Shown here piece by piece: positions 1 through 64,000 of a DNA stretch of 64,000 nt. The notes under the pieces are model-generated. The model did no database searches. It was not told the origin of the DNA and saw nothing but the letters and a program-made list of their open reading frames with translations. The position numbers and the translations under genes were made by a program. The first letter of the stretch is position 1. Every line of letters starts with the position of its first letter. The DNA lies in the NCBI GenBank assembly GCA_030432235.1, contig JAUIHT010000001.1:868001-932000 (forward strand). The letters run 5' to 3'. The DNA is from Verrucomicrobiia bacterium. GTDB lineage: Bacteria; Verrucomicrobiota; Verrucomicrobiia; Opitutales; Cerasicoccaceae.

Positions 1-348
1 TTTTGTGCCCTTCCTGTGATCAACCAGTAAGATTCTCATTTCTTCCAAAAGTCGGAAATAGCGTCGAATTGTTGATTCAGACATCCACGCGAGGGCATTC
101 TTATTCAATTCTGGCAATGACCATTTGAGCCAGCTCTCTCCGTCTTTGATGATAAGATTGTTTCCGCGCTCTATAGCTTGGTGTAATGCCTGTACAATCA
201 AGGCATGTTTAAATCCAATCCTACAGGCTAACGCCTTATCGCATAGAATGGGCTCATAGCCATTGTCTAGTAGAAGTTCACCGCCTCGAACAGTGATTCG
301 ATGAAAGCGACTTGTCGAAAGAGATAGATTATAATTTCGTGCGCTCAT
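1..348 (-). CDS. Partial replication-like winged-helix protein of the integrative element
   Basis: An open frame of 116 codons starts with ATG at 348 and runs off the left window edge without a stop. Its start overlaps the stop of the upstream HTH gene in an ATGA quartet (345-348), so the two are probably translationally coupled. The visible part has a segment resembling the winged-helix region of plasmid or phage replication/primase-helper proteins (around residues 75-110, containing WMSESTIRRYFRLLEE). I do not recognise the exact family; the role in element replication is inference from this segment and the neighbours. Low GC matches the rest of the element. Confidence 0.6.
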   Translation of the reverse strand, partial: MSARNYNLSLSTSRFHRITVRGGELLLDNGYEPILCDKALACRIGFKHALIVQALHQAIERGNNLIIKDGESWLKWSLPELNKNALAWMSESTIRRYFRLLEEMRILLVDHRKGTK

Positions 349-557
349 GCTAAAGCCTCCTGTTCAAGTTGCTCGATGTCGCTGAGGCGATATCTGACAA
401 GGTGAGAACTTAAGCGCAATGCCCTTAGTGAGCCGTCGCGTTCCCGGCGTTTGATTGTCGAGATTGAGCAGCCCCATCGAATGGCAAGTTCGCCTCTGCT
501 GAGGGTTGCTTGAGAGCTTTGGGGCTGGATAGGTGTGACATGCTTTATACTTAACAT
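345..557 (-). CDS. Small helix-turn-helix DNA-binding protein (excisionase/AlpA-like)
   Basis: About 70 residues. I chose ATG at 557 (preceded by AAAGG, an acceptable ribosome binding site) over the upstream GTG at 575. Residues 20-60 form a MerR/excisionase-type HTH (RWGCSISTIKRRERDG, then a SDIEQLE tail). Such proteins typically serve as recombination directionality factors or small regulators in integrative elements. Its stop overlaps the start of the next gene by four bases. Position between the integrase block and the replication-like gene supports an element-borne role; excisionase versus regulator cannot be decided from sequence alone. Confidence 0.65.
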   Translation of the reverse strand: MLSIKHVTPIQPQSSQATLSRGELAIRWGCSISTIKRRERDGSLRALRLSSHLVRYRLSDIEQLEQEALA

Positions 558-619
558 GCCTTTATATTGCCACACATGCCCTGCCTCGTAAATTTATCGA
601 GGTAGGGACGTGATCTGTT

Positions 620-1177
620 TTAAATCCTACCTTCTTTTTTCAATTTGCGTATTGCCTTATTGATGTCCTGAATTACATACCCGGACTCGGTGCTAAGCTT
701 TCTCCATGCAGGCATTTCCTGAAGCACGCTATAAACATTACTTGTGCTAACTTTTTCTCCATTATCTTTGAGAATGAGGCAGGCGGTATATATGTGGTAA
801 TCCTTTCCAGAACTTTCAAATCCCTTCCAGACTTCTTCCATTACTTGAAGCTTTTCTAGGCAAAGGCGCATTTGCTTAAAGAATTCAAAATCATACTCAG
901 CTACAGCAACAGTTAGCACATTTGAAAGGTGTTGGCTCCATTGGGTCTTGTTGGCGATTGTAATTACTTCTGTATTATCACGATATATCTCACGTGAGAA
1001 CAAATTTATCTGGAAACAGAAAGCAAATACGTCTGAGTCAATGCCCCTGTAATTTTGGGTAATATCTCTATGGGTGCTTTCGACCCACTCATCATTGCAG
1101 TAGGGGTATGCGTCTGTAACCGCTTTTAGAACCTTCTTAACGGGAGCTGAGATCGGCTGTTGTTTTCCTCTACTCAT
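620..1177 (-). CDS. Hypothetical protein of the integrative element
   Basis: About 185 residues, unrecognised. The ATG at 1177 overlaps the integrase stop by 8 bases, which suggests coupling; an in-frame TTG at 1210 is possible but less likely. The protein is charged, lacks signal peptide and membrane segments, and ends in a basic helix (INKAIRKLKKEGRI). The C-terminal third could be a small winged-helix or replication-initiator-type domain, but I cannot support a family. AT-rich codon use matches the integrase and differs from the GC-rich genes after 2800, so it belongs to the element. Confidence 0.6.
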   Translation of the reverse strand: MSRGKQQPISAPVKKVLKAVTDAYPYCNDEWVESTHRDITQNYRGIDSDVFAFCFQINLFSREIYRDNTEVITIANKTQWSQHLSNVLTVAVAEYDFEFFKQMRLCLEKLQVMEEVWKGFESSGKDYHIYTACLILKDNGEKVSTSNVYSVLQEMPAWRKLSTESGYVIQDINKAIRKLKKEGRI

Positions 1178-2549
1178 TTGAAGCAATTCTTTCAGGATTC
1201 GTTTCCTCAATTGGTATTGAGGGACTTTCTTTCTCGTTAAGCAAACTCCCTAGCCCAACAGTTACACGCTTCTTTTTGTCGGCGTAGAATTGGGCAGTGA
1301 TGGCAATATCGGAATGCCTGAGGGCGCGAGATGCGGCAAAGATGCCGTGTTCATTTACGATGATGCTCCCATATTCCTTCCTGAGTTCATGTAGGGGCTT
1401 GCGGGCAGTGATGCCTTTGGAGCGGAGCCACTTGATGAGATTGGAAAAGATATAGTTGCAGCGATATGTAGGGTAGGAGGTTCTTACCTTTGTGGGGTTA
1501 GGGGAGTGGATTACAAAAATGGATGTGCTCCTTGCTTTCATGCCTCTAAAGAAGGAGAGGACTTCCTCATCAAGATCGAGTTCGTCAATGCTGTCTTCGC
1601 TCTTGGCATCAAAATGCTCTGTGGGCTTTATGCTCAGAATGCCTTTTTCAAAGTCGAAGGCATCCCATTCCAGCTTATCAATCTCGTTTCGTCTCAACCC
1701 AGCCATGACAGCGAGATAAAAAACCTTCAGCTCCTCTAGGTTATCTTTTGGTAGTTCATTCATTGCATCACTGATGAGCCCCTTCAGATCGACTTTCGAA
1801 TGATAGCGGCACGATTGGCGGGGGTAAAAACTCACGCCCTCAAAAGGGAGAGGATCGGGCAACTCAACTGTAAGTAGATTGGTGTGCTTTTTGGCAAAAA
1901 GAGCCTTGGCCTGTCGCATGACGGAATTGCAGCTAATCTTGGCCTTTCGAATGGATACGGGCGTTTGCTCCCTACGGGCTACATAGTCATTTTTCCACTT
2001 CTGGACTTTTTCGGGGGTCAGGTAGGCTAGGGGGAGGGAATCAATTTTATCAGCCCAAGCTTTTCTGCCCCCTGAATGCGGATTGTATTTACCCGATGTG
2101 GAGCGGATTTTGGCTGTTTCCGAAAATATCTGCCTTAAGCATTTCGCGTAGTCATTGAACGTGCCTTCCTTGAGATCAGAGGCTTCTTTGACGCATTGTA
2201 GGAAGAGCCCCAAGGTGCATTCCTTGATCTTCTTCTGTTTGGGCTTCTTTGCTTTATATTTTGAAGCGGTTTCATTCCAGCCGATTGAGAGTAGCGACAG
2301 GTATATCTCGCGTGCCTTTTTAGCGGCTGCCGATTTATTGGAGGTCTGGAGATTGAAGACCTCACGCCTTCCAGCATGGCAGATACGGATTGACCAAGTG
2401 GTAAGCTCAATCCTTTGCCCTCCATTTTTATAGAACTGATGGAATAGGCGCGGCTCCCAATAGCGGGCGTCCGTCTTGGCGTATGTTCGCTTAAACTTGG
2501 CCACTTCTTGGCCACTTTTCTTGACCTGCGCTGGTTTTTCCTGAGTCAT
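1170..2549 (-). CDS. Tyrosine recombinase/phage-type integrase
   Basis: 459 residues. The C-terminal catalytic domain shows the tyrosine-recombinase signature: first Arg in AGLRRNEIDKLEW (about 290), HELRKEYG (His-x-x-Arg, about 388), and RALRHSDIAITAQFYAD with the second His and the nucleophile Tyr (about 412-422). The N-terminal part carries a core-binding SAM-like domain (ECTLGLFLQCVKEASDLKEGTFNDYAKCLRQIF). The start codon lies about 100 bases from a tRNA 3' fragment, the usual place for an integrase that recombines at a tRNA gene. Gene content of the element continues to the left, outside the window. Confidence 0.92.
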   Translation of the reverse strand: MTQEKPAQVKKSGQEVAKFKRTYAKTDARYWEPRLFHQFYKNGGQRIELTTWSIRICHAGRREVFNLQTSNKSAAAKKAREIYLSLLSIGWNETASKYKAKKPKQKKIKECTLGLFLQCVKEASDLKEGTFNDYAKCLRQIFSETAKIRSTSGKYNPHSGGRKAWADKIDSLPLAYLTPEKVQKWKNDYVARREQTPVSIRKAKISCNSVMRQAKALFAKKHTNLLTVELPDPLPFEGVSFYPRQSCRYHSKVDLKGLISDAMNELPKDNLEELKVFYLAVMAGLRRNEIDKLEWDAFDFEKGILSIKPTEHFDAKSEDSIDELDLDEEVLSFFRGMKARSTSIFVIHSPNPTKVRTSYPTYRCNYIFSNLIKWLRSKGITARKPLHELRKEYGSIIVNEHGIFAASRALRHSDIAITAQFYADKKKRVTVGLGSLLNEKESPSIPIEETNPERIASNE

Positions 2550-2646
2550 TATGATTCAACTATGGAATCATAAGCCATTGATTACCAGAAAATAAAGCAG
2601 CTCAGGGCTGTTCATATTGGTTCAGGTCATACCACCTGCTTTATGA

Positions 2647-2691
<45 letters not shown>

Positions 2692-2806
2692 AAATTAAGT
2701 AGCTTTAGGTAAGCTATTTATGGTTTTGGGCTCTTTGCGATCTATTCGTGCGCTGAAACCGCATTTGGCCGTTTTAGGCCTCCCGATACAGTATTACTGC
2801 TCTCTT

Positions 2807-4075
2807 TTACGAGACGGTTTGGCCGTTAAATTCCTTCACGGCATCAATCATCGCGACCATGTTCTCAATAGGGGTCAGCGCCTGGACGTTGTGGATGGAG
2901 TTAAAAATAAAGCCACCGCCGGGCGCAAATATCTCACAGCGTTCGAGGACTTCGCGGCGCACCTCCTCCGGTGTGCCGAAGGGCAAGGTCTGTTGCGTGT
3001 TGACGCCGCCGCCCCAGAAGGTGATGCGTTTGCCGTGCTTTTCTTTCAAGAGCTTCGGGTCCATGCCTTCGGCGGAGCATTGAACGGGGTTGAGGATATC
3101 GAAACCACAATCTGAGAGCGTGTCGATAATCGGCTCAATCGCACCGCAGGAATGCTTAAAGGTTTTCCAGTTCGTGTTCTCGTGGATCCAGTCATTGATT
3201 TTCTTGTAACGTGCAAACCAGATATCAGCGATACTATCGCGGCTGCAAAAGAGCGATTGCTGGGTGCCGAAGTCCGTACCGCAAACGACCACGACATCGA
3301 TGACATCGCCTGCGATCTCATTGAGTCTCTTCATATTCCGCACGGCGATTTCGGCCTGACGATCAAACAGCTCTTTGACGAAGTCTGCCTCTTCCGCAAC
3401 CGTCATATACCAGTCGGCAACTCCTCGCACCCCTTTCGGGTGCTTGAGAAAAGGAGCCGGTACGAGTGCAATGTCACCCAGGCACGTGCCGTTTAAGTGG
3501 ACGGAGATTGCCCGTTCGCAACCGCGCCATTGCTCGGCCTGTTTTTGCCAGTAAGCGGCCTCTTCGTCGGACATCAGTCCAAACTCCTCCAGATTATCCT
3601 CTACCTTAAGGTCGTCCTCGTCAAAATCCGGATCAATCCGCTCGATGGTGTCGAAGAAGTAGCCGCTCTTAGGCATCATGCCACTGGCTGGCGCCTGCAT
3701 GTCGCCTTGCGGGTAGATGTAGGTATTGCCGCTTTTATCGGAAGTCGTTTTGAAGTGCTCGGAGACAAGAACCTCCTGCCCCCAAGGCGTGGTCCAGGGC
3801 TTCCAGTTTTCATTCGGAAAGCCGAAGATTGTCCGATGGGGAAAGATCGGTTGTACGTCCAGCCCCATGACATCAAGAAGGTCTTCTTCGACCTCTCCGA
3901 GCATTTGGTAAGGTTCGCAGACCTTTACCGGTCGCGACTCGAGCCGGTAGTGTTTACGTAGAGCTTCGACCACGCTGCAATGAATGCCCGTGATGAAAGA
4001 ACTGCCAAAATCCATCGGCAGACAGTCTGGATCGGTATGGTTGAGGCTTGCGCGTACGCGCTCTTTAGAAGTCAT
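2807..4075 (-). CDS. Uroporphyrinogen decarboxylase-family (MtaA/CmuA-like) methyltransferase
   Basis: 422 residues, UroD/COG0407 TIM-barrel fold. The HxC motif (HSC at 308-310) and a downstream Cys at 333 resemble the zinc site of MtaA/MtbA-type methylcobamide methyltransferases, which move methyl from a corrinoid protein to a thiol. It is the last gene of an operon with mtaC and mtaB, 23 bases after mtaB, so it is the natural candidate for the second methyl-transfer step or for handling a further substrate. True MtaA uses coenzyme M, which this organism is not expected to have, so the acceptor is unknown. It is closer to the UroD-family gene at 20495 than to classical MtaA. Confidence 0.8.
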   Translation of the reverse strand: MTSKERVRASLNHTDPDCLPMDFGSSFITGIHCSVVEALRKHYRLESRPVKVCEPYQMLGEVEEDLLDVMGLDVQPIFPHRTIFGFPNENWKPWTTPWGQEVLVSEHFKTTSDKSGNTYIYPQGDMQAPASGMMPKSGYFFDTIERIDPDFDEDDLKVEDNLEEFGLMSDEEAAYWQKQAEQWRGCERAISVHLNGTCLGDIALVPAPFLKHPKGVRGVADWYMTVAEEADFVKELFDRQAEIAVRNMKRLNEIAGDVIDVVVVCGTDFGTQQSLFCSRDSIADIWFARYKKINDWIHENTNWKTFKHSCGAIEPIIDTLSDCGFDILNPVQCSAEGMDPKLLKEKHGKRITFWGGGVNTQQTLPFGTPEEVRREVLERCEIFAPGGGFIFNSIHNVQALTPIENMVAMIDAVKEFNGQTVS

Positions 4076-4098
4076 GGCGGGAGTGGGACTGGATTAAT

Positions 4099-5484
4099 TT
4101 AGGCGGAGGGCAAATCGTAATCAGCGGGAGTAAACTTATCGAGTTCGACCTCATCCATCATTTCCTCGATGAACTCCTCCTCGGTATCGGGCAGGTCGTC
4201 AAAGTCGCTCTCCATGCGGTCCAGCCAACCGGCTTCACGCTCGTTCAGCTTGAGGCAACCGGCTTCGCTGGTCTCACGAAGTATGGCGATAGCCTGCCGT
4301 CCGGCTGCGATGCCGGCCTGGTAGTAGTCTTCCGCCGAGACGATAGCCTGGGCGATTTGCACACTGCTTTCGGGGGTTAAAATCATGGCCTGTGGATCGT
4401 AACCGGCGTCGGACTTGACCAGCCAGTCGCGCAGGTGCAGGTGCGCCTCATGGCCGTCCGCGCTGGCGGTATTCATCAGGCGACAGTCGTAAGTCAGCTG
4501 CTCCATGTAACAAGTGGGAGCCATCCCGCCCAGTAGTTTTATATTTTGGACAGACTCGTTGGACCATAGATCGGCCGTGGCCGCTGCGAGGTTGCCCATC
4601 GGGCTTAAGTGGGCACAGGCAGCGGTCTTGCCCTCCATGCTCATGGGAAAGCCGGTAATGGCTTTGAGGATAGGGTTTTCGTAACCGCAATCCTTCCCCG
4701 GTCCCACCGCGCCGCACTCGTAGGCCACCAGGGAGCGCACAGCGGTAATAGCACGCACAACCGAGGCGAAAACACGTGGAATCATTCGGCGCTCGGCCAG
4801 TACCATAGCCGTGTTGCCAAAGCCGCAGGCTGTATCGCCGGCCGCATAAACGCCGTGCTTGCGGGCAATGGCAACGATGTGGTCCCACAGGAATCTCATG
4901 TCACGCACCCCCATGATGCAGAGGGAAAAAAGCACCGTGCGCAGGTCGCCATTAACGAGGGCGTCATCGTGCAGTTCCTTGCCGCCGACACTTTCGATGC
5001 TTAGGAATTCCGCGCCGGCTTCGGCAGACTGCTCAAAGAGCGACAGCATGGCCTCCCAGTAATGGCCACTACGCATAAGCGGCGGGCGAATGAACTCGCG
5101 ATTGTCATTCGGAGTGACGCGTAAGGCCGCCTTGAGACCGGTCTTATGGTGAGCCTCTTCGATGCCCTCGAGCAGAATGTTGACGATCTCCATACCCATC
5201 TCCGGGAACTCCGTCATGGGTGGTAGGGTCTCGAACTCGAGCATCACACCGGGCGTTTCCAGCTCGGCTGCCCGCTCCAGCGATTCTTGAACAATCTGCC
5301 GGTAGTGCCGGGCCACTTCGGGCATGGTGGACTTTTTAATGTCCAGGTCGGGCAAAGTAAAATTCAGCTCGGGATAAACCGTTCCTCCGCCTATGACTAT
5401 GCCGTGCCGGGTGGTTATCGGATTGGGCGCGGTGCCGTACACCAACTGCTCGGGGTCGCTAATAGCCAGGGATGTGTATTTCAT
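4099..5484 (-). CDS. mtaB: Methanol:corrinoid protein methyltransferase MtaB
   Basis: 461 residues from the ATG at 5484, the same length as Methanosarcina MtaB; a longer upstream frame overlaps mtaC and is not used. The enzyme transfers the methyl group of methanol to the Co(I) corrinoid of MtaC. The zinc ligands known from M. barkeri MtaB (Glu164, Cys220, Cys269) have counterparts at Glu164 (LSIESVGG), Cys220 (GDTACGFGNT) and Cys266 (GPGKDCGYEN). The acidic C-terminal extension after about residue 430 is unremarkable. The gene sits 22 bases after mtaC. The family assignment is strong; methanol as substrate follows from conservation of the zinc site. Confidence 0.93.
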   Translation of the reverse strand: MKYTSLAISDPEQLVYGTAPNPITTRHGIVIGGGTVYPELNFTLPDLDIKKSTMPEVARHYRQIVQESLERAAELETPGVMLEFETLPPMTEFPEMGMEIVNILLEGIEEAHHKTGLKAALRVTPNDNREFIRPPLMRSGHYWEAMLSLFEQSAEAGAEFLSIESVGGKELHDDALVNGDLRTVLFSLCIMGVRDMRFLWDHIVAIARKHGVYAAGDTACGFGNTAMVLAERRMIPRVFASVVRAITAVRSLVAYECGAVGPGKDCGYENPILKAITGFPMSMEGKTAACAHLSPMGNLAAATADLWSNESVQNIKLLGGMAPTCYMEQLTYDCRLMNTASADGHEAHLHLRDWLVKSDAGYDPQAMILTPESSVQIAQAIVSAEDYYQAGIAAGRQAIAILRETSEAGCLKLNEREAGWLDRMESDFDDLPDTEEEFIEEMMDEVELDKFTPADYDLPSA

Positions 5485-5506
5485 TTTTTTGGATGGCTGG
5501 ATTCTA

Positions 5507-6139
5507 TTAGCTGGCGAGTGCTTCCTTGGCTGCTTCCACTGCGCTGGCAGCATCGCGCGAGTAACCATCCGCACCGATTTCATTGGCGTAGGTTTGTGTG
5601 ATGGGCGCGCCACCGATGAGAATCTTGACGGAGGCATGCCCTGCTTCGCGAATGGCGGTTACCGTCTCGCGCATGGCCGGCATGGTGGTGGTCAGCAAGG
5701 CGGACAGGCCCACAATATCGGGCTGATGTTCCGCAATAGATTCGACGAACTTATCGGGCGTGACATTGACTCCGAGGTCGATGACATCGAAGCCCGCGCC
5801 TTTCCACATGGTGGCGACCAGGTTTTTCCCGATATCATGGAGGTCGCCCTCGACCGTACCGATCAGCGCCTTGTACTTCGGCTTAACGCCGGCCTCCAGC
5901 AACTTCGGCTCGATGATTTTCATCGCCTCCTTCATCGCCCGTGCCGAAACCAGCATCTCGGGGACGAAGATATCGTTGTTCTTAAAGCGTTCTCCCACGA
6001 TACCCATCGCTGGTATCAGGGCCTCCTCAAGCAAGTTGACCGGGTCTTCTCCGGCTTCCAATAGCTCAGGCACAATGGTTTTGACGTCTTTGCGTTTGCC
6101 ACTGATGACGGCGGTTTTCAGGTCTTCAAGCGTGCTCAT
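5507..6139 (-). CDS. mtaC: Corrinoid (B12-binding) methyl-carrier protein MtaC
   Basis: 210 residues: an N-terminal methionine-synthase-type helical cap (about 1-90) and a C-terminal B12-binding Rossmann domain. The cobalt-ligand signature DxHxxG is seen as GDLHDIGKNL, followed by the SALLTTTM and GGAPIT motifs typical of methyltransferase corrinoid proteins. It accepts methyl from MtaB and presents it to a second methyltransferase. It is first in the mtaCBA-like operon, 120 bases after a PocR/AraC regulator. Very similar to the corrinoid protein at 21663, its paralog. Confidence 0.94.
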   Translation of the reverse strand: MSTLEDLKTAVISGKRKDVKTIVPELLEAGEDPVNLLEEALIPAMGIVGERFKNNDIFVPEMLVSARAMKEAMKIIEPKLLEAGVKPKYKALIGTVEGDLHDIGKNLVATMWKGAGFDVIDLGVNVTPDKFVESIAEHQPDIVGLSALLTTTMPAMRETVTAIREAGHASVKILIGGAPITQTYANEIGADGYSRDAASAVEAAKEALAS

Positions 6140-6259
6140 TTCGTGCGGGGTTAGGTGAGGTTTTCGGATGTGAGCGAAGTATTATCGCTATGATCGGAAG
6201 TTTACCACAGCCCGAGGGCCCCGTCTTGTATCTACGTCTGGAACATTTGTATCCTGGTA

Positions 6260-7399
6260 TTATTTGGCGCGGCGGCGGTACTCGCTGGGGGCCAGCGAGG
6301 TGTGGGCACGGAATGCTTTGCTGAAATGACTCTGGTCGGAAAAGCCGCAGTCAAAAGCGATTTCAACCAGGGTCCGGTCCGTCTGGCATAGCAGCTCCTT
6401 GGCGCGATTGACGCGCATTTGAACAAGCAGTTGGCTGAAGGAGCGGCCCAAGCGCTCGGTGACCAACTTGCTGAAATGGCTCGGCGAAACACCCGCCACA
6501 TGAGCGACATCGTCACGGCGCAGGTGCTGGTGGAGGTTGTTCTGCATGAACTTTATCGCCTTGGTCATGAGCAGTGCGTGGGGGTAGGCGTCGTGCTTAC
6601 GGATGCCTTCGATGAGGGTTTCAAGCATCAGTCGCAGCCAGGCCGTCAAGTCCTCCTCCTCGTCGATTTCCGCCAATTCCGCCAGGGAACGATAGTTGCG
6701 CCCAAGCACGGCAGCCGGGTCCGCTCCGGCCTCTACGGCAGCCCGGCTCATCATCACAATCAGCTCAAGGACGGAGCTCTTCAGCAAGTCCATGCGATCG
6801 CCTGCCAGTCCGTAAATGCCCGTCAGGATGTGGTTGAGTATGGCACGAGCCTGCTTGATTTCCCCGTTGCGAATCGCGCTTAGCAGGTTGGGCTCTTCAA
6901 CTAAATAAATGCTGCGAATGTCATCGCAGACCACGTCTTCCTTGCTGGCTTCGATGGCTAGAAAGCGCTCGTGCTCGCGATTCGCACGTTGGCGGGCCAG
7001 GGCAACTTCCGCCCGACTGAGCAGATTGGCGTCCAAGGCATCCTGCAGCAGTGCATGAGCGGATTTTTGAACGAACTCGTAAAAGCCAGGCTTGCTGTTT
7101 TCCAGGTCGATGCCCTGTACCACGAGGGCTCCGGTCAACCGGTTATTATCCAGAATCGGAACTGCCCACATGGCGTAGCCAGTATCGCAGCAGAGGTTGA
7201 TAACCGGTTCGCCCCAGTAGCGCGTATGCTCGGCCGCCTGCTGTCTGCGCCTGTCGGACTGCCCATGGCAGTCGCAATCGAGGTAATCCAGCTTTCCAGC
7301 GATAACTTTTCCGTTTTTATCCGTGAGCAACAGCGGGAAATCATTCTGTTTCCAGTACCGGTCCAGAAAGGAATCGAAGTCGATGGGCGCGGAATCCAT
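6260..7399 (-). CDS. AraC-family regulator with PocR-type sensory domain
   Basis: 379 residues. Residues about 10-115 match a PocR ligand-binding domain (LLTDKNGKVIAGK, LDCDCHG and the paired Cys in INLCCDTGYAMWAVPI). The C-terminal 100 residues hold two AraC HTH motifs (RRDDVAHVAGVSPSHFSKLV and LVEIAFDCGFSDQSHFSKAF). PocR domains accompany regulators of B12-dependent diol and methyl-transfer pathways. The gene lies directly before mtaCBA on the same strand and after the formate-dehydrogenase-like genes, so it probably controls methanol methyltransferase expression. The ligand (methanol, corrinoid or other small alcohol) is inference. Confidence 0.88.
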   Translation of the reverse strand: MDSAPIDFDSFLDRYWKQNDFPLLLTDKNGKVIAGKLDYLDCDCHGQSDRRRQQAAEHTRYWGEPVINLCCDTGYAMWAVPILDNNRLTGALVVQGIDLENSKPGFYEFVQKSAHALLQDALDANLLSRAEVALARQRANREHERFLAIEASKEDVVCDDIRSIYLVEEPNLLSAIRNGEIKQARAILNHILTGIYGLAGDRMDLLKSSVLELIVMMSRAAVEAGADPAAVLGRNYRSLAELAEIDEEEDLTAWLRLMLETLIEGIRKHDAYPHALLMTKAIKFMQNNLHQHLRRDDVAHVAGVSPSHFSKLVTERLGRSFSQLLVQMRVNRAKELLCQTDRTLVEIAFDCGFSDQSHFSKAFRAHTSLAPSEYRRRAK

Positions 7400-7485
7400 T
7401 CTTGAAAGCGAAATTAGTGGTGAGGTTGCTCAGCTTGTTGCCCGGAAAAAGACGTGGGTAGCTTAAGCTCTCGTTACCATGACGG

Positions 7486-9771
7486 CTAATGAGCATGGGG
7501 CCTTACCGTAATGACGACCGACTTTGATACGGGTGTCTGGCTGGTTGTGGCTCGGGCATTAATAGGGACGAGGACATTGGCTTCCGGATAGTACGCCGCC
7601 GCGCAGCCTCGTGGAGTCTCATAGGGAATGGCCAGGAAAAGCTCTGCTTTTCGGGTTTCGCCCGCAAAGTGACTGATGATGTCCACGGGTTGCTCGGGCG
7701 CGATATCTCGCTCACGCATGTCCTCCGGATTCATAAAGATGACGCGTCTTTCGTTTTGGATGCCACGGTAACGGTCATTATTTCCGTAAATGGTCGTGTT
7801 GAACTGGTCGTGGCTGCGAAAGGTTTGCAGCAGAAGTTGATCGGGCTCGAGCAGGAGGGGGCGCAACGGATTGATCGTAATTTCAGCTTTGCCTGAAGCC
7901 GTGTGGAAGATCCGCTGCTTCACGCCATTCGGCAGATAAAACCCACCAGGCTGCTGCGCCCGCTCGTTGAAGTTTTCAAAGCCGGGAACGACGCGCTCAA
8001 TACGCTCGCGGATGAGATCGTAGTTCTCGCTGAATGCCTCCCATTCCACTTTGCTGTTGGCGAGCGTGGCATTGGCGATTTCACAAATAATGGCTACTTC
8101 GCTGCGGAGCATCGGGGAGGCTGGTGTCAGGCGTCCTTCCGATTTTTGAACGACGCCCATGGAGTTTTCTACGGTAACAAATTGAGGGCCGCTTGCTTGC
8201 TGGTCGATTTCTGTACGCCCTAGGCAGGGGAGAATAAGGCTGCGCTTTCCGGTCACGAGATGACTACGGTTGAGCTTGGTTGAAATCTGGACCGTGAGCT
8301 GGCAGCGCCGCATGGCTTCGGCGGTGTAATACGTGTCCGGTGAAGCCGACAGGAAATTACCACCCAGGCCAATGAACACGCGCGCCTTGCCGGCGTGCAT
8401 TGCCTCAATGGCATCGACGGTGTCATAGCCAATCTTACGCGGGCTCGTGAAAGCGAATTCTCTATCCAGGGCGGCAAGAAATGCCTCCGGCATTTTCTCC
8501 CAAATGCCCATGGTGCGGTCTCCCTGCACATTGCTGTGGCCGCGGACCGGGCACAGTCCGCTGCGGGGGCGTCCTATCTTGCCGGTGATGAGGTGGAGAT
8601 TGACCACCTCGCGGATGGTCTCCACCGCATTGTGATGCTGTGTAAGCCCCATGGCCCAGCATGTGATCGCGTCTTTCGATTTGATGAAGGTTTGGGCCGC
8701 TTTGCGTATTTCCGCTTCGCTCAAACCCGATTGCTCTTCGATGTCTGACCAGGAAGCGGCATCGAGGCTGGCGACGAAGGCTGCGAAGCCCTGGGTGTAT
8801 TCCTCGATGAAATCTTTATCCACCACGGTTCCCGATGCGGCAGCCTCGGCTTCGAGCACACACTTGAGCATGCCTTTGAGGAAGGGCAGATCTCCATTGA
8901 GGCGGACTGGGAGATGCTGGGAGGCAAGCGGGGTTGAGCGCCCCAGGATGCCTTTGAACTTCTGTGGATGCGAGAAGGCACGCAGGCCTGTTTCAAAGAG
9001 CGGGTTGACGGATAGGATGGTGCCTCCGTTGTCGGCCATCTTTTCCAGGGAGGTCAACATGCGGGGGTGATTCGTGCCCGGGTTTTGCCCCATGATGAGC
9101 AGGCAGTCCGTTGTTTCGATATCTTCCAGGGTGACGGTGCCTTTGCCAATGCCGATGGTTTCGGTCAAGGCCGCTCCGCTGGATTCATGGCACATGTTGG
9201 AGCAGTCGGGCAGGTTGTTTGTGCCGTACTGGCGGACGAATAACTGGTAAAGAAAAGCGGCTTCGTTGCTGGCGCGGCCGGATGTGTAGAAAATGCCTTC
9301 GTCGGGGCTGGCAACGGCGTTCAGCTCCTCAGCGATGATCTTAAAAGCCTCTTCCCAGGGAACGGGACGATAATGGGTGGCTCCTGCATCCAGCAACATG
9401 GGCTCGGTCAGGCGCCCGGCATCGTTCAGCCAGAAGTCGCTTTGCACGGCAAGTTCTTCGACGGAATGGCGGGCAAAGAAATCGGCATCGGCGTGTTTTC
9501 GGGTTATTTCGGTGGCGACGGCCTTGGCTCCGTTTTCACAAAACTCGAATTGTGATCGCTTGTCATCAGGATCGGGCCAGGCACAACTCGGGCAATCAAA
9601 ACCGCCTTTCTGGTTGAGGCGCAGCAGCGCTTTTGCCCCGCGTGAGACGCCCGCTTGCCGGTAGATATGCTTGAGCGAGTTGACCACTGCTTTCGTGCCG
9701 ACCGCCTTTTCCTTCACGGCGTCGCGATGCAGCTCAAGCAGCTTGCGGGGTGGTTCGGGGTCGGGGGTCAT
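7486..9771 (-). CDS. FdhF/YdeP-family molybdopterin oxidoreductase
   Basis: 761 residues from the ATG at 9771, four bases after fdhD. It belongs to the YdeP-like branch of formate dehydrogenase H relatives: N-terminal FDCPSCAWPDP and FEFCENGAKAV supply cluster cysteines, and SNMCHESSG places a Cys where FdhF has selenocysteine. Molybdopterin-dinucleotide domains follow (LGLTQHHNAVET; GQNPGTNHPRM). A C-terminal Asn-rich cap (FNTTIYGNNDRYRG) matches the family. It may oxidise formate from C1 oxidation, but YdeP-type proteins are poorly characterised and some relate to acid resistance, so the substrate is not certain. Pairing with fdhD supports a sulfurated Mo/W cofactor. Confidence 0.85.
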   Translation of the reverse strand: MTPDPEPPRKLLELHRDAVKEKAVGTKAVVNSLKHIYRQAGVSRGAKALLRLNQKGGFDCPSCAWPDPDDKRSQFEFCENGAKAVATEITRKHADADFFARHSVEELAVQSDFWLNDAGRLTEPMLLDAGATHYRPVPWEEAFKIIAEELNAVASPDEGIFYTSGRASNEAAFLYQLFVRQYGTNNLPDCSNMCHESSGAALTETIGIGKGTVTLEDIETTDCLLIMGQNPGTNHPRMLTSLEKMADNGGTILSVNPLFETGLRAFSHPQKFKGILGRSTPLASQHLPVRLNGDLPFLKGMLKCVLEAEAAASGTVVDKDFIEEYTQGFAAFVASLDAASWSDIEEQSGLSEAEIRKAAQTFIKSKDAITCWAMGLTQHHNAVETIREVVNLHLITGKIGRPRSGLCPVRGHSNVQGDRTMGIWEKMPEAFLAALDREFAFTSPRKIGYDTVDAIEAMHAGKARVFIGLGGNFLSASPDTYYTAEAMRRCQLTVQISTKLNRSHLVTGKRSLILPCLGRTEIDQQASGPQFVTVENSMGVVQKSEGRLTPASPMLRSEVAIICEIANATLANSKVEWEAFSENYDLIRERIERVVPGFENFNERAQQPGGFYLPNGVKQRIFHTASGKAEITINPLRPLLLEPDQLLLQTFRSHDQFNTTIYGNNDRYRGIQNERRVIFMNPEDMRERDIAPEQPVDIISHFAGETRKAELFLAIPYETPRGCAAAYYPEANVLVPINARATTSQTPVSKSVVITVRPHAH

Positions 9772-9775
9772 GGTC

Positions 9776-10645
9776 TCAGCAAATACGTTCAGGACAGCTG
9801 TAGATATTGAAACTGTCATTCCGGAGAAAGCCGATGAGCGTAATGCCAAAATCCTCGGCCAGGGTGACTGCCAGGCTCGATGGCGCGCCGACTCCGGCAA
9901 TGATGGGGATTCGGGCCATTAGTGCTTTTTGCAGGATTTCGTAGCTCATCCGTCCGCTTACGCAAAGGGTTTGACCGCTGCTCGGGATCGAGCCGGCGAT
10001 CAAGCTCGCTCCGATGACTTTGTCCAGCGCATTGTGCCGACCGATGTCTTCGTGCGAAGCCTGCAGTTTGCCATCGGCGCTGAACAGAGCACTCGCATGC
10101 AGGCCGCCTGTCTGGCGAAAGGTGTCTTGCTCATTCTGCATTTGGCGAGGGAGCGTGTGTATCCACTCGGCAGACACCTTGACCGAGTCCTGGATTTGCA
10201 GAGCCCGTGGGATTTCGAGTTGCTCGAGCTGCCCCGTGCCGCAGGTGCCGCAACTGGAATGCATGGCGTAGCTTCGCTGCTTGGACGTTCCTTTGACAGC
10301 CAGGCCGGGACGCAGCTCCACCAGGGCTCGAACCGGAGAAGCGTCCGGGGTCTTCCGTATGAGTTCAATCCCGACGATATCTTCCGCCGATTGTATGACC
10401 CCTTCGCAATAGAGCAGGCCATGAATCAGCTCGGAGTCCTGGCCTGGTGTGCGCATGGTGACGAGCAGGGTGCTTTCTGAGACTCTCTTTTCGTCTTTGG
10501 CAATGAGCACAACTTCCAGCGGATCTTCAATCGCCAGAAAATCCTCAGCGTGCGGCTGAAATGTACTTCCCTCGACTCGTTGCTTGATAACTTTTACGCT
10601 CGAACGTGAAGTGGAGTCGGGGAAGGTTCCGATAAGTTCTGGCAT
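9776..10645 (-). CDS. fdhD: FdhD sulfurtransferase for formate dehydrogenase
   Basis: 289 residues. FdhD passes sulfur to the molybdenum cofactor of formate dehydrogenases. The conserved loop cysteines are in SSCGTCGTGQ, and the family motifs TMRTPGQDSELIHGLLYCEG (N-terminal), HEDIGRHNALDKVIG and SGRMSYEILQKAL are all present. It is four bases upstream of the YdeP-type oxidoreductase and 18 bases after an alpha/beta hydrolase, so it sits inside a multi-gene minus-strand operon. Confidence 0.95.
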   Translation of the reverse strand: MPELIGTFPDSTSRSSVKVIKQRVEGSTFQPHAEDFLAIEDPLEVVLIAKDEKRVSESTLLVTMRTPGQDSELIHGLLYCEGVIQSAEDIVGIELIRKTPDASPVRALVELRPGLAVKGTSKQRSYAMHSSCGTCGTGQLEQLEIPRALQIQDSVKVSAEWIHTLPRQMQNEQDTFRQTGGLHASALFSADGKLQASHEDIGRHNALDKVIGASLIAGSIPSSGQTLCVSGRMSYEILQKALMARIPIIAGVGAPSSLAVTLAEDFGITLIGFLRNDSFNIYSCPERIC

Positions 10646-10663
10646 GCTACGACGACCTTTCTA

Positions 10664-11410
10664 TTAGATCGTTTTTTTAGTGAACCAGTCAACGACGGTT
10701 CGGGTCATCTCGGCTTTGTGTTCGGCTTCGTTAAAGCTGTGGTCTGCGCCTTCAATGAAGACAACGTCCACGGCGGAGCCTTTGAGCGACTCAATGGCCT
10801 TGGTGTCTTTCGGTAGCACAACATCGTCTGCGGTACCGTGGAGTAATAGCCAGGGTACGCGGACCTTCTCTGCGCAGGGGAGCACACTGCCGATCGTCAT
10901 GCAGAGATCGTTCATGAATTGCGATGAGAGAGGGCAGTCTTCCTCTTCCCACATGAGACCTTCGTCCGGTGTTTCATTGCCGAACTCGGTTTCCGCAAAC
11001 ACTTTGCAATCGACCATGCCCGCCAGTGAAACAAGTAGCTGGATGCGTGGGTCCTGCGATGCCTGGATGACGCCAACAGCGCTGCCCATGCTATGGCCGA
11101 TGTAAGCGATATGAGTGTAGGCACTGGAGACGACGTCGATAACTACCGAGAGATCGCCCACTTCTTTCGTGATAGTAGACTCCCGAAAATCCCCCTCGGA
11201 ACTTCCATTGCCGGAGAACGAGAAATGAATCGAATCGAATCCGGCGGCACTGAGCGCCTTTGCGGTATCGGCAATGACGGGGCGATCCTTGTTTCCGGTG
11301 ACACCATGCCCGAGAAGGATTATCCATCCCTTCTTTTTGTGGTGTTCGTTGCCTGCCAGAAACGTGTAATCGAGACGTTCGCCGTGGCTGTTGGTAATGA
11401 CTTCGTTCAT
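10664..11410 (-). CDS. Alpha/beta hydrolase
   Basis: 248 residues, single-domain alpha/beta hydrolase without signal peptide. The nucleophile elbow is GHSMGS (about residue 107), the acid lies in HGTADDVV and the catalytic His in GADHSFNEAE. The short lid and the dienelactone-hydrolase/YqiA-like layout suggest an esterase. Position between a dehydrogenase and fdhD makes an S-formyl-thiol or lactone hydrolase role conceivable, because the operon ends in formate oxidation. It is not a recognisable FrmB/FghA S-formylglutathione hydrolase, so this is inference. Confidence 0.85.
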   Translation of the reverse strand: MNEVITNSHGERLDYTFLAGNEHHKKKGWIILLGHGVTGNKDRPVIADTAKALSAAGFDSIHFSFSGNGSSEGDFRESTITKEVGDLSVVIDVVSSAYTHIAYIGHSMGSAVGVIQASQDPRIQLLVSLAGMVDCKVFAETEFGNETPDEGLMWEEEDCPLSSQFMNDLCMTIGSVLPCAEKVRVPWLLLHGTADDVVLPKDTKAIESLKGSAVDVVFIEGADHSFNEAEHKAEMTRTVVDWFTKKTI

Positions 11411-11460
11411 GATGCAGATGCGTCTGGAATTTCAATCAGGGCCAATGACTTATCCGGTCG

Positions 11461-12345
11461 TCAGGAGCTGCGGCCTTTAAAGGTAAGTTCTGCAATGCCG
11501 GATTTATCCAGTCCGCCTTTGCCCATTTCGGTCAGTTTGGTATACTGCTTGAGCGTAGCTTCGGCAAGCGGCGCCTCAATGCCGTTAGCTTTGGCGATAT
11601 TCAGGGCGATGCCGGAGTCTTTGGCGGCGTGTTCGGCGGAGAAGTAGCAATCGTGGTCCCGGGCGATCATGTCTTCCGCATCGGTTTCAAGCACGCGTGA
11701 GTTCGCACCCGTCTGGCTGAAAATGTTGCAGAGCATCTTCAGGTCCAGTCCGAGTGCGTCGCCAATGCCGAGCCCTTCCGCAAGTGCGGCGGTATTGATA
11801 TTCATAACCATGTTTACCAGGGCTTTGACTTCGGACGCTTTACCCGACGGGCCGACATAGTGCAGTGCCTTGCTCATGTCATCGAGAAGAGGCTTGGTTT
11901 CATTGAAGAGCGCTTCGTCGCCGCCTATCATCAGAAACAGCTCGCCATTGCGGGCCTGGGGAATGCTCGATGCCATGCAGGCTTCGAGGCATTGTGCACC
12001 GGCCTTGGCGGCGGCTTCATCCAGCTTTTGATGGATGGCGGGAGTGAGGGTTGCGCAGTTGATGAAGACACGCCCGGAAGCACCGGTCAGCAGATTGTCG
12101 TCACCAAAGTAAATGGCCTCCATCGCACTGTCATTGGTTACGACAGTGAGGATGACATCGCTCTGGGCCGTGACCTCGGATAGCCGGGTGCAGGCAGCTG
12201 CCCCGATTTCGGACGCAAGCTCTTTGGCTACGCTTTCGTTAATATCGTACACGGCAGCTACCTGGTAGCCTTTGTCGTTGAGGCAACGCGCCATGTTGCC
12301 GCCCATCCGGCCGAGTCCTACGAATCCAATTTTTTTGTTTTTCAT
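11461..12345 (-). CDS. NAD-dependent beta-hydroxyacid dehydrogenase (3-hydroxyisobutyrate dehydrogenase family)
   Basis: About 294 residues from the internal ATG at 12345; the longer frame would overlap the preceding gene. Rossmann motif GFVGLGRMGGNMA at the N terminus, then the family substrate loop CMASSIPQARNGEL and the conserved Lys in PSGKASEVKALVNMVMN. It oxidises a beta-hydroxy acid or aldehyde-type compound with NAD(P). Related enzymes include 2-hydroxy-3-oxopropionate reductase and 3-hydroxyisobutyrate dehydrogenase. It follows a TIM-barrel isomerase, as in the hydroxypyruvate isomerase/tartronate-semialdehyde reductase pair, but the substrate here is unassigned. Confidence 0.88.
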   Translation of the reverse strand: MKNKKIGFVGLGRMGGNMARCLNDKGYQVAAVYDINESVAKELASEIGAAACTRLSEVTAQSDVILTVVTNDSAMEAIYFGDDNLLTGASGRVFINCATLTPAIHQKLDEAAAKAGAQCLEACMASSIPQARNGELFLMIGGDEALFNETKPLLDDMSKALHYVGPSGKASEVKALVNMVMNINTAALAEGLGIGDALGLDLKMLCNIFSQTGANSRVLETDAEDMIARDHDCYFSAEHAAKDSGIALNIAKANGIEAPLAEATLKQYTKLTEMGKGGLDKSGIAELTFKGRSS

Positions 12346-12376
12346 GCCTATATTTTTCAATGCAGTTGTGCTTGGT

Positions 12377-13228
12377 TTAGAGTGATGCAATGGCCTCTGA
12401 CCATATCTTCTTTATGTCGTTGCCCAGGACAATGGCATCCTGCCAACTGTCTGGAAAACAACTGATGCCATAACCAAATTTAGGGCCCAGCTCAGGGCAT
12501 ACCCATAGCTCGTTGTTGGGACGCTCACCGGCAAGCCAGTAATCGAAGGCCTGCCGGATAAAAGGACGCATGTCCTCGTATTCCGGGCTGAATTCGCCCT
12601 GGCCATTGGTCACCGGGACCTGGCAGTGATGCCCGTTGAAAGGACGCATGTGCCATAGTGTGGACTGCTGGAATAGCGGGATGTTCTCGAAGAGCCGCTC
12701 AATGTAGTTACTCGCGTCCAGATGCTTGACACTGGCAGGGTGGGAGAAGTCGAAATTGATCTTCGGGTAGTAGCCTTTGATTTTTTTGAAACCCTCTGCG
12801 ATCGCGTAAGTTTTTTCAGGCGTTTCGGTGCAGGTGTCGCGATGCATTTCCAGATGCACGTCGGCGCCCTGGCGCTCGGCTTCCTCCATGAGTCCGATTG
12901 TCAGCCCGATAGCTTCCTCGACCGGTGTGTCATGATCGCCGAGCTGACAATTGATTGGGCCCGTGTCGATAGCCAAACCATCGCGCATGCGTGCCGTGTA
13001 TTGTGCCGCATCGGCTGCATCGAAGGCCGCGCCGAAGCGCAGTCCGTATTTAGTCAGGCATTCCTTCAAGCCTGGTGTGCTAGCGGGGCAGGTGTAGGCC
13101 TCGAAGCCTGCATCAGCGACGGCCTGAATCCGTTGTTCCGGGGACCATGGGCTACCGTCGGCGTTCTGCTGGTTCCGGAGAGTCCAGTCGTTGATGATTA
13201 TCTTTATCGAGGGTATGTCTGCTGCCAT
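12377..13228 (-). CDS. Xylose-isomerase-like TIM-barrel sugar isomerase/epimerase
   Basis: 283 residues of the AP-endonuclease-2/xylose-isomerase-like fold. Metal-binding and acid residues appear in HLEMHRDTCTET, INFDFSHPASV and LWHMRPFNGHHCQVP. First gene of the minus-strand operon that continues with the dehydrogenase, hydrolase, fdhD and the oxidoreductase. The substrate cannot be read from sequence; hydroxypyruvate isomerase, tagatose/psicose epimerase and inosose dehydratase relatives share this fold. The 230-base AT-richer gap before it likely carries the operon promoter. Confidence 0.8.
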   Translation of the reverse strand: MAADIPSIKIIINDWTLRNQQNADGSPWSPEQRIQAVADAGFEAYTCPASTPGLKECLTKYGLRFGAAFDAADAAQYTARMRDGLAIDTGPINCQLGDHDTPVEEAIGLTIGLMEEAERQGADVHLEMHRDTCTETPEKTYAIAEGFKKIKGYYPKINFDFSHPASVKHLDASNYIERLFENIPLFQQSTLWHMRPFNGHHCQVPVTNGQGEFSPEYEDMRPFIRQAFDYWLAGERPNNELWVCPELGPKFGYGISCFPDSWQDAIVLGNDIKKIWSEAIASL

Positions 13229-13459
13229 TGCTGTAAGTTTTGGTTATTAAAATACGCCAAAAATTGGATATTTTTTGACTGAGGTTTTATGAGAAGGGGA
13301 AAAGAAAGCTGGGGTTATGTTGGTATGAAAATGCTATAGAATCATCGGGGAGACGAGTCCTGTTTTGATTCGCCATGTTTCAATGCTATACTGTGATGAA
13401 ATTGCGACATAATAAAAGCCTTGAGCCTTGGAGAATAGTTATTCGACATCGTTGGGCTT

Positions 13460-15751
13460 CTAAAATTCATCGAAGGCAATGTGATCGTCGGGTACGCCCA
13501 GCTCCGCAAGCATCCTGGTGCAGGCCTTGATCATCATGGGTGGGCCGCAGAGGTAGTATTCGACGGCCTTGGGGTTGGAGTGCTCCTTGAGGTAGTTGTC
13601 CTCCACCACTTCATGGATGAAGCCGGTCAGGTCCTGCCAGTTGTCTTCCGGTAGCGGGGCGGAAAGGGCCAGGTGGAAGCTGAAGTTGGGATGTGCGGCG
13701 GCGAGTTCTTCAAAATAGTCGTCGTAAAAAATCTCCTGCCGCGAACGCGCACCGTACCAGTAGCTGACCTTGCGGTGGGTTTGATCTGTATCAAGCAACT
13801 GAGACAGGTGTGCGCGTAGCGGCGCCATGCCTGCGCCGCCGCCGATGTAGACCATTTCCTTTTGCGTTGGCTTGATGTGGAAGTCGCCGAAGGGCCCGAT
13901 GGCGCTGACGACATCGCCGGGCTTGAGGTTGAAGACGTAGCTGGAGCCGATGCCGGGCGGGCAATCCTGGCCGGGAGGTGGCGTGGCGATGCGGACGTTG
14001 AAGCGCAAGGTGCGCTCGCTCGCGAGGTTGCTGGCAATGGAGTAGTTGTTACGGCGTCCGCCCTCGGGGTTGGTTACGACCAGATCGAAGACGTGCTGGC
14101 GCTCCCACACGCTGGCGTAGGGCTCGGGGATATCGAAATCGCGGAAGGCAATCCGCTCATAGGCGGGGATGTCCAACTGGATGTAATCGCCGGGCTGGAA
14201 CTGGAGCTTGCCGCCGTCGACGGGCTCGAGCACGAGCTCCTTGATGAAGGTGGCGACGCTGCGATTGCTGACCACGCGAAGCTGGTAGCCCTTCTGTGCG
14301 CGTGCACCCGCGCCGCCGGCGTTTTGCACGTTGAGCCAGAGGCGGCCATTGCGCTCCTCGATGGGGTAGGTGGCCAGGCCGCGGCAGATGGGCGCGCGGG
14401 CCGGAGAGCCGTCGGCGAGGTTGAAACGTCCATTGTGTTTGGGACACTCAATGATGCCGCCCTTGACCAGACCGTCGGCCAGGTGGGTGTTGCCATGGGT
14501 GCAGATGCCGTCGGTGGCGTAGAGTGCGCCGTCCTCGTCGCGGTAAAGCGCGAAGGTTTTCTTGGCATGGTCGAAGCGGATGACGTCCGCCGGGCCGAGG
14601 TCGGCAGCGGCGCAGACCTCCAGCCAACCACCGGAGTCCGGCTGGGCCTCGGAGGCGTGCTGGTTTTCCACGAGGCGTTCCTTGGGCTCGGGCAGCTTGC
14701 GCTTGACGTGCCAGGCCGGGTCCTGGACCTGCCGCAGGACGGAAGGGACGATTTCCCGCCAGGCGTTGAGCAGGCTGGGGTAGGGCGTGGGCATGTCGTC
14801 CTTGACCGCCTCGTGCAGCTCGGGCAGAGCATGGTAGGGCACCAACGGGAACATGTGGTGCTCCACGTGGTAGTTCATGTTCCAGTAGAGATAACGGTGA
14901 ATGAAGCACATGTACACCGTTCGGCAGTTCAGGCGGTGGTCGAGGACGTTCTCGGCGAGCCCGGCGTGTTGGGTCAGCCCGTAGACGACCATCAGCCAGG
15001 AGCCAAAGAGGTTGGGCAGGCCGACGAAGAGCAGCGGTAGGATGCTTCCGGTGCCGATTGCCAGCGCGATGACACCGGCGTAGATGGCGACATAGATGCG
15101 CGCCTTGACGTAGATTTTGGAAAACTCGCTTTCGGGGATGTAGGTCTTTTCGTCGTCAGCCATGCGCCCGGTGCAGTGCAGCAGGATGCGCGGGAAGTAC
15201 TTTTTATAAACGCCGATATTGAAGAAGTTCAGAATGATACTCTGGATGTCCGGTGGGCGGGGTACGGCGATTTCCGGGTCGCGCCCGACGATGATGGTGT
15301 CGCTGTGGTGGCGGGTGTGGCTCCAGCGCCAGACGGTGGACTCGCGCATGACCATGAAGGAGGCGATTTCGTAGAGCGCGTTGTTCATCCAGTCGGTCTT
15401 GAAGGCGGTGCCGTGGCTGGTCTCGTGCCAGCGGGAGTCGGAGGTCGAGGCGTAGAGCACGGCGTAGCACAGGTAGGGCAGGATAAACCAGGGCGTGGGC
15501 CACAGCCATGCCGTCAGCGCGCCGAAACCGATGATGAGTGCAAACCAAAGCAAGGTGTCGCGGATGGCCGGGCCGTCGCGGCGCTCGAGCAGTTTGCGCA
15601 TGGTGGCGCGAGGCACTGGGCTCTGGTACCACTCCGCCTCGGCCAGGCCGCGCTCGATGGCACGTGTGGCGTTCTCACCGGTCAGGCTGTAGTCGAGGTG
15701 CTGAGGCGGCCGTTGCAGGACGGCGGTTCCGTGGTCGTGCTCGTGGTCCAT
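13460..15751 (-). CDS. Fused membrane di-iron desaturase/hydroxylase, Rieske ferredoxin and NqrF-like reductase
   Basis: 763 residues with three domains. Residues 60-345 are a fatty-acid-desaturase-type membrane di-iron domain with boxes HETSH (109-113), HTRHH (145-149) and HVEHH (295-299) and membrane segments near 65-105 and 220-265. Residues 375-475 are a Rieske [2Fe-2S] domain (C417-x-H419, C436-x2-H439). Residues 488-763 are an FAD/NAD reductase like NqrF (RRNNYSIASN for FAD, GGGAGMAPLR for NAD, CGGP-like YLCGPPMMI). One polypeptide could thus carry electrons from NADH to a di-iron centre, making a self-sufficient oxygenase. The substrate is unknown; hydroxylation or O/N-demethylation of a methylated compound is inference from the surrounding methyl genes. 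A paralog lies at 43883. Confidence 0.87.
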   Translation of the reverse strand: MDHEHDHGTAVLQRPPQHLDYSLTGENATRAIERGLAEAEWYQSPVPRATMRKLLERRDGPAIRDTLLWFALIIGFGALTAWLWPTPWFILPYLCYAVLYASTSDSRWHETSHGTAFKTDWMNNALYEIASFMVMRESTVWRWSHTRHHSDTIIVGRDPEIAVPRPPDIQSIILNFFNIGVYKKYFPRILLHCTGRMADDEKTYIPESEFSKIYVKARIYVAIYAGVIALAIGTGSILPLLFVGLPNLFGSWLMVVYGLTQHAGLAENVLDHRLNCRTVYMCFIHRYLYWNMNYHVEHHMFPLVPYHALPELHEAVKDDMPTPYPSLLNAWREIVPSVLRQVQDPAWHVKRKLPEPKERLVENQHASEAQPDSGGWLEVCAAADLGPADVIRFDHAKKTFALYRDEDGALYATDGICTHGNTHLADGLVKGGIIECPKHNGRFNLADGSPARAPICRGLATYPIEERNGRLWLNVQNAGGAGARAQKGYQLRVVSNRSVATFIKELVLEPVDGGKLQFQPGDYIQLDIPAYERIAFRDFDIPEPYASVWERQHVFDLVVTNPEGGRRNNYSIASNLASERTLRFNVRIATPPPGQDCPPGIGSSYVFNLKPGDVVSAIGPFGDFHIKPTQKEMVYIGGGAGMAPLRAHLSQLLDTDQTHRKVSYWYGARSRQEIFYDDYFEELAAAHPNFSFHLALSAPLPEDNWQDLTGFIHEVVEDNYLKEHSNPKAVEYYLCGPPMMIKACTRMLAELGVPDDHIAFDEF

Positions 15752-15770
15752 GGTAATATCGCTAAGCGGG

Positions 15771-16835
15771 TTAAGAGGCGGAAAAGGCGTAGTGGGTGAC
15801 GCTGCGGCGGGGCTTCCCGGGGCGCGCCAGGATATCGCCGAAGCCGGGCTGGGTGGTGGCGCCGGGGTAGTCCTCGCACTCCAGGCAGAGAGCGGCGAAC
15901 TTCCCGTAGGGCTTTCCGGATTTTCCGGTCAGCGTGCCGTCGAGGCCCATGCCGGTGTAGAATTGCAGGCAGCTCAAGTCGGTGCGGACTTCCATCCGGC
16001 GTCCACTGACGGGCTCCTCGACCACCGCCACGGTCCGAATCGAATCGCTCTGCCCCAGCCAGTAGAGGTCGCCGTGCTCCTGCCAGAGACCGGGGATGGC
16101 CTCGCGTAAGCGTTTCGGTTGAGTGAAGTCCGCCGCCGTGCCACGCACGCTTTCGAGCCGGCCCAGCGGGGTCATGGCGGCGTCTGCAGGGACGCACGTG
16201 TCGCAGTGAATTTGCACGCGGTGATCGCGGATGTCCCCTTGGCCTTCACCAGCGAGGTTAAAGTAACCGTGATGGGTCAGGCTTACCGGCGTTGGGCGGT
16301 CGGCGCGGGCCTCGGTCTCGAAAATGAAGACGTTGTCGTGGGTTACCGTGTAAGTGACTGCATAATCGACCACCCCGGGATAGCCCTGGTCGCCATCCGC
16401 GCTGTGACAGGTCAAGCGCAGGCTCGGGGTGCCGTCTTCGCGCTCGACCGGCTCAGCGGCCCAGAGATGTTTGTCCAGCGCCTGAGGTCCGCCATGCAGG
16501 TGATTGGCGCCGTCATTCAAAGGCAAGGTAACGTCTTTGCCCTCGACTGAAATCTGCCCGCCTGGAACCCGCCCGGCGATGCGCCCGATGATGGCGCCGA
16601 AGTAGGGGTGCGGAGCAAGGTAGTCCTTCAGCCGGTCAAAGCCCAGTACCACATCGGCCTGCACGCCCTGCGCATCCGGCGCCAGGAGGCGGGTCACGAT
16701 GCCGCCGAGGGTGATGACCTCCAATTCCAGCCCGCCCTCACCGCGCAATGTCCAGGCCTCGACCGTGCGACTATCCGGCAGTTGGCCGAAAGCGCGCGAT
16801 TCGCAGGCAGCGGATGGTTTTTGGGGTAAGGGCAT
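15771..16835 (-). CDS. galM: Aldose 1-epimerase
   Basis: 354 residues from the ATG at 16835; the longer frame would reach into the divergent promoter. Family landmarks are GRIAGRVPGGQI, NHLHGGPQALDK, the His pair in VSLTHHGYFNLAG and the catalytic Glu in CLECEDYPGAT near the C terminus. It interconverts alpha and beta anomers of a free hexose such as galactose. It ends 19 bases from the fused oxygenase start and is co-directional, so the two may be cotranscribed, hinting that the fused enzyme acts on a sugar derivative. Confidence 0.93.
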   Translation of the reverse strand: MPLPQKPSAACESRAFGQLPDSRTVEAWTLRGEGGLELEVITLGGIVTRLLAPDAQGVQADVVLGFDRLKDYLAPHPYFGAIIGRIAGRVPGGQISVEGKDVTLPLNDGANHLHGGPQALDKHLWAAEPVEREDGTPSLRLTCHSADGDQGYPGVVDYAVTYTVTHDNVFIFETEARADRPTPVSLTHHGYFNLAGEGQGDIRDHRVQIHCDTCVPADAAMTPLGRLESVRGTAADFTQPKRLREAIPGLWQEHGDLYWLGQSDSIRTVAVVEEPVSGRRMEVRTDLSCLQFYTGMGLDGTLTGKSGKPYGKFAALCLECEDYPGATTQPGFGDILARPGKPRRSVTHYAFSAS

Positions 16836-16927
16836 TGCGGGTGCGGAATAATCAGTGCCAATAATAAACTGAATTAAGCCTGCTTGTCTTCTCGACATGC
16901 GTCCTATACTTTGCATATTTTGTCATT
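16836..16927. promoter_or_regulatory. Divergent intergenic promoter region between galM and an AraC regulator
   Basis: 92 AT-richer bases separate the minus-strand galM/fused-oxygenase unit from the plus-strand AraC gene. On the plus strand CCTATACTTTGCATATTTT contains -10-like boxes, and on the minus strand a TTTATTATTGG stretch could serve the opposite promoter. No clear inverted operator was found. This arrangement suggests that the AraC protein controls the galM side. Confidence 0.4.
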
Positions 16928-17806
16928 ATGCTGGAAAATCTGAAGATTCCGTCAGTCTATGACGGTTTTCTCTTCCTGGCCGAATCGGTGCGCAACCCGC
17001 CCGCGCTCAAGCCCCATCATCACAATGAGCTGGAGCTGAATCTGGTCGTGCGTGGGAACATTACCTACGTGGTCGGCTCGCGGCGTTTCACTTTTTCCCA
17101 GCGCACGCTCTTGTGGATGTTCCCGGCTCAGGAGCATCAACTGGTGGACCGGTCGGACGACGCGCAATACTACGTGGCCGTTTTCAAGCCGGCTCTCATT
17201 GCCGGAGCCTGCCGTGCCCGGCGCTATCAGGGGCTTAAGCGGAAGCGGCTGAACGAGGGCGGCGTTCTGCATACCAAGCTCGACCCGGCCGCCTTCGACC
17301 TGGTGCGCCGCACTATGGACGCCCTGGTGGAGGACGGACTCGACCCGGCCGTCCTCAACCGCGAGGCGGGCTTCGGTATCAACTCGGACTTCACTTTTGA
17401 GCACCATGACCCCGACTGGCTCAACGCCGGTCTGCGCCACCTGCTGCTGCTCTCCTGGCGCTATCAGCGCGGGCCCGCCGTCGGTGGCGGTTCCGCGCTC
17501 CATCCGGGCGTGAGCAAGGCGCTGGCCCTGATGGGCGATGCGGCGGGTTCGGACGAGCTTGCGATTCTTGCGCGCCGCTGCGGTCTGAGTCCATCGTACT
17601 TGAGTCGAATTTTCCATCGTCAGGTGGGGGTTCCGCTTTGCCGTTACCGAAATTCCGTTCGCCTGGGCCGGTTTTGGGAGGCCTACCGTGACGGCAGTCG
17701 CGGCACGGTGCTAGATGCCGCGTTGGACGCCGGCTTCGGCAGCTACCCGCAGTTTTACCGTGTGTTCAAGCAGGCATATGGCACGGGGCCGCGTGAGAGC
17801 CATTAG
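16928..17806 (+). CDS. AraC-family transcriptional regulator
   Basis: 292 residues: N-terminal cupin-type sugar-sensing region (HHHNELELNLVVRGN, then the WMFPAQEHQLVDRS barrel turn) and C-terminal double HTH (LAILARRCGLSPSYLSRIF and VLDAALDAGFGSYPQFYRVF). It is divergent from galM and the fused oxygenase and convergent with the P450 gene. Probably senses a sugar or its derivative; the ligand is unknown. Confidence 0.9.
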   Translation: MLENLKIPSVYDGFLFLAESVRNPPALKPHHHNELELNLVVRGNITYVVGSRRFTFSQRTLLWMFPAQEHQLVDRSDDAQYYVAVFKPALIAGACRARRYQGLKRKRLNEGGVLHTKLDPAAFDLVRRTMDALVEDGLDPAVLNREAGFGINSDFTFEHHDPDWLNAGLRHLLLLSWRYQRGPAVGGGSALHPGVSKALALMGDAAGSDELAILARRCGLSPSYLSRIFHRQVGVPLCRYRNSVRLGRFWEAYRDGSRGTVLDAALDAGFGSYPQFYRVFKQAYGTGPRESH

Positions 17807-17910
17807 GAGGTTGCCAATCGGTACACGGCCTTCCGGTAAGCTTCGCCAATGGGTTTGAATCGGTTCCAAGGTGTTCGGGGTGGAGACATCCTTTGCTTTT
17901 ATCATGCCCT

Positions 17911-19062
17911 TTAGTACGACTTTGTTGCCGGGTGCCAGCGGGTGACGAGTTTTTCGTAACCGATTTTGCGGGCATAGTCGGCAGCCTTTTCGATGTGGTC
18001 TTCGCGCTCAAGGACCTCGATGCGCTCGACGCGCTCGCTGAGCTTGAGAATGAGTCCGCGCATAATGGCCCGGGCATGATGCGCGCCGAGACAGTTGTGG
18101 ATGCCGAAGCCGAAGGCCACGTGTGGATTGGGTTTGCGGTCGAGTTTGACCGTGTTGGGATCTTCAAACACCTCCGCGTCGCGATTGGCCGAGGACCACG
18201 CCAGCGAAACGCGTCCACCGGCCTGAACGGTATGCCCGTGCACGTCGGTGTCGTGGGGGCAGACACGACCGATGTGAGTGAGCGGGATGTACATGCGGAA
18301 AAACTCTTCAGCGGCGGTGTTGATCATCTCGGGGTGCTCGCGGATGCAAGCCAGCGCTTTGGGGTTGTCGGCGAAGTAGGCGATAATGCGTACCGCGGTA
18401 TAAATGATCGTGTCCCGCCCGCCGGCGAAAGCGATATTCGCATAGCCCAGCTTTTCTTCCATGCTGAGCTTGCGCCCCTGGAACTCGGCCTGGTTGAGGG
18501 CGCTGAAAAAGTCTTCGCCCGGGCTTTGCTCCGCTTGCTCGAACATGCTGCGGCAATACTGCTCCATGAAGGCGCCTTTGGAGCTGCCGTCGCCTTCTTT
18601 AAAGACATGTACGCCCCAGCCGATCCAGGTTTCCGCCTCCTTTTCATCGACGTTGAGCAGGTAGGTGAGGGCATGGGACTGAAGCGGAATGGCGAATTCG
18701 CGCAGTATCTCGATGCGGTCTTGTTGCAGTGCTTCGTCGATCAGACGGTTCTGTAGAGCATCCAGCTTCGCCTGAAACTCCGGTAGCTTGGGGCGAAGGA
18801 AAAACGGCTCGACCAGCTTGCGGTATTCGCTGTGCACTGGCGGGTCGACCTCAAGAGGGTACTGCCGGACGGTGCGCACATCCTCCTCGGAGGGGATGGG
18901 CACGCGGCGCGGGGCATCCGAGCTGTAGGTTTTCCAGTCCTTGGCGGCTTTGCGGACATCCTTGTGCCGCAGGATCATGGGGATGGTTTCCCCCTGGAAA
19001 TCACCCAGGTGGATGGGGCAGCGCTCACGCGCTTCGCGGAAAGGATCGTCGGGGTCGGGCAT
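17911..19062 (-). CDS. Cytochrome P450 monooxygenase
   Basis: 383 residues, soluble class I bacterial P450. Heme-ligand loop [10 protein letters not shown] with Cys324, I-helix oxygen-activation motif AGGRDT (213-218) and ExxR (EEFFR, 252-256) are intact. It is 24 bases after a [2Fe-2S] ferredoxin gene and co-directional, so that ferredoxin is its likely electron donor. A marine precedent is the P450/ferredoxin/reductase system that oxidatively demethylates 6-O-methyl-D-galactose from porphyran; the adjacent aldose epimerase would fit a sugar substrate. That match is inference. No stand-alone ferredoxin reductase gene is nearby. Confidence 0.93.
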
Positions 19063-19086
19063 TCTTCTTCCGGGATTGGGGTTCGA

Positions 19087-19404
19087 TTAATCTTCGGCGG
19101 GGGCGACCTCTACGACGAGGCCGTCGAGTGCGTCGGTCAGTTCCACCTGGCAGCCCAGGCGGCTGTTTGCCTTTCGCTGCTCGTTGAAGTCCAGCGTGTC
19201 ATCCTCCATATCTTCGGGCGGGCCAACGCGCTCCATCCATTCGGGAGAGACATACACGTGGCAGGTGGAGCATGAGCAGACGCCGCCGCAGTCACCCTCG
19301 ATACCTTCGATTTCGTGCTCGCGGCCGATTTCCATAAGAGTTCCGCATCCGTCGGGTACCACGACTTCTTTTCCATCTCGAGTGATAAAGGTTACTTTGG
19401 GCAT
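19087..19404 (-). CDS. Adrenodoxin-type [2Fe-2S] ferredoxin
   Basis: 105 residues. Cluster cysteines are in GDCGGVCSCSTCHVYV with the fourth in SRLGCQVEL, the spacing of vertebrate-type/putidaredoxin-like ferredoxins. Family motif VTFITRDGKEVVV at the N terminus. Upstream of and co-directional with the P450 gene, whose electron donor it probably is. The reductase must come from elsewhere; the NqrF-like domain of the fused oxygenases is an untested possibility. Confidence 0.94.
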   Translation of the reverse strand: MPKVTFITRDGKEVVVPDGCGTLMEIGREHEIEGIEGDCGGVCSCSTCHVYVSPEWMERVGPPEDMEDDTLDFNEQRKANSRLGCQVELTDALDGLVVEVAPAED

Positions 19405-19531
19405 GTTTCTATGGGTTGGTTATTAGCAATTCGAATCTTGCCGTTAAGCATACCAATATGCGTGGCGCCGTTCCACACCCAGAAATGCACAAAGTAGTAC
19501 TTTGTTGTAATTCGGCCGTGGCTTCCGTAAT

Positions 19532-20395
19532 TCAATCGACTTCCGCGGCCGTTACGCGCTTGCGGTACTCACGCGGGGACATGGCGTATTTTTGCCTGAA
19601 GCGCCGATTGAAATTGGACAGGTTGCCAAAGCCACTTTCGAACGCCACCTCGATGACGGGAAGATCGGTTTCCATCAGCAGGCGGCAGGCGTGGCCGAGC
19701 CGGATTTCCGTCAAAAACTCCTGATATGTTTTCTGGGTCGCCTTTTTGAAAATGCGGCTGAAATGCGCGGGCGTCACATGGATCCTTTTCGCGAGGACTT
19801 TGTGGGAAAGGTCTTCCTGGAAGTGCTCCAGGATGTAGTGGCAGGTGCTGTGGATTCGCTCCGTGTCGTTGAGGTCCACGCTGCCGGCATACCCCGGGCT
19901 GGACAGGACGCGCGGCGGGCTTGCCGAGCACAGGAGATGGATGAGCTCAAAGAAGAGCGCCCAGCGCTGTGTGGGCTTTGCATTGTGCAGCTTGGTTAAC
20001 AGTTCTCCTGCCAGGGAACCGGTTTTGCTGTCGAAAGCCAGACCGAGCCGGGCGCGGTCCATCAGACGCGAGAACGCTTCCAGCTCCGGTGTGTTGTCCA
20101 GAAGCCCTTGAGCCATACCGCGGTCGAACTGCAGGACTTCGGAAACGGCCCGGCCACGGAACTGCCTGGGGTTGCTGTATCCGTGGGGAAGGTTTTCGCC
20201 AATCATACAGAGGTCACCCGGCGCGAAACTGCCGATGTGGTTACCGATGATGCGCGTGCCGCTGCTTTCGGCGATGTAGGTGATTTCGAGCTCCGGATGA
20301 TAGTGGTAGGGATAGCTGAAGCGTGGCTCTATAAATTCCCTGACCAAAAAGCTCTGCCGGGACGGCGACAGGATGGTCTCACGGAGAACTTTCAC
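19532..20395 (-). CDS. AraC-family transcriptional regulator
   Basis: 287 residues with an N-terminal cupin (YPYHYHPELEITYI, then FAPGDLCMIGENLPHGY) and two C-terminal HTH motifs (HKVLAKRIHVTPAHFSRIF and VIEVAFESGFGNLSNFNRRF, ending MSPREYRKRV). It lies upstream of the ferredoxin-P450 pair on the same strand (127-base gap) and is divergent from the second corrinoid methyltransferase operon, so it may control either or both. Confidence 0.9.
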   Translation of the reverse strand: MKVLRETILSPSRQSFLVREFIEPRFSYPYHYHPELEITYIAESSGTRIIGNHIGSFAPGDLCMIGENLPHGYSNPRQFRGRAVSEVLQFDRGMAQGLLDNTPELEAFSRLMDRARLGLAFDSKTGSLAGELLTKLHNAKPTQRWALFFELIHLLCSASPPRVLSSPGYAGSVDLNDTERIHSTCHYILEHFQEDLSHKVLAKRIHVTPAHFSRIFKKATQKTYQEFLTEIRLGHACRLLMETDLPVIEVAFESGFGNLSNFNRRFRQKYAMSPREYRKRVTAAEVD

Positions 20396-20494
20396 TCAGC
20401 TACGTTGCGCGGGCAGTAGGGATTTAGCAACAAAATACCGGTTTTGCCGTGTCCCATAGAAGAATTTTCTAACCCAGAACTGTATGCTGACGGT

Positions 20495-21550
20495 ATGAAT
20501 ACTTCTCCTCCTGCTGGTATGAGTCGGCGAGATGTGGTAATCACGGCGCTCCGTGGCGAGAAACCGCCTTATGTTCCCTGGTCGTTCCGATTTACCCGGG
20601 AGCCGCGCCAGGCGTTGTGCGCACACTACGGTGTGGCCGACGAGGAGCTGGACCAGAGGTTGGGCAATCATTTAGTCGAGTTGGGCAGCGACATCGGCTT
20701 TTTTGAAGACTTGGGTAGGGACAAGCACCGGGACGTGTTTGGCGTGGTGTGGGACCGCAGCGTCGACAAGGACATCGGCATTGTCTGTGACTTCCCCCTG
20801 AAGGAGCCGACGCTTGAGGGCTACGCATTCCCGGACCCGCTGGATGAACGCTTCTTTGCTGATATCGAGGCCAAATGCGGACGGCAGCCGGATTGCTTCC
20901 GGCTCTTCTGTTTGGGGTTCTCTCTTTTTGAGCGGGCATGGACGCTACGTGGCATGGAAAATCTCATGATGGATTTTCTGGAGGAGCCGGAGTTCGTCGA
21001 GGAGCTGCTGACGCGCATCGCGGATTACAATCTCGCGCAGGTGAAGAAGGCGCTGACCTACGATATCGACGGCGTCTACTATGGCGATGACTGGGGCCAG
21101 CAGCAGGGGCTGATCATGGGCTATCCGCGCTGGAAAGAGTTTATTTACCCACAGTTGGAGCGTATGTACGGCCTCGTTAAGGCGGCGGGAAAGTTCCAGT
21201 TTATTCATTCGTGTGGTGATGTCGACGAGCTCTTCCCCGACCTGATCGCGCTTGGGCTGGACTGCTTCAACCCCTTCCAGCCGGAGGTCATGGATACCTT
21301 TGCCCTGATGCAGCAGTACCGGGAGCAGTTGTCCTTCTGGGGAGGGCTGTCCACCCAAAGCACGCTCCCGTATGGCAGTCCGGAAAAAGTCCGTCGCGAA
21401 TCCGAGCGGCTTCTCGAGGCGGGTTCACTGGGCAACTATATCTTTTCCCCATCGCATGCCGTGGAGAGTGATGTGCCGATGGAGAATATGCTGACTTTCA
21501 TTGAAACGGCACAGACCCAGGGGGCAGGAATCATGATTTCGGGAGCGTGA
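20495..21550 (+). CDS. Uroporphyrinogen decarboxylase-family methyltransferase (first of three)
   Basis: About 351 residues from the ATG at 20495; an upstream in-frame start at 20444 lies in the divergent promoter. UroD/MtaA-like barrel with the zinc-type HxC motif in FIHSCGDVDEL and FWGGLSTQSTLPYGSPE close to the C terminus. It resembles the UroD-family protein at 2807 (same FWGG..TQ.TLP.G block). Being first in an operon with a corrinoid protein it could be the substrate-specific methyltransferase I, as MtvB/OdmB-type enzymes of O-demethylating acetogens are believed to be of this superfamily. Substrate unknown. Confidence 0.8.
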   Translation: MNTSPPAGMSRRDVVITALRGEKPPYVPWSFRFTREPRQALCAHYGVADEELDQRLGNHLVELGSDIGFFEDLGRDKHRDVFGVVWDRSVDKDIGIVCDFPLKEPTLEGYAFPDPLDERFFADIEAKCGRQPDCFRLFCLGFSLFERAWTLRGMENLMMDFLEEPEFVEELLTRIADYNLAQVKKALTYDIDGVYYGDDWGQQQGLIMGYPRWKEFIYPQLERMYGLVKAAGKFQFIHSCGDVDELFPDLIALGLDCFNPFQPEVMDTFALMQQYREQLSFWGGLSTQSTLPYGSPEKVRRESERLLEAGSLGNYIFSPSHAVESDVPMENMLTFIETAQTQGAGIMISGA

Positions 21551-21662
21551 AGCGGAACGCCAATCAGTGATATATCAGAGTATCAGAAGATGCTCTTATA
21601 ATATTAGAATTCGATAAGCAATATTGCTATTATATATGCGCACAGTAAAAGCCCCTAATGAC

Positions 21663-22289
21663 ATGAGTGAAATTCTAAATACCCTGACCGAGTCCATCAA
21701 AGCGGGCAAACGCAAGGATGCCAAAGCCGCAACCGAGCAAGCCCTGTCTGAAAACATCGATCCGCAGCAAATCCTGGCCGCACTCACAATGGGCATGGAT
21801 GACGTGGGTCGCCGTTTTAAGGCCAATGAAATATTTGTGCCCGAAGTGCTTGTCGCCGCCCGCTCTATGAAAAGCAGTATGGAGCTGCTGGAGCCCGTCC
21901 TGGCGGAATCAGGTTATACGCCCGATCACACCGTCATCATCGGTACGGTTGAAGGTGACTTGCATGATATCGGCAAGAACCTCGTAGCCATGATGCTGAA
22001 AGGCGCCAATTTCTCCGTTGTCGATTTGGGCACCAATGTGGGAGCGCAGGCTTTCGTCGAAGCCGCTCAGACTCACAAGGCCAGCCTTATCGGCCTTTCC
22101 GCCCTGTTGACCACCACCATGACGGCCATGCGCGAAGCCGTGGCGCTGTTCCGCGAGCAAGGCCTCGCCGCCAAGGTGATGATTGGCGGAGCACCTATCA
22201 CCGAACAGTTCGCTCAGGATATCGGGGCCGACGGCTATGCTACGGACGCCGCCAGTAGTGTCGACCTGGCCCGTTCGCTGGTCGCCTGA
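21663..22289 (+). CDS. Corrinoid (B12-binding) methyl-carrier protein
   Basis: About 208 residues from the ATG at 21663; an upstream non-ATG start at 21624 is less likely. Helical cap followed by a B12-binding domain with the base-off ligand motif GDLHDIGKNL and downstream SALLTTTM and GGAPIT. It carries methyl between the UroD-family proteins encoded on either side. Close paralog of MtaC at 5507. A 112-base AT-rich gap precedes it, so it may have its own promoter. Confidence 0.93.
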   Translation: MSEILNTLTESIKAGKRKDAKAATEQALSENIDPQQILAALTMGMDDVGRRFKANEIFVPEVLVAARSMKSSMELLEPVLAESGYTPDHTVIIGTVEGDLHDIGKNLVAMMLKGANFSVVDLGTNVGAQAFVEAAQTHKASLIGLSALLTTTMTAMREAVALFREQGLAAKVMIGGAPITEQFAQDIGADGYATDAASSVDLARSLVA

Positions 22290-22336
22290 GCGTGACGGTC
22301 GGGCCTGCGTTTATTCAACCAAGCAAACCTGCAACC

Positions 22337-23368
22337 ATGGATAATCTCTACTTGAAACTCGCAAGTAAGGGCCACCGTGCTCCCATTGCCACCGACCTCG
22401 TCTTGCATGAGCGGCCCGATCCCGAGGCGGTCTTGCTCGACGGCGGACGCTTGGGCGAGGTCGTTATCGAAACCGCCGATCGCTTTGGCACACCGTTGGC
22501 GATACCGCTGATGGACTTGCGCGTGGAAAAGGAGGCGTTGCTATCGGCCATGGGAATTGCCGCGGCGAGTATCCCCGGCTACCACTTCGAGGAGCCTCCG
22601 CCGCCGATCGATGACGTGGCGCCTACGCCTCGCATGGAAGCCACCTGCGAGGGTATCGCCCGGGTGGCTGACGTGCCGGCGTTGCTGCCGATGGGTATGT
22701 GCATCGGGCCCTTTTCGCTTATGACCAAACTGGTCAGTGACCCCATCACACCGGTTTACATGGCCGGTACGGGTGCCACCGCCGAGGAGGACGAGGACGT
22801 CGATACGCTCGAAAAATGCCTTCAGCTCGGGCTACCGCTCATCCTGCAGTACATCGAGGCACAGGTCGATGCCGGGGCGCGCGCCATGATTGTCTGCGAG
22901 CCTGCGGCCAACATGGTGTATTTTTCGCCGAACCAACTGGCTGAGTCCTTCGGCATCTTTGACCGATACGTCATGGATGGGTTGAGGCAGATTCGCGACC
23001 TGCTGGCCCGGCGCGGCGTGGACTTTATCCTCCACGATTGCGGTGAGCTCACCGACGGGATGGTCAGGCGTTTCGGTGAGCTGCACCCGGCCATGCTAAG
23101 CCTGGGCAGTTCCCGCGTCCTCTGGGAAGACGCCGCACTTCTGCCCAAGGATGTCGTGCTGTACGGCAACCTTCCCTCGAAACGCTTTTTCGCGAAGGAT
23201 TTGAGCACCGCGCAAGTCGAGGCCGCCGCCTGTGACCTGCTTGGTCGGATGCAGGCCGCAGACCATCCCTTTGTATTGGGGAGCGAATGCGATATCCTCA
23301 GCGTGAGTGGGAGTGAAGCGGAAATCACTTCCAAGATAGAAGCTTTTTTACACGCGAAAAACTCCTAA
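22337..23368 (+). CDS. Uroporphyrinogen decarboxylase-family methyltransferase (second of three)
   Basis: About 343 residues from ATG at 22337 (a GTG at 22292, three bases after the corrinoid gene, is an alternative). UroD barrel with HDC in FILHDCGEL and a later Cys in LGSECDILSVSG, a candidate zinc set. The rest (FSLMTKLVSDPI, MIVCEPAANMVYFSPNQ) is typical of MtaA/MtbA-like proteins of corrinoid systems. It may demethylate the substrate or move methyl onward; it diverges clearly from the two neighbours, so the three are unlikely to be redundant. Confidence 0.8.
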   Translation: MDNLYLKLASKGHRAPIATDLVLHERPDPEAVLLDGGRLGEVVIETADRFGTPLAIPLMDLRVEKEALLSAMGIAAASIPGYHFEEPPPPIDDVAPTPRMEATCEGIARVADVPALLPMGMCIGPFSLMTKLVSDPITPVYMAGTGATAEEDEDVDTLEKCLQLGLPLILQYIEAQVDAGARAMIVCEPAANMVYFSPNQLAESFGIFDRYVMDGLRQIRDLLARRGVDFILHDCGELTDGMVRRFGELHPAMLSLGSSRVLWEDAALLPKDVVLYGNLPSKRFFAKDLSTAQVEAAACDLLGRMQAADHPFVLGSECDILSVSGSEAEITSKIEAFLHAKNS

Positions 23369-23381
23369 CCCCATAAACCTC

Positions 23382-24383
23382 ATGACCCCTTTTCAGCGAT
23401 ACCAGGCAGTGCTTCGCGGCGAGCCGGTGGACTTCTCTCCGCGCATCCCCATCGTCATGCAGTACGCGGCCGAGCTTATCGGAAGCAACTACGGGGCCTT
23501 CGCCTCGGACTACAACGTGCTCACCAAGGCCAACCTCCATTGTGCCGAGCGTTTTGGCTTCGAGCAGCTCAGCACGATTTCTGATCCCTACCGGGAAACC
23601 GCCGGGTTTGGCGCGCCCATCAAGTTCCACGAGAACGCCGTGCCCGAATGCCTGGAGCATCCCTTGGCCGACCTCGATGATATCTCCAGCCTGACCATCC
23701 CCGACCCGTGGGAAGCCCCTCGAATGCGCGACCGCATGGAGGCCATCCGTTTCTATCGAGAGCACACCGGCGATCAATACAGCGTTCTTGGCTGGGTCGA
23801 GGGCCCCGGCGCTCTGGCTGCCGACTTGCGCGGGGTGTCCGATTTCCTCATGGATTTGCTGGAGGAGCCCGAGGCTTGCGCCGAACTGATGAAAATCTGC
23901 GTCGATGCGAACATCCGCTACGCTAAGGAGCAAATCAAGCTGGGCGCCGATACGATTGGGGTGGGGGATGCCATTTGCAGTCAGATCTCCGGTGCGGTCT
24001 ACGAGGATTTGATCTGGCCCGAGGAGAAACGTCTGGTCGATGCCATCAAAGCCGAGGGCGCCACCGTACGCATGCACATCTGCGGTCAGACGAAGCACCT
24101 CTGGCCCAAGCTCAAGGAGGTGCCCATCGACATCCTCGACTGCGATCACATGGTCGATATGACGGCTGCCCGGCAGGTCTTTCCGGCGCATGTCGTGTTG
24201 GCCGGCAACATCGATCCGGTTTCCGGTCTCCGTTTCGGTAAGCCGGAGGACATCGTTGAAAAAATGCGTGCTTGCCAGAGCGAGGCCGGAAGCGGTTTCA
24301 TGGTTGCTGCGGGATGTGAGATTCCGCCGGGCACTTCGGAGGAAAACGTGCAGACGCTCTGCCAACCCTTGCCGGTCGCATGA
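23382..24383 (+). CDS. MtaA-type uroporphyrinogen decarboxylase-family methyltransferase (third of three)
   Basis: 333 residues, the one most like classical MtaA/MtbA methylcobamide methyltransferases in length and motifs: HxC in VRMHICGQTKHLWP and the third ligand Cys in AAGCEIPPGTSEENV near the C terminus. In methanogens such enzymes methylate coenzyme M; in bacteria with this set the acceptor may be another thiol or a folate through a partner. Its stop overlaps the DUF1638 start by four bases (ATGA). Confidence 0.85.
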   Translation: MTPFQRYQAVLRGEPVDFSPRIPIVMQYAAELIGSNYGAFASDYNVLTKANLHCAERFGFEQLSTISDPYRETAGFGAPIKFHENAVPECLEHPLADLDDISSLTIPDPWEAPRMRDRMEAIRFYREHTGDQYSVLGWVEGPGALAADLRGVSDFLMDLLEEPEACAELMKICVDANIRYAKEQIKLGADTIGVGDAICSQISGAVYEDLIWPEEKRLVDAIKAEGATVRMHICGQTKHLWPKLKEVPIDILDCDHMVDMTAARQVFPAHVVLAGNIDPVSGLRFGKPEDIVEKMRACQSEAGSGFMVAAGCEIPPGTSEENVQTLCQPLPVA

Positions 24384-25108
24384 ACGGGCCGGGCCAGACG
24401 CAACCGGATTACGGGCTGCTGGCCTGCGATGTGTTCGCGGATGAACTCGTTGCCTTGGGGGGAGAGTCGCCGCCGTGGCGGGCGCTTACCTTTCTTGAGA
24501 TGGGGCTTCACGACCATCCGGATCAATTACGCCAGCAAGTGCAAAGCAGCATCGCCGAGCTGGAGGCCACGCCCGGCATCAGCCGAATCGTCCTCGCCTA
24601 CGGCTTGTGTGGCAACGGTCTGCTCGGGGTACGCGCGGGGAGGGTGCCTTTGGTCATACCGCGGGCGCATGACTGCATTGCCATGCTTCTGGGCAGTGCG
24701 GCTAGGCGTCAGGCTTTGATGCGGGATGTGCCCGGTGGCTACTTCTACAGTCCCGGCTGGATCCGTGGCGGTCGGGTGCCCGGGCCGGAACGCGATGCTT
24801 ATCTGCGCGACTTATTCCAGGAGCGCTACCCGGATGATCCGGAGCTCGTGGAGGACCTGCTTGAGGCGGACCGTGATACGTTTTCCCATTATCATACCGC
24901 TCTCTATGTCGATGTTACCCAAGACGACGGAGCCAGAAATAAATGCCAGCAGTGTGCGCGGTCATTGAGTTGGAGCTTTCGCATGTTGGAAGGTGATCCT
25001 GCCTGGTTGCGCGATCTGATCTGGGGACAGTGGGACGCCGAGCGCTTTTTAACCGTGCCCCCCGGCGCAAGTATCGCGCTTGATGGTGAAGCTTTAATAG
25101 CGAGATGA
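24380..25108 (+). CDS. DUF1638 family protein
   Basis: 242 residues. The family signature is clear: IVLAYGLCGNGLLGV, VIPRAHDCIAMLLGS and a C-terminal Trp-rich segment (DLIWGQWDAERFL). Conserved Cys residues (GLCG, HDC, KCQQC) suggest a metal or corrinoid-related role. DUF1638 genes are frequently found beside corrinoid methyltransferases, but the biochemical function is not established as far as I know. ATGA overlaps on both sides couple it with the MtaA-like and activator genes. Confidence 0.85.
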   Translation: MNGPGQTQPDYGLLACDVFADELVALGGESPPWRALTFLEMGLHDHPDQLRQQVQSSIAELEATPGISRIVLAYGLCGNGLLGVRAGRVPLVIPRAHDCIAMLLGSAARRQALMRDVPGGYFYSPGWIRGGRVPGPERDAYLRDLFQERYPDDPELVEDLLEADRDTFSHYHTALYVDVTQDDGARNKCQQCARSLSWSFRMLEGDPAWLRDLIWGQWDAERFLTVPPGASIALDGEALIAR

Positions 25109-26673
25109 ATCAGCATCCTTTAACCATTGAAACTGCCTCCGGTGAGACGTTCGCCCTGGACCTCACCGCTGCGGATGCCCATTTGACTCTGTCTGAATGG
25201 CTGGAGGACCATGCGGTACCGCTCAATACCCGTTGCGGTGGCAAGGGTGTCTGTCGTGGCTGTGGGGTGGAGTTTGTTGAGGATGGTTGCGTCACTCTCC
25301 GACGCAGCTGCGAGGTGCGTCTCGCGGATATCCCCGAAACGTTGGACCGTGTGCGTATCCCGGAATCTTCCTGGCGGGACCAGGGCCTGCACGGCATCAG
25401 CATCTTCGAGGTCAGGGCGACCACCCCGGCGCCTCGCTTGCGCCCCGGCCTGGGTCTGGCCCTCGATATTGGCACCACCACGGTGGCTGGTGCTTTGTGG
25501 GATCTCGCCAGCGGCCAGTGCTTGTCGACGGTGGCCTTGCCAAATGCGCAACGGCGTTACGGTGACAATGTTCTGGCCCGCATCGATCACACCATTGGCC
25601 GGGGTGGCGACAGCGGGTCACTGCAAAAGTCGCTTGTCGACGGCTCGCTGAAGCCGCTCATTGAACGCCTTTGCCAGGAAGCGAAGTGCGAGGCCGGAGC
25701 GATTACTGAAGCAGCGGCGACGGGAAACACGATTATGCTCCATGCGCTTGTCGCCGCGTCACTGGCAGGCTTCGGCGCCTATCCCTTTCGTCCGGTCTTT
25801 CTGGAAGAGCGCAAGGTCCTGGCCCGGGAGATTGCGCTCGACTACGATTTTCCTATCCTTCTGCCTCCCTGCCTCGGCTCTTTCGTGGGGGCGGATATTA
25901 CGGCAGGCGCATTGGCCGCAGGTATGCTGGAGGAGGGCGGTCCCTTCCTGCTCATCGACTTTGGCACCAACGGCGAAATACTTTTGCGCCATGAGGACGG
26001 TTTCCTGGCCACGGCCACGGCAGCGGGGCCTGCCTTTGAGGGCGGTCGCTTGAGTTGTGGCGCTCCGGCGGGGCGGGGCGTCGTTTCCTCGATGGATTAT
26101 CGGGATGGTCGCTGGCATCTCATTCAATCGGGCAACGATGTCGTGCCACTAACCGGTATCTCGGGGGCGGCGTACGTTGACTTTCTCGCGTTGGCCAGAA
26201 GGGAGGGGATGCTGGGTGACATGGGCCGTTTGGACCGACAACACCGCGAGGTGCTCACGCGTCAGGATGGCTCGGTGATGCACTGTGGCGTCCGAATCGG
26301 TCCGCGCCTGGAGGTGACGGAGGAGGATGTTGCCGAGTTGATACAAGCCAAGGCTGCCATTGCCGGCGGTGTGATGACTTTACTGGAGTTGGCTGGCTTG
26401 GAGCCTGAAGACCTGCGCGCTCTTTTTATCGCAGGTGGTTTCGGCTACAACCTGAACCTCGAACATGCGGCCGCCATCGGTCTCATCCCTTCGGTTAGCC
26501 ATGACCGCATCCATGTGATCGGTAACGCTTCACTGGGCGGAGCCTCGCTCTTGCTCTTGCATGGAGAGAGTGAGGCAATTTCACCGCTGCTCCGTGGAAG
26601 CCGCGTTGTCGAGCTCAACCAGACTGAGAGTTTCGAGGATCACTTCATCGATGCCATGTCTTTGACAGCGTAG
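25105..26673 (+). CDS. RACo-type corrinoid activation protein (ferredoxin-ASKHA fusion, DUF4445)
   Basis: 522 residues. N-terminal [2Fe-2S] domain (CGGKGVCRGCGVEF with later Cys in LRRSCEVRL), then ASKHA-type actin-like ATPase domain of the DUF4445/COG3894 family (GLALDIGTTTVAGALWD, LIDFGTNGEILL, FIAGGFGYNLNLEHAAAIG). RACo/RamA proteins reduce inactive Co(II) corrinoid to Co(I) with ATP. As the last gene of the second corrinoid operon it likely serves both this corrinoid protein and MtaC, since the mtaCBA locus has no activator of its own. Slightly shorter than acetogen RACo proteins. Confidence 0.92.
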   Translation: MNQHPLTIETASGETFALDLTAADAHLTLSEWLEDHAVPLNTRCGGKGVCRGCGVEFVEDGCVTLRRSCEVRLADIPETLDRVRIPESSWRDQGLHGISIFEVRATTPAPRLRPGLGLALDIGTTTVAGALWDLASGQCLSTVALPNAQRRYGDNVLARIDHTIGRGGDSGSLQKSLVDGSLKPLIERLCQEAKCEAGAITEAAATGNTIMLHALVAASLAGFGAYPFRPVFLEERKVLAREIALDYDFPILLPPCLGSFVGADITAGALAAGMLEEGGPFLLIDFGTNGEILLRHEDGFLATATAAGPAFEGGRLSCGAPAGRGVVSSMDYRDGRWHLIQSGNDVVPLTGISGAAYVDFLALARREGMLGDMGRLDRQHREVLTRQDGSVMHCGVRIGPRLEVTEEDVAELIQAKAAIAGGVMTLLELAGLEPEDLRALFIAGGFGYNLNLEHAAAIGLIPSVSHDRIHVIGNASLGGASLLLLHGESEAISPLLRGSRVVELNQTESFEDHFIDAMSLTA

Positions 26674-26691
26674 CTGAAGCTTTGCTGGAAA

Positions 26692-27525
26692 CTACACGTA
26701 GGCCGAGACCTGGGACTGTGCCTGCGCCGGGGCTTCGTCATTCAGCGCGGATTGAATGTTAGCCATCTTAGAGCGCGCACCTTCCCACATGAGGCAGATG
26801 TCGACCGCAGCCCAGAACAGGCGCATCCCGCGATCCTTCCAGAACCGCAGGCGCGCCGGATCCGCGCAGGCAATGCCGGGTAGAACGCCGTGCCGTTCGC
26901 AGGCCGCGATGACGGACATGACCGCCTCGACGTACTTATCGCTGGTCCACTGACCGGGAATGCCCATGCCGATGGAAAGATCATCATTGCCGACCACGGC
27001 CACATCCAGTCCGGGTACGGACAGAATAGCGTCGAGATTTTCCAGGGCCTCCGCTGTCTCGATTTGGATGCCGACAACGAAGTCGTGGTTAATCGCGTCA
27101 ATCTGATCCGTTACCTTGTCCCAGCCCATGTACTTTCCCGCCGGACAGCAGGAGGCTCCTAAACCACGCTGGCCGAGCGGGGGATATTTGACGGTACGCA
27201 TGATCTGCTCCACTTCTTCGCGAGTGCGGATACGCGGCACATAGATGCCGTCCGGCGCCTGGTCGGCCACGCGGTTGATTTCATGATAACTCGAGTCTGC
27301 GGCCCGCACCATGCAAGGCAGTCCGAGAGCACGGGCCAGGCGGATATGCTCCAGGATGGTCTCGCTGTTGAGCAAGGTATGCTCGCGATCAATCATGAGC
27401 ACGTCGTAGCCGCATTCGTGAAACATTTCCACCGCCGCCCCTGAGCGTGCATCCACGATGCAGCCGGTCAGTAGCATGTCGCGTGCTTCAATGCGTTTTT
27501 TCAGTAGTCCGGTATGACCTTCCAT
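26692..27525 (-). CDS. HpcH/HpaI-family class II aldolase
   Basis: 277 residues. HpaI/citrate-lyase-beta barrel with catalytic Glu/Asp set visible in DVLMIDREHTL (metal-base His), IQIETAEALENLDAIL (metal Glu) and VVGNDDLSIGMGIPGQ (metal Asp). Such enzymes cleave 2-keto-3-deoxy sugar acids (for example 2-keto-3-deoxy-L-rhamnonate) to pyruvate and an aldehyde. The enolase-superfamily dehydratase at 33729 could supply such a keto-deoxy acid. Convergent with the corrinoid operon, 18 bases from the RACo stop. Confidence 0.9.
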   Translation of the reverse strand: MEGHTGLLKKRIEARDMLLTGCIVDARSGAAVEMFHECGYDVLMIDREHTLLNSETILEHIRLARALGLPCMVRAADSSYHEINRVADQAPDGIYVPRIRTREEVEQIMRTVKYPPLGQRGLGASCCPAGKYMGWDKVTDQIDAINHDFVVGIQIETAEALENLDAILSVPGLDVAVVGNDDLSIGMGIPGQWTSDKYVEAVMSVIAACERHGVLPGIACADPARLRFWKDRGMRLFWAAVDICLMWEGARSKMANIQSALNDEAPAQAQSQVSAYV

Positions 27526-27774
27526 AGTCGAATGAGAGGACCTCGCCCTGGGTTGATAAAGTCGTTTGCCGAATTATGGCTTGAAAGGACATATGTATAC
27601 CTATTCACTGTGGCGCGTGCAAGTTTTTATCATCCAAACAGCCCCGACACATGCCGATTTCTGGTGAGGAAGCGGCCATCGTGAATGTGGTATCGGGATA
27701 GGCCGTAAACGGACTGGTAATTTTCCTGAAATTAGCCGAAAGTCGTCAGTTAATCCCAAGTGCGTCACTGCCTC

Positions 27775-28455
27775 ATGACCAAACCGGATAGCACCGTCAG
27801 ATTCAAACTGTCCCGCTGGATATACGGGGGGCTTTTTTGGGGGCTGGTACTTTTTATGGCCTGGTTGTTTATTCCGCGTGCAGTCAACCCACAGGGGTTT
27901 GATCCGGCGGAGATGGCGCGCGTGGAAACACGAATGTGGCGTGCGTACTATGCCAAGGACTACGTCGATCTGACTTTCTCGGTTTGGAGTGTCACGCGTA
28001 GCCAGTTTGGCGGATCGCCTTGGACCGGCCTGCGCATCGCCTACGATGCCGCTCACGCAGCGCGGGTGTTTCAACGCTCCACCAGCCGGGAGGAAGCAGG
28101 CAAAGCGCTTCCTGCTCTGGAAGCCTACTACACCTTGCTGCAAAGCCAGACCGGCATCCCGTTCGACCCCAAAGTGGCGGCGGAACTTGAGTTGGAGTGG
28201 TGGCAGTTGCGCCGGGAGGATGCCACCACCGAGGACATCACGCTCGTGCTGGCGCGGCTCTACGCCATGGTTAATGAGAAGCCGGTGGACGTCATGCTGG
28301 AGCCCGCGCGGTTGCGGGTGGCGGCCATGGAATTTCGTGACAGCCATCGGCACACTGGCATGACGGATGAGGATTGGGCTCAGTTGCAGGACATGCTGCT
28401 CGCCTCCTATCAGAGCCTGAAGAGCGCGATTGAGGCTCGCCCGGTTCGGGCTTAA
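27775..28455 (+). CDS. Hypothetical membrane-anchored protein
   Basis: About 226 residues from ATG at 27775, standing alone between oppositely oriented genes. One N-terminal transmembrane helix (WIYGGLFWGLVLFMAWLFIP, about residues 15-35) is followed by a soluble, mostly alpha-helical domain with conserved-looking aromatic segments (MWRAYYAKDYVDL). The architecture suggests an inner-membrane protein with a periplasmic helical domain. Family not recognised; no function proposed. Confidence 0.75.
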   Translation: MTKPDSTVRFKLSRWIYGGLFWGLVLFMAWLFIPRAVNPQGFDPAEMARVETRMWRAYYAKDYVDLTFSVWSVTRSQFGGSPWTGLRIAYDAAHAARVFQRSTSREEAGKALPALEAYYTLLQSQTGIPFDPKVAAELELEWWQLRREDATTEDITLVLARLYAMVNEKPVDVMLEPARLRVAAMEFRDSHRHTGMTDEDWAQLQDMLLASYQSLKSAIEARPVRA

Positions 28456-28551
28456 TTTTCGCTTCTATTGAAGGTGGCGCACTTAAGCAGCCATTCGCAC
28501 GAAAGAAGCATCCAACGGAGCCTGTCGCGTCGGTACGACTGACGGACGCGT

Positions 28552-30513
28552 TTACTTCCCGTCCGCTTGGGATGGCACGTGCTCGACCTCGTCGCGATTG
28601 TGACCGGCAATCACCATACCGTCGTCGGCGTCGTCGCGCTTGAGGGTTCTCAGGGTGTTGAGCATGTGCTTGAGGTCTTTGAAGCCACCGATGGAAAACC
28701 AGATGGTGATAATCAAGGCCTGCCCAAGACCGATCCAGATGAAGATGCGCCAGAAGGAAAGCCACCAGGCGTCATCCGTTTTCCAGATAAGATGGTAAAC
28801 CAGACCGAAGAGAAAGAGCCCGAAGTACACCAGGATCATGCCGAGTGTTCCGAAGAAGATCAAAGTGTCGCGCATTCCGAACTCGCTGGAGAAACCCAAT
28901 GCGGCGAGACCGCGCTTTGGCTTGGTGGCATCCGTGCTCTTTTCCATGCTGTAGGCGCCTCGATGCAGCATCTCATCCAGGTTGAAGCGTTGCTTCGAGC
29001 ATAGCGATACGATGATGTAGATCAGGCTGGAGCTGACCATGGCGATGAAAAACATCTGCTGGCCGTTAAGGAAGAAATCCGGTTGGACCTGCTTGATAAC
29101 GATGCCGCTGACCGCGAGGACCGAGCCGGTGATCATGGCCGACCAGGCTGCCGGTGTGGTGCCGCGATTCCAGTAGAGCCCGCCGATGATAACCGCTCCG
29201 GCCCCACCCAGGAATATCGCGCCGGTGACGGCGAAGAACAGCAGGATGTATTGGGTTTGGCGAAAGAGCAGGCTGAAGAAGAAAGCGAAGATCGCGACAC
29301 CGAGGATGGAAAAACGCAGCAGGCGCAAATGCTGTTTTGCCGTAAAGGGTTTGCCGCGTATCGGCATGATGACGTCCTGGATGAATATGCTGCCCCAGGA
29401 GTGCAGGTAGGTGTTATCCGTGGACAAGGCAGCCGCGAAGATGATGGTGGCAAACAGCCCCATGAGGCCTACCGGCAGTACGGATTTCAGAAAAAGCGGC
29501 GAAGTCATCTGCTCCTGGATTTGCGGATTCTCAATCGTCGCTATCTGCCCCTGTATGGTCTGTGTGAGATCGCCGAAGGCTCCTGTGTTGAGAACCACGT
29601 AGGCACAGGCGGGGATCAGCATCGGCAGGATGAAGACCAGGGCGGTGCGCCATTGCCCGAGAATTTTTGCCATGCGTGCTTCATGTGGGCTGCGTGCGGA
29701 GGCGTTATAGCCCTGGCTACCTTGCCAGGCCATGGTCGTATAAAACATGCCGAAGGTGGCGATGACGTAAAACCACACGTTGAAATTTTCGACTTTTCCG
29801 GTGTCGAAGGGGTTCAGCCGTGAGGTGCCTTCGCCAACGCTGACACTCAAGCCCGCGGAGATGGCGGACCAATCGAACTTCCACAACAGAAAGAGCAGGA
29901 TGGCGACAAAGCCGACGCTGTAGAGCAGCCCCTGAAAGAAGTCCGTCATGATGATGGCAATCTGCCCGCCGAAGGTCGCGATGAAGACCGCGCTGGACAG
30001 CATGATGAACATGATCAGCGCAAAGACGGACACCTCGAGTCCGAGCAAGCTTACCGTCTCGGGCAGGTCGAAGAAGTAGAGGAAGAAGCGCCCGGTGACG
30101 GCGGGAAAGATACCGTAGTTCACGATACCCGCCAGGAAGCACAGGCTGCCTGCAAAGATGCGAAACCTCCGGCTGTAGCGAACCTCGAGGAATTGCGCGA
30201 GGGTCATGGCGCGGGTTTGCCGGAAGCGGAAGATGACCCAGCCGGTCAGGGAAATGATTAACCCGACGGGCAGTATCATAAGCATCCAGTAGGCCGGGGT
30301 GAAACCGGCGCTGTAGAACTCCTCGAACTTGGCGATGAGTGAAATGGCGCCCAGCCCGGCGGCGCCCTCGGCCATAGTCAGCATGTAGCGGCCCGCGCTC
30401 CGGTTGGCGGCGAGAAAGTCCGCCACGCTTTTGGTCAGGCGCAGGGGGACGAGCACCATCAGGCCTATGAAGATAACAAACCCAATAAAGATGGCCCAGT
30501 CCAGGAATTGCAT
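28552..30513 (-). CDS. Sodium:solute symporter (SSS family)
   Basis: 653 residues with about 14 hydrophobic helices, beginning WAIFIGFVIFIGLMVLVPLR. The SSS core is clear: LAANRSAGRYMLTMAEGAAG, SLTGWVIFRFRQTRAMTLAQ, and the conserved TM region GGQIAIIMTDFFQGLLYSVG. A cytoplasmic C-terminal tail (LKRDDADDGMVIAGHNRDE) is charged. Likely co-transports Na+ with the substrate of the adjacent catabolic genes. It is last in a minus-strand run that starts with the creatininase-family gene. The substrate cannot be read from sequence (sugar, sugar acid, or an amino-acid/betaine type). Confidence 0.93.
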   Translation of the reverse strand: MQFLDWAIFIGFVIFIGLMVLVPLRLTKSVADFLAANRSAGRYMLTMAEGAAGLGAISLIAKFEEFYSAGFTPAYWMLMILPVGLIISLTGWVIFRFRQTRAMTLAQFLEVRYSRRFRIFAGSLCFLAGIVNYGIFPAVTGRFFLYFFDLPETVSLLGLEVSVFALIMFIMLSSAVFIATFGGQIAIIMTDFFQGLLYSVGFVAILLFLLWKFDWSAISAGLSVSVGEGTSRLNPFDTGKVENFNVWFYVIATFGMFYTTMAWQGSQGYNASARSPHEARMAKILGQWRTALVFILPMLIPACAYVVLNTGAFGDLTQTIQGQIATIENPQIQEQMTSPLFLKSVLPVGLMGLFATIIFAAALSTDNTYLHSWGSIFIQDVIMPIRGKPFTAKQHLRLLRFSILGVAIFAFFFSLLFRQTQYILLFFAVTGAIFLGGAGAVIIGGLYWNRGTTPAAWSAMITGSVLAVSGIVIKQVQPDFFLNGQQMFFIAMVSSSLIYIIVSLCSKQRFNLDEMLHRGAYSMEKSTDATKPKRGLAALGFSSEFGMRDTLIFFGTLGMILVYFGLFLFGLVYHLIWKTDDAWWLSFWRIFIWIGLGQALIITIWFSIGGFKDLKHMLNTLRTLKRDDADDGMVIAGHNRDEVEHVPSQADGK

Positions 30514-30530
30514 ACGAGATCCAGAGGGTG

Positions 30531-31307
30531 CTATTGCGTGGCGGAGGCATCCGGGACATTTCCGTCGGGGGAAATCTCAAACGGCAGCCATTCGCTACGC
30601 ACGTGGAAGTTTTGCTCTTTATGATGAGAGGTGGAAGACAGTGAAAAATCACCGGCCTGATCGTAATTGTATCGCGATACGGAAAGGTGGATCTCGCCGC
30701 CTTTTTCCGGACTGATGCCAATCACCGACAGCGGCAAACGGACCAGAAGATGCCACTGGTTGCCTTCCAGCCAGGTGTAGTGATCGAGAAGTTCTTCGTC
30801 CCAGACCAAGCCCTCTTCGAGCTTCAGTTTGCCGTCCTTGCGTTGTTGGAGCAGCGTCTCGCTCCAGTAGAGTTGCATGCGCTGGTTTTGGGGGGAGAAG
30901 TGAAATTCGTAATATTCGTTCGAGTCGTTAATCTCGACAAAGAGCTCCAGGGTATCGCCGTAGCGAAAGATGAAATCGTTAAAGGAGTCTGCCTTGTTAT
31001 GCAGAAAGTGATCGACAGCGACGACGTAGAACCAGAGCGCGCCATCGTACAGGCCCAGCTTCAGTGAGGCCGGCTCGTTGACGGCCTGGTCTGTTTCACC
31101 GGGGAGGCCGATCAAGGGGTACTCTGTGAGTGTGCCGAAGGCGGTCTCGACGGACGCTGGGCTGGCTGGATCAAAGGCTTCCAGCGGGGCTACGGTCTGG
31201 GCGGTTTGAGCAATCATGTCGTTATCGAGTGAGTTGGAACCGCCCGCCATTCCCTGTGCTACGGTTATGAACAGAAAGGAAAGAATGAATGAATATGTTT
31301 TGTGCAT
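30531..31307 (-). CDS. Secreted CBM9-like carbohydrate-binding domain protein
   Basis: 258 residues. N-terminal signal peptide (SFILSFLFITVAQGMAGG) and a domain resembling CBM9/family-9 sugar-binding modules: LGLYDGALWFYVVAVD, then GDTLELFVEINDSNEYYEFHFSP and a strand-rich C-terminal half. Probably periplasmic or surface-bound and binds a glycan or sugar terminus for the symporter encoded 17 bases downstream. Alone without an enzyme domain, so a binding or outer-surface role is inferred. Confidence 0.75.
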   Translation of the reverse strand: MHKTYSFILSFLFITVAQGMAGGSNSLDNDMIAQTAQTVAPLEAFDPASPASVETAFGTLTEYPLIGLPGETDQAVNEPASLKLGLYDGALWFYVVAVDHFLHNKADSFNDFIFRYGDTLELFVEINDSNEYYEFHFSPQNQRMQLYWSETLLQQRKDGKLKLEEGLVWDEELLDHYTWLEGNQWHLLVRLPLSVIGISPEKGGEIHLSVSRYNYDQAGDFSLSSTSHHKEQNFHVRSEWLPFEISPDGNVPDASATQ

Positions 31308-31319
31308 CAGTCATCTCTA

Positions 31320-32174
31320 TCAGTGGCTGCTGGGATTGGTGAAGCAATATTGCATCTGCCCGGGGCGTTTCCAGGTGGTCTTCCACAGGCCGCTTTCGCT
31401 CAGGCCGGTAATGAGCAGGTCGCACGAGTCGGGTCCGTCGAAGTGTACGTTGCTCGGGCGCTTGAAAGGAGTCACGATGCGATCGATGTGTTCGCCAACC
31501 GGGGAAAAGACGTCCACCGCGTAGGCATCGACATAGGCCACGAGCAGGTTGCCCTCGCAGTCGAAGTCCATGCCGTCCGGCCCGAAGCCGGGCTCGGACA
31601 TCTTGGCCCAGATGCGCTTGTTGGTGACGACCCCGGGCTCGATGATATCGTAGGCCCACAACAATTTGGTGAACGTCTCCGCTACGATCAACTGCTTGTC
31701 GTCTGCACTGACCGCCAAGCCGTTGCAGAAGCGATAACCGTCATCGAGGCGGACCACGTTACCGTTGTGGAGACGGCAGAAAAGCTCGCCCACTGGATTA
31801 TCCGCATTGGAGCCTGCCGGGGCGGTAAAGTAGAGGTTTCCCTGGCTGTCGAAGTAGAGGTCGTTACAGCCGCGGATAGGCTTGCCCTCGAACGAGCAAA
31901 CCTCCTCGTGGACACGTTGTGCGGTATCCACTCGCAGGATGCCGCGCCCCATGTCCGCACACCAGAGATTGTTTTCGCGGTCCACCTGAAGGCCCGCCGG
32001 GATGGCTCCGGTATCGGCGTAGACACTCACCTGGCCGGTTTTATGCCAGTGCAGGATATGGTGATCGTTGGAGGCCACCATGAAAGTACGGCCATCGAGA
32101 TCGACCACCGGTCCTTCCGCCGCCGCGATACCTCCGGCGAGCAGTTCAAAGGTGTAGGATTCCGCGGTGCTCAT
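31320..32174 (-). CDS. SMP-30/gluconolactonase-family hydrolase
   Basis: 284 residues, six-bladed beta-propeller. Metal-site residues appear in AAAEGPVVD (Glu), IRGCNDLYFDSQGNLYFT (Asn, Asp), and GPDGMDFDCEGNLLVAY (Asp). It hydrolyses an aldonolactone or similar ester to a sugar acid. With the enolase-superfamily dehydratase, SDR and HpaI aldolase it completes a plausible non-phosphorylated sugar-acid pathway. It is three bases after the RidA gene, so they are one transcript. Confidence 0.9.
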   Translation of the reverse strand: MSTAESYTFELLAGGIAAAEGPVVDLDGRTFMVASNDHHILHWHKTGQVSVYADTGAIPAGLQVDRENNLWCADMGRGILRVDTAQRVHEEVCSFEGKPIRGCNDLYFDSQGNLYFTAPAGSNADNPVGELFCRLHNGNVVRLDDGYRFCNGLAVSADDKQLIVAETFTKLLWAYDIIEPGVVTNKRIWAKMSEPGFGPDGMDFDCEGNLLVAYVDAYAVDVFSPVGEHIDRIVTPFKRPSNVHFDGPDSCDLLITGLSESGLWKTTWKRPGQMQYCFTNPSSH

Positions 32175-32176
32175 GG

Positions 32177-32578
32177 TTACTCGGAGAGCTCGGCGATGGC
32201 TTCAATTTCCACCTTGATGCCCTTGAGAAGTTTGACCCCCACGGTGGAACGCACGGGCTTTACGGGGACATCCTTGAAGTACTCGGCGAAGGTTGCCGTG
32301 AAGGCGGGAAAGTCATCCAGGTCGGCTAGGAAGCAGTTGCACTTGACGATGTCGCTCAAGCTGCCGCCGCCCTGCGTGACGATATCGTTGATGAAGTCGA
32401 GCGTGCGGACGGTTTCCTCCTCAATGGTGCCGTGCAGGATTTTGACTTCCGCGCTTTCCGGATCGAGGGAGCCGTTACCGCAGATGTAGAGGCGGTTGTC
32501 GACACGGACCCCGGGAGAGAAGCCCAGGGGCGTGACATCGAACTTGGCTTTCGAATAGGTGACGAACTCTTTTTTCAT
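32177..32578 (-). CDS. RidA family protein (YjgF/YER057c/UK114)
   Basis: 133 residues. Family motif in the C terminus (VRSTVGVKLLKGIKVEIEAIAELS) and the central CNCFLADLDDF segment are present; the Arg that marks imine deaminases is seen in KPVRSTVGV. RidA-type enzymes destroy enamine/imine intermediates or act as ring-opening or ammonia-releasing steps in catabolism. It sits between the SMP-30 gene and the creatininase-family gene. Confidence 0.9.
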   Translation of the reverse strand: MKKEFVTYSKAKFDVTPLGFSPGVRVDNRLYICGNGSLDPESAEVKILHGTIEEETVRTLDFINDIVTQGGGSLSDIVKCNCFLADLDDFPAFTATFAEYFKDVPVKPVRSTVGVKLLKGIKVEIEAIAELSE

Positions 32579-32621
32579 AGCGTATGATCAGGTATGGATG
32601 GTGATGTAATTCTGCTTCGGT

Positions 32622-33404
32622 TTATTTAAGAGGTTCCATGGGTTTCCAGCGGGAGAAGTCCTGCAGGAAATCGGAAATTTCGTTCGCCACTGCTTCAAGT
32701 AACGAGTGGCCCTTTTCGGCGGTGGCATGCTGGGGCTGCCCCATGTGCCCGGAAGAGGTCCAGCGATGAAAGCGGTGGAAGCCTTCGAGTTTGTTTGCCC
32801 ATTTGCCCGATGCCCAGGGGCGCTCGACCTCGACGTGCTCCGAAGTAATACGCGAGAGGTCGACCAGGTCTTCCCGGATGGCGAGCATGAGCGAGGTTTC
32901 GTACTCGCAGGCGTGCAGGAGAGTCGGCGTCTGCATGCCGTGGCGTTCCGGCTTCATGGCGTCACTGGCGGTTTGCCACCAGCAGCCGAGCGTGATAGTA
33001 GCTGCGTCGAAACGGTCGTCGGTAACCACCATATCCGTAATGGCCTGAGACACGGGCACGAGATTGCCGCCGTGTCCGTTGAGGAAGTGAATGCGGTTGA
33101 ACCCCGCCTCCAGCACGCAGGTGGCCAGCGATTGAATGATCTGGGCATAAAGAGTAGGGCGCAGGCTCAAGCGACCAGGGAAGTCACGGTGATGGTCCGA
33201 AGCGCCCAGCCAGAGCGTAGGCAGCAAGACGACTTTATCCTGGAGTCGCTCTTCCAGCTTATCGGCGAGGGCTGCGACCTGAAGGGTATCGACGAACAGT
33301 GGCAGATGTTTGCCGTGTTGCTCGCACGAGCCCAAGGGAATGACCACTGGCAGGCTTTTATCCAGCCTGTCGATTTCATCCCAGCTTAGTTCTGCCCATA
33401 ACAT
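32622..33404 (-). CDS. Creatininase-family amidohydrolase
   Basis: 260 residues. Metal ligands typical of the family: Glu and His in GSCEQHGKHLPLFVDT, with Asp at the end, HGGN in FLNGHGGNLVP, and Glu in ACEYETSLM. Members open creatinine or other small cyclic amides; in this phylum paralogs are common in catabolic clusters and the substrate is mostly unknown. It is the first gene of the minus-strand run leading to RidA, SMP-30, CBM9 and the symporter, and is divergent from the enolase-superfamily gene across a 325-base regulatory gap. Confidence 0.88.
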   Translation of the reverse strand: MLWAELSWDEIDRLDKSLPVVIPLGSCEQHGKHLPLFVDTLQVAALADKLEERLQDKVVLLPTLWLGASDHHRDFPGRLSLRPTLYAQIIQSLATCVLEAGFNRIHFLNGHGGNLVPVSQAITDMVVTDDRFDAATITLGCWWQTASDAMKPERHGMQTPTLLHACEYETSLMLAIREDLVDLSRITSEHVEVERPWASGKWANKLEGFHRFHRWTSSGHMGQPQHATAEKGHSLLEAVANEISDFLQDFSRWKPMEPLK

Positions 33405-33728
33405 ATGCGATTCCGGTTGAAGAGGGATACCATTCTCAGCTAGTGGAATAGGCTCGGTGTGAATTAGTATTCATATGAGACAAAATGTACAAACCTAAAA
33501 ATTGGGTCAAGATCATCTTATATCGCCTTTAAATTTCCCTGGAGAGGCTATTTGAGGTGTGGCTTGACTTACTTATTGAATAAGTATACATAAGTCGCCC
33601 ATATTGAATTCGACAAGCATAAATTCCAGAATTTTAAAAGCCTTCAGGGCGGATTAAGATGCGTAAGGCGTTTTTTTTGACGACATATACGCCCGCTTGA
33701 GTGGGATTCCTGTACAATTTAATATCCT
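33405..33728. promoter_or_regulatory. Divergent intergenic region with perfect palindrome and hairpin/T-run
   Basis: 324 AT-rich bases between the creatininase gene (minus) and the enolase-superfamily gene (plus). ACTTATT-G-AATAAGT at 33571-33585 is a perfect 7+7 palindrome nested in a wider one (GACTTA at 33566, TAAGTC at 33591), a likely operator. At 33640-33678 GCCTT and AAGGC arms about 20 bases apart are followed by eight T, a possible terminator or leader hairpin on the plus strand. No small ORF was found. Confidence 0.5.
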
Positions 33729-34901
33729 ATGGCCTTGAATCTAGAATCAGTTGAAAGCTGGGTGGTGAAGGTGCCGCTGCTGGCGGAATGGGCTTCCAGC
33801 CCCGACTTTGGCGAGCATGGGCACGGCGATAGTACCTCGCACCGGCTGATTGTTCGCGTTCGGGATCGGGACGGCTTCGAGGGTTGGGGTGAAAACTCTG
33901 TCGTGCAAAGTCCGGAGGAGCGCGCCCGGGCCTTCTCCCGTTTGTTGCACAGGGACGACGCCGGGTTGCGTCTTGATATGCTTCCTCTGTGGGAGCCGGG
34001 CGGCAGTTACTGGCTTCAGCCCGTGCCGCCTTCACCGTATACACCGCCGCTGCACAATCTGCAACATCGGCTCCGCCAGCCGTTGCGGCCTATTTTGGAA
34101 GCAGCCCTGAGCGATTTGATTGCCCGTCGCGCCGGGGTGCGCCTTTGTGAGTTGTGGGGCGGGCCCTGGCGTGATTCCGTGTCCGTCGACTACTGGATGG
34201 GGCGTGTTACGCCGGAGGATGCGGCGCGTTGCGTCCAGCGTGCGATAGCACTCGGATTTCGCGGAGTGAAGCTGAAGACGACTTTGGAGGACCCCAATGT
34301 CGCGCGCTTGGAGGCGATACAGTCCGCGGGTGGAAAGGACTTCCATGTGACGGTCGATCCCAACGGTCGCTTCTATCGGCTGGAGGATGCCCTGCCGCAA
34401 CTGCGGGCCATGGATGCCGTGGGCAACATGGCTATCCTGGAAGACCCATTTCCGCGTTTTCATCTGGAGGATTTCGTGGCGCTGCGTAGTCGAATCATGG
34501 CCCGCGTGGCCGTACATATCGATCCGCCGGAGAGCTTGTGGAACGTGGTGACTTCGGGTGCCGCCGGGGCACTCAACATCAGCCATGCTCCGCAGGGCCC
34601 GGGCGAGTGGCGCCGGGACGCAGCCGTCGCCCAACGGGCGAACTTGGCCATCTGGCACGGCAGCAATCTGGATCTCGGCATCGGCACAGCGTTGCAACTC
34701 CACTTGGCTGCCAGTGCGCCCAACTGTACCTTGCCGGGTGACCAGGCGGGTCCCTGGCTACGGGAAAAAACACTTATCAAGCAATCGTTTCAAGTCACGG
34801 AGGGCCGGGTGAAAGTTCCGGAAGGGCCGGGGCTGGGCGTGGATGTCGATCTCGATTCACTCGAGGATTCCTGCGTGGGGCACTGGGAAATAAAGAGTTA
34901 G
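33729..34901 (+). CDS. Enolase-superfamily (mandelate racemase/muconate lactonizing type) enzyme
   Basis: 390 residues. N-terminal capping domain (VPLLAEWASSPDFG) and barrel with KxK in GFRGVKLKTT (about 183-185), metal ligands Asp in VTVDPNGRF and Glu in AILEDPF, then the third ligand region AVHIDPPES, and His in NLAIWHGSNLDLGIG. Most likely a sugar-acid dehydratase giving a 2-keto-3-deoxy acid. Substrate specificity cannot be called. Followed 75 bases later by an SDR gene. Confidence 0.85.
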   Translation: MALNLESVESWVVKVPLLAEWASSPDFGEHGHGDSTSHRLIVRVRDRDGFEGWGENSVVQSPEERARAFSRLLHRDDAGLRLDMLPLWEPGGSYWLQPVPPSPYTPPLHNLQHRLRQPLRPILEAALSDLIARRAGVRLCELWGGPWRDSVSVDYWMGRVTPEDAARCVQRAIALGFRGVKLKTTLEDPNVARLEAIQSAGGKDFHVTVDPNGRFYRLEDALPQLRAMDAVGNMAILEDPFPRFHLEDFVALRSRIMARVAVHIDPPESLWNVVTSGAAGALNISHAPQGPGEWRRDAAVAQRANLAIWHGSNLDLGIGTALQLHLAASAPNCTLPGDQAGPWLREKTLIKQSFQVTEGRVKVPEGPGLGVDVDLDSLEDSCVGHWEIKS

Positions 34902-34976
34902 GATTTAGGCCAAAGATGCGGATGAGCTTCAGAAGACTTACGACCTGTTGAACAAAAGAAATGAGGAAAATTTACC

Positions 34977-35888
34977 ATGAGTGCGGATAAAAGAAACGAA
35001 CGATGCGGCGTCGCCCTGGTTACCGGAGCAGCCGGTATCATTGGCCCCGGCATTTGTGCTACCTTGCGTGCCGATGGTTGGACCGTGGCCGCGGCAGATA
35101 TATCGGAAGAGGAGTTCGAGGTCACCGCGCGCTATCAAGACGCGGTTCAGTCCGATGGGCAGTTTTATGCGGATTTGTCAAAAGGACAGGACTGCGAGCG
35201 TCTGATCGCTGAAGTGGAAGAGCGCCTGGGGCCAATCGGATTGCTGGTCAACAACGCGGCGATGCCACAGGCCAAAGGCGAGTTCGGGGAGGTTCGTCGC
35301 GCCGACTATGAGCGGCTCGTTAACATCAACCTGCTGGCGCCATTCTTCCTGACTCAATCCGCGTTCGAGTCGTTGAAGCAGACTGGGGGAGCGGTTATCA
35401 TGATTTCGTCGGTCCTGTCCCGCCTGCCTCGCCCGGGAGCGACGCTTTATGGTGTGACCAAGGCCGCTCTGGAAAAGCAGACCGAGTACCTGGCGTTCGA
35501 GTTGTCGCGCTTCGGCATTCGCGTCAATGCCATCCGCGTGGGAGGGATACCCGGCGCTCATTTCATGCGTGAAACGTTGCGCGAACTACCCGAAGAGCAG
35601 GCGCGCGAGCTTTGCGAAGAAGTCATGAAGGTGCATCAGGCCGATGTGGTGGATGAGGGCGAGCTGCCCCTGCTGGGCACGCCCAATGATATCGCCCAGG
35701 CGATTCGTTATCTGGCGTCCGACGATGCGCGTATGGTCAACGGCACCACGCTGGCGGTGGACGGTGGTCTTTACTTTCGTGACAGCACCATGGAGCGCGT
35801 CGGCGCGAAGAGTGCACGGGCGCGCGCAACCCTGAAAGCGGCTTTGGAACGACTGCGGAATCAGGCTCCCAGTGAGGCGGCGAAATAA
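34977..35888 (+). CDS. Short-chain dehydrogenase/reductase
   Basis: 303 residues. NAD-binding GAAGIIGPGICATL at the N terminus (a Gly-variant of GxxxGxG), NNAAMPQAK, Ser in MISSVLSR, and YxxxK in LYGVTKAALEKQ. A GAGG-type ribosome binding site precedes the ATG. The C-terminal extension after the GLYFRDSTM block is longer than usual. Probably oxidises a sugar or sugar-acid intermediate of the same pathway as the enolase-superfamily gene in front of it. Confidence 0.92.
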   Translation: MSADKRNERCGVALVTGAAGIIGPGICATLRADGWTVAAADISEEEFEVTARYQDAVQSDGQFYADLSKGQDCERLIAEVEERLGPIGLLVNNAAMPQAKGEFGEVRRADYERLVNINLLAPFFLTQSAFESLKQTGGAVIMISSVLSRLPRPGATLYGVTKAALEKQTEYLAFELSRFGIRVNAIRVGGIPGAHFMRETLRELPEEQARELCEEVMKVHQADVVDEGELPLLGTPNDIAQAIRYLASDDARMVNGTTLAVDGGLYFRDSTMERVGAKSARARATLKAALERLRNQAPSEAAK

Positions 35889-35906
35889 TTGTGGACCTTG
35901 TAGTCC

Positions 35907-37400
35907 TTAGCTGGAGACGCCCTCATCAAGAGGGTAAATGGGGCGACGGATGTTTCGATAGGGCAGGTTGCGCAGGTTGCTGCTGCAAGGGCCGGGAACA
36001 TCGACGGTATAGCTTTGCTTGGTGATCTTGTCCCAGGCTCGTTTGTGGGCGACGGCAGCCTTGATGCCGACGAGAGAGAAGTCCTCCGGGTTCAAGCGCT
36101 GGCTGCGCCACATGCCCAGGTCGAAGGGCGGCGTCTTGTTGCTGGTTAGGAGGATGGTTAACTCGCCTGCGCGGACAACGGCGGTGTCACCCATGCGGAA
36201 GTTTTGGCCGTACATGGAGGACAAATGACTCTGCGGATCCTCCAGACGGAATTTGCCGTCGCTCAGGTGGATGAGCTCGACCTCCGTCAGGACGGGACCG
36301 GGATCCAGGCGCGAACCTTTACCACCGAGTTCGAGGCTCAGCTTCGCGCCGATGTCGTGGCGGCGGAGTATGTCCACGGCCGCCGGGTCATTGATAGCCA
36401 CGGCGCTATGGGGCACCTGTGCTTCAAGTAAGCCGCGCAGCACGACGGTGCCGTCTCCCGGAGCGCCTCCCCCGATGTTGTCGGCGGGTTCGACCAGGAG
36501 AGCGGGAGTTTCCCCTGAGCGGGCGGCGTCGATGGCTTCTTCCAGGTCCCACTCTTGCGGGAAGGCCGGAGCTTTGCTTTCCCAGAGAGCATGATTGAGG
36601 ATTTGCAGGGCTTCGTGGGCCTTGTCCTGGTTGCCGGTGGTGGTGACAATGAAAGTAGTGCCCACATCGGCGACGTCCGCATGGGCGAAGCCGGGCACGA
36701 TATTGACGGCGAGAAATTCCTCGTAGCGCGACTCCAGGTTGCGGGCCAGTTGTTCGATTTCGCGGAAGGGGCTCAGGCCGGTGCCTGTGCCGGGTGGGGG
36801 AATGAGCAGGCGCGAGTGCAGGTAGACGCTGCGGGCCGGTTTCCTGGAGGCAAGGATTTGCTCAAGCATTTCGCCGGCACGCATACCGCTGGCGAAGCCG
36901 TCCGTGTGCGGATTTTCCCGGTAGGCAATCCAGCCGTTGGCCAGGCTGGCCATCTCCTGTGAGACGTTCGCGTGCAGATCGAGCACACCGACGATGGGCA
37001 GATGGGCAAAGCCGGGCAGAGCGCGGATGGCGGATAGGATGGCCCCCTCGGGGTCTTGCATGCCTTCCACTGCCATGGCGCCATGAAAGACGAAAGCGAT
37101 GCCGTCCAGTCCGCTGGACCGGGCTCGCTCCAGGTAGCCTCGAAGCGCCGCCCAGTAGCGATCGAATACTTCCCGGCTTACCGTGCCGCTGGGCATGGCG
37201 CGGCAATCAATGGCGGGCAGTATCTCCCAGTCGTAAAGCTCGCCGGTGCGGATGACGCCGGCAGTGGGCGAGCCGTCGTCCCGCATCGCGAGCAGGTCCG
37301 GCCCCTCCACCCATTCAAAGGCTTCGAGACCGGTGGTATCCTCGACGAAGGTATTCGTCTCGTGAAATAAACCTGCAACGAGGATGCGGTGACGTGCCAT
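35907..37400 (-). CDS. M81-family (MlrC-type) metallo-hydrolase
   Basis: 497 residues from the ATG at 37400; an in-frame extension would overlap rraA. The M81/microcystinase C domain is evident: GLFHETNTF, LDLHANVSQEM, YRENPHTDGF (zinc ligands Asp/His pairs) and a C-terminal DUF1485-type half (NKTPPFDLGM, SYTVDVPGPCSSNL). Such genes are frequent in sugar-acid and amide catabolic clusters with RraA and IclR, where a peptidase role is doubtful. Shares the operon with RraA and IclR (13- and 6-base gaps). Confidence 0.85.
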   Translation of the reverse strand: MARHRILVAGLFHETNTFVEDTTGLEAFEWVEGPDLLAMRDDGSPTAGVIRTGELYDWEILPAIDCRAMPSGTVSREVFDRYWAALRGYLERARSSGLDGIAFVFHGAMAVEGMQDPEGAILSAIRALPGFAHLPIVGVLDLHANVSQEMASLANGWIAYRENPHTDGFASGMRAGEMLEQILASRKPARSVYLHSRLLIPPPGTGTGLSPFREIEQLARNLESRYEEFLAVNIVPGFAHADVADVGTTFIVTTTGNQDKAHEALQILNHALWESKAPAFPQEWDLEEAIDAARSGETPALLVEPADNIGGGAPGDGTVVLRGLLEAQVPHSAVAINDPAAVDILRRHDIGAKLSLELGGKGSRLDPGPVLTEVELIHLSDGKFRLEDPQSHLSSMYGQNFRMGDTAVVRAGELTILLTSNKTPPFDLGMWRSQRLNPEDFSLVGIKAAVAHKRAWDKITKQSYTVDVPGPCSSNLRNLPYRNIRRPIYPLDEGVSS

Positions 37401-37413
37401 GGGGTAAGTATTC

Positions 37414-38079
37414 TTAGAGGATACCGTATTTGGCGAAGGCCTCGCCCATGGGCATGCCGGCGGCGAGCTCGTTGCGGACGATGTTCTCGCCTGAAACTTT
37501 TTCCAGCGATTTGGCGATGGTGACTTCGGCCACGTCGCGGGGGATGACCACGAGGCCGTCCTCGTCGCCCAGAACATAGTCGCCCATGCTTATCTGCACA
37601 CCGCCGATGGAGATCGGATGGCCCAGCTCGGTGATGTCCGCGCGGCCCTTGCTATCGGCGGGGTGGTACCCGATGCCGAAGATGGGGAAGTCCAGATCGC
37701 GAATCTTCCACATGTCACGCGTGCAGGCGGTCATGACCACGCCGGCGGCCTTCTTATACATGCAGGCCGTGGTGAGCAGCTCGCCCCAGAAACCGCAGGT
37801 TTGGTCTTCGCCGGCATCGACTACCAGTACGTCGCCTCCGCGCAGAAGCTCGACCGCCTCGATTTCGAGCTTGTAGGGCTCCTTCGGCACGGCATCGACG
37901 ACTTCAGCCCGGGCGGGCAGCACGCGCCCGGCGATTTTGTGTGTGGGCGTCAGCGGCCGGATGTGGCTGGGCAGGCACTGGTTGCGGTAGCCGAGATCGT
38001 CGAGGATGTCGGCCACGACGGCGGCGTACAGCTTGCGCAGATCGCTGATTTCCGTTTCGGATATTCTTTCGGTATTCAT
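37414..38079 (-). CDS. RraA-family protein (4-hydroxy-4-methyl-2-oxoglutarate aldolase-like)
   Basis: 221 residues with the RraA/demethylmenaquinone-methyltransferase-like fold. The metal/active-site motif is recognisable in GELLTTACMYKKAAGVVMTA followed by CTRDMWKIRDLDFP (Arg-Asp), and GDYVLGDEDGLVVIP is typical. Related enzymes are oxaloacetate decarboxylase/HMG aldolase types acting on 2-keto acids, which fits the catabolic context. Second gene of the IclR-RraA-M81 operon. Confidence 0.85.
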   Translation of the reverse strand: MNTERISETEISDLRKLYAAVVADILDDLGYRNQCLPSHIRPLTPTHKIAGRVLPARAEVVDAVPKEPYKLEIEAVELLRGGDVLVVDAGEDQTCGFWGELLTTACMYKKAAGVVMTACTRDMWKIRDLDFPIFGIGYHPADSKGRADITELGHPISIGGVQISMGDYVLGDEDGLVVIPRDVAEVTIAKSLEKVSGENIVRNELAAGMPMGEAFAKYGIL

Positions 38080-38085
38080 GTAAGG

Positions 38086-38817
38086 TTAGAGTTCGCGGAT
38101 GGAAAGGAGGGCCTCCACGGCTCGCTTCTCGAAGCCCGGTTGGAGGCGAATGCGGGGCAGGCTGATACTGATGGCTCCGAGGGGGTAGCCGTCGGAAAGC
38201 AGGGGTACGCCCAGGCAGAGCACATCGTAGTCGTTCTCGCCGTCTTCCCTGGCCCAGCCTTGCGCACGGGTATGTTCGAGTAGCTTGCGCAGGTCCGTGA
38301 TTTTGGTGACGGTCTTGTCCGTATGCTGGACGAGTTTTTCGGCGGAAAGGAGTGCCTCACGCTCGGCGGGTGGCAGATGGGCCGCGATGGCACGGCCCAG
38401 CGCAGTGGAATGAAAGGTATCCGTCTGATGCGGATGCACTACCCAGCGCAATGCCTTGCTGGTCTCCAGGGAAAGCAGGTAGTAGATGCGTCCACCGGTC
38501 AGTACGCCCAGGTTGACGGTTTCGTCGAACTGCTCGTAGAGCTGGCGCATCTTGGGCAGGGCGGCCTGCTTGAGGGCCTCGTAGTCACCACGGGGCTGGA
38601 GCTGGGTCAGGCGCAGCCCGGGGAACCAGCGGTTGAAGCGCTCGTCGACGCCGACATAGCCCAGCTCCTGCAGATGGTTGAGCAGCCGGTGGACGGTGGG
38701 GCGGGGAATGCCGGTGCGTTCCGCGATCTGGAACATCGGTAGCGGCTCTCGCTCGGCAGCCAGGGTTTCCAAAATGAGGAATACCTTGTTCACCAATGGC
38801 ATTTCTGTGCGTGGCAT
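38086..38817 (-). CDS. IclR-family transcriptional regulator
   Basis: 243 residues: N-terminal winged HTH (MFQIAERTGIPRPTVHRLLN) and the effector-binding domain (DETVNLGVLTGGRIYYLLS, HSTALGRAIAAHLP). It is the first gene of the operon with RraA and M81, likely autoregulated, and probably represses this operon and the neighbouring sugar-acid genes in response to a pathway acid. Confidence 0.95.
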   Translation of the reverse strand: MPRTEMPLVNKVFLILETLAAEREPLPMFQIAERTGIPRPTVHRLLNHLQELGYVGVDERFNRWFPGLRLTQLQPRGDYEALKQAALPKMRQLYEQFDETVNLGVLTGGRIYYLLSLETSKALRWVVHPHQTDTFHSTALGRAIAAHLPPAEREALLSAEKLVQHTDKTVTKITDLRKLLEHTRAQGWAREDGENDYDVLCLGVPLLSDGYPLGAISISLPRIRLQPGFEKRAVEALLSIREL

Positions 38818-38908
38818 GGTGGTACTTTAAGCCAAGGTCCCGCAAAAATGAAAGCGAATTTCAAAGAGTGAAATCCTGGCTTCTAGCCTTGATCAATAGA
38901 TGGCCCGC

Positions 38909-39778
38909 TCAGCCGTCGCGATCCTCCACGGGGGTACGGCCATGGAAGTTTTTGTAGGCGCGGCTGAAGTCGTTGAAATAACGATAGCCCAACTCATGGG
39001 CAACTTCCTTGACCGTGCGCCCTCCCGCACGCAGGAGCCGCCGGGCGTGTTCCATCTTGAGCTGGTTGAAGTAGGTCAGGGGGCTTACACCGTGCTCGTC
39101 GCGAAAGAGCCGGTAGAGCGTGGACTGGGAAAGGTTCAGGTAGTCGCACAGGCGCGCCACAGGCTCGCTGCTATCCAGGTGTTGCTCCATCCAGGTGACT
39201 ACCTGCTTGAGCAGATGTGTGGAATCTTTGTCTGGCTCCGCGGTAAGCGTGCGTTGCAACGTGGCCAGGAATTGCAGGTAGCAGCCCTCCAGAAAGGCGT
39301 CGCTCAAATCATCCAGGCGCAGGACCTCGTCGCGGCAGGCTTCGTGGAGGCGAAAAAGAGGCTCCTGCATTTTTCGACTTAGGATACGAATGATGTGAGA
39401 AGCGGCGCCGCGCTCGCGGGGGAGACCATCCAGGTCGCGCCACATCCACACGATGAATTTGCACTGGTCGTTACCGGGCGCTTCCCAGCCAAAGGGGCAG
39501 TCCGGCCCAAGGATGGCCAGCGTGCCCGCAGTGACGCGTGAGGTCTTACCGTCGATGGTCAGGGTGGGGACGCCTTCCTCCACCAGCAGGCAGGTCCAGC
39601 CCTCGTGCAGGCTGGAGGGGATGGGCTCTTTTTTAAAATCGCGGTGCCCCCAGGCCAAGTACTGCAGGGGGAGCTCGCGACCCTCCGGGCACTTCCAGAA
39701 GGAACGGTCACGCGCCGGCAGGTAGAGCTTTTTAGGGGTGGCCGGGCTCATAGCATTATCATTCAAACAATTTTTCAA
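38909..39778 (-). CDS. AraC-family transcriptional regulator
   Basis: 289 residues with an N-terminal cupin-like sensor (LAWGHRDFKKEPIPSSLH; VTAGTLAILGPDCPFGW) and C-terminal HTH pair (VARLCDYLNLSQSTLYRLF and VKEVAHELGYRYFNDFSRAY). It is divergent from the bicupin-activase-GRE-fused oxygenase operon across a 72-base gap and is its probable regulator. Confidence 0.92.
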   Translation of the reverse strand: MKNCLNDNAMSPATPKKLYLPARDRSFWKCPEGRELPLQYLAWGHRDFKKEPIPSSLHEGWTCLLVEEGVPTLTIDGKTSRVTAGTLAILGPDCPFGWEAPGNDQCKFIVWMWRDLDGLPRERGAASHIIRILSRKMQEPLFRLHEACRDEVLRLDDLSDAFLEGCYLQFLATLQRTLTAEPDKDSTHLLKQVVTWMEQHLDSSEPVARLCDYLNLSQSTLYRLFRDEHGVSPLTYFNQLKMEHARRLLRAGGRTVKEVAHELGYRYFNDFSRAYKNFHGRTPVEDRDG

Positions 39779-39850
39779 GCGATGCCAAGACTATTGAGCG
39801 AGGAGCAGTCAGGAGCGATAATATTAACCATACTCAACCGCTAGAAAAAT

Positions 39851-40606
39851 ATGAATAACACAGTAGAACCTCCCGCTCAGGAAATTTTTGATCTATCAGC
39901 CGTCAAAGCTGATTGTAATCGCAAGCAGTTGCTTCCGAATGAAATCGAGGGAGTGGACACGTTTGTCATCACGATGGGCCTTGGTCGCTCGGTTGAATTT
40001 GCTGCGGACGCTCTCCGCCAGACTGTTGTCTTCGTCGTAGCAGGACAAGGCACGGCGAGTGTTGATGGGACGGAGTACCGTCTGGATGCGCTCTCGCTCT
40101 TTGTGCCCCGTCCCGGTACGGCTTCCCGCTACGAAGCCAGCGAGAGCAGCACCTTGCTGGTCATCGAAATGGCGCTGCGCCAGGAGGAGGCTGGAGGTCA
40201 GGCCGATACCGCCTATCCGCTCTACCTGCGCTACGAAGATTGCGAAAAATATCGTGACTACTTCAAGAGTGAGAAGACGGTCAGCCGTACGTTGGTGCAT
40301 CCGTACACCTTGCCGCGTTTTTGCATGGGCTCGGTGCAGACTACCGGCCCCGACCGCATCGACCCGCACGCGCACCCGATGCTGGACCAGCTCTTCTTCA
40401 GCTTTTCCGAAAACAAATGCACGTTGCTCATCGACGGGGCGGAGTTTTCCTTCGGCGGCGATTGCCTGCTTCACATTCCTCTCGGTTCCGACCACGGTGT
40501 CGATGCCGTCGAGGGCGACGTCGTGCACTACCTGTGGATGGATTTCTTCCCCAGCTCCAAGGAAATGGAGTACATCGTCGAATGCCACAAACCGGTGGAG
40601 GCCTAA
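39851..40606 (+). CDS. Bicupin protein heading the glycyl-radical operon
   Basis: 251 residues forming two cupin barrels. The first contains VFVVAGQGTASVDGTEY and the second has the metal motif DPHAHPMLDQLFFSF with a later His in PLGSDHGVDAVEG. No HTH is present, so it is not a regulator. Bicupins can be isomerases, dioxygenases or lyases of sugar acids. First gene of the GRE operon, three bases before the activase start. Function not assigned; an isomerase or an ancillary enzyme of the GRE substrate is plausible. Confidence 0.8.
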   Translation: MNNTVEPPAQEIFDLSAVKADCNRKQLLPNEIEGVDTFVITMGLGRSVEFAADALRQTVVFVVAGQGTASVDGTEYRLDALSLFVPRPGTASRYEASESSTLLVIEMALRQEEAGGQADTAYPLYLRYEDCEKYRDYFKSEKTVSRTLVHPYTLPRFCMGSVQTTGPDRIDPHAHPMLDQLFFSFSENKCTLLIDGAEFSFGGDCLLHIPLGSDHGVDAVEGDVVHYLWMDFFPSSKEMEYIVECHKPVEA

Positions 40607-40609
40607 ACC

Positions 40610-41497
40610 ATGAACGGGCTCGTCACAGACATCCAACGCTTCTCCCTGCACGACGGACCGGGCATCCGCACGACCGTCTTCTGCAAGGGCTGCAACATGC
40701 GTTGTGCCTGGTGCCACAACCCGGAAACGATCAATCGTCGGCCGCAGTTGCAGTTCTTCGAGAGCCGTTGCATCCAATGCGGCAACTGCAAGGAGGATTG
40801 TGACACGGCCTCGGCTTCGGCAGAGGATGTCTTTACGGACAGCACGGGCAAGCGTCGGCACTATCGTGGCAATTGCCAGGCGCGCGCCCTGGTGAAAGTC
40901 GGCCGTCGACTGAGTGCCGAGGATGTGCTGCGGGAAGCTGAGCAGGATCGCGCCTTCTACGATCGCTCCGGTGGCGGTGTCACCTTGTCCGGTGGGGAGG
41001 CGAGTTTGCAGCATGGCTTTGTGCGCGAGACGCTGACACTGCTTCGTGAGCGTGGCATCCATACCGCCATTGAAACGAACCTGACGGCGCCACGCGATCA
41101 ACTGAAGTATCTGCTGCCCGAGCTAGATCTGGTGATCTTCGATATCAAGTGCATCGATGCAGCGCTTCATCGTGAGTGGACAGGTGTCGGCAACGAACGC
41201 ATCCTCGACAATGCCCACTGGCTGGCAGGGCAGGGCAAGCCCTTCATCGTCCGTACGCCGATCATTCCCGGCTTCAACGACGACGAGGCCTCAATCGGCG
41301 CGGTGGCGGATTTTATCAAGGATTTCGCCAATCTCTCTTACTACGAGCTGTTGGCGTTCAACCCTCTTGGAGCAGACAAGTACCGCTGCCTCGGCATGAA
41401 CTATCGTCTGAAGGACGCCCCGCTGATCTCCCGTGAAAAACTCCAGTGTCTGGCGGATGTGGCCGGGCAGCGGGGTATCGAAGTACGCACCGCCTAA
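40610..41497 (+). CDS. Glycyl radical enzyme activase (radical SAM)
   Basis: 295 residues. The radical SAM cluster motif CNMRCAWC (CX3CX2C) begins near residue 27, with GGE (LSGGEASL) for SAM binding. An inserted ferredoxin region (CIQCGNCKEDC plus GNCQAR) holds at least one auxiliary [4Fe-4S] cluster, fewer cysteines than typical two-cluster activases. It installs the glycyl radical in the enzyme encoded next, 26 bases downstream. Strong family call. Confidence 0.95.
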   Translation: MNGLVTDIQRFSLHDGPGIRTTVFCKGCNMRCAWCHNPETINRRPQLQFFESRCIQCGNCKEDCDTASASAEDVFTDSTGKRRHYRGNCQARALVKVGRRLSAEDVLREAEQDRAFYDRSGGGVTLSGGEASLQHGFVRETLTLLRERGIHTAIETNLTAPRDQLKYLLPELDLVIFDIKCIDAALHREWTGVGNERILDNAHWLAGQGKPFIVRTPIIPGFNDDEASIGAVADFIKDFANLSYYELLAFNPLGADKYRCLGMNYRLKDAPLISREKLQCLADVAGQRGIEVRTA

Positions 41498-41523
41498 TCT
41501 TTAATTCTAAACGAAGCTCTGTT

Positions 41524-43770
41524 ATGCAAAGTCAAAACAGCACCGAAGCGTCCGCCTTCACCTACAGGTTCCGCATGCGCAAGCTGATGGAAAAGAAGAT
41601 GGCCGTCACACAGGAGAAAATCGATCGCGAGGGCGGCATGGACGAAGGCGACTACGGGCGCCATGTGGCGCCGGAGGGTTTCCGCTGGGACTTCATTCCC
41701 AATCACGCCGATGGCTCCTTTTATGGCTACATGGGCTGGGCGGTGAACTTCGAGAGCCTGCTTGCCAGCCAGCCTGTCTATGTGAACCCCTACGATGCTT
41801 TGGCGGGGCAGACTTTCTTCTACTTGTCCAAGATGAAGTCGCCGCAGTTGACCGAGGAGGATATCCGTGCGCGGCGGACTCCCGGTGTGGTCGGTCACAT
41901 CTGGAATCCGGACTTCGACTATTCACACCTGAAGCCCTTTCACCGGAAGTACCACATCGTGCACGGCATCGGTAACGACGCCCACTATGCCAGCGACCTA
42001 CAGATGGGGCTGGAGTTGGGGTGGGGCGGTATCCTCGACAAGCTGCACCGTTTTCAAAAGCAGCATGGCCGCGACAAGGCGCTCTTCTACGAGTGTGAAA
42101 TCCGCACCGTGCATGCCATTCAGCATTGGATTCGCCGAACCATCGATGAAATTGATCGGCGACTTGAAGCTGAGGCCGATCCTGATCTTCGTGCCAACCT
42201 GGAAGCGATGCGGGAGGTCAATGCCTGGATCGTCGAGCAGCCGCCGCGCACCTTGCGTGAGGCCTGCCAGTGGCTTGCCTGGTTTGTCCTGGCCAAGCGT
42301 ACTTACAATCGTTGTGGAGCCGGTGGCCAGCTGGATGAGCTGCTGCGGCCCTATTATGAGCGCGACTTGAAAGAGGGGCGTATCGATGATGACGAGGCTG
42401 TCTTCACCATCGCCTGCCTGCTGCTCATCGATGCGCAGTACTACCAACTGGCCGGGCCGGGGTCCGACGGGCAGGACATGACCAGCCGGATTTCCCACCT
42501 CATACTGGACGCGGCCGAGCTCATGGACGGGCCGTGCAACCTCACCATCCGCGTGCATGACGGCCTCGACCAGGCACTGTTCCGGCGCGGCGTGGAGTTG
42601 CTCTTCAAGTACCGTAAGGGCTGGCCGCGATTCAGTGGGGACCAGGCGCTGGTCGACGGCTTTATGCGTTGCGGTTACTCGAAGGAGCTGGCGCGCAAGC
42701 GCATCGCCGTCGGCTGCAACTGGATGTCCCTGCCCGGTCTTGAGTACACCTTGAACGACGTGGTGAAGATCAATCTCGCCAAGGTCTTTGAAGTGGCGTT
42801 GGACGATCTGTATCAGTCAGGTGATACACATTCCATCGATTCGCTGTGGGCGCACTTTATCGAGCATTTGCAGATCGCGGCGGAAAAAACCGCTGACGGC
42901 AACGACTTCCATCTGCGCCACCAGGCGCACAACGAGCCCGAGTTGGTGACCAACCTTCTCTGCCACGGTCCGGTCGAAAAGGGTCTCGATATGACTGCCG
43001 GCGGGGCGCAGTACTACAACCTTGCCATAGACGGTGCGGGCATCGCGGTCGTGGCAGACTCCTTCGCGGCCATCCAGCAACGTGTGGTCGAGCAGGGCGC
43101 CCTGACTTGGAAGGACCTGCGCTGGTATCTGGAGAACGACTTTCCCGGGTCCGAGGGCGAGCAGGTGCGTTTGCTTCTGCACAACAGCGAGCGCTACGGG
43201 CAGGACAGTGGTAACCGCGCCGAGCAATGGGCGGTGAAAGTCTCACGCGCCTTTAGCAAGGCCGTCCGCGATCAGAATCAGCGTTATCCGGACTACAACT
43301 TCATCCCGGGGCTGTTCTCCTGGGCCAACACCCTCGAGTTCGGCGACGCGGTCGGCGCTACGCCCAACGGCCGCCGTGCCCATGAGCCGGTCAACCACGG
43401 GGCTAACCCGCTGCCCGGCTTCCGTGACGACGGCGCTGTCACGGCCATGGTCAACGCCATCGCGGCGGTCCAGCCCGGCTACGGCAACACCGCGCCGGTC
43501 CAGTTGGAGCTCGACCCAAACATCGCGGACAGCCCCGAGGCGGTCGCGAAAATCCAGGCACTGATCCAAACGATGTTCGACCTGGGTTGCACGCTTCTGA
43601 ACATCAACCTCATCGATGAAGAGCGTATCTTGGAGGCGCACAAGGACCCGTCGAAGTTTCCCGACCTGGTGGTGCGCGTGACGGGGTTCACCTCCTACTT
43701 CTCCATGCTGTCGCCGCGGTTCCGCCAGTTGATCGTGGACCGTATTTTGTCCCGACGCGGCACGCTATAG
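41524..43770 (+). CDS. Glycyl radical enzyme with atypical active-site motif
   Basis: 748 residues from the ATG at 41524; upstream in-frame codons belong to the activase overlap. The glycyl-radical loop RVTGFTSYF puts Gly at 721, and the thiyl Cys is Cys398 in AVGCNWMSLPG. Diol dehydratases, choline TMA-lyase, isethionate lyase and arylacetate decarboxylases usually have Glu two residues after this Cys (GCVE); here it is Trp (GCNW), so the catalytic chemistry should differ. Overall length matches PFL-family enzymes. Operon partners are the activase, a bicupin and a fused oxygenase. Substrate unknown. Confidence 0.9.
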   Translation: MQSQNSTEASAFTYRFRMRKLMEKKMAVTQEKIDREGGMDEGDYGRHVAPEGFRWDFIPNHADGSFYGYMGWAVNFESLLASQPVYVNPYDALAGQTFFYLSKMKSPQLTEEDIRARRTPGVVGHIWNPDFDYSHLKPFHRKYHIVHGIGNDAHYASDLQMGLELGWGGILDKLHRFQKQHGRDKALFYECEIRTVHAIQHWIRRTIDEIDRRLEAEADPDLRANLEAMREVNAWIVEQPPRTLREACQWLAWFVLAKRTYNRCGAGGQLDELLRPYYERDLKEGRIDDDEAVFTIACLLLIDAQYYQLAGPGSDGQDMTSRISHLILDAAELMDGPCNLTIRVHDGLDQALFRRGVELLFKYRKGWPRFSGDQALVDGFMRCGYSKELARKRIAVGCNWMSLPGLEYTLNDVVKINLAKVFEVALDDLYQSGDTHSIDSLWAHFIEHLQIAAEKTADGNDFHLRHQAHNEPELVTNLLCHGPVEKGLDMTAGGAQYYNLAIDGAGIAVVADSFAAIQQRVVEQGALTWKDLRWYLENDFPGSEGEQVRLLLHNSERYGQDSGNRAEQWAVKVSRAFSKAVRDQNQRYPDYNFIPGLFSWANTLEFGDAVGATPNGRRAHEPVNHGANPLPGFRDDGAVTAMVNAIAAVQPGYGNTAPVQLELDPNIADSPEAVAKIQALIQTMFDLGCTLLNINLIDEERILEAHKDPSKFPDLVVRVTGFTSYFSMLSPRFRQLIVDRILSRRGTL

Positions 43771-43882
43771 CCGCGCTTCGGCAGGCGTAGCAACAGCAGT
43801 CGGGAGAATTTTGATGCCAGATGCCGGGCCTTGGGATGCCTAAGGCTATTAGTTATAAATTTAACGCAAAACACGATTTCTT

Positions 43883-46189
43883 ATGAGCCAAGCAACCATG
43901 TCCCCGCCTCCCGATGAAGCGGACAAAGTAAGTCTGCAGGATTACAGCCTGGTGGGTAAGAATTCCCAACAGGCTATCGAGAAAGGCCTGGCCGAGGCCG
44001 ACTGGTACACCTCACCCGTGCCCAAAGACAAGATGCGCAAGCTGCTTGAGCGCAAGGATGGCCCGGCGTTACGCGACTGCGCGATCTACTTTGGCCTTAT
44101 TTTTCTGTTCGGTTACCTGACTTATGTGCTGTGGGGTACCTGGTGGGCGCTCATCCCGATGATGTGTTACGGCATCTTGTATGCCTCCGCTTCGGACTCG
44201 CGTTGGCATGAGTCCAGTCACGGCACCGCCTTCAAGACCGACTGGCTCAACAACACCCTCTACGAGGTGGCTTCGTTCATGGTTTTGCGCGAGTCTATCC
44301 CGTGGCGCTGGAGCCATACCCGTCACCACAGCGATACCATTATTGTGGGTCGCGATCCGGAGATCGCGGTGCCGCGTCCGCCCGATCTGAAGTCGATGCC
44401 CCTGAAGTGTGTCAACTTCCAGGCCTTTCGCCGCTATGTGAAAAATATCGCGCTGCACTGCGCGGGGCGGGTCAATCCGGAAGAGGCAACTTACATCCCC
44501 AAGTCGGAATACCCGAAGGTCTTCCTGCGCGCGCGCGTCTACGCGGTGATTTACCTGATGCTCTTCGGGCTGTGCCTTTACTACCGGACGTTGCTGCCCT
44601 TCGTCTTTGTTATCGGGCCCAACCTTTACGGCGCCTGGCTGATGCCCATCTACGGTTGGACCCAGCATGCGGGTCTGGCGGAAAACGTCCTCGATCACCG
44701 ACTCAATTGCCGGACGATCGAGATGAATTTCGTGCACCGCTTCCTCTATTGGAACATGAACTTTCACCTGGAGCATCACATGTTCCCGTTGGTGCCCTAC
44801 CATCAGCTCCCCGAGTTGCACCGGCTGGTCAAGGACGACTGCCCGGAGCCGTACCCGAGCCTGACCGCCGTCTACCGTGAAATCATTCCGGCGGTGTTGC
44901 GGCAGATCCAGGATCCCGGTTATTACGTCAAACGCAAGCTGCCCCCGACGGCGCGCCCAGTCGGCTCCAAGCCGGTCACGCCCGCCATCACAGCGGAGGG
45001 GCGCGAGGCCGTCGACGGCTGGATCGAGGTGTGTGACCGCGATGTGCTGGAACTCGGTGACGTCGTGCGCTTCGACCACGGCACGCGCACTTATGCCGTT
45101 TACCGTACCGAGGATGACACCTTCCACGCCACCGACGGCATCTGCACTCACGGCAACACCCACCTGGCCGATGGGCTGGTCAAGGGCAAGTTGATCGAGT
45201 GTCCCAAGCACAACGGTCGCTTCAACCTGACCGATGGCTCTCCGGCCCGCCAGCCCGTGTGCGTGGCTCTGCGCAGCTATCCGGCCAAGGTGGAGCAGGG
45301 CAAAATCTTCATGAATCTCACGCCGACAGGCGGAAAAGCCGAAGCGCAGAAGACGTATCGCTTCGAAGTCGTCAGCAACGAAAACGTGGCTACTTTCATT
45401 AAGGAACTCGTACTAGAACCAGTCGAGGGACAGGCGATGCCCGACTACCGGCCCGGCCAGTACATGCAGTTGGATATTCCCGCCTACGACGAAATTCGTT
45501 TCGCCGACTTCCAGGTGGCGGAGCCCTTTGCCTCCTCCTGGCGTGCGCACCATGTTTTCGACTACAAAGCGGGCAATGCTACCGAAGCGCGCCGCAATTA
45601 CTCCCTCGCGACCAATCCGGCGAGCGGGGCAGGGGAGCTGCGCTTTAACGTCCGCATCGCCACCCCGCCTCGCGGACAGGACTGCGACGCGGGCATCGGC
45701 TCCTCCTATGTCTTCAGCCTCAAGCCCGGTGATATGGTTACGGCTATCGGTCCCTTCGGAGACTTTCTTATCAAGGAGACACAGCGTGAGATGGTCTACC
45801 TGGGTGGCGGTGCAGGTATGGCGCCCCTGCGTTCGCAATTGTCACACCTGCTGGAGACCATGCAGACCGAGCGGCAGATTACCTTCTGGTATGGTGCGCG
45901 TTCACGGCAGGAAATCTTTTACGAAGACGATTTCCGTGGGCTGGAGAAGCGTTTCCCGAACTTCCGCTTCCACATCGCGCTCTCCGAGCCGCTACCGGAG
46001 GATAACTGGACCGGTCATACGGGCTTCATCCACGAAGTGCTCAAGCGCGAACATCTCGATGGGCACACCAATCCCAAAGCCATTGAGTACTATCTGTGCG
46101 GACCACCCATGATGATTCAGGCTGCGCAAGACATGCTCCTTAACGACTTCGCGGTCGACCAGCAGGACATTGCCTTCGACGAGTTTTGA
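43883..46189 (+). CDS. Second fused di-iron desaturase/hydroxylase, Rieske and NqrF-like reductase
   Basis: 768 residues, same three-domain layout as the gene at 13460 and close to it in sequence (for example box region HESSH, HTRHHSDTIIVGRDPE and the HLEHH third box). Rieske motif CTHGNTH and CPKHNGRF; FAD motif RRNYSLATN; NAD motif GGGAGMAPLR; C-terminal FDEF identical to the first copy. It follows the glycyl radical enzyme by 112 bases on the same strand, probably in the same operon or with its own promoter. Function as self-sufficient oxygenase is inference; the substrate may be the GRE product, or the enzyme may serve under oxic conditions. Confidence 0.87.
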   Translation: MSQATMSPPPDEADKVSLQDYSLVGKNSQQAIEKGLAEADWYTSPVPKDKMRKLLERKDGPALRDCAIYFGLIFLFGYLTYVLWGTWWALIPMMCYGILYASASDSRWHESSHGTAFKTDWLNNTLYEVASFMVLRESIPWRWSHTRHHSDTIIVGRDPEIAVPRPPDLKSMPLKCVNFQAFRRYVKNIALHCAGRVNPEEATYIPKSEYPKVFLRARVYAVIYLMLFGLCLYYRTLLPFVFVIGPNLYGAWLMPIYGWTQHAGLAENVLDHRLNCRTIEMNFVHRFLYWNMNFHLEHHMFPLVPYHQLPELHRLVKDDCPEPYPSLTAVYREIIPAVLRQIQDPGYYVKRKLPPTARPVGSKPVTPAITAEGREAVDGWIEVCDRDVLELGDVVRFDHGTRTYAVYRTEDDTFHATDGICTHGNTHLADGLVKGKLIECPKHNGRFNLTDGSPARQPVCVALRSYPAKVEQGKIFMNLTPTGGKAEAQKTYRFEVVSNENVATFIKELVLEPVEGQAMPDYRPGQYMQLDIPAYDEIRFADFQVAEPFASSWRAHHVFDYKAGNATEARRNYSLATNPASGAGELRFNVRIATPPRGQDCDAGIGSSYVFSLKPGDMVTAIGPFGDFLIKETQREMVYLGGGAGMAPLRSQLSHLLETMQTERQITFWYGARSRQEIFYEDDFRGLEKRFPNFRFHIALSEPLPEDNWTGHTGFIHEVLKREHLDGHTNPKAIEYYLCGPPMMIQAAQDMLLNDFAVDQQDIAFDEF

Positions 46190-46213
46190 GGACTCGCGAT
46201 CTGCTGGATAGGC

Positions 46214-46966
46214 TTAATTGATCAGCGTACCGGTAATCCGTTTGCCATTGATATCGTAGGCATAAGGAAGACCCAGTTCGTTGATTCGCTCGGGGCCGAT
46301 GGTTTCGGCATGGCCGTCCAGGAAAACGACGTTCGCCTTACCGTCATGGCGAAAATGAACACCATAACGTGGGTTATTCAGTAGCCGGAACGTTTGCATG
46401 TTTTGATTCATATCAATGCTGTCCGCCAAAAGGACAAAATTGGCCGGGTCGGAAATGTTCGATAGCATGACGATTTTCCTGCCACCGATGGCTCCCCCGG
46501 ATTCATTTTCAATAGTCTCGGTCAGCACTTCGGGGTCGGTCGCAAACATGTTTAGTCCGTACGACACCCACGGCCAGTTGATATTATCCAACTGAAAGCT
46601 ATCGGTGATGGTGTCCAAGTAACTGGGGCACCGGCAAACTGTCGCGTCTGGTATGTAACCGCGGGGCTCGTAGAATGTGCCATTGCCAACTTTCAGCTTT
46701 TGAGTCCATTGGACTCCACCGGCGCCGCCAGAAAAAGTATCTATTTTATTCCCGTCTTCGGTAGCCAGCATCATGAGCCCCGAATGCACCTGACGCATAT
46801 TGGATACACAGCTCGCTAATTCAGCCCGAGCGCGTGCCCGGCCCAACACGGCTAACAGCAGTGTCGCCAGGATGGCGGTCACCGCGATGACGGCCAGAAG
46901 TTCAACCAAAGTGAATGCCGCACTACGACGCGGTCTTTTGCCTGAGATGTTATTGCCGCCAATCAT
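46214..46966 (-). CDS. Type II/IV pseudopilin-like protein (prepilin N-methylation, H-X9-DG)
   Basis: 250 residues. Prepilin cleavage/methylation site FTLVELLAVIAVTAILATLL near the N terminus, and near the C terminus HFRHDGKANVVFLDGHAE, the H-X9-DG motif of Verrucomicrobia/Planctomycetota/Lentisphaerota pseudopilin-like proteins. Such proteins occur in large numbers in these phyla, often beside polysaccharide-utilisation genes, and their roles are mostly unknown. Convergent with the fused oxygenase and divergent from the GntR/LacI regulator. Confidence 0.92.
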   Translation of the reverse strand: MIGGNNISGKRPRRSAAFTLVELLAVIAVTAILATLLLAVLGRARARAELASCVSNMRQVHSGLMMLATEDGNKIDTFSGGAGGVQWTQKLKVGNGTFYEPRGYIPDATVCRCPSYLDTITDSFQLDNINWPWVSYGLNMFATDPEVLTETIENESGGAIGGRKIVMLSNISDPANFVLLADSIDMNQNMQTFRLLNNPRYGVHFRHDGKANVVFLDGHAETIGPERINELGLPYAYDINGKRITGTLIN

Positions 46967-47018
46967 TGGGCCCTAGTTTGCGTGTGAAAATTCAATGTGT
47001 CAATCTAAAAAAGTGCTA

Positions 47019-47033
47019 TACATATTGTACAAA
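47019..47033. promoter_or_regulatory. TTGTACAA palindrome in the divergent pseudopilin/GntR-LacI region
   Basis: The intergenic region 46967-47189 between two divergent genes contains TACATATTGTACAAA with a perfect 8-base palindrome TTGTACAA (47025-47032). The regulator downstream has a GntR-type HTH, so this may be an autoregulatory site. Weak evidence, single site. Confidence 0.35.
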
Positions 47034-47189
47034 TTGCCATTTCTGTTTATTGTCGGCCTTTGGCTTGTTTTCCTTTCATTTATGACGCATTCTCTTCTTT
47101 ATGTTGCTTTGCGACAGCAGTTTTGAGGCCTGCTGAGTTTCTTCAGGAGGTTTTTTAGAAACAAAAACGGCTGTCGTCCATTAGTTGAA

Positions 47190-48290
47190 ATGAATGATAC
47201 ATTAGACATTGAAGAGCTGAATACTCTTTTACGTTCCGCCGAAAACAAGAGCCGGGCGCTCGCGGTTCATCTGGAGCAGCTGATACGTTCGGGAAAGCTG
47301 CCCAATGGAAGCAAGTTGCCGCCGGAAAATTATTTGACCGATCAGGTGTCCCTGAGCCGGGGAACCATCCGTGCGGCCTTCCATCACCTGGTGGAAGAAG
47401 GTTTGTGCGTGCGCAGGCGTGGAGATGGCACCTATGTGCATTTGCCCACGAGCAATGTGCCGGTGGTGAATGGAGCGCAAATGAAAGTCTACGTGGTCAT
47501 CAGCATCAATCGTATGACCATGCTCAATCATCCCTTTGTCACGGATACCTGCCGCGGCATCCGCGCCGTTCTCGGCAACGAATACCGGATAATGTTGAAG
47601 GTCGTGGACGAGAGCCAGCAAGCTGAGCTGTTCACCGAAATGTCTGATGCGGCTGCCGTCGTGATGATCAGCAATCAGTACCAGCCGGTCCTGCAGTGGC
47701 TGGCCTCCGAGCGTGTGAATGTTATCTCGGTGACCTTCCGTTACCGGCAGCATTCTTTCTCCTCCGCGATGGTCGATAATCGTGAGGCGGGTTACCTGGT
47801 GGCGCGGCACATGATCGAGCTGGGCTGCCAGCGTATGCTGCTGCTGGTGGCTGAGTTTCTTTCCACGGAGTTTTCCGATCGCGCCGTGGGCGTCCGCGAG
47901 GCCGTGGAAGAGCTGGGTGACGGCCGGACCACGCTGGAGGTGGTGGAGTTGAAATCCAATACCGAAGGCCAGGCCTACGCCACGACTCTCGAATACTATG
48001 AGAAGATGCAGCCCGACGGCATCATCGCTAGCAAGGATCTGCAGGCCATGGAGGTCATTTGCGCCTTGCAGAGCATCCCGAACCGGGCCTTTAAAACCAG
48101 GGTCGCGGGCGTAGACGATATATATATGGCCTCGATGACGTACCCGACGTTGACGACGGTGAATCAGCAGGCCGAGCAGCTGGGCAAAAAAGTGGGGTCG
48201 TTGATTCTCAGCAAAAAAATCCAGAAGGAATCCCATGTAGTGGTGCAGCCGGCCCTGGTGGTACGGGATTCCACTTTGGTGGGCGTGTAG
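47190..48290 (+). CDS. GntR/LacI hybrid regulator (substrate-binding effector domain)
   Basis: 366 residues. N-terminal GntR winged HTH (GSKLPPENYLTDQVSLSRGT, AFHHLVEEGLCVRRRGDGTYV) joined to a LacI/periplasmic-binding-protein-like effector domain (HPFVTDTCRGIRAVL, FTEMSDAAAVVMISNQ, DNREAGYLVARHMIELG, GVDDIYMASMTYPTLTTVNQ). This architecture is typical of sugar regulators in Verrucomicrobiota. Precedes the secreted glycosidase-like gene and probably controls it in response to a sugar. Confidence 0.92.
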   Translation: MNDTLDIEELNTLLRSAENKSRALAVHLEQLIRSGKLPNGSKLPPENYLTDQVSLSRGTIRAAFHHLVEEGLCVRRRGDGTYVHLPTSNVPVVNGAQMKVYVVISINRMTMLNHPFVTDTCRGIRAVLGNEYRIMLKVVDESQQAELFTEMSDAAAVVMISNQYQPVLQWLASERVNVISVTFRYRQHSFSSAMVDNREAGYLVARHMIELGCQRMLLLVAEFLSTEFSDRAVGVREAVEELGDGRTTLEVVELKSNTEGQAYATTLEYYEKMQPDGIIASKDLQAMEVICALQSIPNRAFKTRVAGVDDIYMASMTYPTLTTVNQQAEQLGKKVGSLILSKKIQKESHVVVQPALVVRDSTLVGV

Positions 48291-48350
48291 TTGCTGGCAT
48301 ATTGCGGGTTCCCGGTCGGGGAGATTTTGGCTCCAAAGCTATCTTTCCTC

Positions 48351-48381
48351 TTGACGCTGCATGATATGTACAGAACATAAT
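48351..48381 (+). promoter_or_regulatory. Candidate promoter/operator upstream of the secreted glycosidase-like gene
   Basis: TTGACG at 48351 and CATAAT at 48376 are spaced 19 bases, slightly long but usable. TATGT-ACAGA-ACATA (48365-48379) is a perfect 5+5 inverted repeat inside it, suited to a LacI/GntR-type regulator. A related half site (TATGTTCT on the complement) lies upstream of the PEP-CTERM gene at 57467. Inference from sequence only. Confidence 0.4.
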
Positions 48382-48452
48382 AAACATCTTAGCGAAGGGA
48401 AAGTTTTTCTCTTATACCGACGGCTTCGTGACGCCGGTTCGCTAGATTTTGA

Positions 48453-51400
48453 ATGACCACTCATACTCGTAACCTTCAAAAGCTTATTATCATGCCCTCG
48501 TTATTTGGATTTTCCGGCGTCGCCTTAGCCCTTTGTGCCTGCTCGGCCTTGGCTGATGAGGGTGTCATCAGTACACCTCCTCAGGATTTATCGTGGCGCT
48601 TGACCACAGGGATGCAGGCCAAGGCCGAAGGCGAAGTCGATGCCCTGAGCGCCATGGTGGCGGCGCCAAAAGCACGGGTGGCGGCACAAGCCAATATGCA
48701 GACGAGTGAGGGAGCCGCATCCTTTTTCGCCCGGATTCCCCTGAATACGGTGGGCTCCGCAGTTTGGAAAGCCCCCATAGACCTGCCGGAGGGATTTTAT
48801 GCCAAGGCGGTGCGCATCGAGTTTGCCGCCGAGGGTCTCAAGCGCCCGGTCAAGCCGGATGGTGTCATCAGTGTGACCGGCCAGACTGCTTCGGGTGAAA
48901 AAAGCAGCGTGGACATCATCGATTCAGCACAAGTCCTGGGCGGGACTGAAAGCGCGTCCTACCTCTATCAGTTTTCCGAGTCGCTGCGCGTCGATAACAT
49001 CGTGGTCAAGCTGTCACCGGCCATGCTGCATGCCTCGCTGGAGTTATCCGGTTTGCAATTTATGAATGAAGCGGGCTTGGCCGCGAGTACTTACGGCAAG
49101 GCGGGGGCGACCTTTGACGCCTCACTCAAGCCGGTGGTTTTCAATCAACCCCTGCAAACTTCTCTCCGCGATTTCTTTACCCAGGCCTATCATTTCAAGG
49201 GCCAGCCGAGAATCGATGCCGCCCAGGCTTTCGCCTCCAGTGACATCACGGTGGAGGGCCTTCCTTTCCAAGTGACGGAGGGTGAAAAGCAGCTCTTGCT
49301 GACGCGTGCGGACAAGTCTCCGTTGCAGGTGAAAGACGACTTTTACGGGTATGAACTGACCCGTGGCGTGTTCTTTACACCGAGCCGGGAAGACCGCGTC
49401 ACGGTGGAAGTGGGTCAGCCGGTCAGCGAAGTCTACATGCTTATCGCGGCGGAGTTCAACGCCGTGGCCAGCAGGTATGGGCTGGGTGACATACCGACTA
49501 CGATTTCGGATGTGGAGTGGGTCGCGGTTGAACTCGAGTACGAAGATGGCACCCGTGACCTTGCTTTTCCCTATTCGCTCAAGGATAAAGGCTTCGTCAT
49601 CTGGCGGACCTTCGGGGCCTATGCGGTACCCGTCGATATGAGTCGTAAGCTCAAGGCCGTGCATCTGCGTACACGCCAATACGATCTAGAGGCGGGCTTG
49701 GCCGCGGTAACGGTCAATGTCTCGCCCGAGCAGCGTCTGGCCTCCGTGTGGCATCCGCCCGCGCCGGTCGTGCCCAAGCGTTGGCCTGCTCCAGCGGAAA
49801 AAGCACCTTACCTGGGGAAAACCAACGATGGCTTTGTGCTCGGCAATCGCTTCTACGACGTGTCGGTCCAGCTCGGCCAGGAGTTCGGCATGGAAATCCT
49901 GCGCCAGCACTGGAATCCCGATGCGAGCCTTCAGGGGAAAGTCGGGCTGGCTTGTCGTATCGGGCAAAAGACATTGGCCTCGGGTGACTTCAACGTGACC
50001 TCGGCTCGGTCCGAGGGGACCACCGTGCGGGTGACGCTGGCGCCGAAGGATGACACTGTGCCTGTACGCTTGCATCTCACCATCGAAGCGAACGCGACCC
50101 CGGCACTCAGCCTGGATTGCAAGGTTGAAAATACCGGCAAGGACAAGCTCTCCATAGAGTTGGTCTTTCCTGTCGTGGACACGGTCGTCGTCGATTCACT
50201 GGAGGATACCTGGCTCTTCTTTCCGCAATATCGAAACGTGATCACGAATCAGCCGGGTAACTTTGTGGCCTGGAACGACTCGGCGTTTCCGGTGCAGTTT
50301 CTCTCCATTTACAATCCCGGAGCCGGTGTGGGGCTGGGCCTGCTGACCCATAATAGCGTTGGCGAATCCTATCAGTATCGTGCCGGCAAGGACACCTCCG
50401 GTTGCTCCGCGGCGGTCGCTGTTATGGCCGAGTATTTTTCTCTGGATGCCGAAACCTCCCACGAATTGCCAGCGGTCAGCTTGCTATTCCATGACGGTGA
50501 TTGGAAGCAGGCGATGAAGGCTTACAAGGGTTGGCTCAACGCGGTTACCAAGCCTCAGCATGCCACCAACCGCGAATGGTTTGATGCCGCTGGCTACGTC
50601 AGTTCCTACGTCTCCACTCCTAAAGAGGCACTGCGCATCATGCGCCTGCCCAGCTATATCGATTGGGATACGAAGCAATTTCGCATCGATGATTTTCTGG
50701 ACATGGACGAGCGTTACTTTGGGCGCAAGCCCGGCTTCGCCCACCTCTTCGCCTGGCATTATGATGTCGAGAATGAGCACTACGATTGGGGTGACTATGA
50801 CGATGCGGAAACTTACGAGCGTTTGGGCGGCGTGGGTAATTTTCACGACAACGTGACGAAGATTCAGCAGGAGCGGAATACGCCCTTGTCGCTCTATACC
50901 ATCCCGGATCGCTTCAACACCGGCACCGCTGCTGAGGCTGAGCATCCTGAGTTCATCGCGGCCTTTTCGGAAAAGGGAGATATTCACCGGGCAGGTGTTA
51001 ATCTGGTTCTGACCGACACGCTGAACCCGAATTGGCTGAAGTGGTATGTCGACTCGATGGTGTCGCTGCAAAAGAAGACCGGAGCCCAGGCCATCTACGT
51101 GGATGTCTTTCCCTATCATATGAAGCGCCGTGCCTGGGTGAAAGGCGAGGGCGGGGAGTACGAGCGCATCAGCTCGTATATCAGCTCTATCGAGTTGGCG
51201 CATGAGCTGCGTGAATCGTTGCCTTCGGACGTGGTTCTTTGGTCCGAGTACGCGCCGCAGGATATCGTCGGCCAGTGGATGGACGGCTACATCTCCTATA
51301 TCTACTTACACCTGAATGAGCACTTCACCGAGACTGCGGAAATACACGGTCCCGGTCCGTTGACCGCGCCGCTGTGCTTCTCAATCTACCGTTTCACCTC

Positions 51401-51869
51401 TCCAGCGCTGAAGGTATTCTTTTTCCCGGTCGGGGAGGGGCCCGGTGGTCGCTTTATCAGTGAGATGAAGCAGCCCCTGTTCAATGGGGACGCTTATTAT
51501 TCGACTGGCTATCACCTGTTCCCCGAGCGGCCGCGGCAGTTCGTCAGTAAGGCAATCGCCATCTTGCAGGACTACGCGGACTGCTTCAATGCCGCTGATC
51601 CGGAGCCGCTGATCGACTCCTTGCAGGCGGGGGTTTACGTGAACCGTTTTCCAGGAAATAATCGCGTGCTCTACACGGTGTACAACGCGTCCTTCCTGAC
51701 GGTGGACGATGGACTGTTTCGCATCCCGCATGTCGAGGGCGCGACTTATCACGACCTTTGGGAAGAGAAGGAGATGGATGTGACGATCGAGAATGACTAC
51801 GCGGTACTCGCTTCGAAAATCAATCCCCAGGACGTACGCTGCTTCTTGCAGAAGCTACCCGGTGAGTAG
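48453..51869 (+). CDS. Large secreted glycosidase-like protein (DUF6259-type)
   Basis: 1138 residues with a signal peptide (alternative start Met14; LFGFSGVALALCACSALADE). N-terminal half is beta-rich; the C-terminal half looks like a TIM-barrel glycoside hydrolase of the DUF6259 kind (LFAWHYDVENEHYDWGDYDD, AIYVDVFPYHMKRR, VVLWSEYAPQDIVGQW), with Asp in YVDVFP and Glu in WSEYAP as candidate catalytic residues. Likely acts in the periplasm or at the outer surface on a glycan. Substrate unknown. Controlled perhaps by the GntR/LacI protein encoded upstream. Confidence 0.8.
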   Translation: MTTHTRNLQKLIIMPSLFGFSGVALALCACSALADEGVISTPPQDLSWRLTTGMQAKAEGEVDALSAMVAAPKARVAAQANMQTSEGAASFFARIPLNTVGSAVWKAPIDLPEGFYAKAVRIEFAAEGLKRPVKPDGVISVTGQTASGEKSSVDIIDSAQVLGGTESASYLYQFSESLRVDNIVVKLSPAMLHASLELSGLQFMNEAGLAASTYGKAGATFDASLKPVVFNQPLQTSLRDFFTQAYHFKGQPRIDAAQAFASSDITVEGLPFQVTEGEKQLLLTRADKSPLQVKDDFYGYELTRGVFFTPSREDRVTVEVGQPVSEVYMLIAAEFNAVASRYGLGDIPTTISDVEWVAVELEYEDGTRDLAFPYSLKDKGFVIWRTFGAYAVPVDMSRKLKAVHLRTRQYDLEAGLAAVTVNVSPEQRLASVWHPPAPVVPKRWPAPAEKAPYLGKTNDGFVLGNRFYDVSVQLGQEFGMEILRQHWNPDASLQGKVGLACRIGQKTLASGDFNVTSARSEGTTVRVTLAPKDDTVPVRLHLTIEANATPALSLDCKVENTGKDKLSIELVFPVVDTVVVDSLEDTWLFFPQYRNVITNQPGNFVAWNDSAFPVQFLSIYNPGAGVGLGLLTHNSVGESYQYRAGKDTSGCSAAVAVMAEYFSLDAETSHELPAVSLLFHDGDWKQAMKAYKGWLNAVTKPQHATNREWFDAAGYVSSYVSTPKEALRIMRLPSYIDWDTKQFRIDDFLDMDERYFGRKPGFAHLFAWHYDVENEHYDWGDYDDAETYERLGGVGNFHDNVTKIQQERNTPLSLYTIPDRFNTGTAAEAEHPEFIAAFSEKGDIHRAGVNLVLTDTLNPNWLKWYVDSMVSLQKKTGAQAIYVDVFPYHMKRRAWVKGEGGEYERISSYISSIELAHELRESLPSDVVLWSEYAPQDIVGQWMDGYISYIYLHLNEHFTETAEIHGPGPLTAPLCFSIYRFTSPALKVFFFPVGEGPGGRFISEMKQPLFNGDAYYSTGYHLFPERPRQFVSKAIAILQDYADCFNAADPEPLIDSLQAGVYVNRFPGNNRVLYTVYNASFLTVDDGLFRIPHVEGATYHDLWEEKEMDVTIENDYAVLASKINPQDVRCFLQKLPGE

Positions 51870-51918
51870 TATCGGCAGTCGTGCGACTGCATCGGTTGCA
51901 ACGCGCAAATGAGATAAC

Positions 51919-54900
51919 TTACGCGGTTCGCGTCAGTGTCAGTTTGCCGAGGGTGCCGAATTCGATGACGCAGTACTCGCTGCACCAGGGTTCGGGCTCC
52001 TTGTCGTGCTCAATCCACTCGCTCAGGGGGGCGGTCAAGTCCGTGCCGTACTTGAAGTCCGGCAGGAAGCTTTCCGGCCCGACCAGGCCCAACTCGCCTA
52101 CCGGGTGATGGTGTGGGCCAAACGCGTTGCGAAGAGAGCCGTACAGGGTAATGCGCAGGTTGCGCTCGCCATCATCGATACGCCCGAGGGAAAGGGTGTA
52201 AGGTCGCCGCCAAAGGTGACCTGCCTGGCGTCCGCCGATTTCCACTTTGGCGCAGATGGCTGCCAGGCGTTCGCTTTGGAGTGTCCACACGCCCCCGACG
52301 ACCGTATCGGGCAGCGGAGCCTCAAGGACCAGATTGCCGCAGTAAAAGGGAGCGCCCTGATTGGTGATGTCGCCGGCGTTGAGTGCGCGAGCTTTTTCGA
52401 TGCGAAAGGACGAATCTTCCAGCCAATACGAGTTATATTGATAGGGCTGGCACTGACGGTGATCTTCCACCGCTTTACACGGCTGCACCTGGCGGGTGCA
52501 CAGCGAAAAATCGCCTAGGATAAAGGGTGTTTCCAGCTCGGTTCCGTATTCTTTGTTCGCAATGGAGGTACGTTGAAAATCGGTGAAGCGGAAAACCAGT
52601 TTGTTCAGGCCGGGCTTGATCACATCGTCCAGACTCCGGGGAATCCATTGGCGGTCGACCCAGTGGAGCCCGCAGCCTTCGTTGACGGGGACTCCGTTGA
52701 GCGACAGTTCCGCTTCGTTGCCGTGGTATTCGTCGACCAAAGACAGAGAGCCGGACCAATCGGGAGCGACTTCGAAGGGGAACATCAGCATGAGCTCGCC
52801 CCGGTAATTCTGCAGGTCCAGGTGCTCCTTGATCGCCCGTAGCGGAACGGCGCGCGAGGTCCAGTCGCTTCCGGCCGTCTTGAAGTGGGCCAGATCGAGA
52901 GGCAGCACATTGGGTGAATCCAGGCTGACCTGAAATGCTTCCATGGGGATCTCGACCATGGCGCCATTGGGCCAACCCGCGTCGCGTCGCGACGTTTTGG
53001 TGGTGCTTGTTTCGGTCAGGTGAAAGAGGCGTCCGTCACCGGGATGCAGATGCAGATTGATGTGAGCCCTGGCCTGCCCCTCGAGCGGCGCGCTGGTTCC
53101 GTTGTCCAGAGATAGCTCGTGCGCCTTCAAGCCCGCGCGCGGCATCCACAGGGTCAGCTCGCTGTCGGCATCGCGCTTGAGGTTGCAGAGGAAGACCAGG
53201 TATTCGTCGTTTTCAAGCCGTCGGACGCAGTGGCGAACCGATGCCGGATCGGTTGCCTTCATGGAGATCAGTGTCTCGGTTTGGTTTATCCAATCGGGGA
53301 GCTGTTCGAAGGAAACCTGCTGGAAGGGGGATTCCATCGGCCGCACGGCCAGTTTTTTTTCGCTGACAAGCTGACATTCGGATTCGCCCACCGTGCACAG
53401 CCGGCCGCCGGCCGCAACGAACTCCAGCAGCAGCTCAAAAATGCTTTCACGCAGCATGGTCACCGGCGGGAGGATAACCGTCTGGTAGTCCATGGAGCCG
53501 ATCCTCAGTTGCGGGCCATGCTCGGCCTGTACGACCTCACCGTCGCGGGCCAATAGCTCTTCGTCCCCAAAATCGAAGAGGCGGTTTTGTTTAATCAATG
53601 CCTGGGTGATGGCCTTGAGGTCTGCCTGGAAGTCGTCTGCGCTGGTCAAGGTGGGAATATCCATCACACCGCTCCAGAGTTGTGGTAGTTGATCGGGTTG
53701 TGCCGGGGCGGACTGCCAGTGGCCGTGGATGGAGTCACGCGGCATCAGCACGAGGGTGTCCACGACCGGGTTGCCGCGGCTAAGGGCGTAGCAGGCCCGT
53801 GATATGGGACGGTCGACGACCTCGTTGGCCTCCCACCAGGGCTGTTGGTAGGAAAGCACCGGCGGGTAGTCGCGCTTGCGGCAGCCGTTCATGGTGTAGG
53901 CGGACAGGTGATGGCAAAACAGGTTTACCCCGTTGACCAGCTGCTGACAGCCAATCCAAAAGCGATCCTCAAAGGTGAGGTTGTGGCCCGAGACACCGTA
54001 GATTTCGCTCAGGATTCGGCTCTTGCCATACTGGTGGGCTACACTGGCGCACTGCCAGGCCGCCCACTCGTCGCTGACATCCCGCTTGAGATGGTCGATG
54101 CCGGGAATGCTCATGTGGGCGTAGTTGGGCATGACCCGGGTGGCCCACATGTGCTGGTTGAAGAGCGGCGCCTCGGCCATGAAGTGACCGGTGAAATCGA
54201 GGCCGTTCTTTTGGCACCAGTCTGCCAGCTTTTGGGTGAAGGAGCGTTCGAAAAGCCGGCTTACGGTCAGGTGATAGTGCAAGCGAAAAGCCTTCGCGCC
54301 GTCGCCGTCCTGGAATAGCAGGTGGAGGTGGGGGACCGGATCGTAGCCAAACTGCTTTTCAAATTCGATGAGGAGGCCGGGCGTAAAGGCCAGGGAACCG
54401 AAGGGCAGGGCGGTGCGCCAGTCGATGGCGCTGGGCTCGTCAGTGAACACGCCGGCGACACAGCCTCCGAAATGCTTTTTAAAACGCGTCCGGTAGGGTT
54501 CGTAGGCGTAGCGCAGGAAGGCGTCCATGGCGTCCGGATTCAACAAGTCCGAATAGGAAGCGCCGTTATAGCGGTTATCGCCCAAAGGCACGGTGTACAC
54601 GTAGATGTCGAGTCCTCCTTGAGAGGTTAGCAGTCGGCTGTTCTCGAAGGCGGGCGAGCCCTGGGGCATGGCATAGATGGTTTTCAGGCGAAAGGTTTCG
54701 TCGGCACGCGAGACCTCGCCGCCACCGTATCCGCTGGGCCAGCAGTCCTCGTCATAAAGCCAGACGATGAAATCGTGCTTCTGCGCCTCATTGATGGCCG
54801 CGGCCACGGCGTCGAACCAGGCTTCTCCCATGTAGGGGGTCTTCAACCCGATACGGCTGTGTAGAAAAGCGCCACCAATTTGCCGTTTAGGGAAATCGGC

Positions 54901-55077
54901 GACCTGGCGTCGGACTTCGTCATCTTCGAGGCGATCGTTCCAGCTCCAGAAGACCGTAGGCCAAAAGCAACGTGCCGGTGTGGCAAAATCTTTCAGGGAA
55001 AACCTGGGAGAATCGTCAGTGGTGACAGGCTTGGACGCACTGACTTCCGTGGGTTGTTGAACCTCGAACAGGCTCAT
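51919..55077 (-). CDS. GH106-like glycoside hydrolase (alpha-L-rhamnosidase type)
   Basis: 1052 residues, no signal peptide. Features typical of the GH106 family: the start of the barrel FWPTVFWSWNDRLEDDEV, GAFLHSRIGL, WLYDEDCWPSGYGGG, Glu in GVFTDEPSAI and RILSEIYGVSGHN, then beta-sandwich modules (LSLVDEYHGNEAELSLNG) toward the C terminus. Would release L-rhamnose or a related deoxy-sugar. Its start overlaps the stop of a secreted-protein gene by four bases (ATGA). Lack of an export signal suggests cytoplasmic action on imported oligosaccharides, or export by other means. Confidence 0.85.
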   Translation of the reverse strand: MSLFEVQQPTEVSASKPVTTDDSPRFSLKDFATPARCFWPTVFWSWNDRLEDDEVRRQVADFPKRQIGGAFLHSRIGLKTPYMGEAWFDAVAAAINEAQKHDFIVWLYDEDCWPSGYGGGEVSRADETFRLKTIYAMPQGSPAFENSRLLTSQGGLDIYVYTVPLGDNRYNGASYSDLLNPDAMDAFLRYAYEPYRTRFKKHFGGCVAGVFTDEPSAIDWRTALPFGSLAFTPGLLIEFEKQFGYDPVPHLHLLFQDGDGAKAFRLHYHLTVSRLFERSFTQKLADWCQKNGLDFTGHFMAEAPLFNQHMWATRVMPNYAHMSIPGIDHLKRDVSDEWAAWQCASVAHQYGKSRILSEIYGVSGHNLTFEDRFWIGCQQLVNGVNLFCHHLSAYTMNGCRKRDYPPVLSYQQPWWEANEVVDRPISRACYALSRGNPVVDTLVLMPRDSIHGHWQSAPAQPDQLPQLWSGVMDIPTLTSADDFQADLKAITQALIKQNRLFDFGDEELLARDGEVVQAEHGPQLRIGSMDYQTVILPPVTMLRESIFELLLEFVAAGGRLCTVGESECQLVSEKKLAVRPMESPFQQVSFEQLPDWINQTETLISMKATDPASVRHCVRRLENDEYLVFLCNLKRDADSELTLWMPRAGLKAHELSLDNGTSAPLEGQARAHINLHLHPGDGRLFHLTETSTTKTSRRDAGWPNGAMVEIPMEAFQVSLDSPNVLPLDLAHFKTAGSDWTSRAVPLRAIKEHLDLQNYRGELMLMFPFEVAPDWSGSLSLVDEYHGNEAELSLNGVPVNEGCGLHWVDRQWIPRSLDDVIKPGLNKLVFRFTDFQRTSIANKEYGTELETPFILGDFSLCTRQVQPCKAVEDHRQCQPYQYNSYWLEDSSFRIEKARALNAGDITNQGAPFYCGNLVLEAPLPDTVVGGVWTLQSERLAAICAKVEIGGRQAGHLWRRPYTLSLGRIDDGERNLRITLYGSLRNAFGPHHHPVGELGLVGPESFLPDFKYGTDLTAPLSEWIEHDKEPEPWCSEYCVIEFGTLGKLTLTRTA

Positions 55078-55769
55078 GATGCTCTCAACTCCTTAATGGT
55101 GGGGAATGCCTCTTGCGGAAGGCACAACGGCGTATGGCCGGGCAGCACGCAGGCGTTCTCATTGGCTGCGGGCTCGTCGATGCTTTCAGATTGAAAGTCG
55201 TGGATGGAGGTGCGTCCCTGGGTCAGCGATGGATTCCGCAGGGAAGCTGAGCCGGACTGATGAGTAATTCCCCAGCCGAAGCGGACTTTCTCAATGCCTT
55301 CGGGCACATAGAAGGTGCCCTGAACGCGAACCCAGCCGTCCTTGGCGTCTTCGATATTGCGCAAGCACAGCAGCCTGGGCTGGTTATCCGCCGTGTAGCC
55401 GTAGAAACTCACATGTGGCGTGCAGCCCTCGGCTTTGACGTCGAGGCTGAAGCTGTACTCGCTGTCGGGCTCCACGGTTAGATACGGTGAGACGCGCCAT
55501 TCCACATAGCCTTGGTCGTTTTCCGATTGTACGGACAGGCCCGTCGCCGAATCCGAGTCGGTGTCGAAAGTGCCGACTGGTGTCTTGGCGATTTCCCAGT
55601 AATAGTTACCTGACAGGTCGCCCGGTGCGGGCAACAAGTTACCGGAGGCGCTGACCGTGGTTGACGCCAGAGCCAGCGTGGTCAAGGCAGTGAGCGTACG
55701 GGTTAGGCGGAACACCGAAGTGTTGCGCCGACCTGGGATGGTCACAGTCGTTGTGTGTGTGTGGAACAT
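55074..55769 (-). CDS. Secreted hypothetical protein with carbohydrate-binding-like domain
   Basis: 231 residues. Signal peptide (LTALTTLALASTTVSASG) followed by a beta-sandwich reminiscent of carbohydrate-binding modules (EYSFSLDVKAEGCTPHVSFY, KVRFGWGITHQSGSASLRNP). Ends in ATGA overlap with the GH106-like gene, so both are made from one message, although one is exported and the other seems not to be. Close family not recognised; CBM-like is the best description. Confidence 0.7.
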   Translation of the reverse strand: MFHTHTTTVTIPGRRNTSVFRLTRTLTALTTLALASTTVSASGNLLPAPGDLSGNYYWEIAKTPVGTFDTDSDSATGLSVQSENDQGYVEWRVSPYLTVEPDSEYSFSLDVKAEGCTPHVSFYGYTADNQPRLLCLRNIEDAKDGWVRVQGTFYVPEGIEKVRFGWGITHQSGSASLRNPSLTQGRTSIHDFQSESIDEPAANENACVLPGHTPLCLPQEAFPTIKELRAS

Positions 55770-55877
55770 GGCGATGAAGTGGGCAGTGAATTATTTGCTA
55801 TTAACTATTAGTTTATAATAAACCTGTGGAACAACTATACCATCTGGCAGTTTGGCGGATTTTGGATATCGCTGTCT

Positions 55878-57428
55878 TTAGCGCTTGGATTGGGCGTTGC
55901 GGCGGCGAATCCATCCGATCGCGATGCAACCCAGGCCGAACAGCAGGGTTGTGGTGGCAGGCTCGGGGATGGAGGAATACACATTGAGCGTGCCGCCGCC
56001 AATGCTTTGGCCGAGACCTTCGGAGATCTGCTGCCAGCTACCGTCGAAGTACCAGAGGTCGTACCCGTTCAAGTAGAGGGTGGAAGTACCGCTGATGGTC
56101 AGGGCCAGGGTTTTGAAGGCCGAGCCGAGCTGGCCACCGTTGTTGTCCACCAGCGAGAGGATGGAGCCGTCGGCCAACTCAAGGGTGCCGAGGGTGAACA
56201 TGTCGGTTGAGCCGACGGATTCGCTGGCCACTTCGATGTCCTGAATGGCCGTGCCGTTGAAGACGAAGTTGAAGTCGTTCAAGGTTGTGCCGCCGCTGAA
56301 CCCGGTGGTTTCCAGGTTGTAGTTGCCGGCCAGCTCAATGGAACTGGTTTCGTTGGCGTACATGTGGGGGGCGCCGCTGATGGTCAAATTGCCACCGATT
56401 TGGATCAGGGAATCAACGCCATCGGCCACCGCCATATTTAGTTTCACTGTGTCGGTGATGGTCATGTCGTTATCGACAATCAACTTGCCGGCGTCCGATG
56501 TGGCCGTGTTTTGAGCATAGAAACCCAGGCCGTTGGTGGAGACATTGGAAGCGCCACCCAGGATAAGGTTGTTATGTTGGAAGGTGGCGCCTTCATAGAT
56601 GAAAATGCGCATGCTGACATAGCTCGAATTGAGCATGGACGTGCCCGAATTAACCACAGCGGTCTGACGTGCGCCGATGGCATTACCAATTTGCAGAACT
56701 CCGTTTCCGTTCACTTCGAAACCGCCGTGGAAAATAGTCGTGCCACTGTCGCCACCGCTGAAGCTCATCAGGGTGCCGCCGTAGTCGATGTTTACGTCTG
56801 CGTAGACGTTGGATGTCTGGCCGGTTGTTGCCGACATGTCCAGGACGGCATTTTGCAGCACATCCGAATCACCATTGACGTGGATGGTGCCGGCGGTCAC
56901 GTCGGTGTTACCGATCAGGTTATAGGCGGTCAGAAAGGTGCGGCTTGTGGATGAGACCAGGCCGTTCCCAATATTGAGGTTACCCGTGCCCAGGTTAACG
57001 CTATGGTTCGCCGTGAACCATGAGCCGCCCTGGAGAGTCAGATTCCCCGTGGTGTTGATAGCGCTTCCCGTCGACACGTTGAGGTTGTTAATGGCGTCCA
57101 GTCTGTCGTTGATGACAGTCAGGCTGCCGAAGTCGCCCGCACCGGTGATGCTGGACTGCGCGGTGATCTGCACATAATTGGCCGGAGGTACCGCCTCCGG
57201 GGAAACCTGAATATAGACATCGTCAGATACGGTGGGCGGAGTGCCGTAGGGGGTGCCGCCGACAGAGTCGGCCCAATTGGAGCCCGTGCCCCAGGCCAGG
57301 CCAGTAGAGCCGGTCGGGTCGACATTCCAGTAGTAGTCCGCAGCGAAGAGGGCGGAACTGAACAGATTTATCGCGAAGGCTGTGCACAGCAGCCGTATAG
57401 TGAGTGAGTGTGATTTCATAGCCAACAA
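55878..57428 (-). CDS. PEP-CTERM sorting-domain protein
   Basis: 516 residues. Signal peptide (LLCTAFAINLFSSALFAADY) and a C-terminal SIPEPATTTLLFGLGCIAIG anchor with Arg-rich end, the PEP-CTERM signal recognised by exosortase. The middle is a low-complexity beta-helix-like region rich in Gly, Asn, Ser and Thr (DVYIQVSPEAVPP, TGNLTLQGGSWFTANH), as in autotransporter-associated beta strand repeats. Likely a surface or extracellular matrix protein, perhaps glycan-related. Promoter region carries an operator-like sequence. Confidence 0.92.
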   Translation of the reverse strand: MLAMKSHSLTIRLLCTAFAINLFSSALFAADYYWNVDPTGSTGLAWGTGSNWADSVGGTPYGTPPTVSDDVYIQVSPEAVPPANYVQITAQSSITGAGDFGSLTVINDRLDAINNLNVSTGSAINTTGNLTLQGGSWFTANHSVNLGTGNLNIGNGLVSSTSRTFLTAYNLIGNTDVTAGTIHVNGDSDVLQNAVLDMSATTGQTSNVYADVNIDYGGTLMSFSGGDSGTTIFHGGFEVNGNGVLQIGNAIGARQTAVVNSGTSMLNSSYVSMRIFIYEGATFQHNNLILGGASNVSTNGLGFYAQNTATSDAGKLIVDNDMTITDTVKLNMAVADGVDSLIQIGGNLTISGAPHMYANETSSIELAGNYNLETTGFSGGTTLNDFNFVFNGTAIQDIEVASESVGSTDMFTLGTLELADGSILSLVDNNGGQLGSAFKTLALTISGTSTLYLNGYDLWYFDGSWQQISEGLGQSIGGGTLNVYSSIPEPATTTLLFGLGCIAIGWIRRRNAQSKR

Positions 57429-57466
57429 TTGTTAAGGTTAATTCACTGCTTGGGCTTTAAAGTTCA

Positions 57467-57482
57467 GTACATTTAGAACATA
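57467..57482. promoter_or_regulatory. Operator-like sequence upstream of PEP-CTERM gene
   Basis: GTACATTTAGAACATA lies 39 bases upstream of the PEP-CTERM start (minus strand). Its complement contains TATGTTCT followed by TGTAC, like the inverted repeat at 48365. The similarity suggests a common regulator of both genes, perhaps the GntR/LacI protein at 47190. Two weak sites only. Confidence 0.3.
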
Positions 57483-57674
57483 TGCGCAAGATCTATTTTC
57501 GGGCAAATTTACCTTGGTGGAGAGTTTTTTGGTCAGGCGGGGTAATACTCAGCCATCTTTGAGACAGGGAACCAGTAGTTGAAATTGGCTTTCGCTATCT
57601 GTCGGCTCCATCCTATGCTTTAGTCTACTCAAACTTGAATCCGGCTTTCATACCGACTGCCAAAGATCTTCATC

Positions 57675-58685
57675 ATGTCCCCTATCCAAGGCGTTTATTG
57701 CCCGAACATCGTTCCCTATAACGCGGATCGCTCCATCAACGAAGCGGAGTTGGAGCGCATGACCGAATGGCTGGTCGAGAAGGGAATCAGCGGCCTCTAT
57801 CCTAATGGCAGCACCGGCGAGTTCATCCGGTTGAGCTTCGAGGAGCGTTTGCGGGTGGTGGAGATCATGGCCCGGGCCAACCGCGGGCGCGTTCCCATCC
57901 TGGCTGGTGCGGCCGAGGCGAACATCGACCTGGTGTTGGAGGCGGCCCGTCGCTACGCCGACCTCGGGTGTCGGGCCATCTCAGTGACGGGACCGTATTA
58001 TTATAAGGTCAAGCCGGAGAGTGTGGAGTATTACTTCCGCGAAATCGCGGCCAAGTCGCCCATCGATGTTGTCCTGTACAATATCCCGCAGTTCTCCAAC
58101 GAAATCACGGTGGAGTCCGTGCAGCGCCTGGCTCTGGACTGCCCGCGCATCGTGGGCATCAAGGACAGCAGCCGCGACATGCCGCGTTTCCTCAACACCC
58201 TACACGCGGTCAAACCGCAGCGGCCTGACTTCGCGGTGCTGGTTGGCTGCGAGGAAATTCTATTCCCGACTCTGATGATGGGTGGCGACGGTGGAACGAT
58301 TGCCACCAGCGGGGTCGTGCCGGAGGTGGTCATGCGCCTGTACAAGAGTTTCCTAAAAGGCGATTTCGACACCTGCCGCGATATCCAGCTCAAGCTGCTG
58401 GACATTATCAACGTCATGCTGCAGGCAGGCAATTTCCCCGACGGCTTCCGAAGCGGCGTTGAGCTGCGCGGGTTCAAGACCGGTGAGCCTCGCCAGCCGC
58501 TCGGCCCCACCGACGGCAAGACGGTGGAGCAGGCCCGCGAAGTGATCGCCTGCCTGTTGGCCGACTGCGGCTTCAGTGAGGCTGCGCGTTACTGTCGTAG
58601 GCATCAGGGGGCGCGAACCGGCCCGAAGACCTTCAACCGGCTCGACGTCGAGTCCATCGTTCGCGAGGTCATTCGCGATCTGTAG
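57675..58685 (+). CDS. DapA/DHDPS-family aldolase or lyase
   Basis: 336 residues. N-terminal DapA barrel with Schiff-base Lys in GIKDSSRDM, GSTGEFIRLSFEER, the Tyr in VLYNIPQFSN, and a GGDGGTIATSG block; the C-terminal part is longer than in DHDPS (a TGPKTFNRLDVES tail). Catabolic members act as aldolases or dehydratases of 2-keto-3-deoxy sugar acids, sialic acid or similar. The PUL-like surroundings favour a catabolic role over lysine biosynthesis. Confidence 0.88.
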   Translation: MSPIQGVYCPNIVPYNADRSINEAELERMTEWLVEKGISGLYPNGSTGEFIRLSFEERLRVVEIMARANRGRVPILAGAAEANIDLVLEAARRYADLGCRAISVTGPYYYKVKPESVEYYFREIAAKSPIDVVLYNIPQFSNEITVESVQRLALDCPRIVGIKDSSRDMPRFLNTLHAVKPQRPDFAVLVGCEEILFPTLMMGGDGGTIATSGVVPEVVMRLYKSFLKGDFDTCRDIQLKLLDIINVMLQAGNFPDGFRSGVELRGFKTGEPRQPLGPTDGKTVEQAREVIACLLADCGFSEAARYCRRHQGARTGPKTFNRLDVESIVREVIRDL

Positions 58686-58688
58686 CGG

Positions 58689-59750
58689 CTAACGGGACTT
58701 TTCCAGCAGCTCGGTGACCCATTTGCGGTGCGGGCCGGTCAGCGTGACCGAATCCAGCGCATCGATGTCTAACCAAGCGTAGTATTTGTCACCCTCGACT
58801 TTCTTTTTCAGCGAAGGTGTGGCCTTGGCCTGATAAATACGCTCCTCGATGCGTTCGTTAGCGATGCCGCGCTTTTTCACCGTCAGGGGTTGCGACAGGT
58901 TTTTGCAGTTAAGTAACCCCTCGGCTTCGGGCAACTCGTAGAGTCCGGCCAGGCGGCGGGCATCGTCGGGCCTGCGATGTAGCAGGAGCTTGCCATGGTC
59001 GATGACCCAAAGGCGGTGGACCGTTCGTTGCACCGTGGCCTTGCGTACGAGTTGGGGAAAGGCCTCCGGAGTCCCGCTGGCTTGACCTGCGCAAAAGCGT
59101 TGCACCGGGCAGAGCAGGCAAAGGGGCTTGCTTTTCAGGCAGACCGTCGCGCCGAGCTCCATCATCGCCTCGTTGTGCGCGCCGGGAGTCGGGGTATGTT
59201 CGATGATGGTTTGGGCCAATGGATAAAAACGCTTCATGGCGGCGGAGCCGTCCTTGAAGGTTGTCGCATCGGCGGTCAGGCGCGATAGAATGCGCACAAC
59301 GTTGCCGTCGACCACCGCAGAGCGCTCCTCGAATACGATGCTGGCGATGGCGGCGGCGGTATAGGGGCCGACACCGGGATAGGCCAACCAGGCTTCAGCC
59401 GTGCGGGGTTTTTCCGAAGCCGCCACCCATTGCCGGGCCAGCTTTTGCAGGTTGCGCGCGCGGTTGTAGTAGCCCAGGCCCTCCCAGAGTTTTAATATCG
59501 AGGCTTCCTCTGCCAGCGCGAGCGCCTCGAAATCCGGCAGGGCATCCATCCAGCGGGCGAAGTAGGGCAGGACGGTCGCCACCTGGGTCTGCTGCAGCAT
59601 GAATTCCGACACGACCGTGCGGTAGACGCTGGTTTCGCGCCGCCAGGGAAGATCGCGGGCATTGGCCGCGAACCAATCTCCCAGCGCGCGGGCGAAATCC
59701 GGCCCTTTCGCCGCCAATTTTTCGTGTCCGTGATGCTTTTCGGTTTTCAA
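58689..59750 (-). CDS. mutY: A/G-specific adenine glycosylase MutY
   Basis: About 354 residues if the TTG at 59750 is the start; an ATG frame at 59873 would overlap gcvH and gives an unrelated leader, so the start is uncertain. HhH-GPD domain ([37 protein letters not shown]) and [4Fe-4S] motif [17 protein letters not shown] (C-x6-C-x2-C-x5-C), then a NUDIX-like C-terminal domain. Removes A mispaired with 8-oxoG. Convergent with the DapA-like gene (3-base gap). Confidence 0.92.
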
Positions 59751-59780
59751 ACTGCCGTCATTGGTATTGATCTGTGGGCC

Positions 59781-60161
59781 ATGAGCAAGATTCCAGGCGA
59801 TTTGAAGTACACCAAGGACCATGAATGGCTGAAGCTGGACGGCGAAGAGGCCACCGTCGGCATCACCGACCACGCCCAGAGCGCCCTCGGGGACATCACT
59901 TTCGTCGAACTGCCCGCCGTTGGTGAGAGCTTTTCCGCCGGGGACACCTTCGGCGTCGTTGAGTCCGTTAAGGCCGCTTCGGACCTCTACATGCCCGTCG
60001 CCGGAGAGGTCATCGCCGTGAACGAAGCCCTGGAAGACGCCCCGGAGTCCGTCAATGACGACCCTTACGAAGCCGGCTGGATTATCAAGATCAAGCTCAG
60101 CGACCCCGCCGAGGCCGAAGGCCTGCTCGACGCCACCGCCTACGAGGGCGAAACGGAGTAA
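59781..60161 (+). CDS. gcvH: Glycine cleavage system H protein
   Basis: 126 residues from ATG at 59781 ([19 protein letters not shown]). Lipoyl-carrier motif [13 protein letters not shown] contains the Lys that is lipoylated. It shuttles the aminomethyl group between P and T proteins. Other gcv genes are not seen in the window. Divergent from mutY with a very short gap. Confidence 0.96.
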
Positions 60162-60170
60162 GACCGGTTC

Positions 60171-60662
60171 TTACTGCTCGGCCATGAGCCAGGGCAAGAG
60201 GTCGGTGTGGTGGCCGATCATTTTCCAGGCGCCGTCTTCCTTGCGGTAGACATTGGTGGCGCGGATTTTTACCGAGACGGGCTTGCCGTCGCCATCGACG
60301 TTTTCACCGACCTCGTAGTTGATGATCACGGCGAGGTGGTGACCCATCTGCAGGTGGACATCCTCATTGTGGACCTTGCCGCCGAGTTTCAGCGCGGCCT
60401 GCTTTTCCCAATTCGGCTTCACGGCTTTCCAGCCGACCTCGATGCCGCCGTCGGGCCCCATGTAGTTGATGTCATCGGTATGCGACCAGACAGCCAGCAT
60501 GGGCGCGACATCGCCGGTGAACATGACATTGAGGGCGGAGTAAAACTGGTCGTTGGCCGCGAGGACATCCGCCTTGGCATCAGCGAGGGCGTTGGTGGCA
60601 GGCAGCAGGGCGATGATGAGGGTAAGGGAAAAAACTTTGGTGAGGCGGTGTAGGTTTTGCAT
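60171..60662 (-). CDS. Secreted SnoaL/NTF2-like (DUF4440-type) protein
   Basis: 163 residues. Signal peptide (VFSLTLIIALLPATNALA) and an NTF2-like cone fold: LAANDQFYSALNVMFTGD, then SHTDDINYMGPDGG, and a C-terminal VSVKIRATNVYRKEDGAWKM. Close to SgcJ/EcaC-type proteins of unknown function that may bind small ligands. Convergent with gcvH. Function not assigned. Confidence 0.85.
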   Translation of the reverse strand: MQNLHRLTKVFSLTLIIALLPATNALADAKADVLAANDQFYSALNVMFTGDVAPMLAVWSHTDDINYMGPDGGIEVGWKAVKPNWEKQAALKLGGKVHNEDVHLQMGHHLAVIINYEVGENVDGDGKPVSVKIRATNVYRKEDGAWKMIGHHTDLLPWLMAEQ

Positions 60663-60767
60663 AAGAGTATTAATTTGGGTTTAATGGCGGTTGTTCGTTT
60701 CTAATAATGGCTGGTTCCGGGCAGTCCGACAAGACCGGAATGCGTCACCGAAAGAGGGTAATGTTCC

Positions 60768-61700
60768 TCAGGCCTCGAGACCGAAGAGCGCGTTGGTGTA
60801 GTTTTTCACGGAGAAGGGCTGCAGGTCCTCCTTGGCCTCGCCCAGGCCGACAAAGTAGATGGGCAGTTGCAGCTCGCGGTAGATGCCGACGAGGGCGCCG
60901 CCGCGGCTGGTGCCGTCGAGCTTGGTGACGATGAGGCCGGTCAGGCCAAAGGCTTCGTGGAACTTGCGCGCCTGCTCAATGGAGTTGGACCCCAGTGAGC
61001 CGTCGACCACCAGCCAGGCGTGGTGCGGCGCGGTTTCGTCGTGCTTTTGCAGGACGCGGCGAATCTTCTTCAGCTCCTCCATGAGGTTCCCCTTGGTGTG
61101 GAGGCGGCCGGCGGTGTCGAGGATGAGCACCTTGGCGTTATCGCCCTTGGCGGCCTGCCAGGCGTCGTAGGCCACCGCGGCGGAGTCGGCGTTGTGATGG
61201 CTGGCGACGAGGCGCAGGTCCAGGCGGTCGGCCCAGGTTTTGATCTGCTCGTTGGCGGCGGCGCGGAAGGTATCACAGGCACCGAGGACGACGCCTTTGC
61301 CCTCCTCTTTGAATTTCCAGCCGAGCTTGGCCGTGGTGGTGGTCTTGCCGGAGCCGTTCACGCCGATGAGGCAAATCACCGCCGGGTCGGCCTCGCCGAG
61401 CCAGTCTTCCGGTGCCTCCGCGCCTTCCAGCACACGTTCCAGCACGCGCGCACCGATGCGGGCGGCGTCCTGGCCGCGCAGCTCCTTGTCCTTGCGGTAG
61501 GCGGCCTGGATTTCGTCGATGATCTCCGTGGCGGTCTCGACGCCGAAGTCCGCGCCGTAAAGGGCCTCTTCGAGTTCGTCGATACTGGCGGCGTCGAGCT
61601 TCTTGCCGCTGAAGATACCGCCGACCTGCCCAAAAATCTTTTGAAACGTCGGCGTGCTGCGCTTGAGGCCTTCCTTGAACTTGCTGAAAAACGATTTCAT
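60768..61700 (-). CDS. ftsY: Signal recognition particle receptor FtsY
   Basis: 310 residues from ATG at 61700 (MKSFFSKFKEGLKRS). SRP GTPase NG domain with P-loop GVNGSGKTTTTAKLGWK, GACDTFRAAANEQ, LDTAGRL, and TKLDGTSRGG, and the family-specific GEAKEDLQPF end. The N-terminal acidic A domain is short, as in many non-proteobacterial FtsY proteins. Targets membrane proteins to the Sec translocon. Confidence 0.96.
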   Translation of the reverse strand: MKSFFSKFKEGLKRSTPTFQKIFGQVGGIFSGKKLDAASIDELEEALYGADFGVETATEIIDEIQAAYRKDKELRGQDAARIGARVLERVLEGAEAPEDWLGEADPAVICLIGVNGSGKTTTTAKLGWKFKEEGKGVVLGACDTFRAAANEQIKTWADRLDLRLVASHHNADSAAVAYDAWQAAKGDNAKVLILDTAGRLHTKGNLMEELKKIRRVLQKHDETAPHHAWLVVDGSLGSNSIEQARKFHEAFGLTGLIVTKLDGTSRGGALVGIYRELQLPIYFVGLGEAKEDLQPFSVKNYTNALFGLEA

Positions 61701-61710
61701 TAGGATTTGG

Positions 61711-61811
61711 CCACGAAGTTCACGAAGGAGGCACAAAGAACACAAAGTTTTTTTCAGAAAGTGAAAAGCATGGTCATCGTGCTCTTCGTGTCTGCTTCGT
61801 GAACTTCGTGG
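61711..61811. repeat. 17-bp inverted repeat pair between ftsY and nusB
   Basis: CCACGAAGTTCACGAAG at 61711-61727 and its exact reverse complement at 61795-61811 enclose a 67-base spacer that also has CACAAAG- and CTTCGTG-type repeats. Fits a REP-like or MITE-like intergenic element rather than a simple terminator, since the arms are far apart. The sequence feels familiar from intergenic repeats of this bacterial group, but copy number is unverified here. Confidence 0.7.
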
Positions 61812-61820
61812 TTAATGTAT

Positions 61821-62291
61821 TTACTCGGCGGCGGTGCGGAGGGGGCGTTGCAGCTCACCCTTGAGCTTGTCGAGGATGCCGTTGACGAAGCGGCGTGCCT
61901 CCGGCCCGGAGAAGTCCTTCGACAGGTCGATGGCCTCGTTGATGGTCACGATGGGCGGGATGTCACGCCGGTGCAGAAGCTCGTGAATAGCCAGCCTAAG
62001 GATGGCCAAATCGACTTTTGCGATACGGCTAAAGGACCAGTTGAGCGCATGGTTCTGAATGACCTGGTCGACCTCGGCGAGGTTGTTGACGCAGCCCCAG
62101 ACGAGCTCCTCGCCGAAGGCGTAATACTCGCGCGGTTTGTCCTGGTTTTCAAAAAAGAGCCGTACCGCCGTCTTCATATCATTGGGCGGATTCATCTCCA
62201 TCGAGTAGAGAAATTGCATGGCCGCGATGCGGTTCTGGCGCCGCTTGCTGGGCGCTTTCTCCTCGGCGGGCGTGGTGTCTTCGTCAGTCAT
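61821..62291 (-). CDS. nusB: Transcription antitermination factor NusB
   Basis: 156 residues from ATG at 62291 (longer frame would overlap ribH). All-alpha NusB fold: RRQNRIAAMQFLYSMEMNPP, WSFSRIAKVDLAILRLAIHEL, and INEAIDLSKDFSGPEARRFVNGIL. Works with NusE in rRNA antitermination. Seven bases after ribH, a common ribH-nusB pair. The N-terminal KAPSK extension is short and charged. Confidence 0.95.
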   Translation of the reverse strand: MTDEDTTPAEEKAPSKRRQNRIAAMQFLYSMEMNPPNDMKTAVRLFFENQDKPREYYAFGEELVWGCVNNLAEVDQVIQNHALNWSFSRIAKVDLAILRLAIHELLHRRDIPPIVTINEAIDLSKDFSGPEARRFVNGILDKLKGELQRPLRTAAE

Positions 62292-62298
62292 GGGGAAA

Positions 62299-62850
62299 TT
62301 AGTTTTTGCGGAAAAGATTCTCGAAGTCGTCATCGTCGTCTTCTTCCTCGCCGAGTTCGTCTTCGATTTCGTCGAGGGTTTCAACCAGGCGCAGCTTGTG
62401 CCAGGCCATTTCCAGAGCGGCGTGGGCGAACTCCGCCCCGCGGTCATGCTCGCCCATGCAGCGTACTTCGGCCTGCTCGCGGCTGTTGACGGTGATGATG
62501 CCGTTGATGATTGGGACTTCGGTCTGCGCGCCGATGCCGTGGAAGGCCTGCGCGGTGCCGAAAGCGATGACGTCGTGGTGGCTGGTGTCCCCGGCGATCA
62601 CCACACCGAGGGCGATGACGCAGTCGTACTGGCGCGAGAGGGCCTGCATGTAGACGGCGTAGGGCAACTCGTTGGAGCCCGGCACACGCATAACGGTGAT
62701 GTTGCCTTCGCGCACCCGGGAGGCCCGCAGCGTGGCCACCGCGCGCTCGACGAGGGCATCGACGAACTCGGCGTTGTAGCGTGCCGCCACAATGCAGAAG
62801 TAAAGGTCGCTGCCGTCGACCTCGGGAATATCGGGCCTGTCCTGGCTCAT
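62299..62850 (-). CDS. ribH: 6,7-dimethyl-8-ribityllumazine synthase
   Basis: 183 residues from the ATG at 62850; a GTG at 62862 is also possible. Lumazine synthase motifs VAARYNAEFVD, VPGSNELPYA, ALGVVIAGDTSHHDVIA, and GIITVNSREQAEVR are all present. It condenses ribityl-aminouracil with dihydroxybutanone phosphate in riboflavin synthesis. Unusual feature: an acidic C-terminal tail (DELGEEEDDDDDFENLFRKN) beyond the normal end. Confidence 0.95.
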   Translation of the reverse strand: MSQDRPDIPEVDGSDLYFCIVAARYNAEFVDALVERAVATLRASRVREGNITVMRVPGSNELPYAVYMQALSRQYDCVIALGVVIAGDTSHHDVIAFGTAQAFHGIGAQTEVPIINGIITVNSREQAEVRCMGEHDRGAEFAHAALEMAWHKLRLVETLDEIEDELGEEEDDDDDFENLFRKN

Positions 62851-62898
62851 ACCGTTAGCCACAAGCCAGACGCGTCCGCTCGCAAGCTAAAACTGCGA

Positions 62899-64000
62899 TT
62901 ATGAACGCTTACGTTTGGGACGTTTGGTGTCGCGGGTGTCCAGGTAGGTCTTTTCCTTCAACTGGTCGGTGTACAGGTTGAGCAGGCGCACGCCTTCGCG
63001 GGGCTTGACCTCGTCGTTCTTGATGGCGGCGTCGATCTGCGCCTTCATACGGCGGATGAGGTCGGACTCCTTGTACTGGATGAGGTCGAGGATTTCGTTG
63101 GTGCGGAAACCGTCGATGGTTTCCTCGATGTAAAAACCGTCCTCTTCGTCGTCTTCAAGGAAGACGTGGACCTCGTTGACGCGACCGAAGAGATTGTGCA
63201 GGTCGCCCATGATGTCCTGATAGGCCCCGACGAGAAAAACGCCCAGGTAGTAGGGCTGGCCGGGAGTAAAGTCGTGCAGGCGCAGGGTGGGGCGGACGTC
63301 CTCGAGGTCGGTGAACTTGGCGATCTTGCCGTCACTGTCGCAGGTGATGTCGACCAGGGTGGCCTCGGTGCCGGGCTCTTCACGGAGGCGGTGCAGAGGT
63401 GCGACGGGAAAGAGCTGCCCCAGGGCCCAGTGGTCCAGCAGGCTCTGAAAGACGGAGAAGTTGCACACGTACTGCTCGGCCAGGAGGGTGTCGAGGTCTT
63501 CCAGTTCCTCGGGGATGTAGCCGTCCCGGCGCAGGTTGTTGCGGATGTCGTCGCAGATGCGCCAGTAAAGGTTTTCGGCTTTGGCCGTCGTTTCCAGGTC
63601 CATGTAGCCGAGGGAAAACAGGCTGGCGGCCTCTTCGCGCTTTTGCTGGGCGTCGTGGAAGCGCTCGAGCTGGCTGTAGTTGGCCCCTTCCTCCAGCGTG
63701 TGAAGCATGTCCTTGATGACGGTGTTGCGCTTCTTGCCGGGTCTCGGCACCTTGCCCTCGGGGATTTTTGCGATGCGGTCGACGACCTCCAGCACCAGTA
63801 CCGAGTGCGGGGCGACCAGCGCCCGGCCACTTTCGGAAAGAATATCGGGCTCGTCCTCGCCGGCGTCGTCGCAGACTTTCTTGATGTTGTAGACGACGTC
63901 GCGGGCGTACTCCGGCAGGGAGTAGTTCATGGAGCTTTCAAAGTTCGAGCGGGAGCCGTCGTAGTCGATACCGAGGCCGCCGCCGACATCGAGGTAGCGC
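62899..64000 (-). CDS. speA: Biosynthetic arginine decarboxylase SpeA (5' end cut by window)
   Basis: The visible 366 codons are the C-terminal part of an ornithine/arginine/DAP decarboxylase-type PLP enzyme. Reading beyond the internal Met at 63930 gives YLDVGGGLGIDYDGSR and then SMNYSLPEYARDVVY, classical SpeA blocks; ESGRALVAPHSVLV, VCNFSVFQSLLDHWA and QDIMGDLHNLFGRVNEVHVF follow. It makes agmatine for polyamines. Gene runs off the right edge on the minus strand. Confidence 0.95.
   Translation of the reverse strand, partial: RYLDVGGGLGIDYDGSRSNFESSMNYSLPEYARDVVYNIKKVCDDAGEDEPDILSESGRALVAPHSVLVLEVVDRIAKIPEGKVPRPGKKRNTVIKDMLHTLEEGANYSQLERFHDAQQKREEAASLFSLGYMDLETTAKAENLYWRICDDIRNNLRRDGYIPEELEDLDTLLAEQYVCNFSVFQSLLDHWALGQLFPVAPLHRLREEPGTEATLVDITCDSDGKIAKFTDLEDVRPTLRLHDFTPGQPYYLGVFLVGAYQDIMGDLHNLFGRVNEVHVFLEDDEEDGFYIEETIDGFRTNEILDLIQYKESDLIRRMKAQIDAAIKNDEVKPREGVRLLNLYTDQLKEKTYLDTRDTKRPKRKRS

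Follow-up and report, generated by a model that had tools for sequence, protein, structure and literature searches.

The window (the whole 64,000-nucleotide stretch of DNA analysed here) encodes a glycyl radical enzyme (GRE) with tryptophan in place of the usual glutamate two residues after the active-site cysteine, and it almost certainly represents a real and widespread GRE subfamily, as yet unnamed, whose Cys loop is altered; we call it CxW to set it apart from the CxE motif of other GREs. Our preferred reading, to which we assign a probability of roughly 40 %, is that the enzyme is a radical lyase or dehydratase for a sugar or cyclic polyol that uses acid-base residues other than the CxE glutamate. 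Tryptophan occupies the CxE site in all members seen, which range from Bacillota and Bacteroidota to Planctomycetota, Chloroflexota and Bathyarchaeota, and such a family offers a natural test of which residues elimination by a thiyl radical needs.

The Cys loop of the CxW enzymes

The GRE reading frame is open throughout, from an ATG at 41524 to a stop codon at 43768-43770, and its product exceeds the cut-offs of the Pfam PFL-like (303 bits) and Gly_radical (44.6 bits, cut-off 22.2) domains; it is the sole PF02901 match in the 5.7 Mb source genome. As the original prediction had it, the GCNW motif carries no glutamate at Cys+2, Cys398 (TGC, 42715-42717) being followed by Asn399 (42718-42720) and Trp400 (TGG, 42721-42723), with Glu407 (GAG, 42742-42744) and Asp412 (GAC, 42757-42759) farther along the same loop. 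The glycyl loop, which had also been proposed to be intact, is indeed present (RVT-Gly721-F, with Gly721 encoded by GGG at 43684-43686), and with both its Cys and Gly loops in place the enzyme looks intact as judged from its sequence. Pyruvate formate-lyase (PFL) belongs to the same superfamily and likewise lacks CxE, but it has a Cys-Cys pair where the window GRE has Gly397-Cys398, and it is a weaker fold match (2pfl, Z 30.8). Aminoacyl radical enzymes are likewise non-canonical GRE relatives, in which, according to PMC11528403, the radical glycine is changed to alanine, serine or threonine; the window GRE differs from these in keeping Gly721 and in having an altered Cys loop.

Table 1. Positions in the window of the GRE, its two loops and the adjacent genes
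Feature	Position	Strand	Basis or remark
GRE, 748 aa, CxW subfamily	41524..43770	+	Domains, family alignment, AlphaFold model, family counts
Cys loop, V396-G397-C398-N399-W400 ... G405-x-E407-Y408 ... D412	42709..42759	+	
Glycyl radical loop, VVRVTG(721)FTSYF	43669..43701	+	Thr720 and Gly721 common to 73/74 members; the 74th (L089) is cut by a contig end
GRE activase (radical SAM)	40610..41497	+	TIGR02494, 318 bits (cut-off 174)
Bicupin, first gene of apparent operon	39851..40606	+	
AraC-type regulator, divergent	38909..39778	-	N-terminal sequence resembles the AraC protein beside the GRE of Geminisphaera colitermitum TAV2

Together with a glutamate at Cys+9, the tryptophan at Cys+2 is present in all 74 non-redundant relatives scoring above 600 bits (the equivalent of Cys398 is also kept in 74/74), in 110/110 frames scoring above 600 bits against the profile of alignment A2 and in 80/80 named loci (the best 80 of 204), and it is retained at identities as low as 24 %. 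Retention on this scale argues against chance or decay, and a sequencing error is ruled out by the same conservation. At this position the 89 non-redundant other GREs, which come mostly from the window's phylum and E. coli and are thus no survey of all GREs, have Glu (83), Arg (3), Gly (2) or Leu (1) but never Trp. The contrast with other GREs drawn in the original prediction therefore stands, and E. coli PflB has ACCVSP.

The non-redundant set comprises 164 of 221 frames, after removal of those with fewer than 430 matched columns or more than 80 % identity; E. coli PflB was misaligned in it and is left out of the counts. C398, W400, G405, E407 and D412 are invariant in the 62 members of alignment A2 as well, partly by choice, because these rows were drawn mainly from frames matching a regular expression that contains W and E. 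Cys+1 is Asn in 29, His in 28 and Gln in 5 of these members, which gives the motif C-[N/H/Q]-W. Less circular are the counts over all frames above 600 bits against the A2 profile, where the lowest non-redundant member scores 755 and the highest other GRE 364 bits. Two of the 96 cluster members lack the regular expression and are other, CxE-type GREs from the same loci. We note that six other GREs are also without Glu at Cys+2 (L030, L154, L015, L180, L184 and L197, with loops such as GCLLCVLPGRE, SCMGLVMPGAE, ACVGSYIPYET and TACNRVNLPGR); each may have a chemistry of its own, and those included in the 39-row IQ-TREE analysis (all except L180) fall outside the CxW branch. One CxW gene (L125, G410:C18) contains an in-frame TGA, reflecting a reading error, a pseudogene or recoding.

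None of the NCBIfam GRE equivalogs (CutC, HypD, HpsG, HPAD, IAD and PFL) is matched at its cut-off, the best score being 200 bits against a required 1109, and the subfamily model TIGR01774 gives 239 bits, below its cut-off of 678. Searched by sequence, the PDB gives CutC, PflD and glycerol dehydratase as top matches, each of them distant, and among solved chains PflD scores highest by profile (359 bits). Among these models and structures no cluster of known substrate sharing the GCNW motif was encountered, and the distinct subclass originally proposed is supported; nor is a CxW family described among the literature matches listed, which represent a part of the open PMC papers.

Distribution and phylogeny

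A class-wide search of 286 genomes gave three relatives above 230 bits, one with GCNW (L003) and two with GCQW (L004 and L005). Their alignment with the window protein served for a scan of 84,980 species genomes, with scan patterns placed outside the Cys loop, and 204 stretches were found to encode a relative, of which the best 80 were retained as named loci. With phyla taken as named in the records, mostly metagenome bins, these 80 loci span 13 phyla, one of them archaeal: Bacillota (24), Bacteroidota (14), Chloroflexota (13), Planctomycetota (8), Verrucomicrobiota (5), Lentisphaerota (4), Kiritimatiellota (2), Bathyarchaeota (2) and five further phyla (1 each), with three loci unplaced. With no more than two candidates scored in each genome, 23 of 387 genomes of the window's phylum, the source genome included, had a hit above 690 bits. 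Several genomes of this phylum (G481, G424, G437 and others) hold 25-26 first-look GRE candidates in one genome, of which again at most two were scored, hinting at a large GRE expansion.

The CxW subfamily is apparently of single origin, as judged from sequence trees. In an IQ-TREE analysis of 39 chosen rows a branch with support of 98/91, its bootstrap not fully settled, sets all 15 CxW rows apart from the rest, and a quick tree from a MAFFT alignment of these 39 rows keeps the CxW branch when the Cys loop is masked (SH-aLRT 97). FastTree with 163 rows splits off 71 CxW rows on a long stem with support of 1.0, leaving outside them the divergent GCQW members L005, L130 and L134 (24-26 % identical), which both 39-row trees do group with the other CxW enzymes.

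Within its own GTDB family the CxW gene is found in only one of ten genomes searched, the source genome itself, which suggests gene transfer. The same sparse occurrence would suit a decayed or misassembled gene whose active site has drifted, but the frame is open, the subfamily's invariant residues are present, the gene lies in an operon with an activase gene, and its nearest copies, from Geminisphaera colitermitum TAV2 and a second Opitutaceae genome, are 74-76 % identical; we give decay practically no weight.

Predicted active site and candidate reaction

An AlphaFold model derived from 62 family members (pLDDT 92.4, pTM 0.93) has the GRE fold. Its nearest folds are PflD with 1,5-anhydromannitol-6-phosphate and glycerol dehydratase, each at Z 36.4, followed by propanediol dehydratases, hydroxyproline-type enzymes, CutC and others; matches within 1 Z are treated as tied. 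The residues of B12-independent glycerol dehydratase (1r8w) aligned here, His164 and Asp447 among them, are of functional importance in that enzyme. By profile alignment these two correspond to His154 and Asp412 of the window GRE, both invariant in the 62 aligned members, whereas Glu435 is represented by Trp400 and His281 by Arg263 (Arg in 44/62), and the 271-311 stretch is shorter; 1,2-propanediol dehydratase (5i2a, 9rco) also has a similar fold (Z about 36). An ordinary glycerol or 1,2-propanediol dehydratase, or a PFL, with a harmless substitution would account for the two Pfam domains and for the rank of glycerol dehydratase among the folds, but not for scores far under the equivalog cut-offs, the lack of CxE, the arginine in place of His281 or the separate, supported branch, and we consider this very improbable.

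The 1,5-anhydrohexitol-6-phosphate lyases PflD and YbiW (8id0, 8yjo, 8id7) are alike in fold (for 8id0, Z 36.4 and rmsd 2.9 over 696 aligned residues) and share the Cys and Gly loops, and PflD has equivalents of His154 and Asp412; they are, however, only 21-22 % identical to the window GRE and have CxE rather than CxW. Residues 271 and 311 are 40-41 positions apart in 74/74 CxW members, compared with 41-62 (median 48) in the 89 other GREs, 59 in PflD and 61 in YbiW of E. coli, so that part of the PflD/YbiW pocket wall should be missing. The CxW enzymes also depart from most other GREs at Asn693 (mostly Gln/His elsewhere), Gln660 (Asn/Asp), Asn628 (Ser/Gly/Ala), Thr720 (Ala/Gly/Ser/Cys) and His625.

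In PMC7077986 and PMC8473560 the CxE glutamate is regarded as a mark of GRE eliminases; in HypD and IslA it forms a hydrogen bond with a hydroxyl of the substrate, and its replacement by Gln abolishes activity. Since it is essential in those enzymes, its loss could equally mean another chemistry, and a chemistry different from that of other GREs is plausible. One such course would be a thiyl-radical reaction other than elimination (C-C cleavage, decarboxylation or rearrangement) on a carbohydrate-derived substrate, with no need of a carboxylate at Cys+2. PFL, which cleaves a C-C bond, manages without CxE, and the constancy of tryptophan in 74/74 members, together with the differences at Asn693, Gln660, Asn628 and Thr720, would fit such a reaction; against it, eliminases head both the fold and the profile comparisons, glycerol dehydratase residues have retained counterparts in His154 and Asp412, and with gaps of 3 and 26 bases the operon has no space between its genes where an accessory small subunit could be encoded. 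We therefore view a non-eliminating enzyme as rather unlikely. The fold and the retained equivalents of His164 and Asp447 make dehydratase-like elimination with another base a likely enough course, and an eliminase with a substitute base stands, in our estimate, somewhat short of an even chance.

In the preferred lyase or dehydratase reaction, the activase would place a radical on Gly721, from which it would be transferred to Cys398; the resulting thiyl radical would abstract the hydrogen atom of a carbinol carbon, either in a sugar or cyclic polyol or in the keto form produced by a Gfo/Idh enzyme, and the adjacent C-O bond would then be eliminated, as in glycerol dehydratase and PflD. With tryptophan in place of the Cys+2 glutamate, other invariant residues would have to handle proton transfer, the candidates being His154 and Asp412, and/or Glu407; Trp400 may pack on the substrate ring, and the shorter 271-311 stretch should alter the pocket wall. 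The partner genes of the enzyme in the window encode the bicupin and the activase. A role for Glu407 as a simple stand-in for the missing glutamate is weakened by the presence of Glu at Cys+9 in 21/89 other GREs, mostly with Glu at +2 kept as well, and it is thus not clearly a replacement base.

Operon, gene neighbourhoods and substrate

The bicupin, activase and GRE genes (39851-43770), separated by the short gaps given above, form an apparent operon. The claim that the activase is intact holds for the radical-SAM motif CX3CX2C but not for the second auxiliary cluster motif CxxCxxC, which has been lost. This second motif is also missing in the activases of the two nearest relatives (L092 and L032), and the activase of L003 has both. 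An activase-like gene is clustered with the GRE in 69/104 CxW loci, many of the remaining loci having short flanks. The bicupin is homologous (E 1e-53 to 1e-17) to a bicupin directly adjoining the GRE in 13 other loci from Bacillota and PVC-group genomes, two of which (L047 and L124) apparently lie on the same contig, and its profile finds no match near 60 control GREs. Its invariant H173, H175, Q180 and H215 look like a metal site (H-x-H...Q...H), and searching solved structures by sequence gave no clear relative (best E 0.056).

Genes for Gfo/Idh/MocA oxidoreductases (Gfo/Idh for short) are statistically associated with CxW enzymes. In the window's phylum they lie within 4.5 kb of the GRE in 13/23 CxW loci compared with 5/60 loci of other GREs (Fisher p 9e-6), and in 10/18 when CxW loci are reduced to one per genus and set against all 60 control loci (p 6e-5); the figure for the named loci, the best 80 of 204, is 24/80. 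No such gene is within this distance in 10/23 same-phylum and 56/80 named loci, many of which have short flanks. The Gfo/Idh profile was seeded from CxW neighbours, and gene calls came from a purpose-made script rather than annotation, but tallies by Pfam are independent of the seeding: taking up to two genes per side, Gfo/Idh accounts for 18/68 CxW neighbours against at most 1/104 control neighbours (p 2e-7), the upper limit reflecting its place outside the 25 control families listed, the last of which have one member. The neighbours scanned were 68 of 71 in the same-phylum loci (three fragments left out) and 104 of 165 in the controls, which are other GREs of the window's phylum (40 of 60 loci). 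Among neighbours of the named loci 23/189 are Gfo/Idh by Pfam, 189 of 210 having been scanned (activase fragments and short pieces left out). Eight loci (L205, L206, L208, L209, L211, L215, L223 and L226) have two to four consecutive Gfo/Idh genes, and no Gfo/Idh gene is present among the window proteins scanned around the GRE.

This statistical link points to sugars or polyols, and the CxW enzyme probably acts on a sugar or cyclic polyol. Less common neighbours in keeping with this are GH92, RhaT, DHDPS-type aldolases, xylose-isomerase-like barrels and sugar transporters, all of which, like FAD oxidoreductases, were seen more than once. Near the TAV2 GRE lie, among others, genes for a GH106 rhamnosidase and a sugar transporter. 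Control GREs, too, have xylose-isomerase-like barrels and sugar kinases beside them. The sugars so indicated are mixed and no single substrate follows from them: sialic acid, rhamnose, mannose and inositol, suggested by GH92, GH38, GH106, RhaT, NANM, DHDPS and IolG neighbours, were each dropped as the one substrate because each is seen in few loci. None of the neighbours examined points to the methylated compounds named originally. Of ten Gfo/Idh neighbours compared with curated models, nine fall below the cut-offs and one is inositol 2-dehydrogenase (L044). At this last locus, from Puteibacter, the CxW GRE adjoins genes (852-10000) resembling those of myo-inositol catabolism by their first residues, with the inositol 2-dehydrogenase confirmed by NCBIfam.

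The 1,5-anhydrofructose reductase of soil bacteria belongs to the Gfo/Idh group. A non-phosphorylating 1,5-anhydrohexitol lyase, opening the ring as PflD and YbiW do to give 1-deoxyfructose, but from a cyclic polyol that carries no phosphate and comes from a Gfo/Idh-type reductase, would agree with the place of PflD as top profile match and joint top fold. It would also agree with the cleavage of 1,5-AG6P and 1,5-AM6P by YbiW and PflD and the reduction of 1,5-anhydrofructose to 1,5-anhydromannitol in soil bacteria, both described in a review (PMC12441222). PflD and YbiW, however, have CxE and the longer 271-311 spacing, glycerol and propanediol dehydratases lie within 1 Z, and the curated models recognize only an inositol 2-dehydrogenase among the ten neighbours; we consider such a lyase improbable. 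Returning to the sugar or polyol lyase or dehydratase preferred here, CxW loci point to an unassigned anaerobic sugar or polyol pathway with the signature of GRE, activase and Gfo/Idh or bicupin. We propose more tentatively, and at clearly less than even odds, that the CxW enzymes are a phylum-spanning class that exchanged its CxE carboxylate for tryptophan on a single occasion, coupled in many genomes to Gfo/Idh or a metal bicupin and catalysing a novel radical reaction on keto-sugars or cyclitols, in which case anaerobes would gain a second, non-hydrolytic route into carbohydrates.

The source genome has an NrdD match and three COX1 matches, and the host thus looks facultatively anaerobic. 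Elsewhere in the window, 26692-35888 encodes an HpcH/HpaI aldolase, an SSF transporter, an SMP-30 lactonase, a creatininase-type protein, an enolase-superfamily dehydratase and an SDR. Next come genes for an M81 protein, an RraA-like protein and IclR; this cluster looks like the make-up of an oxidative sugar-acid route and possibly has no link to the GRE. Directly downstream of the oxygen-sensitive GRE, 43883-46189 (+ strand) encodes a 768-residue protein in which a fatty-acid-desaturase-like membrane domain is fused to a Rieske ferredoxin and an NqrF-like reductase.
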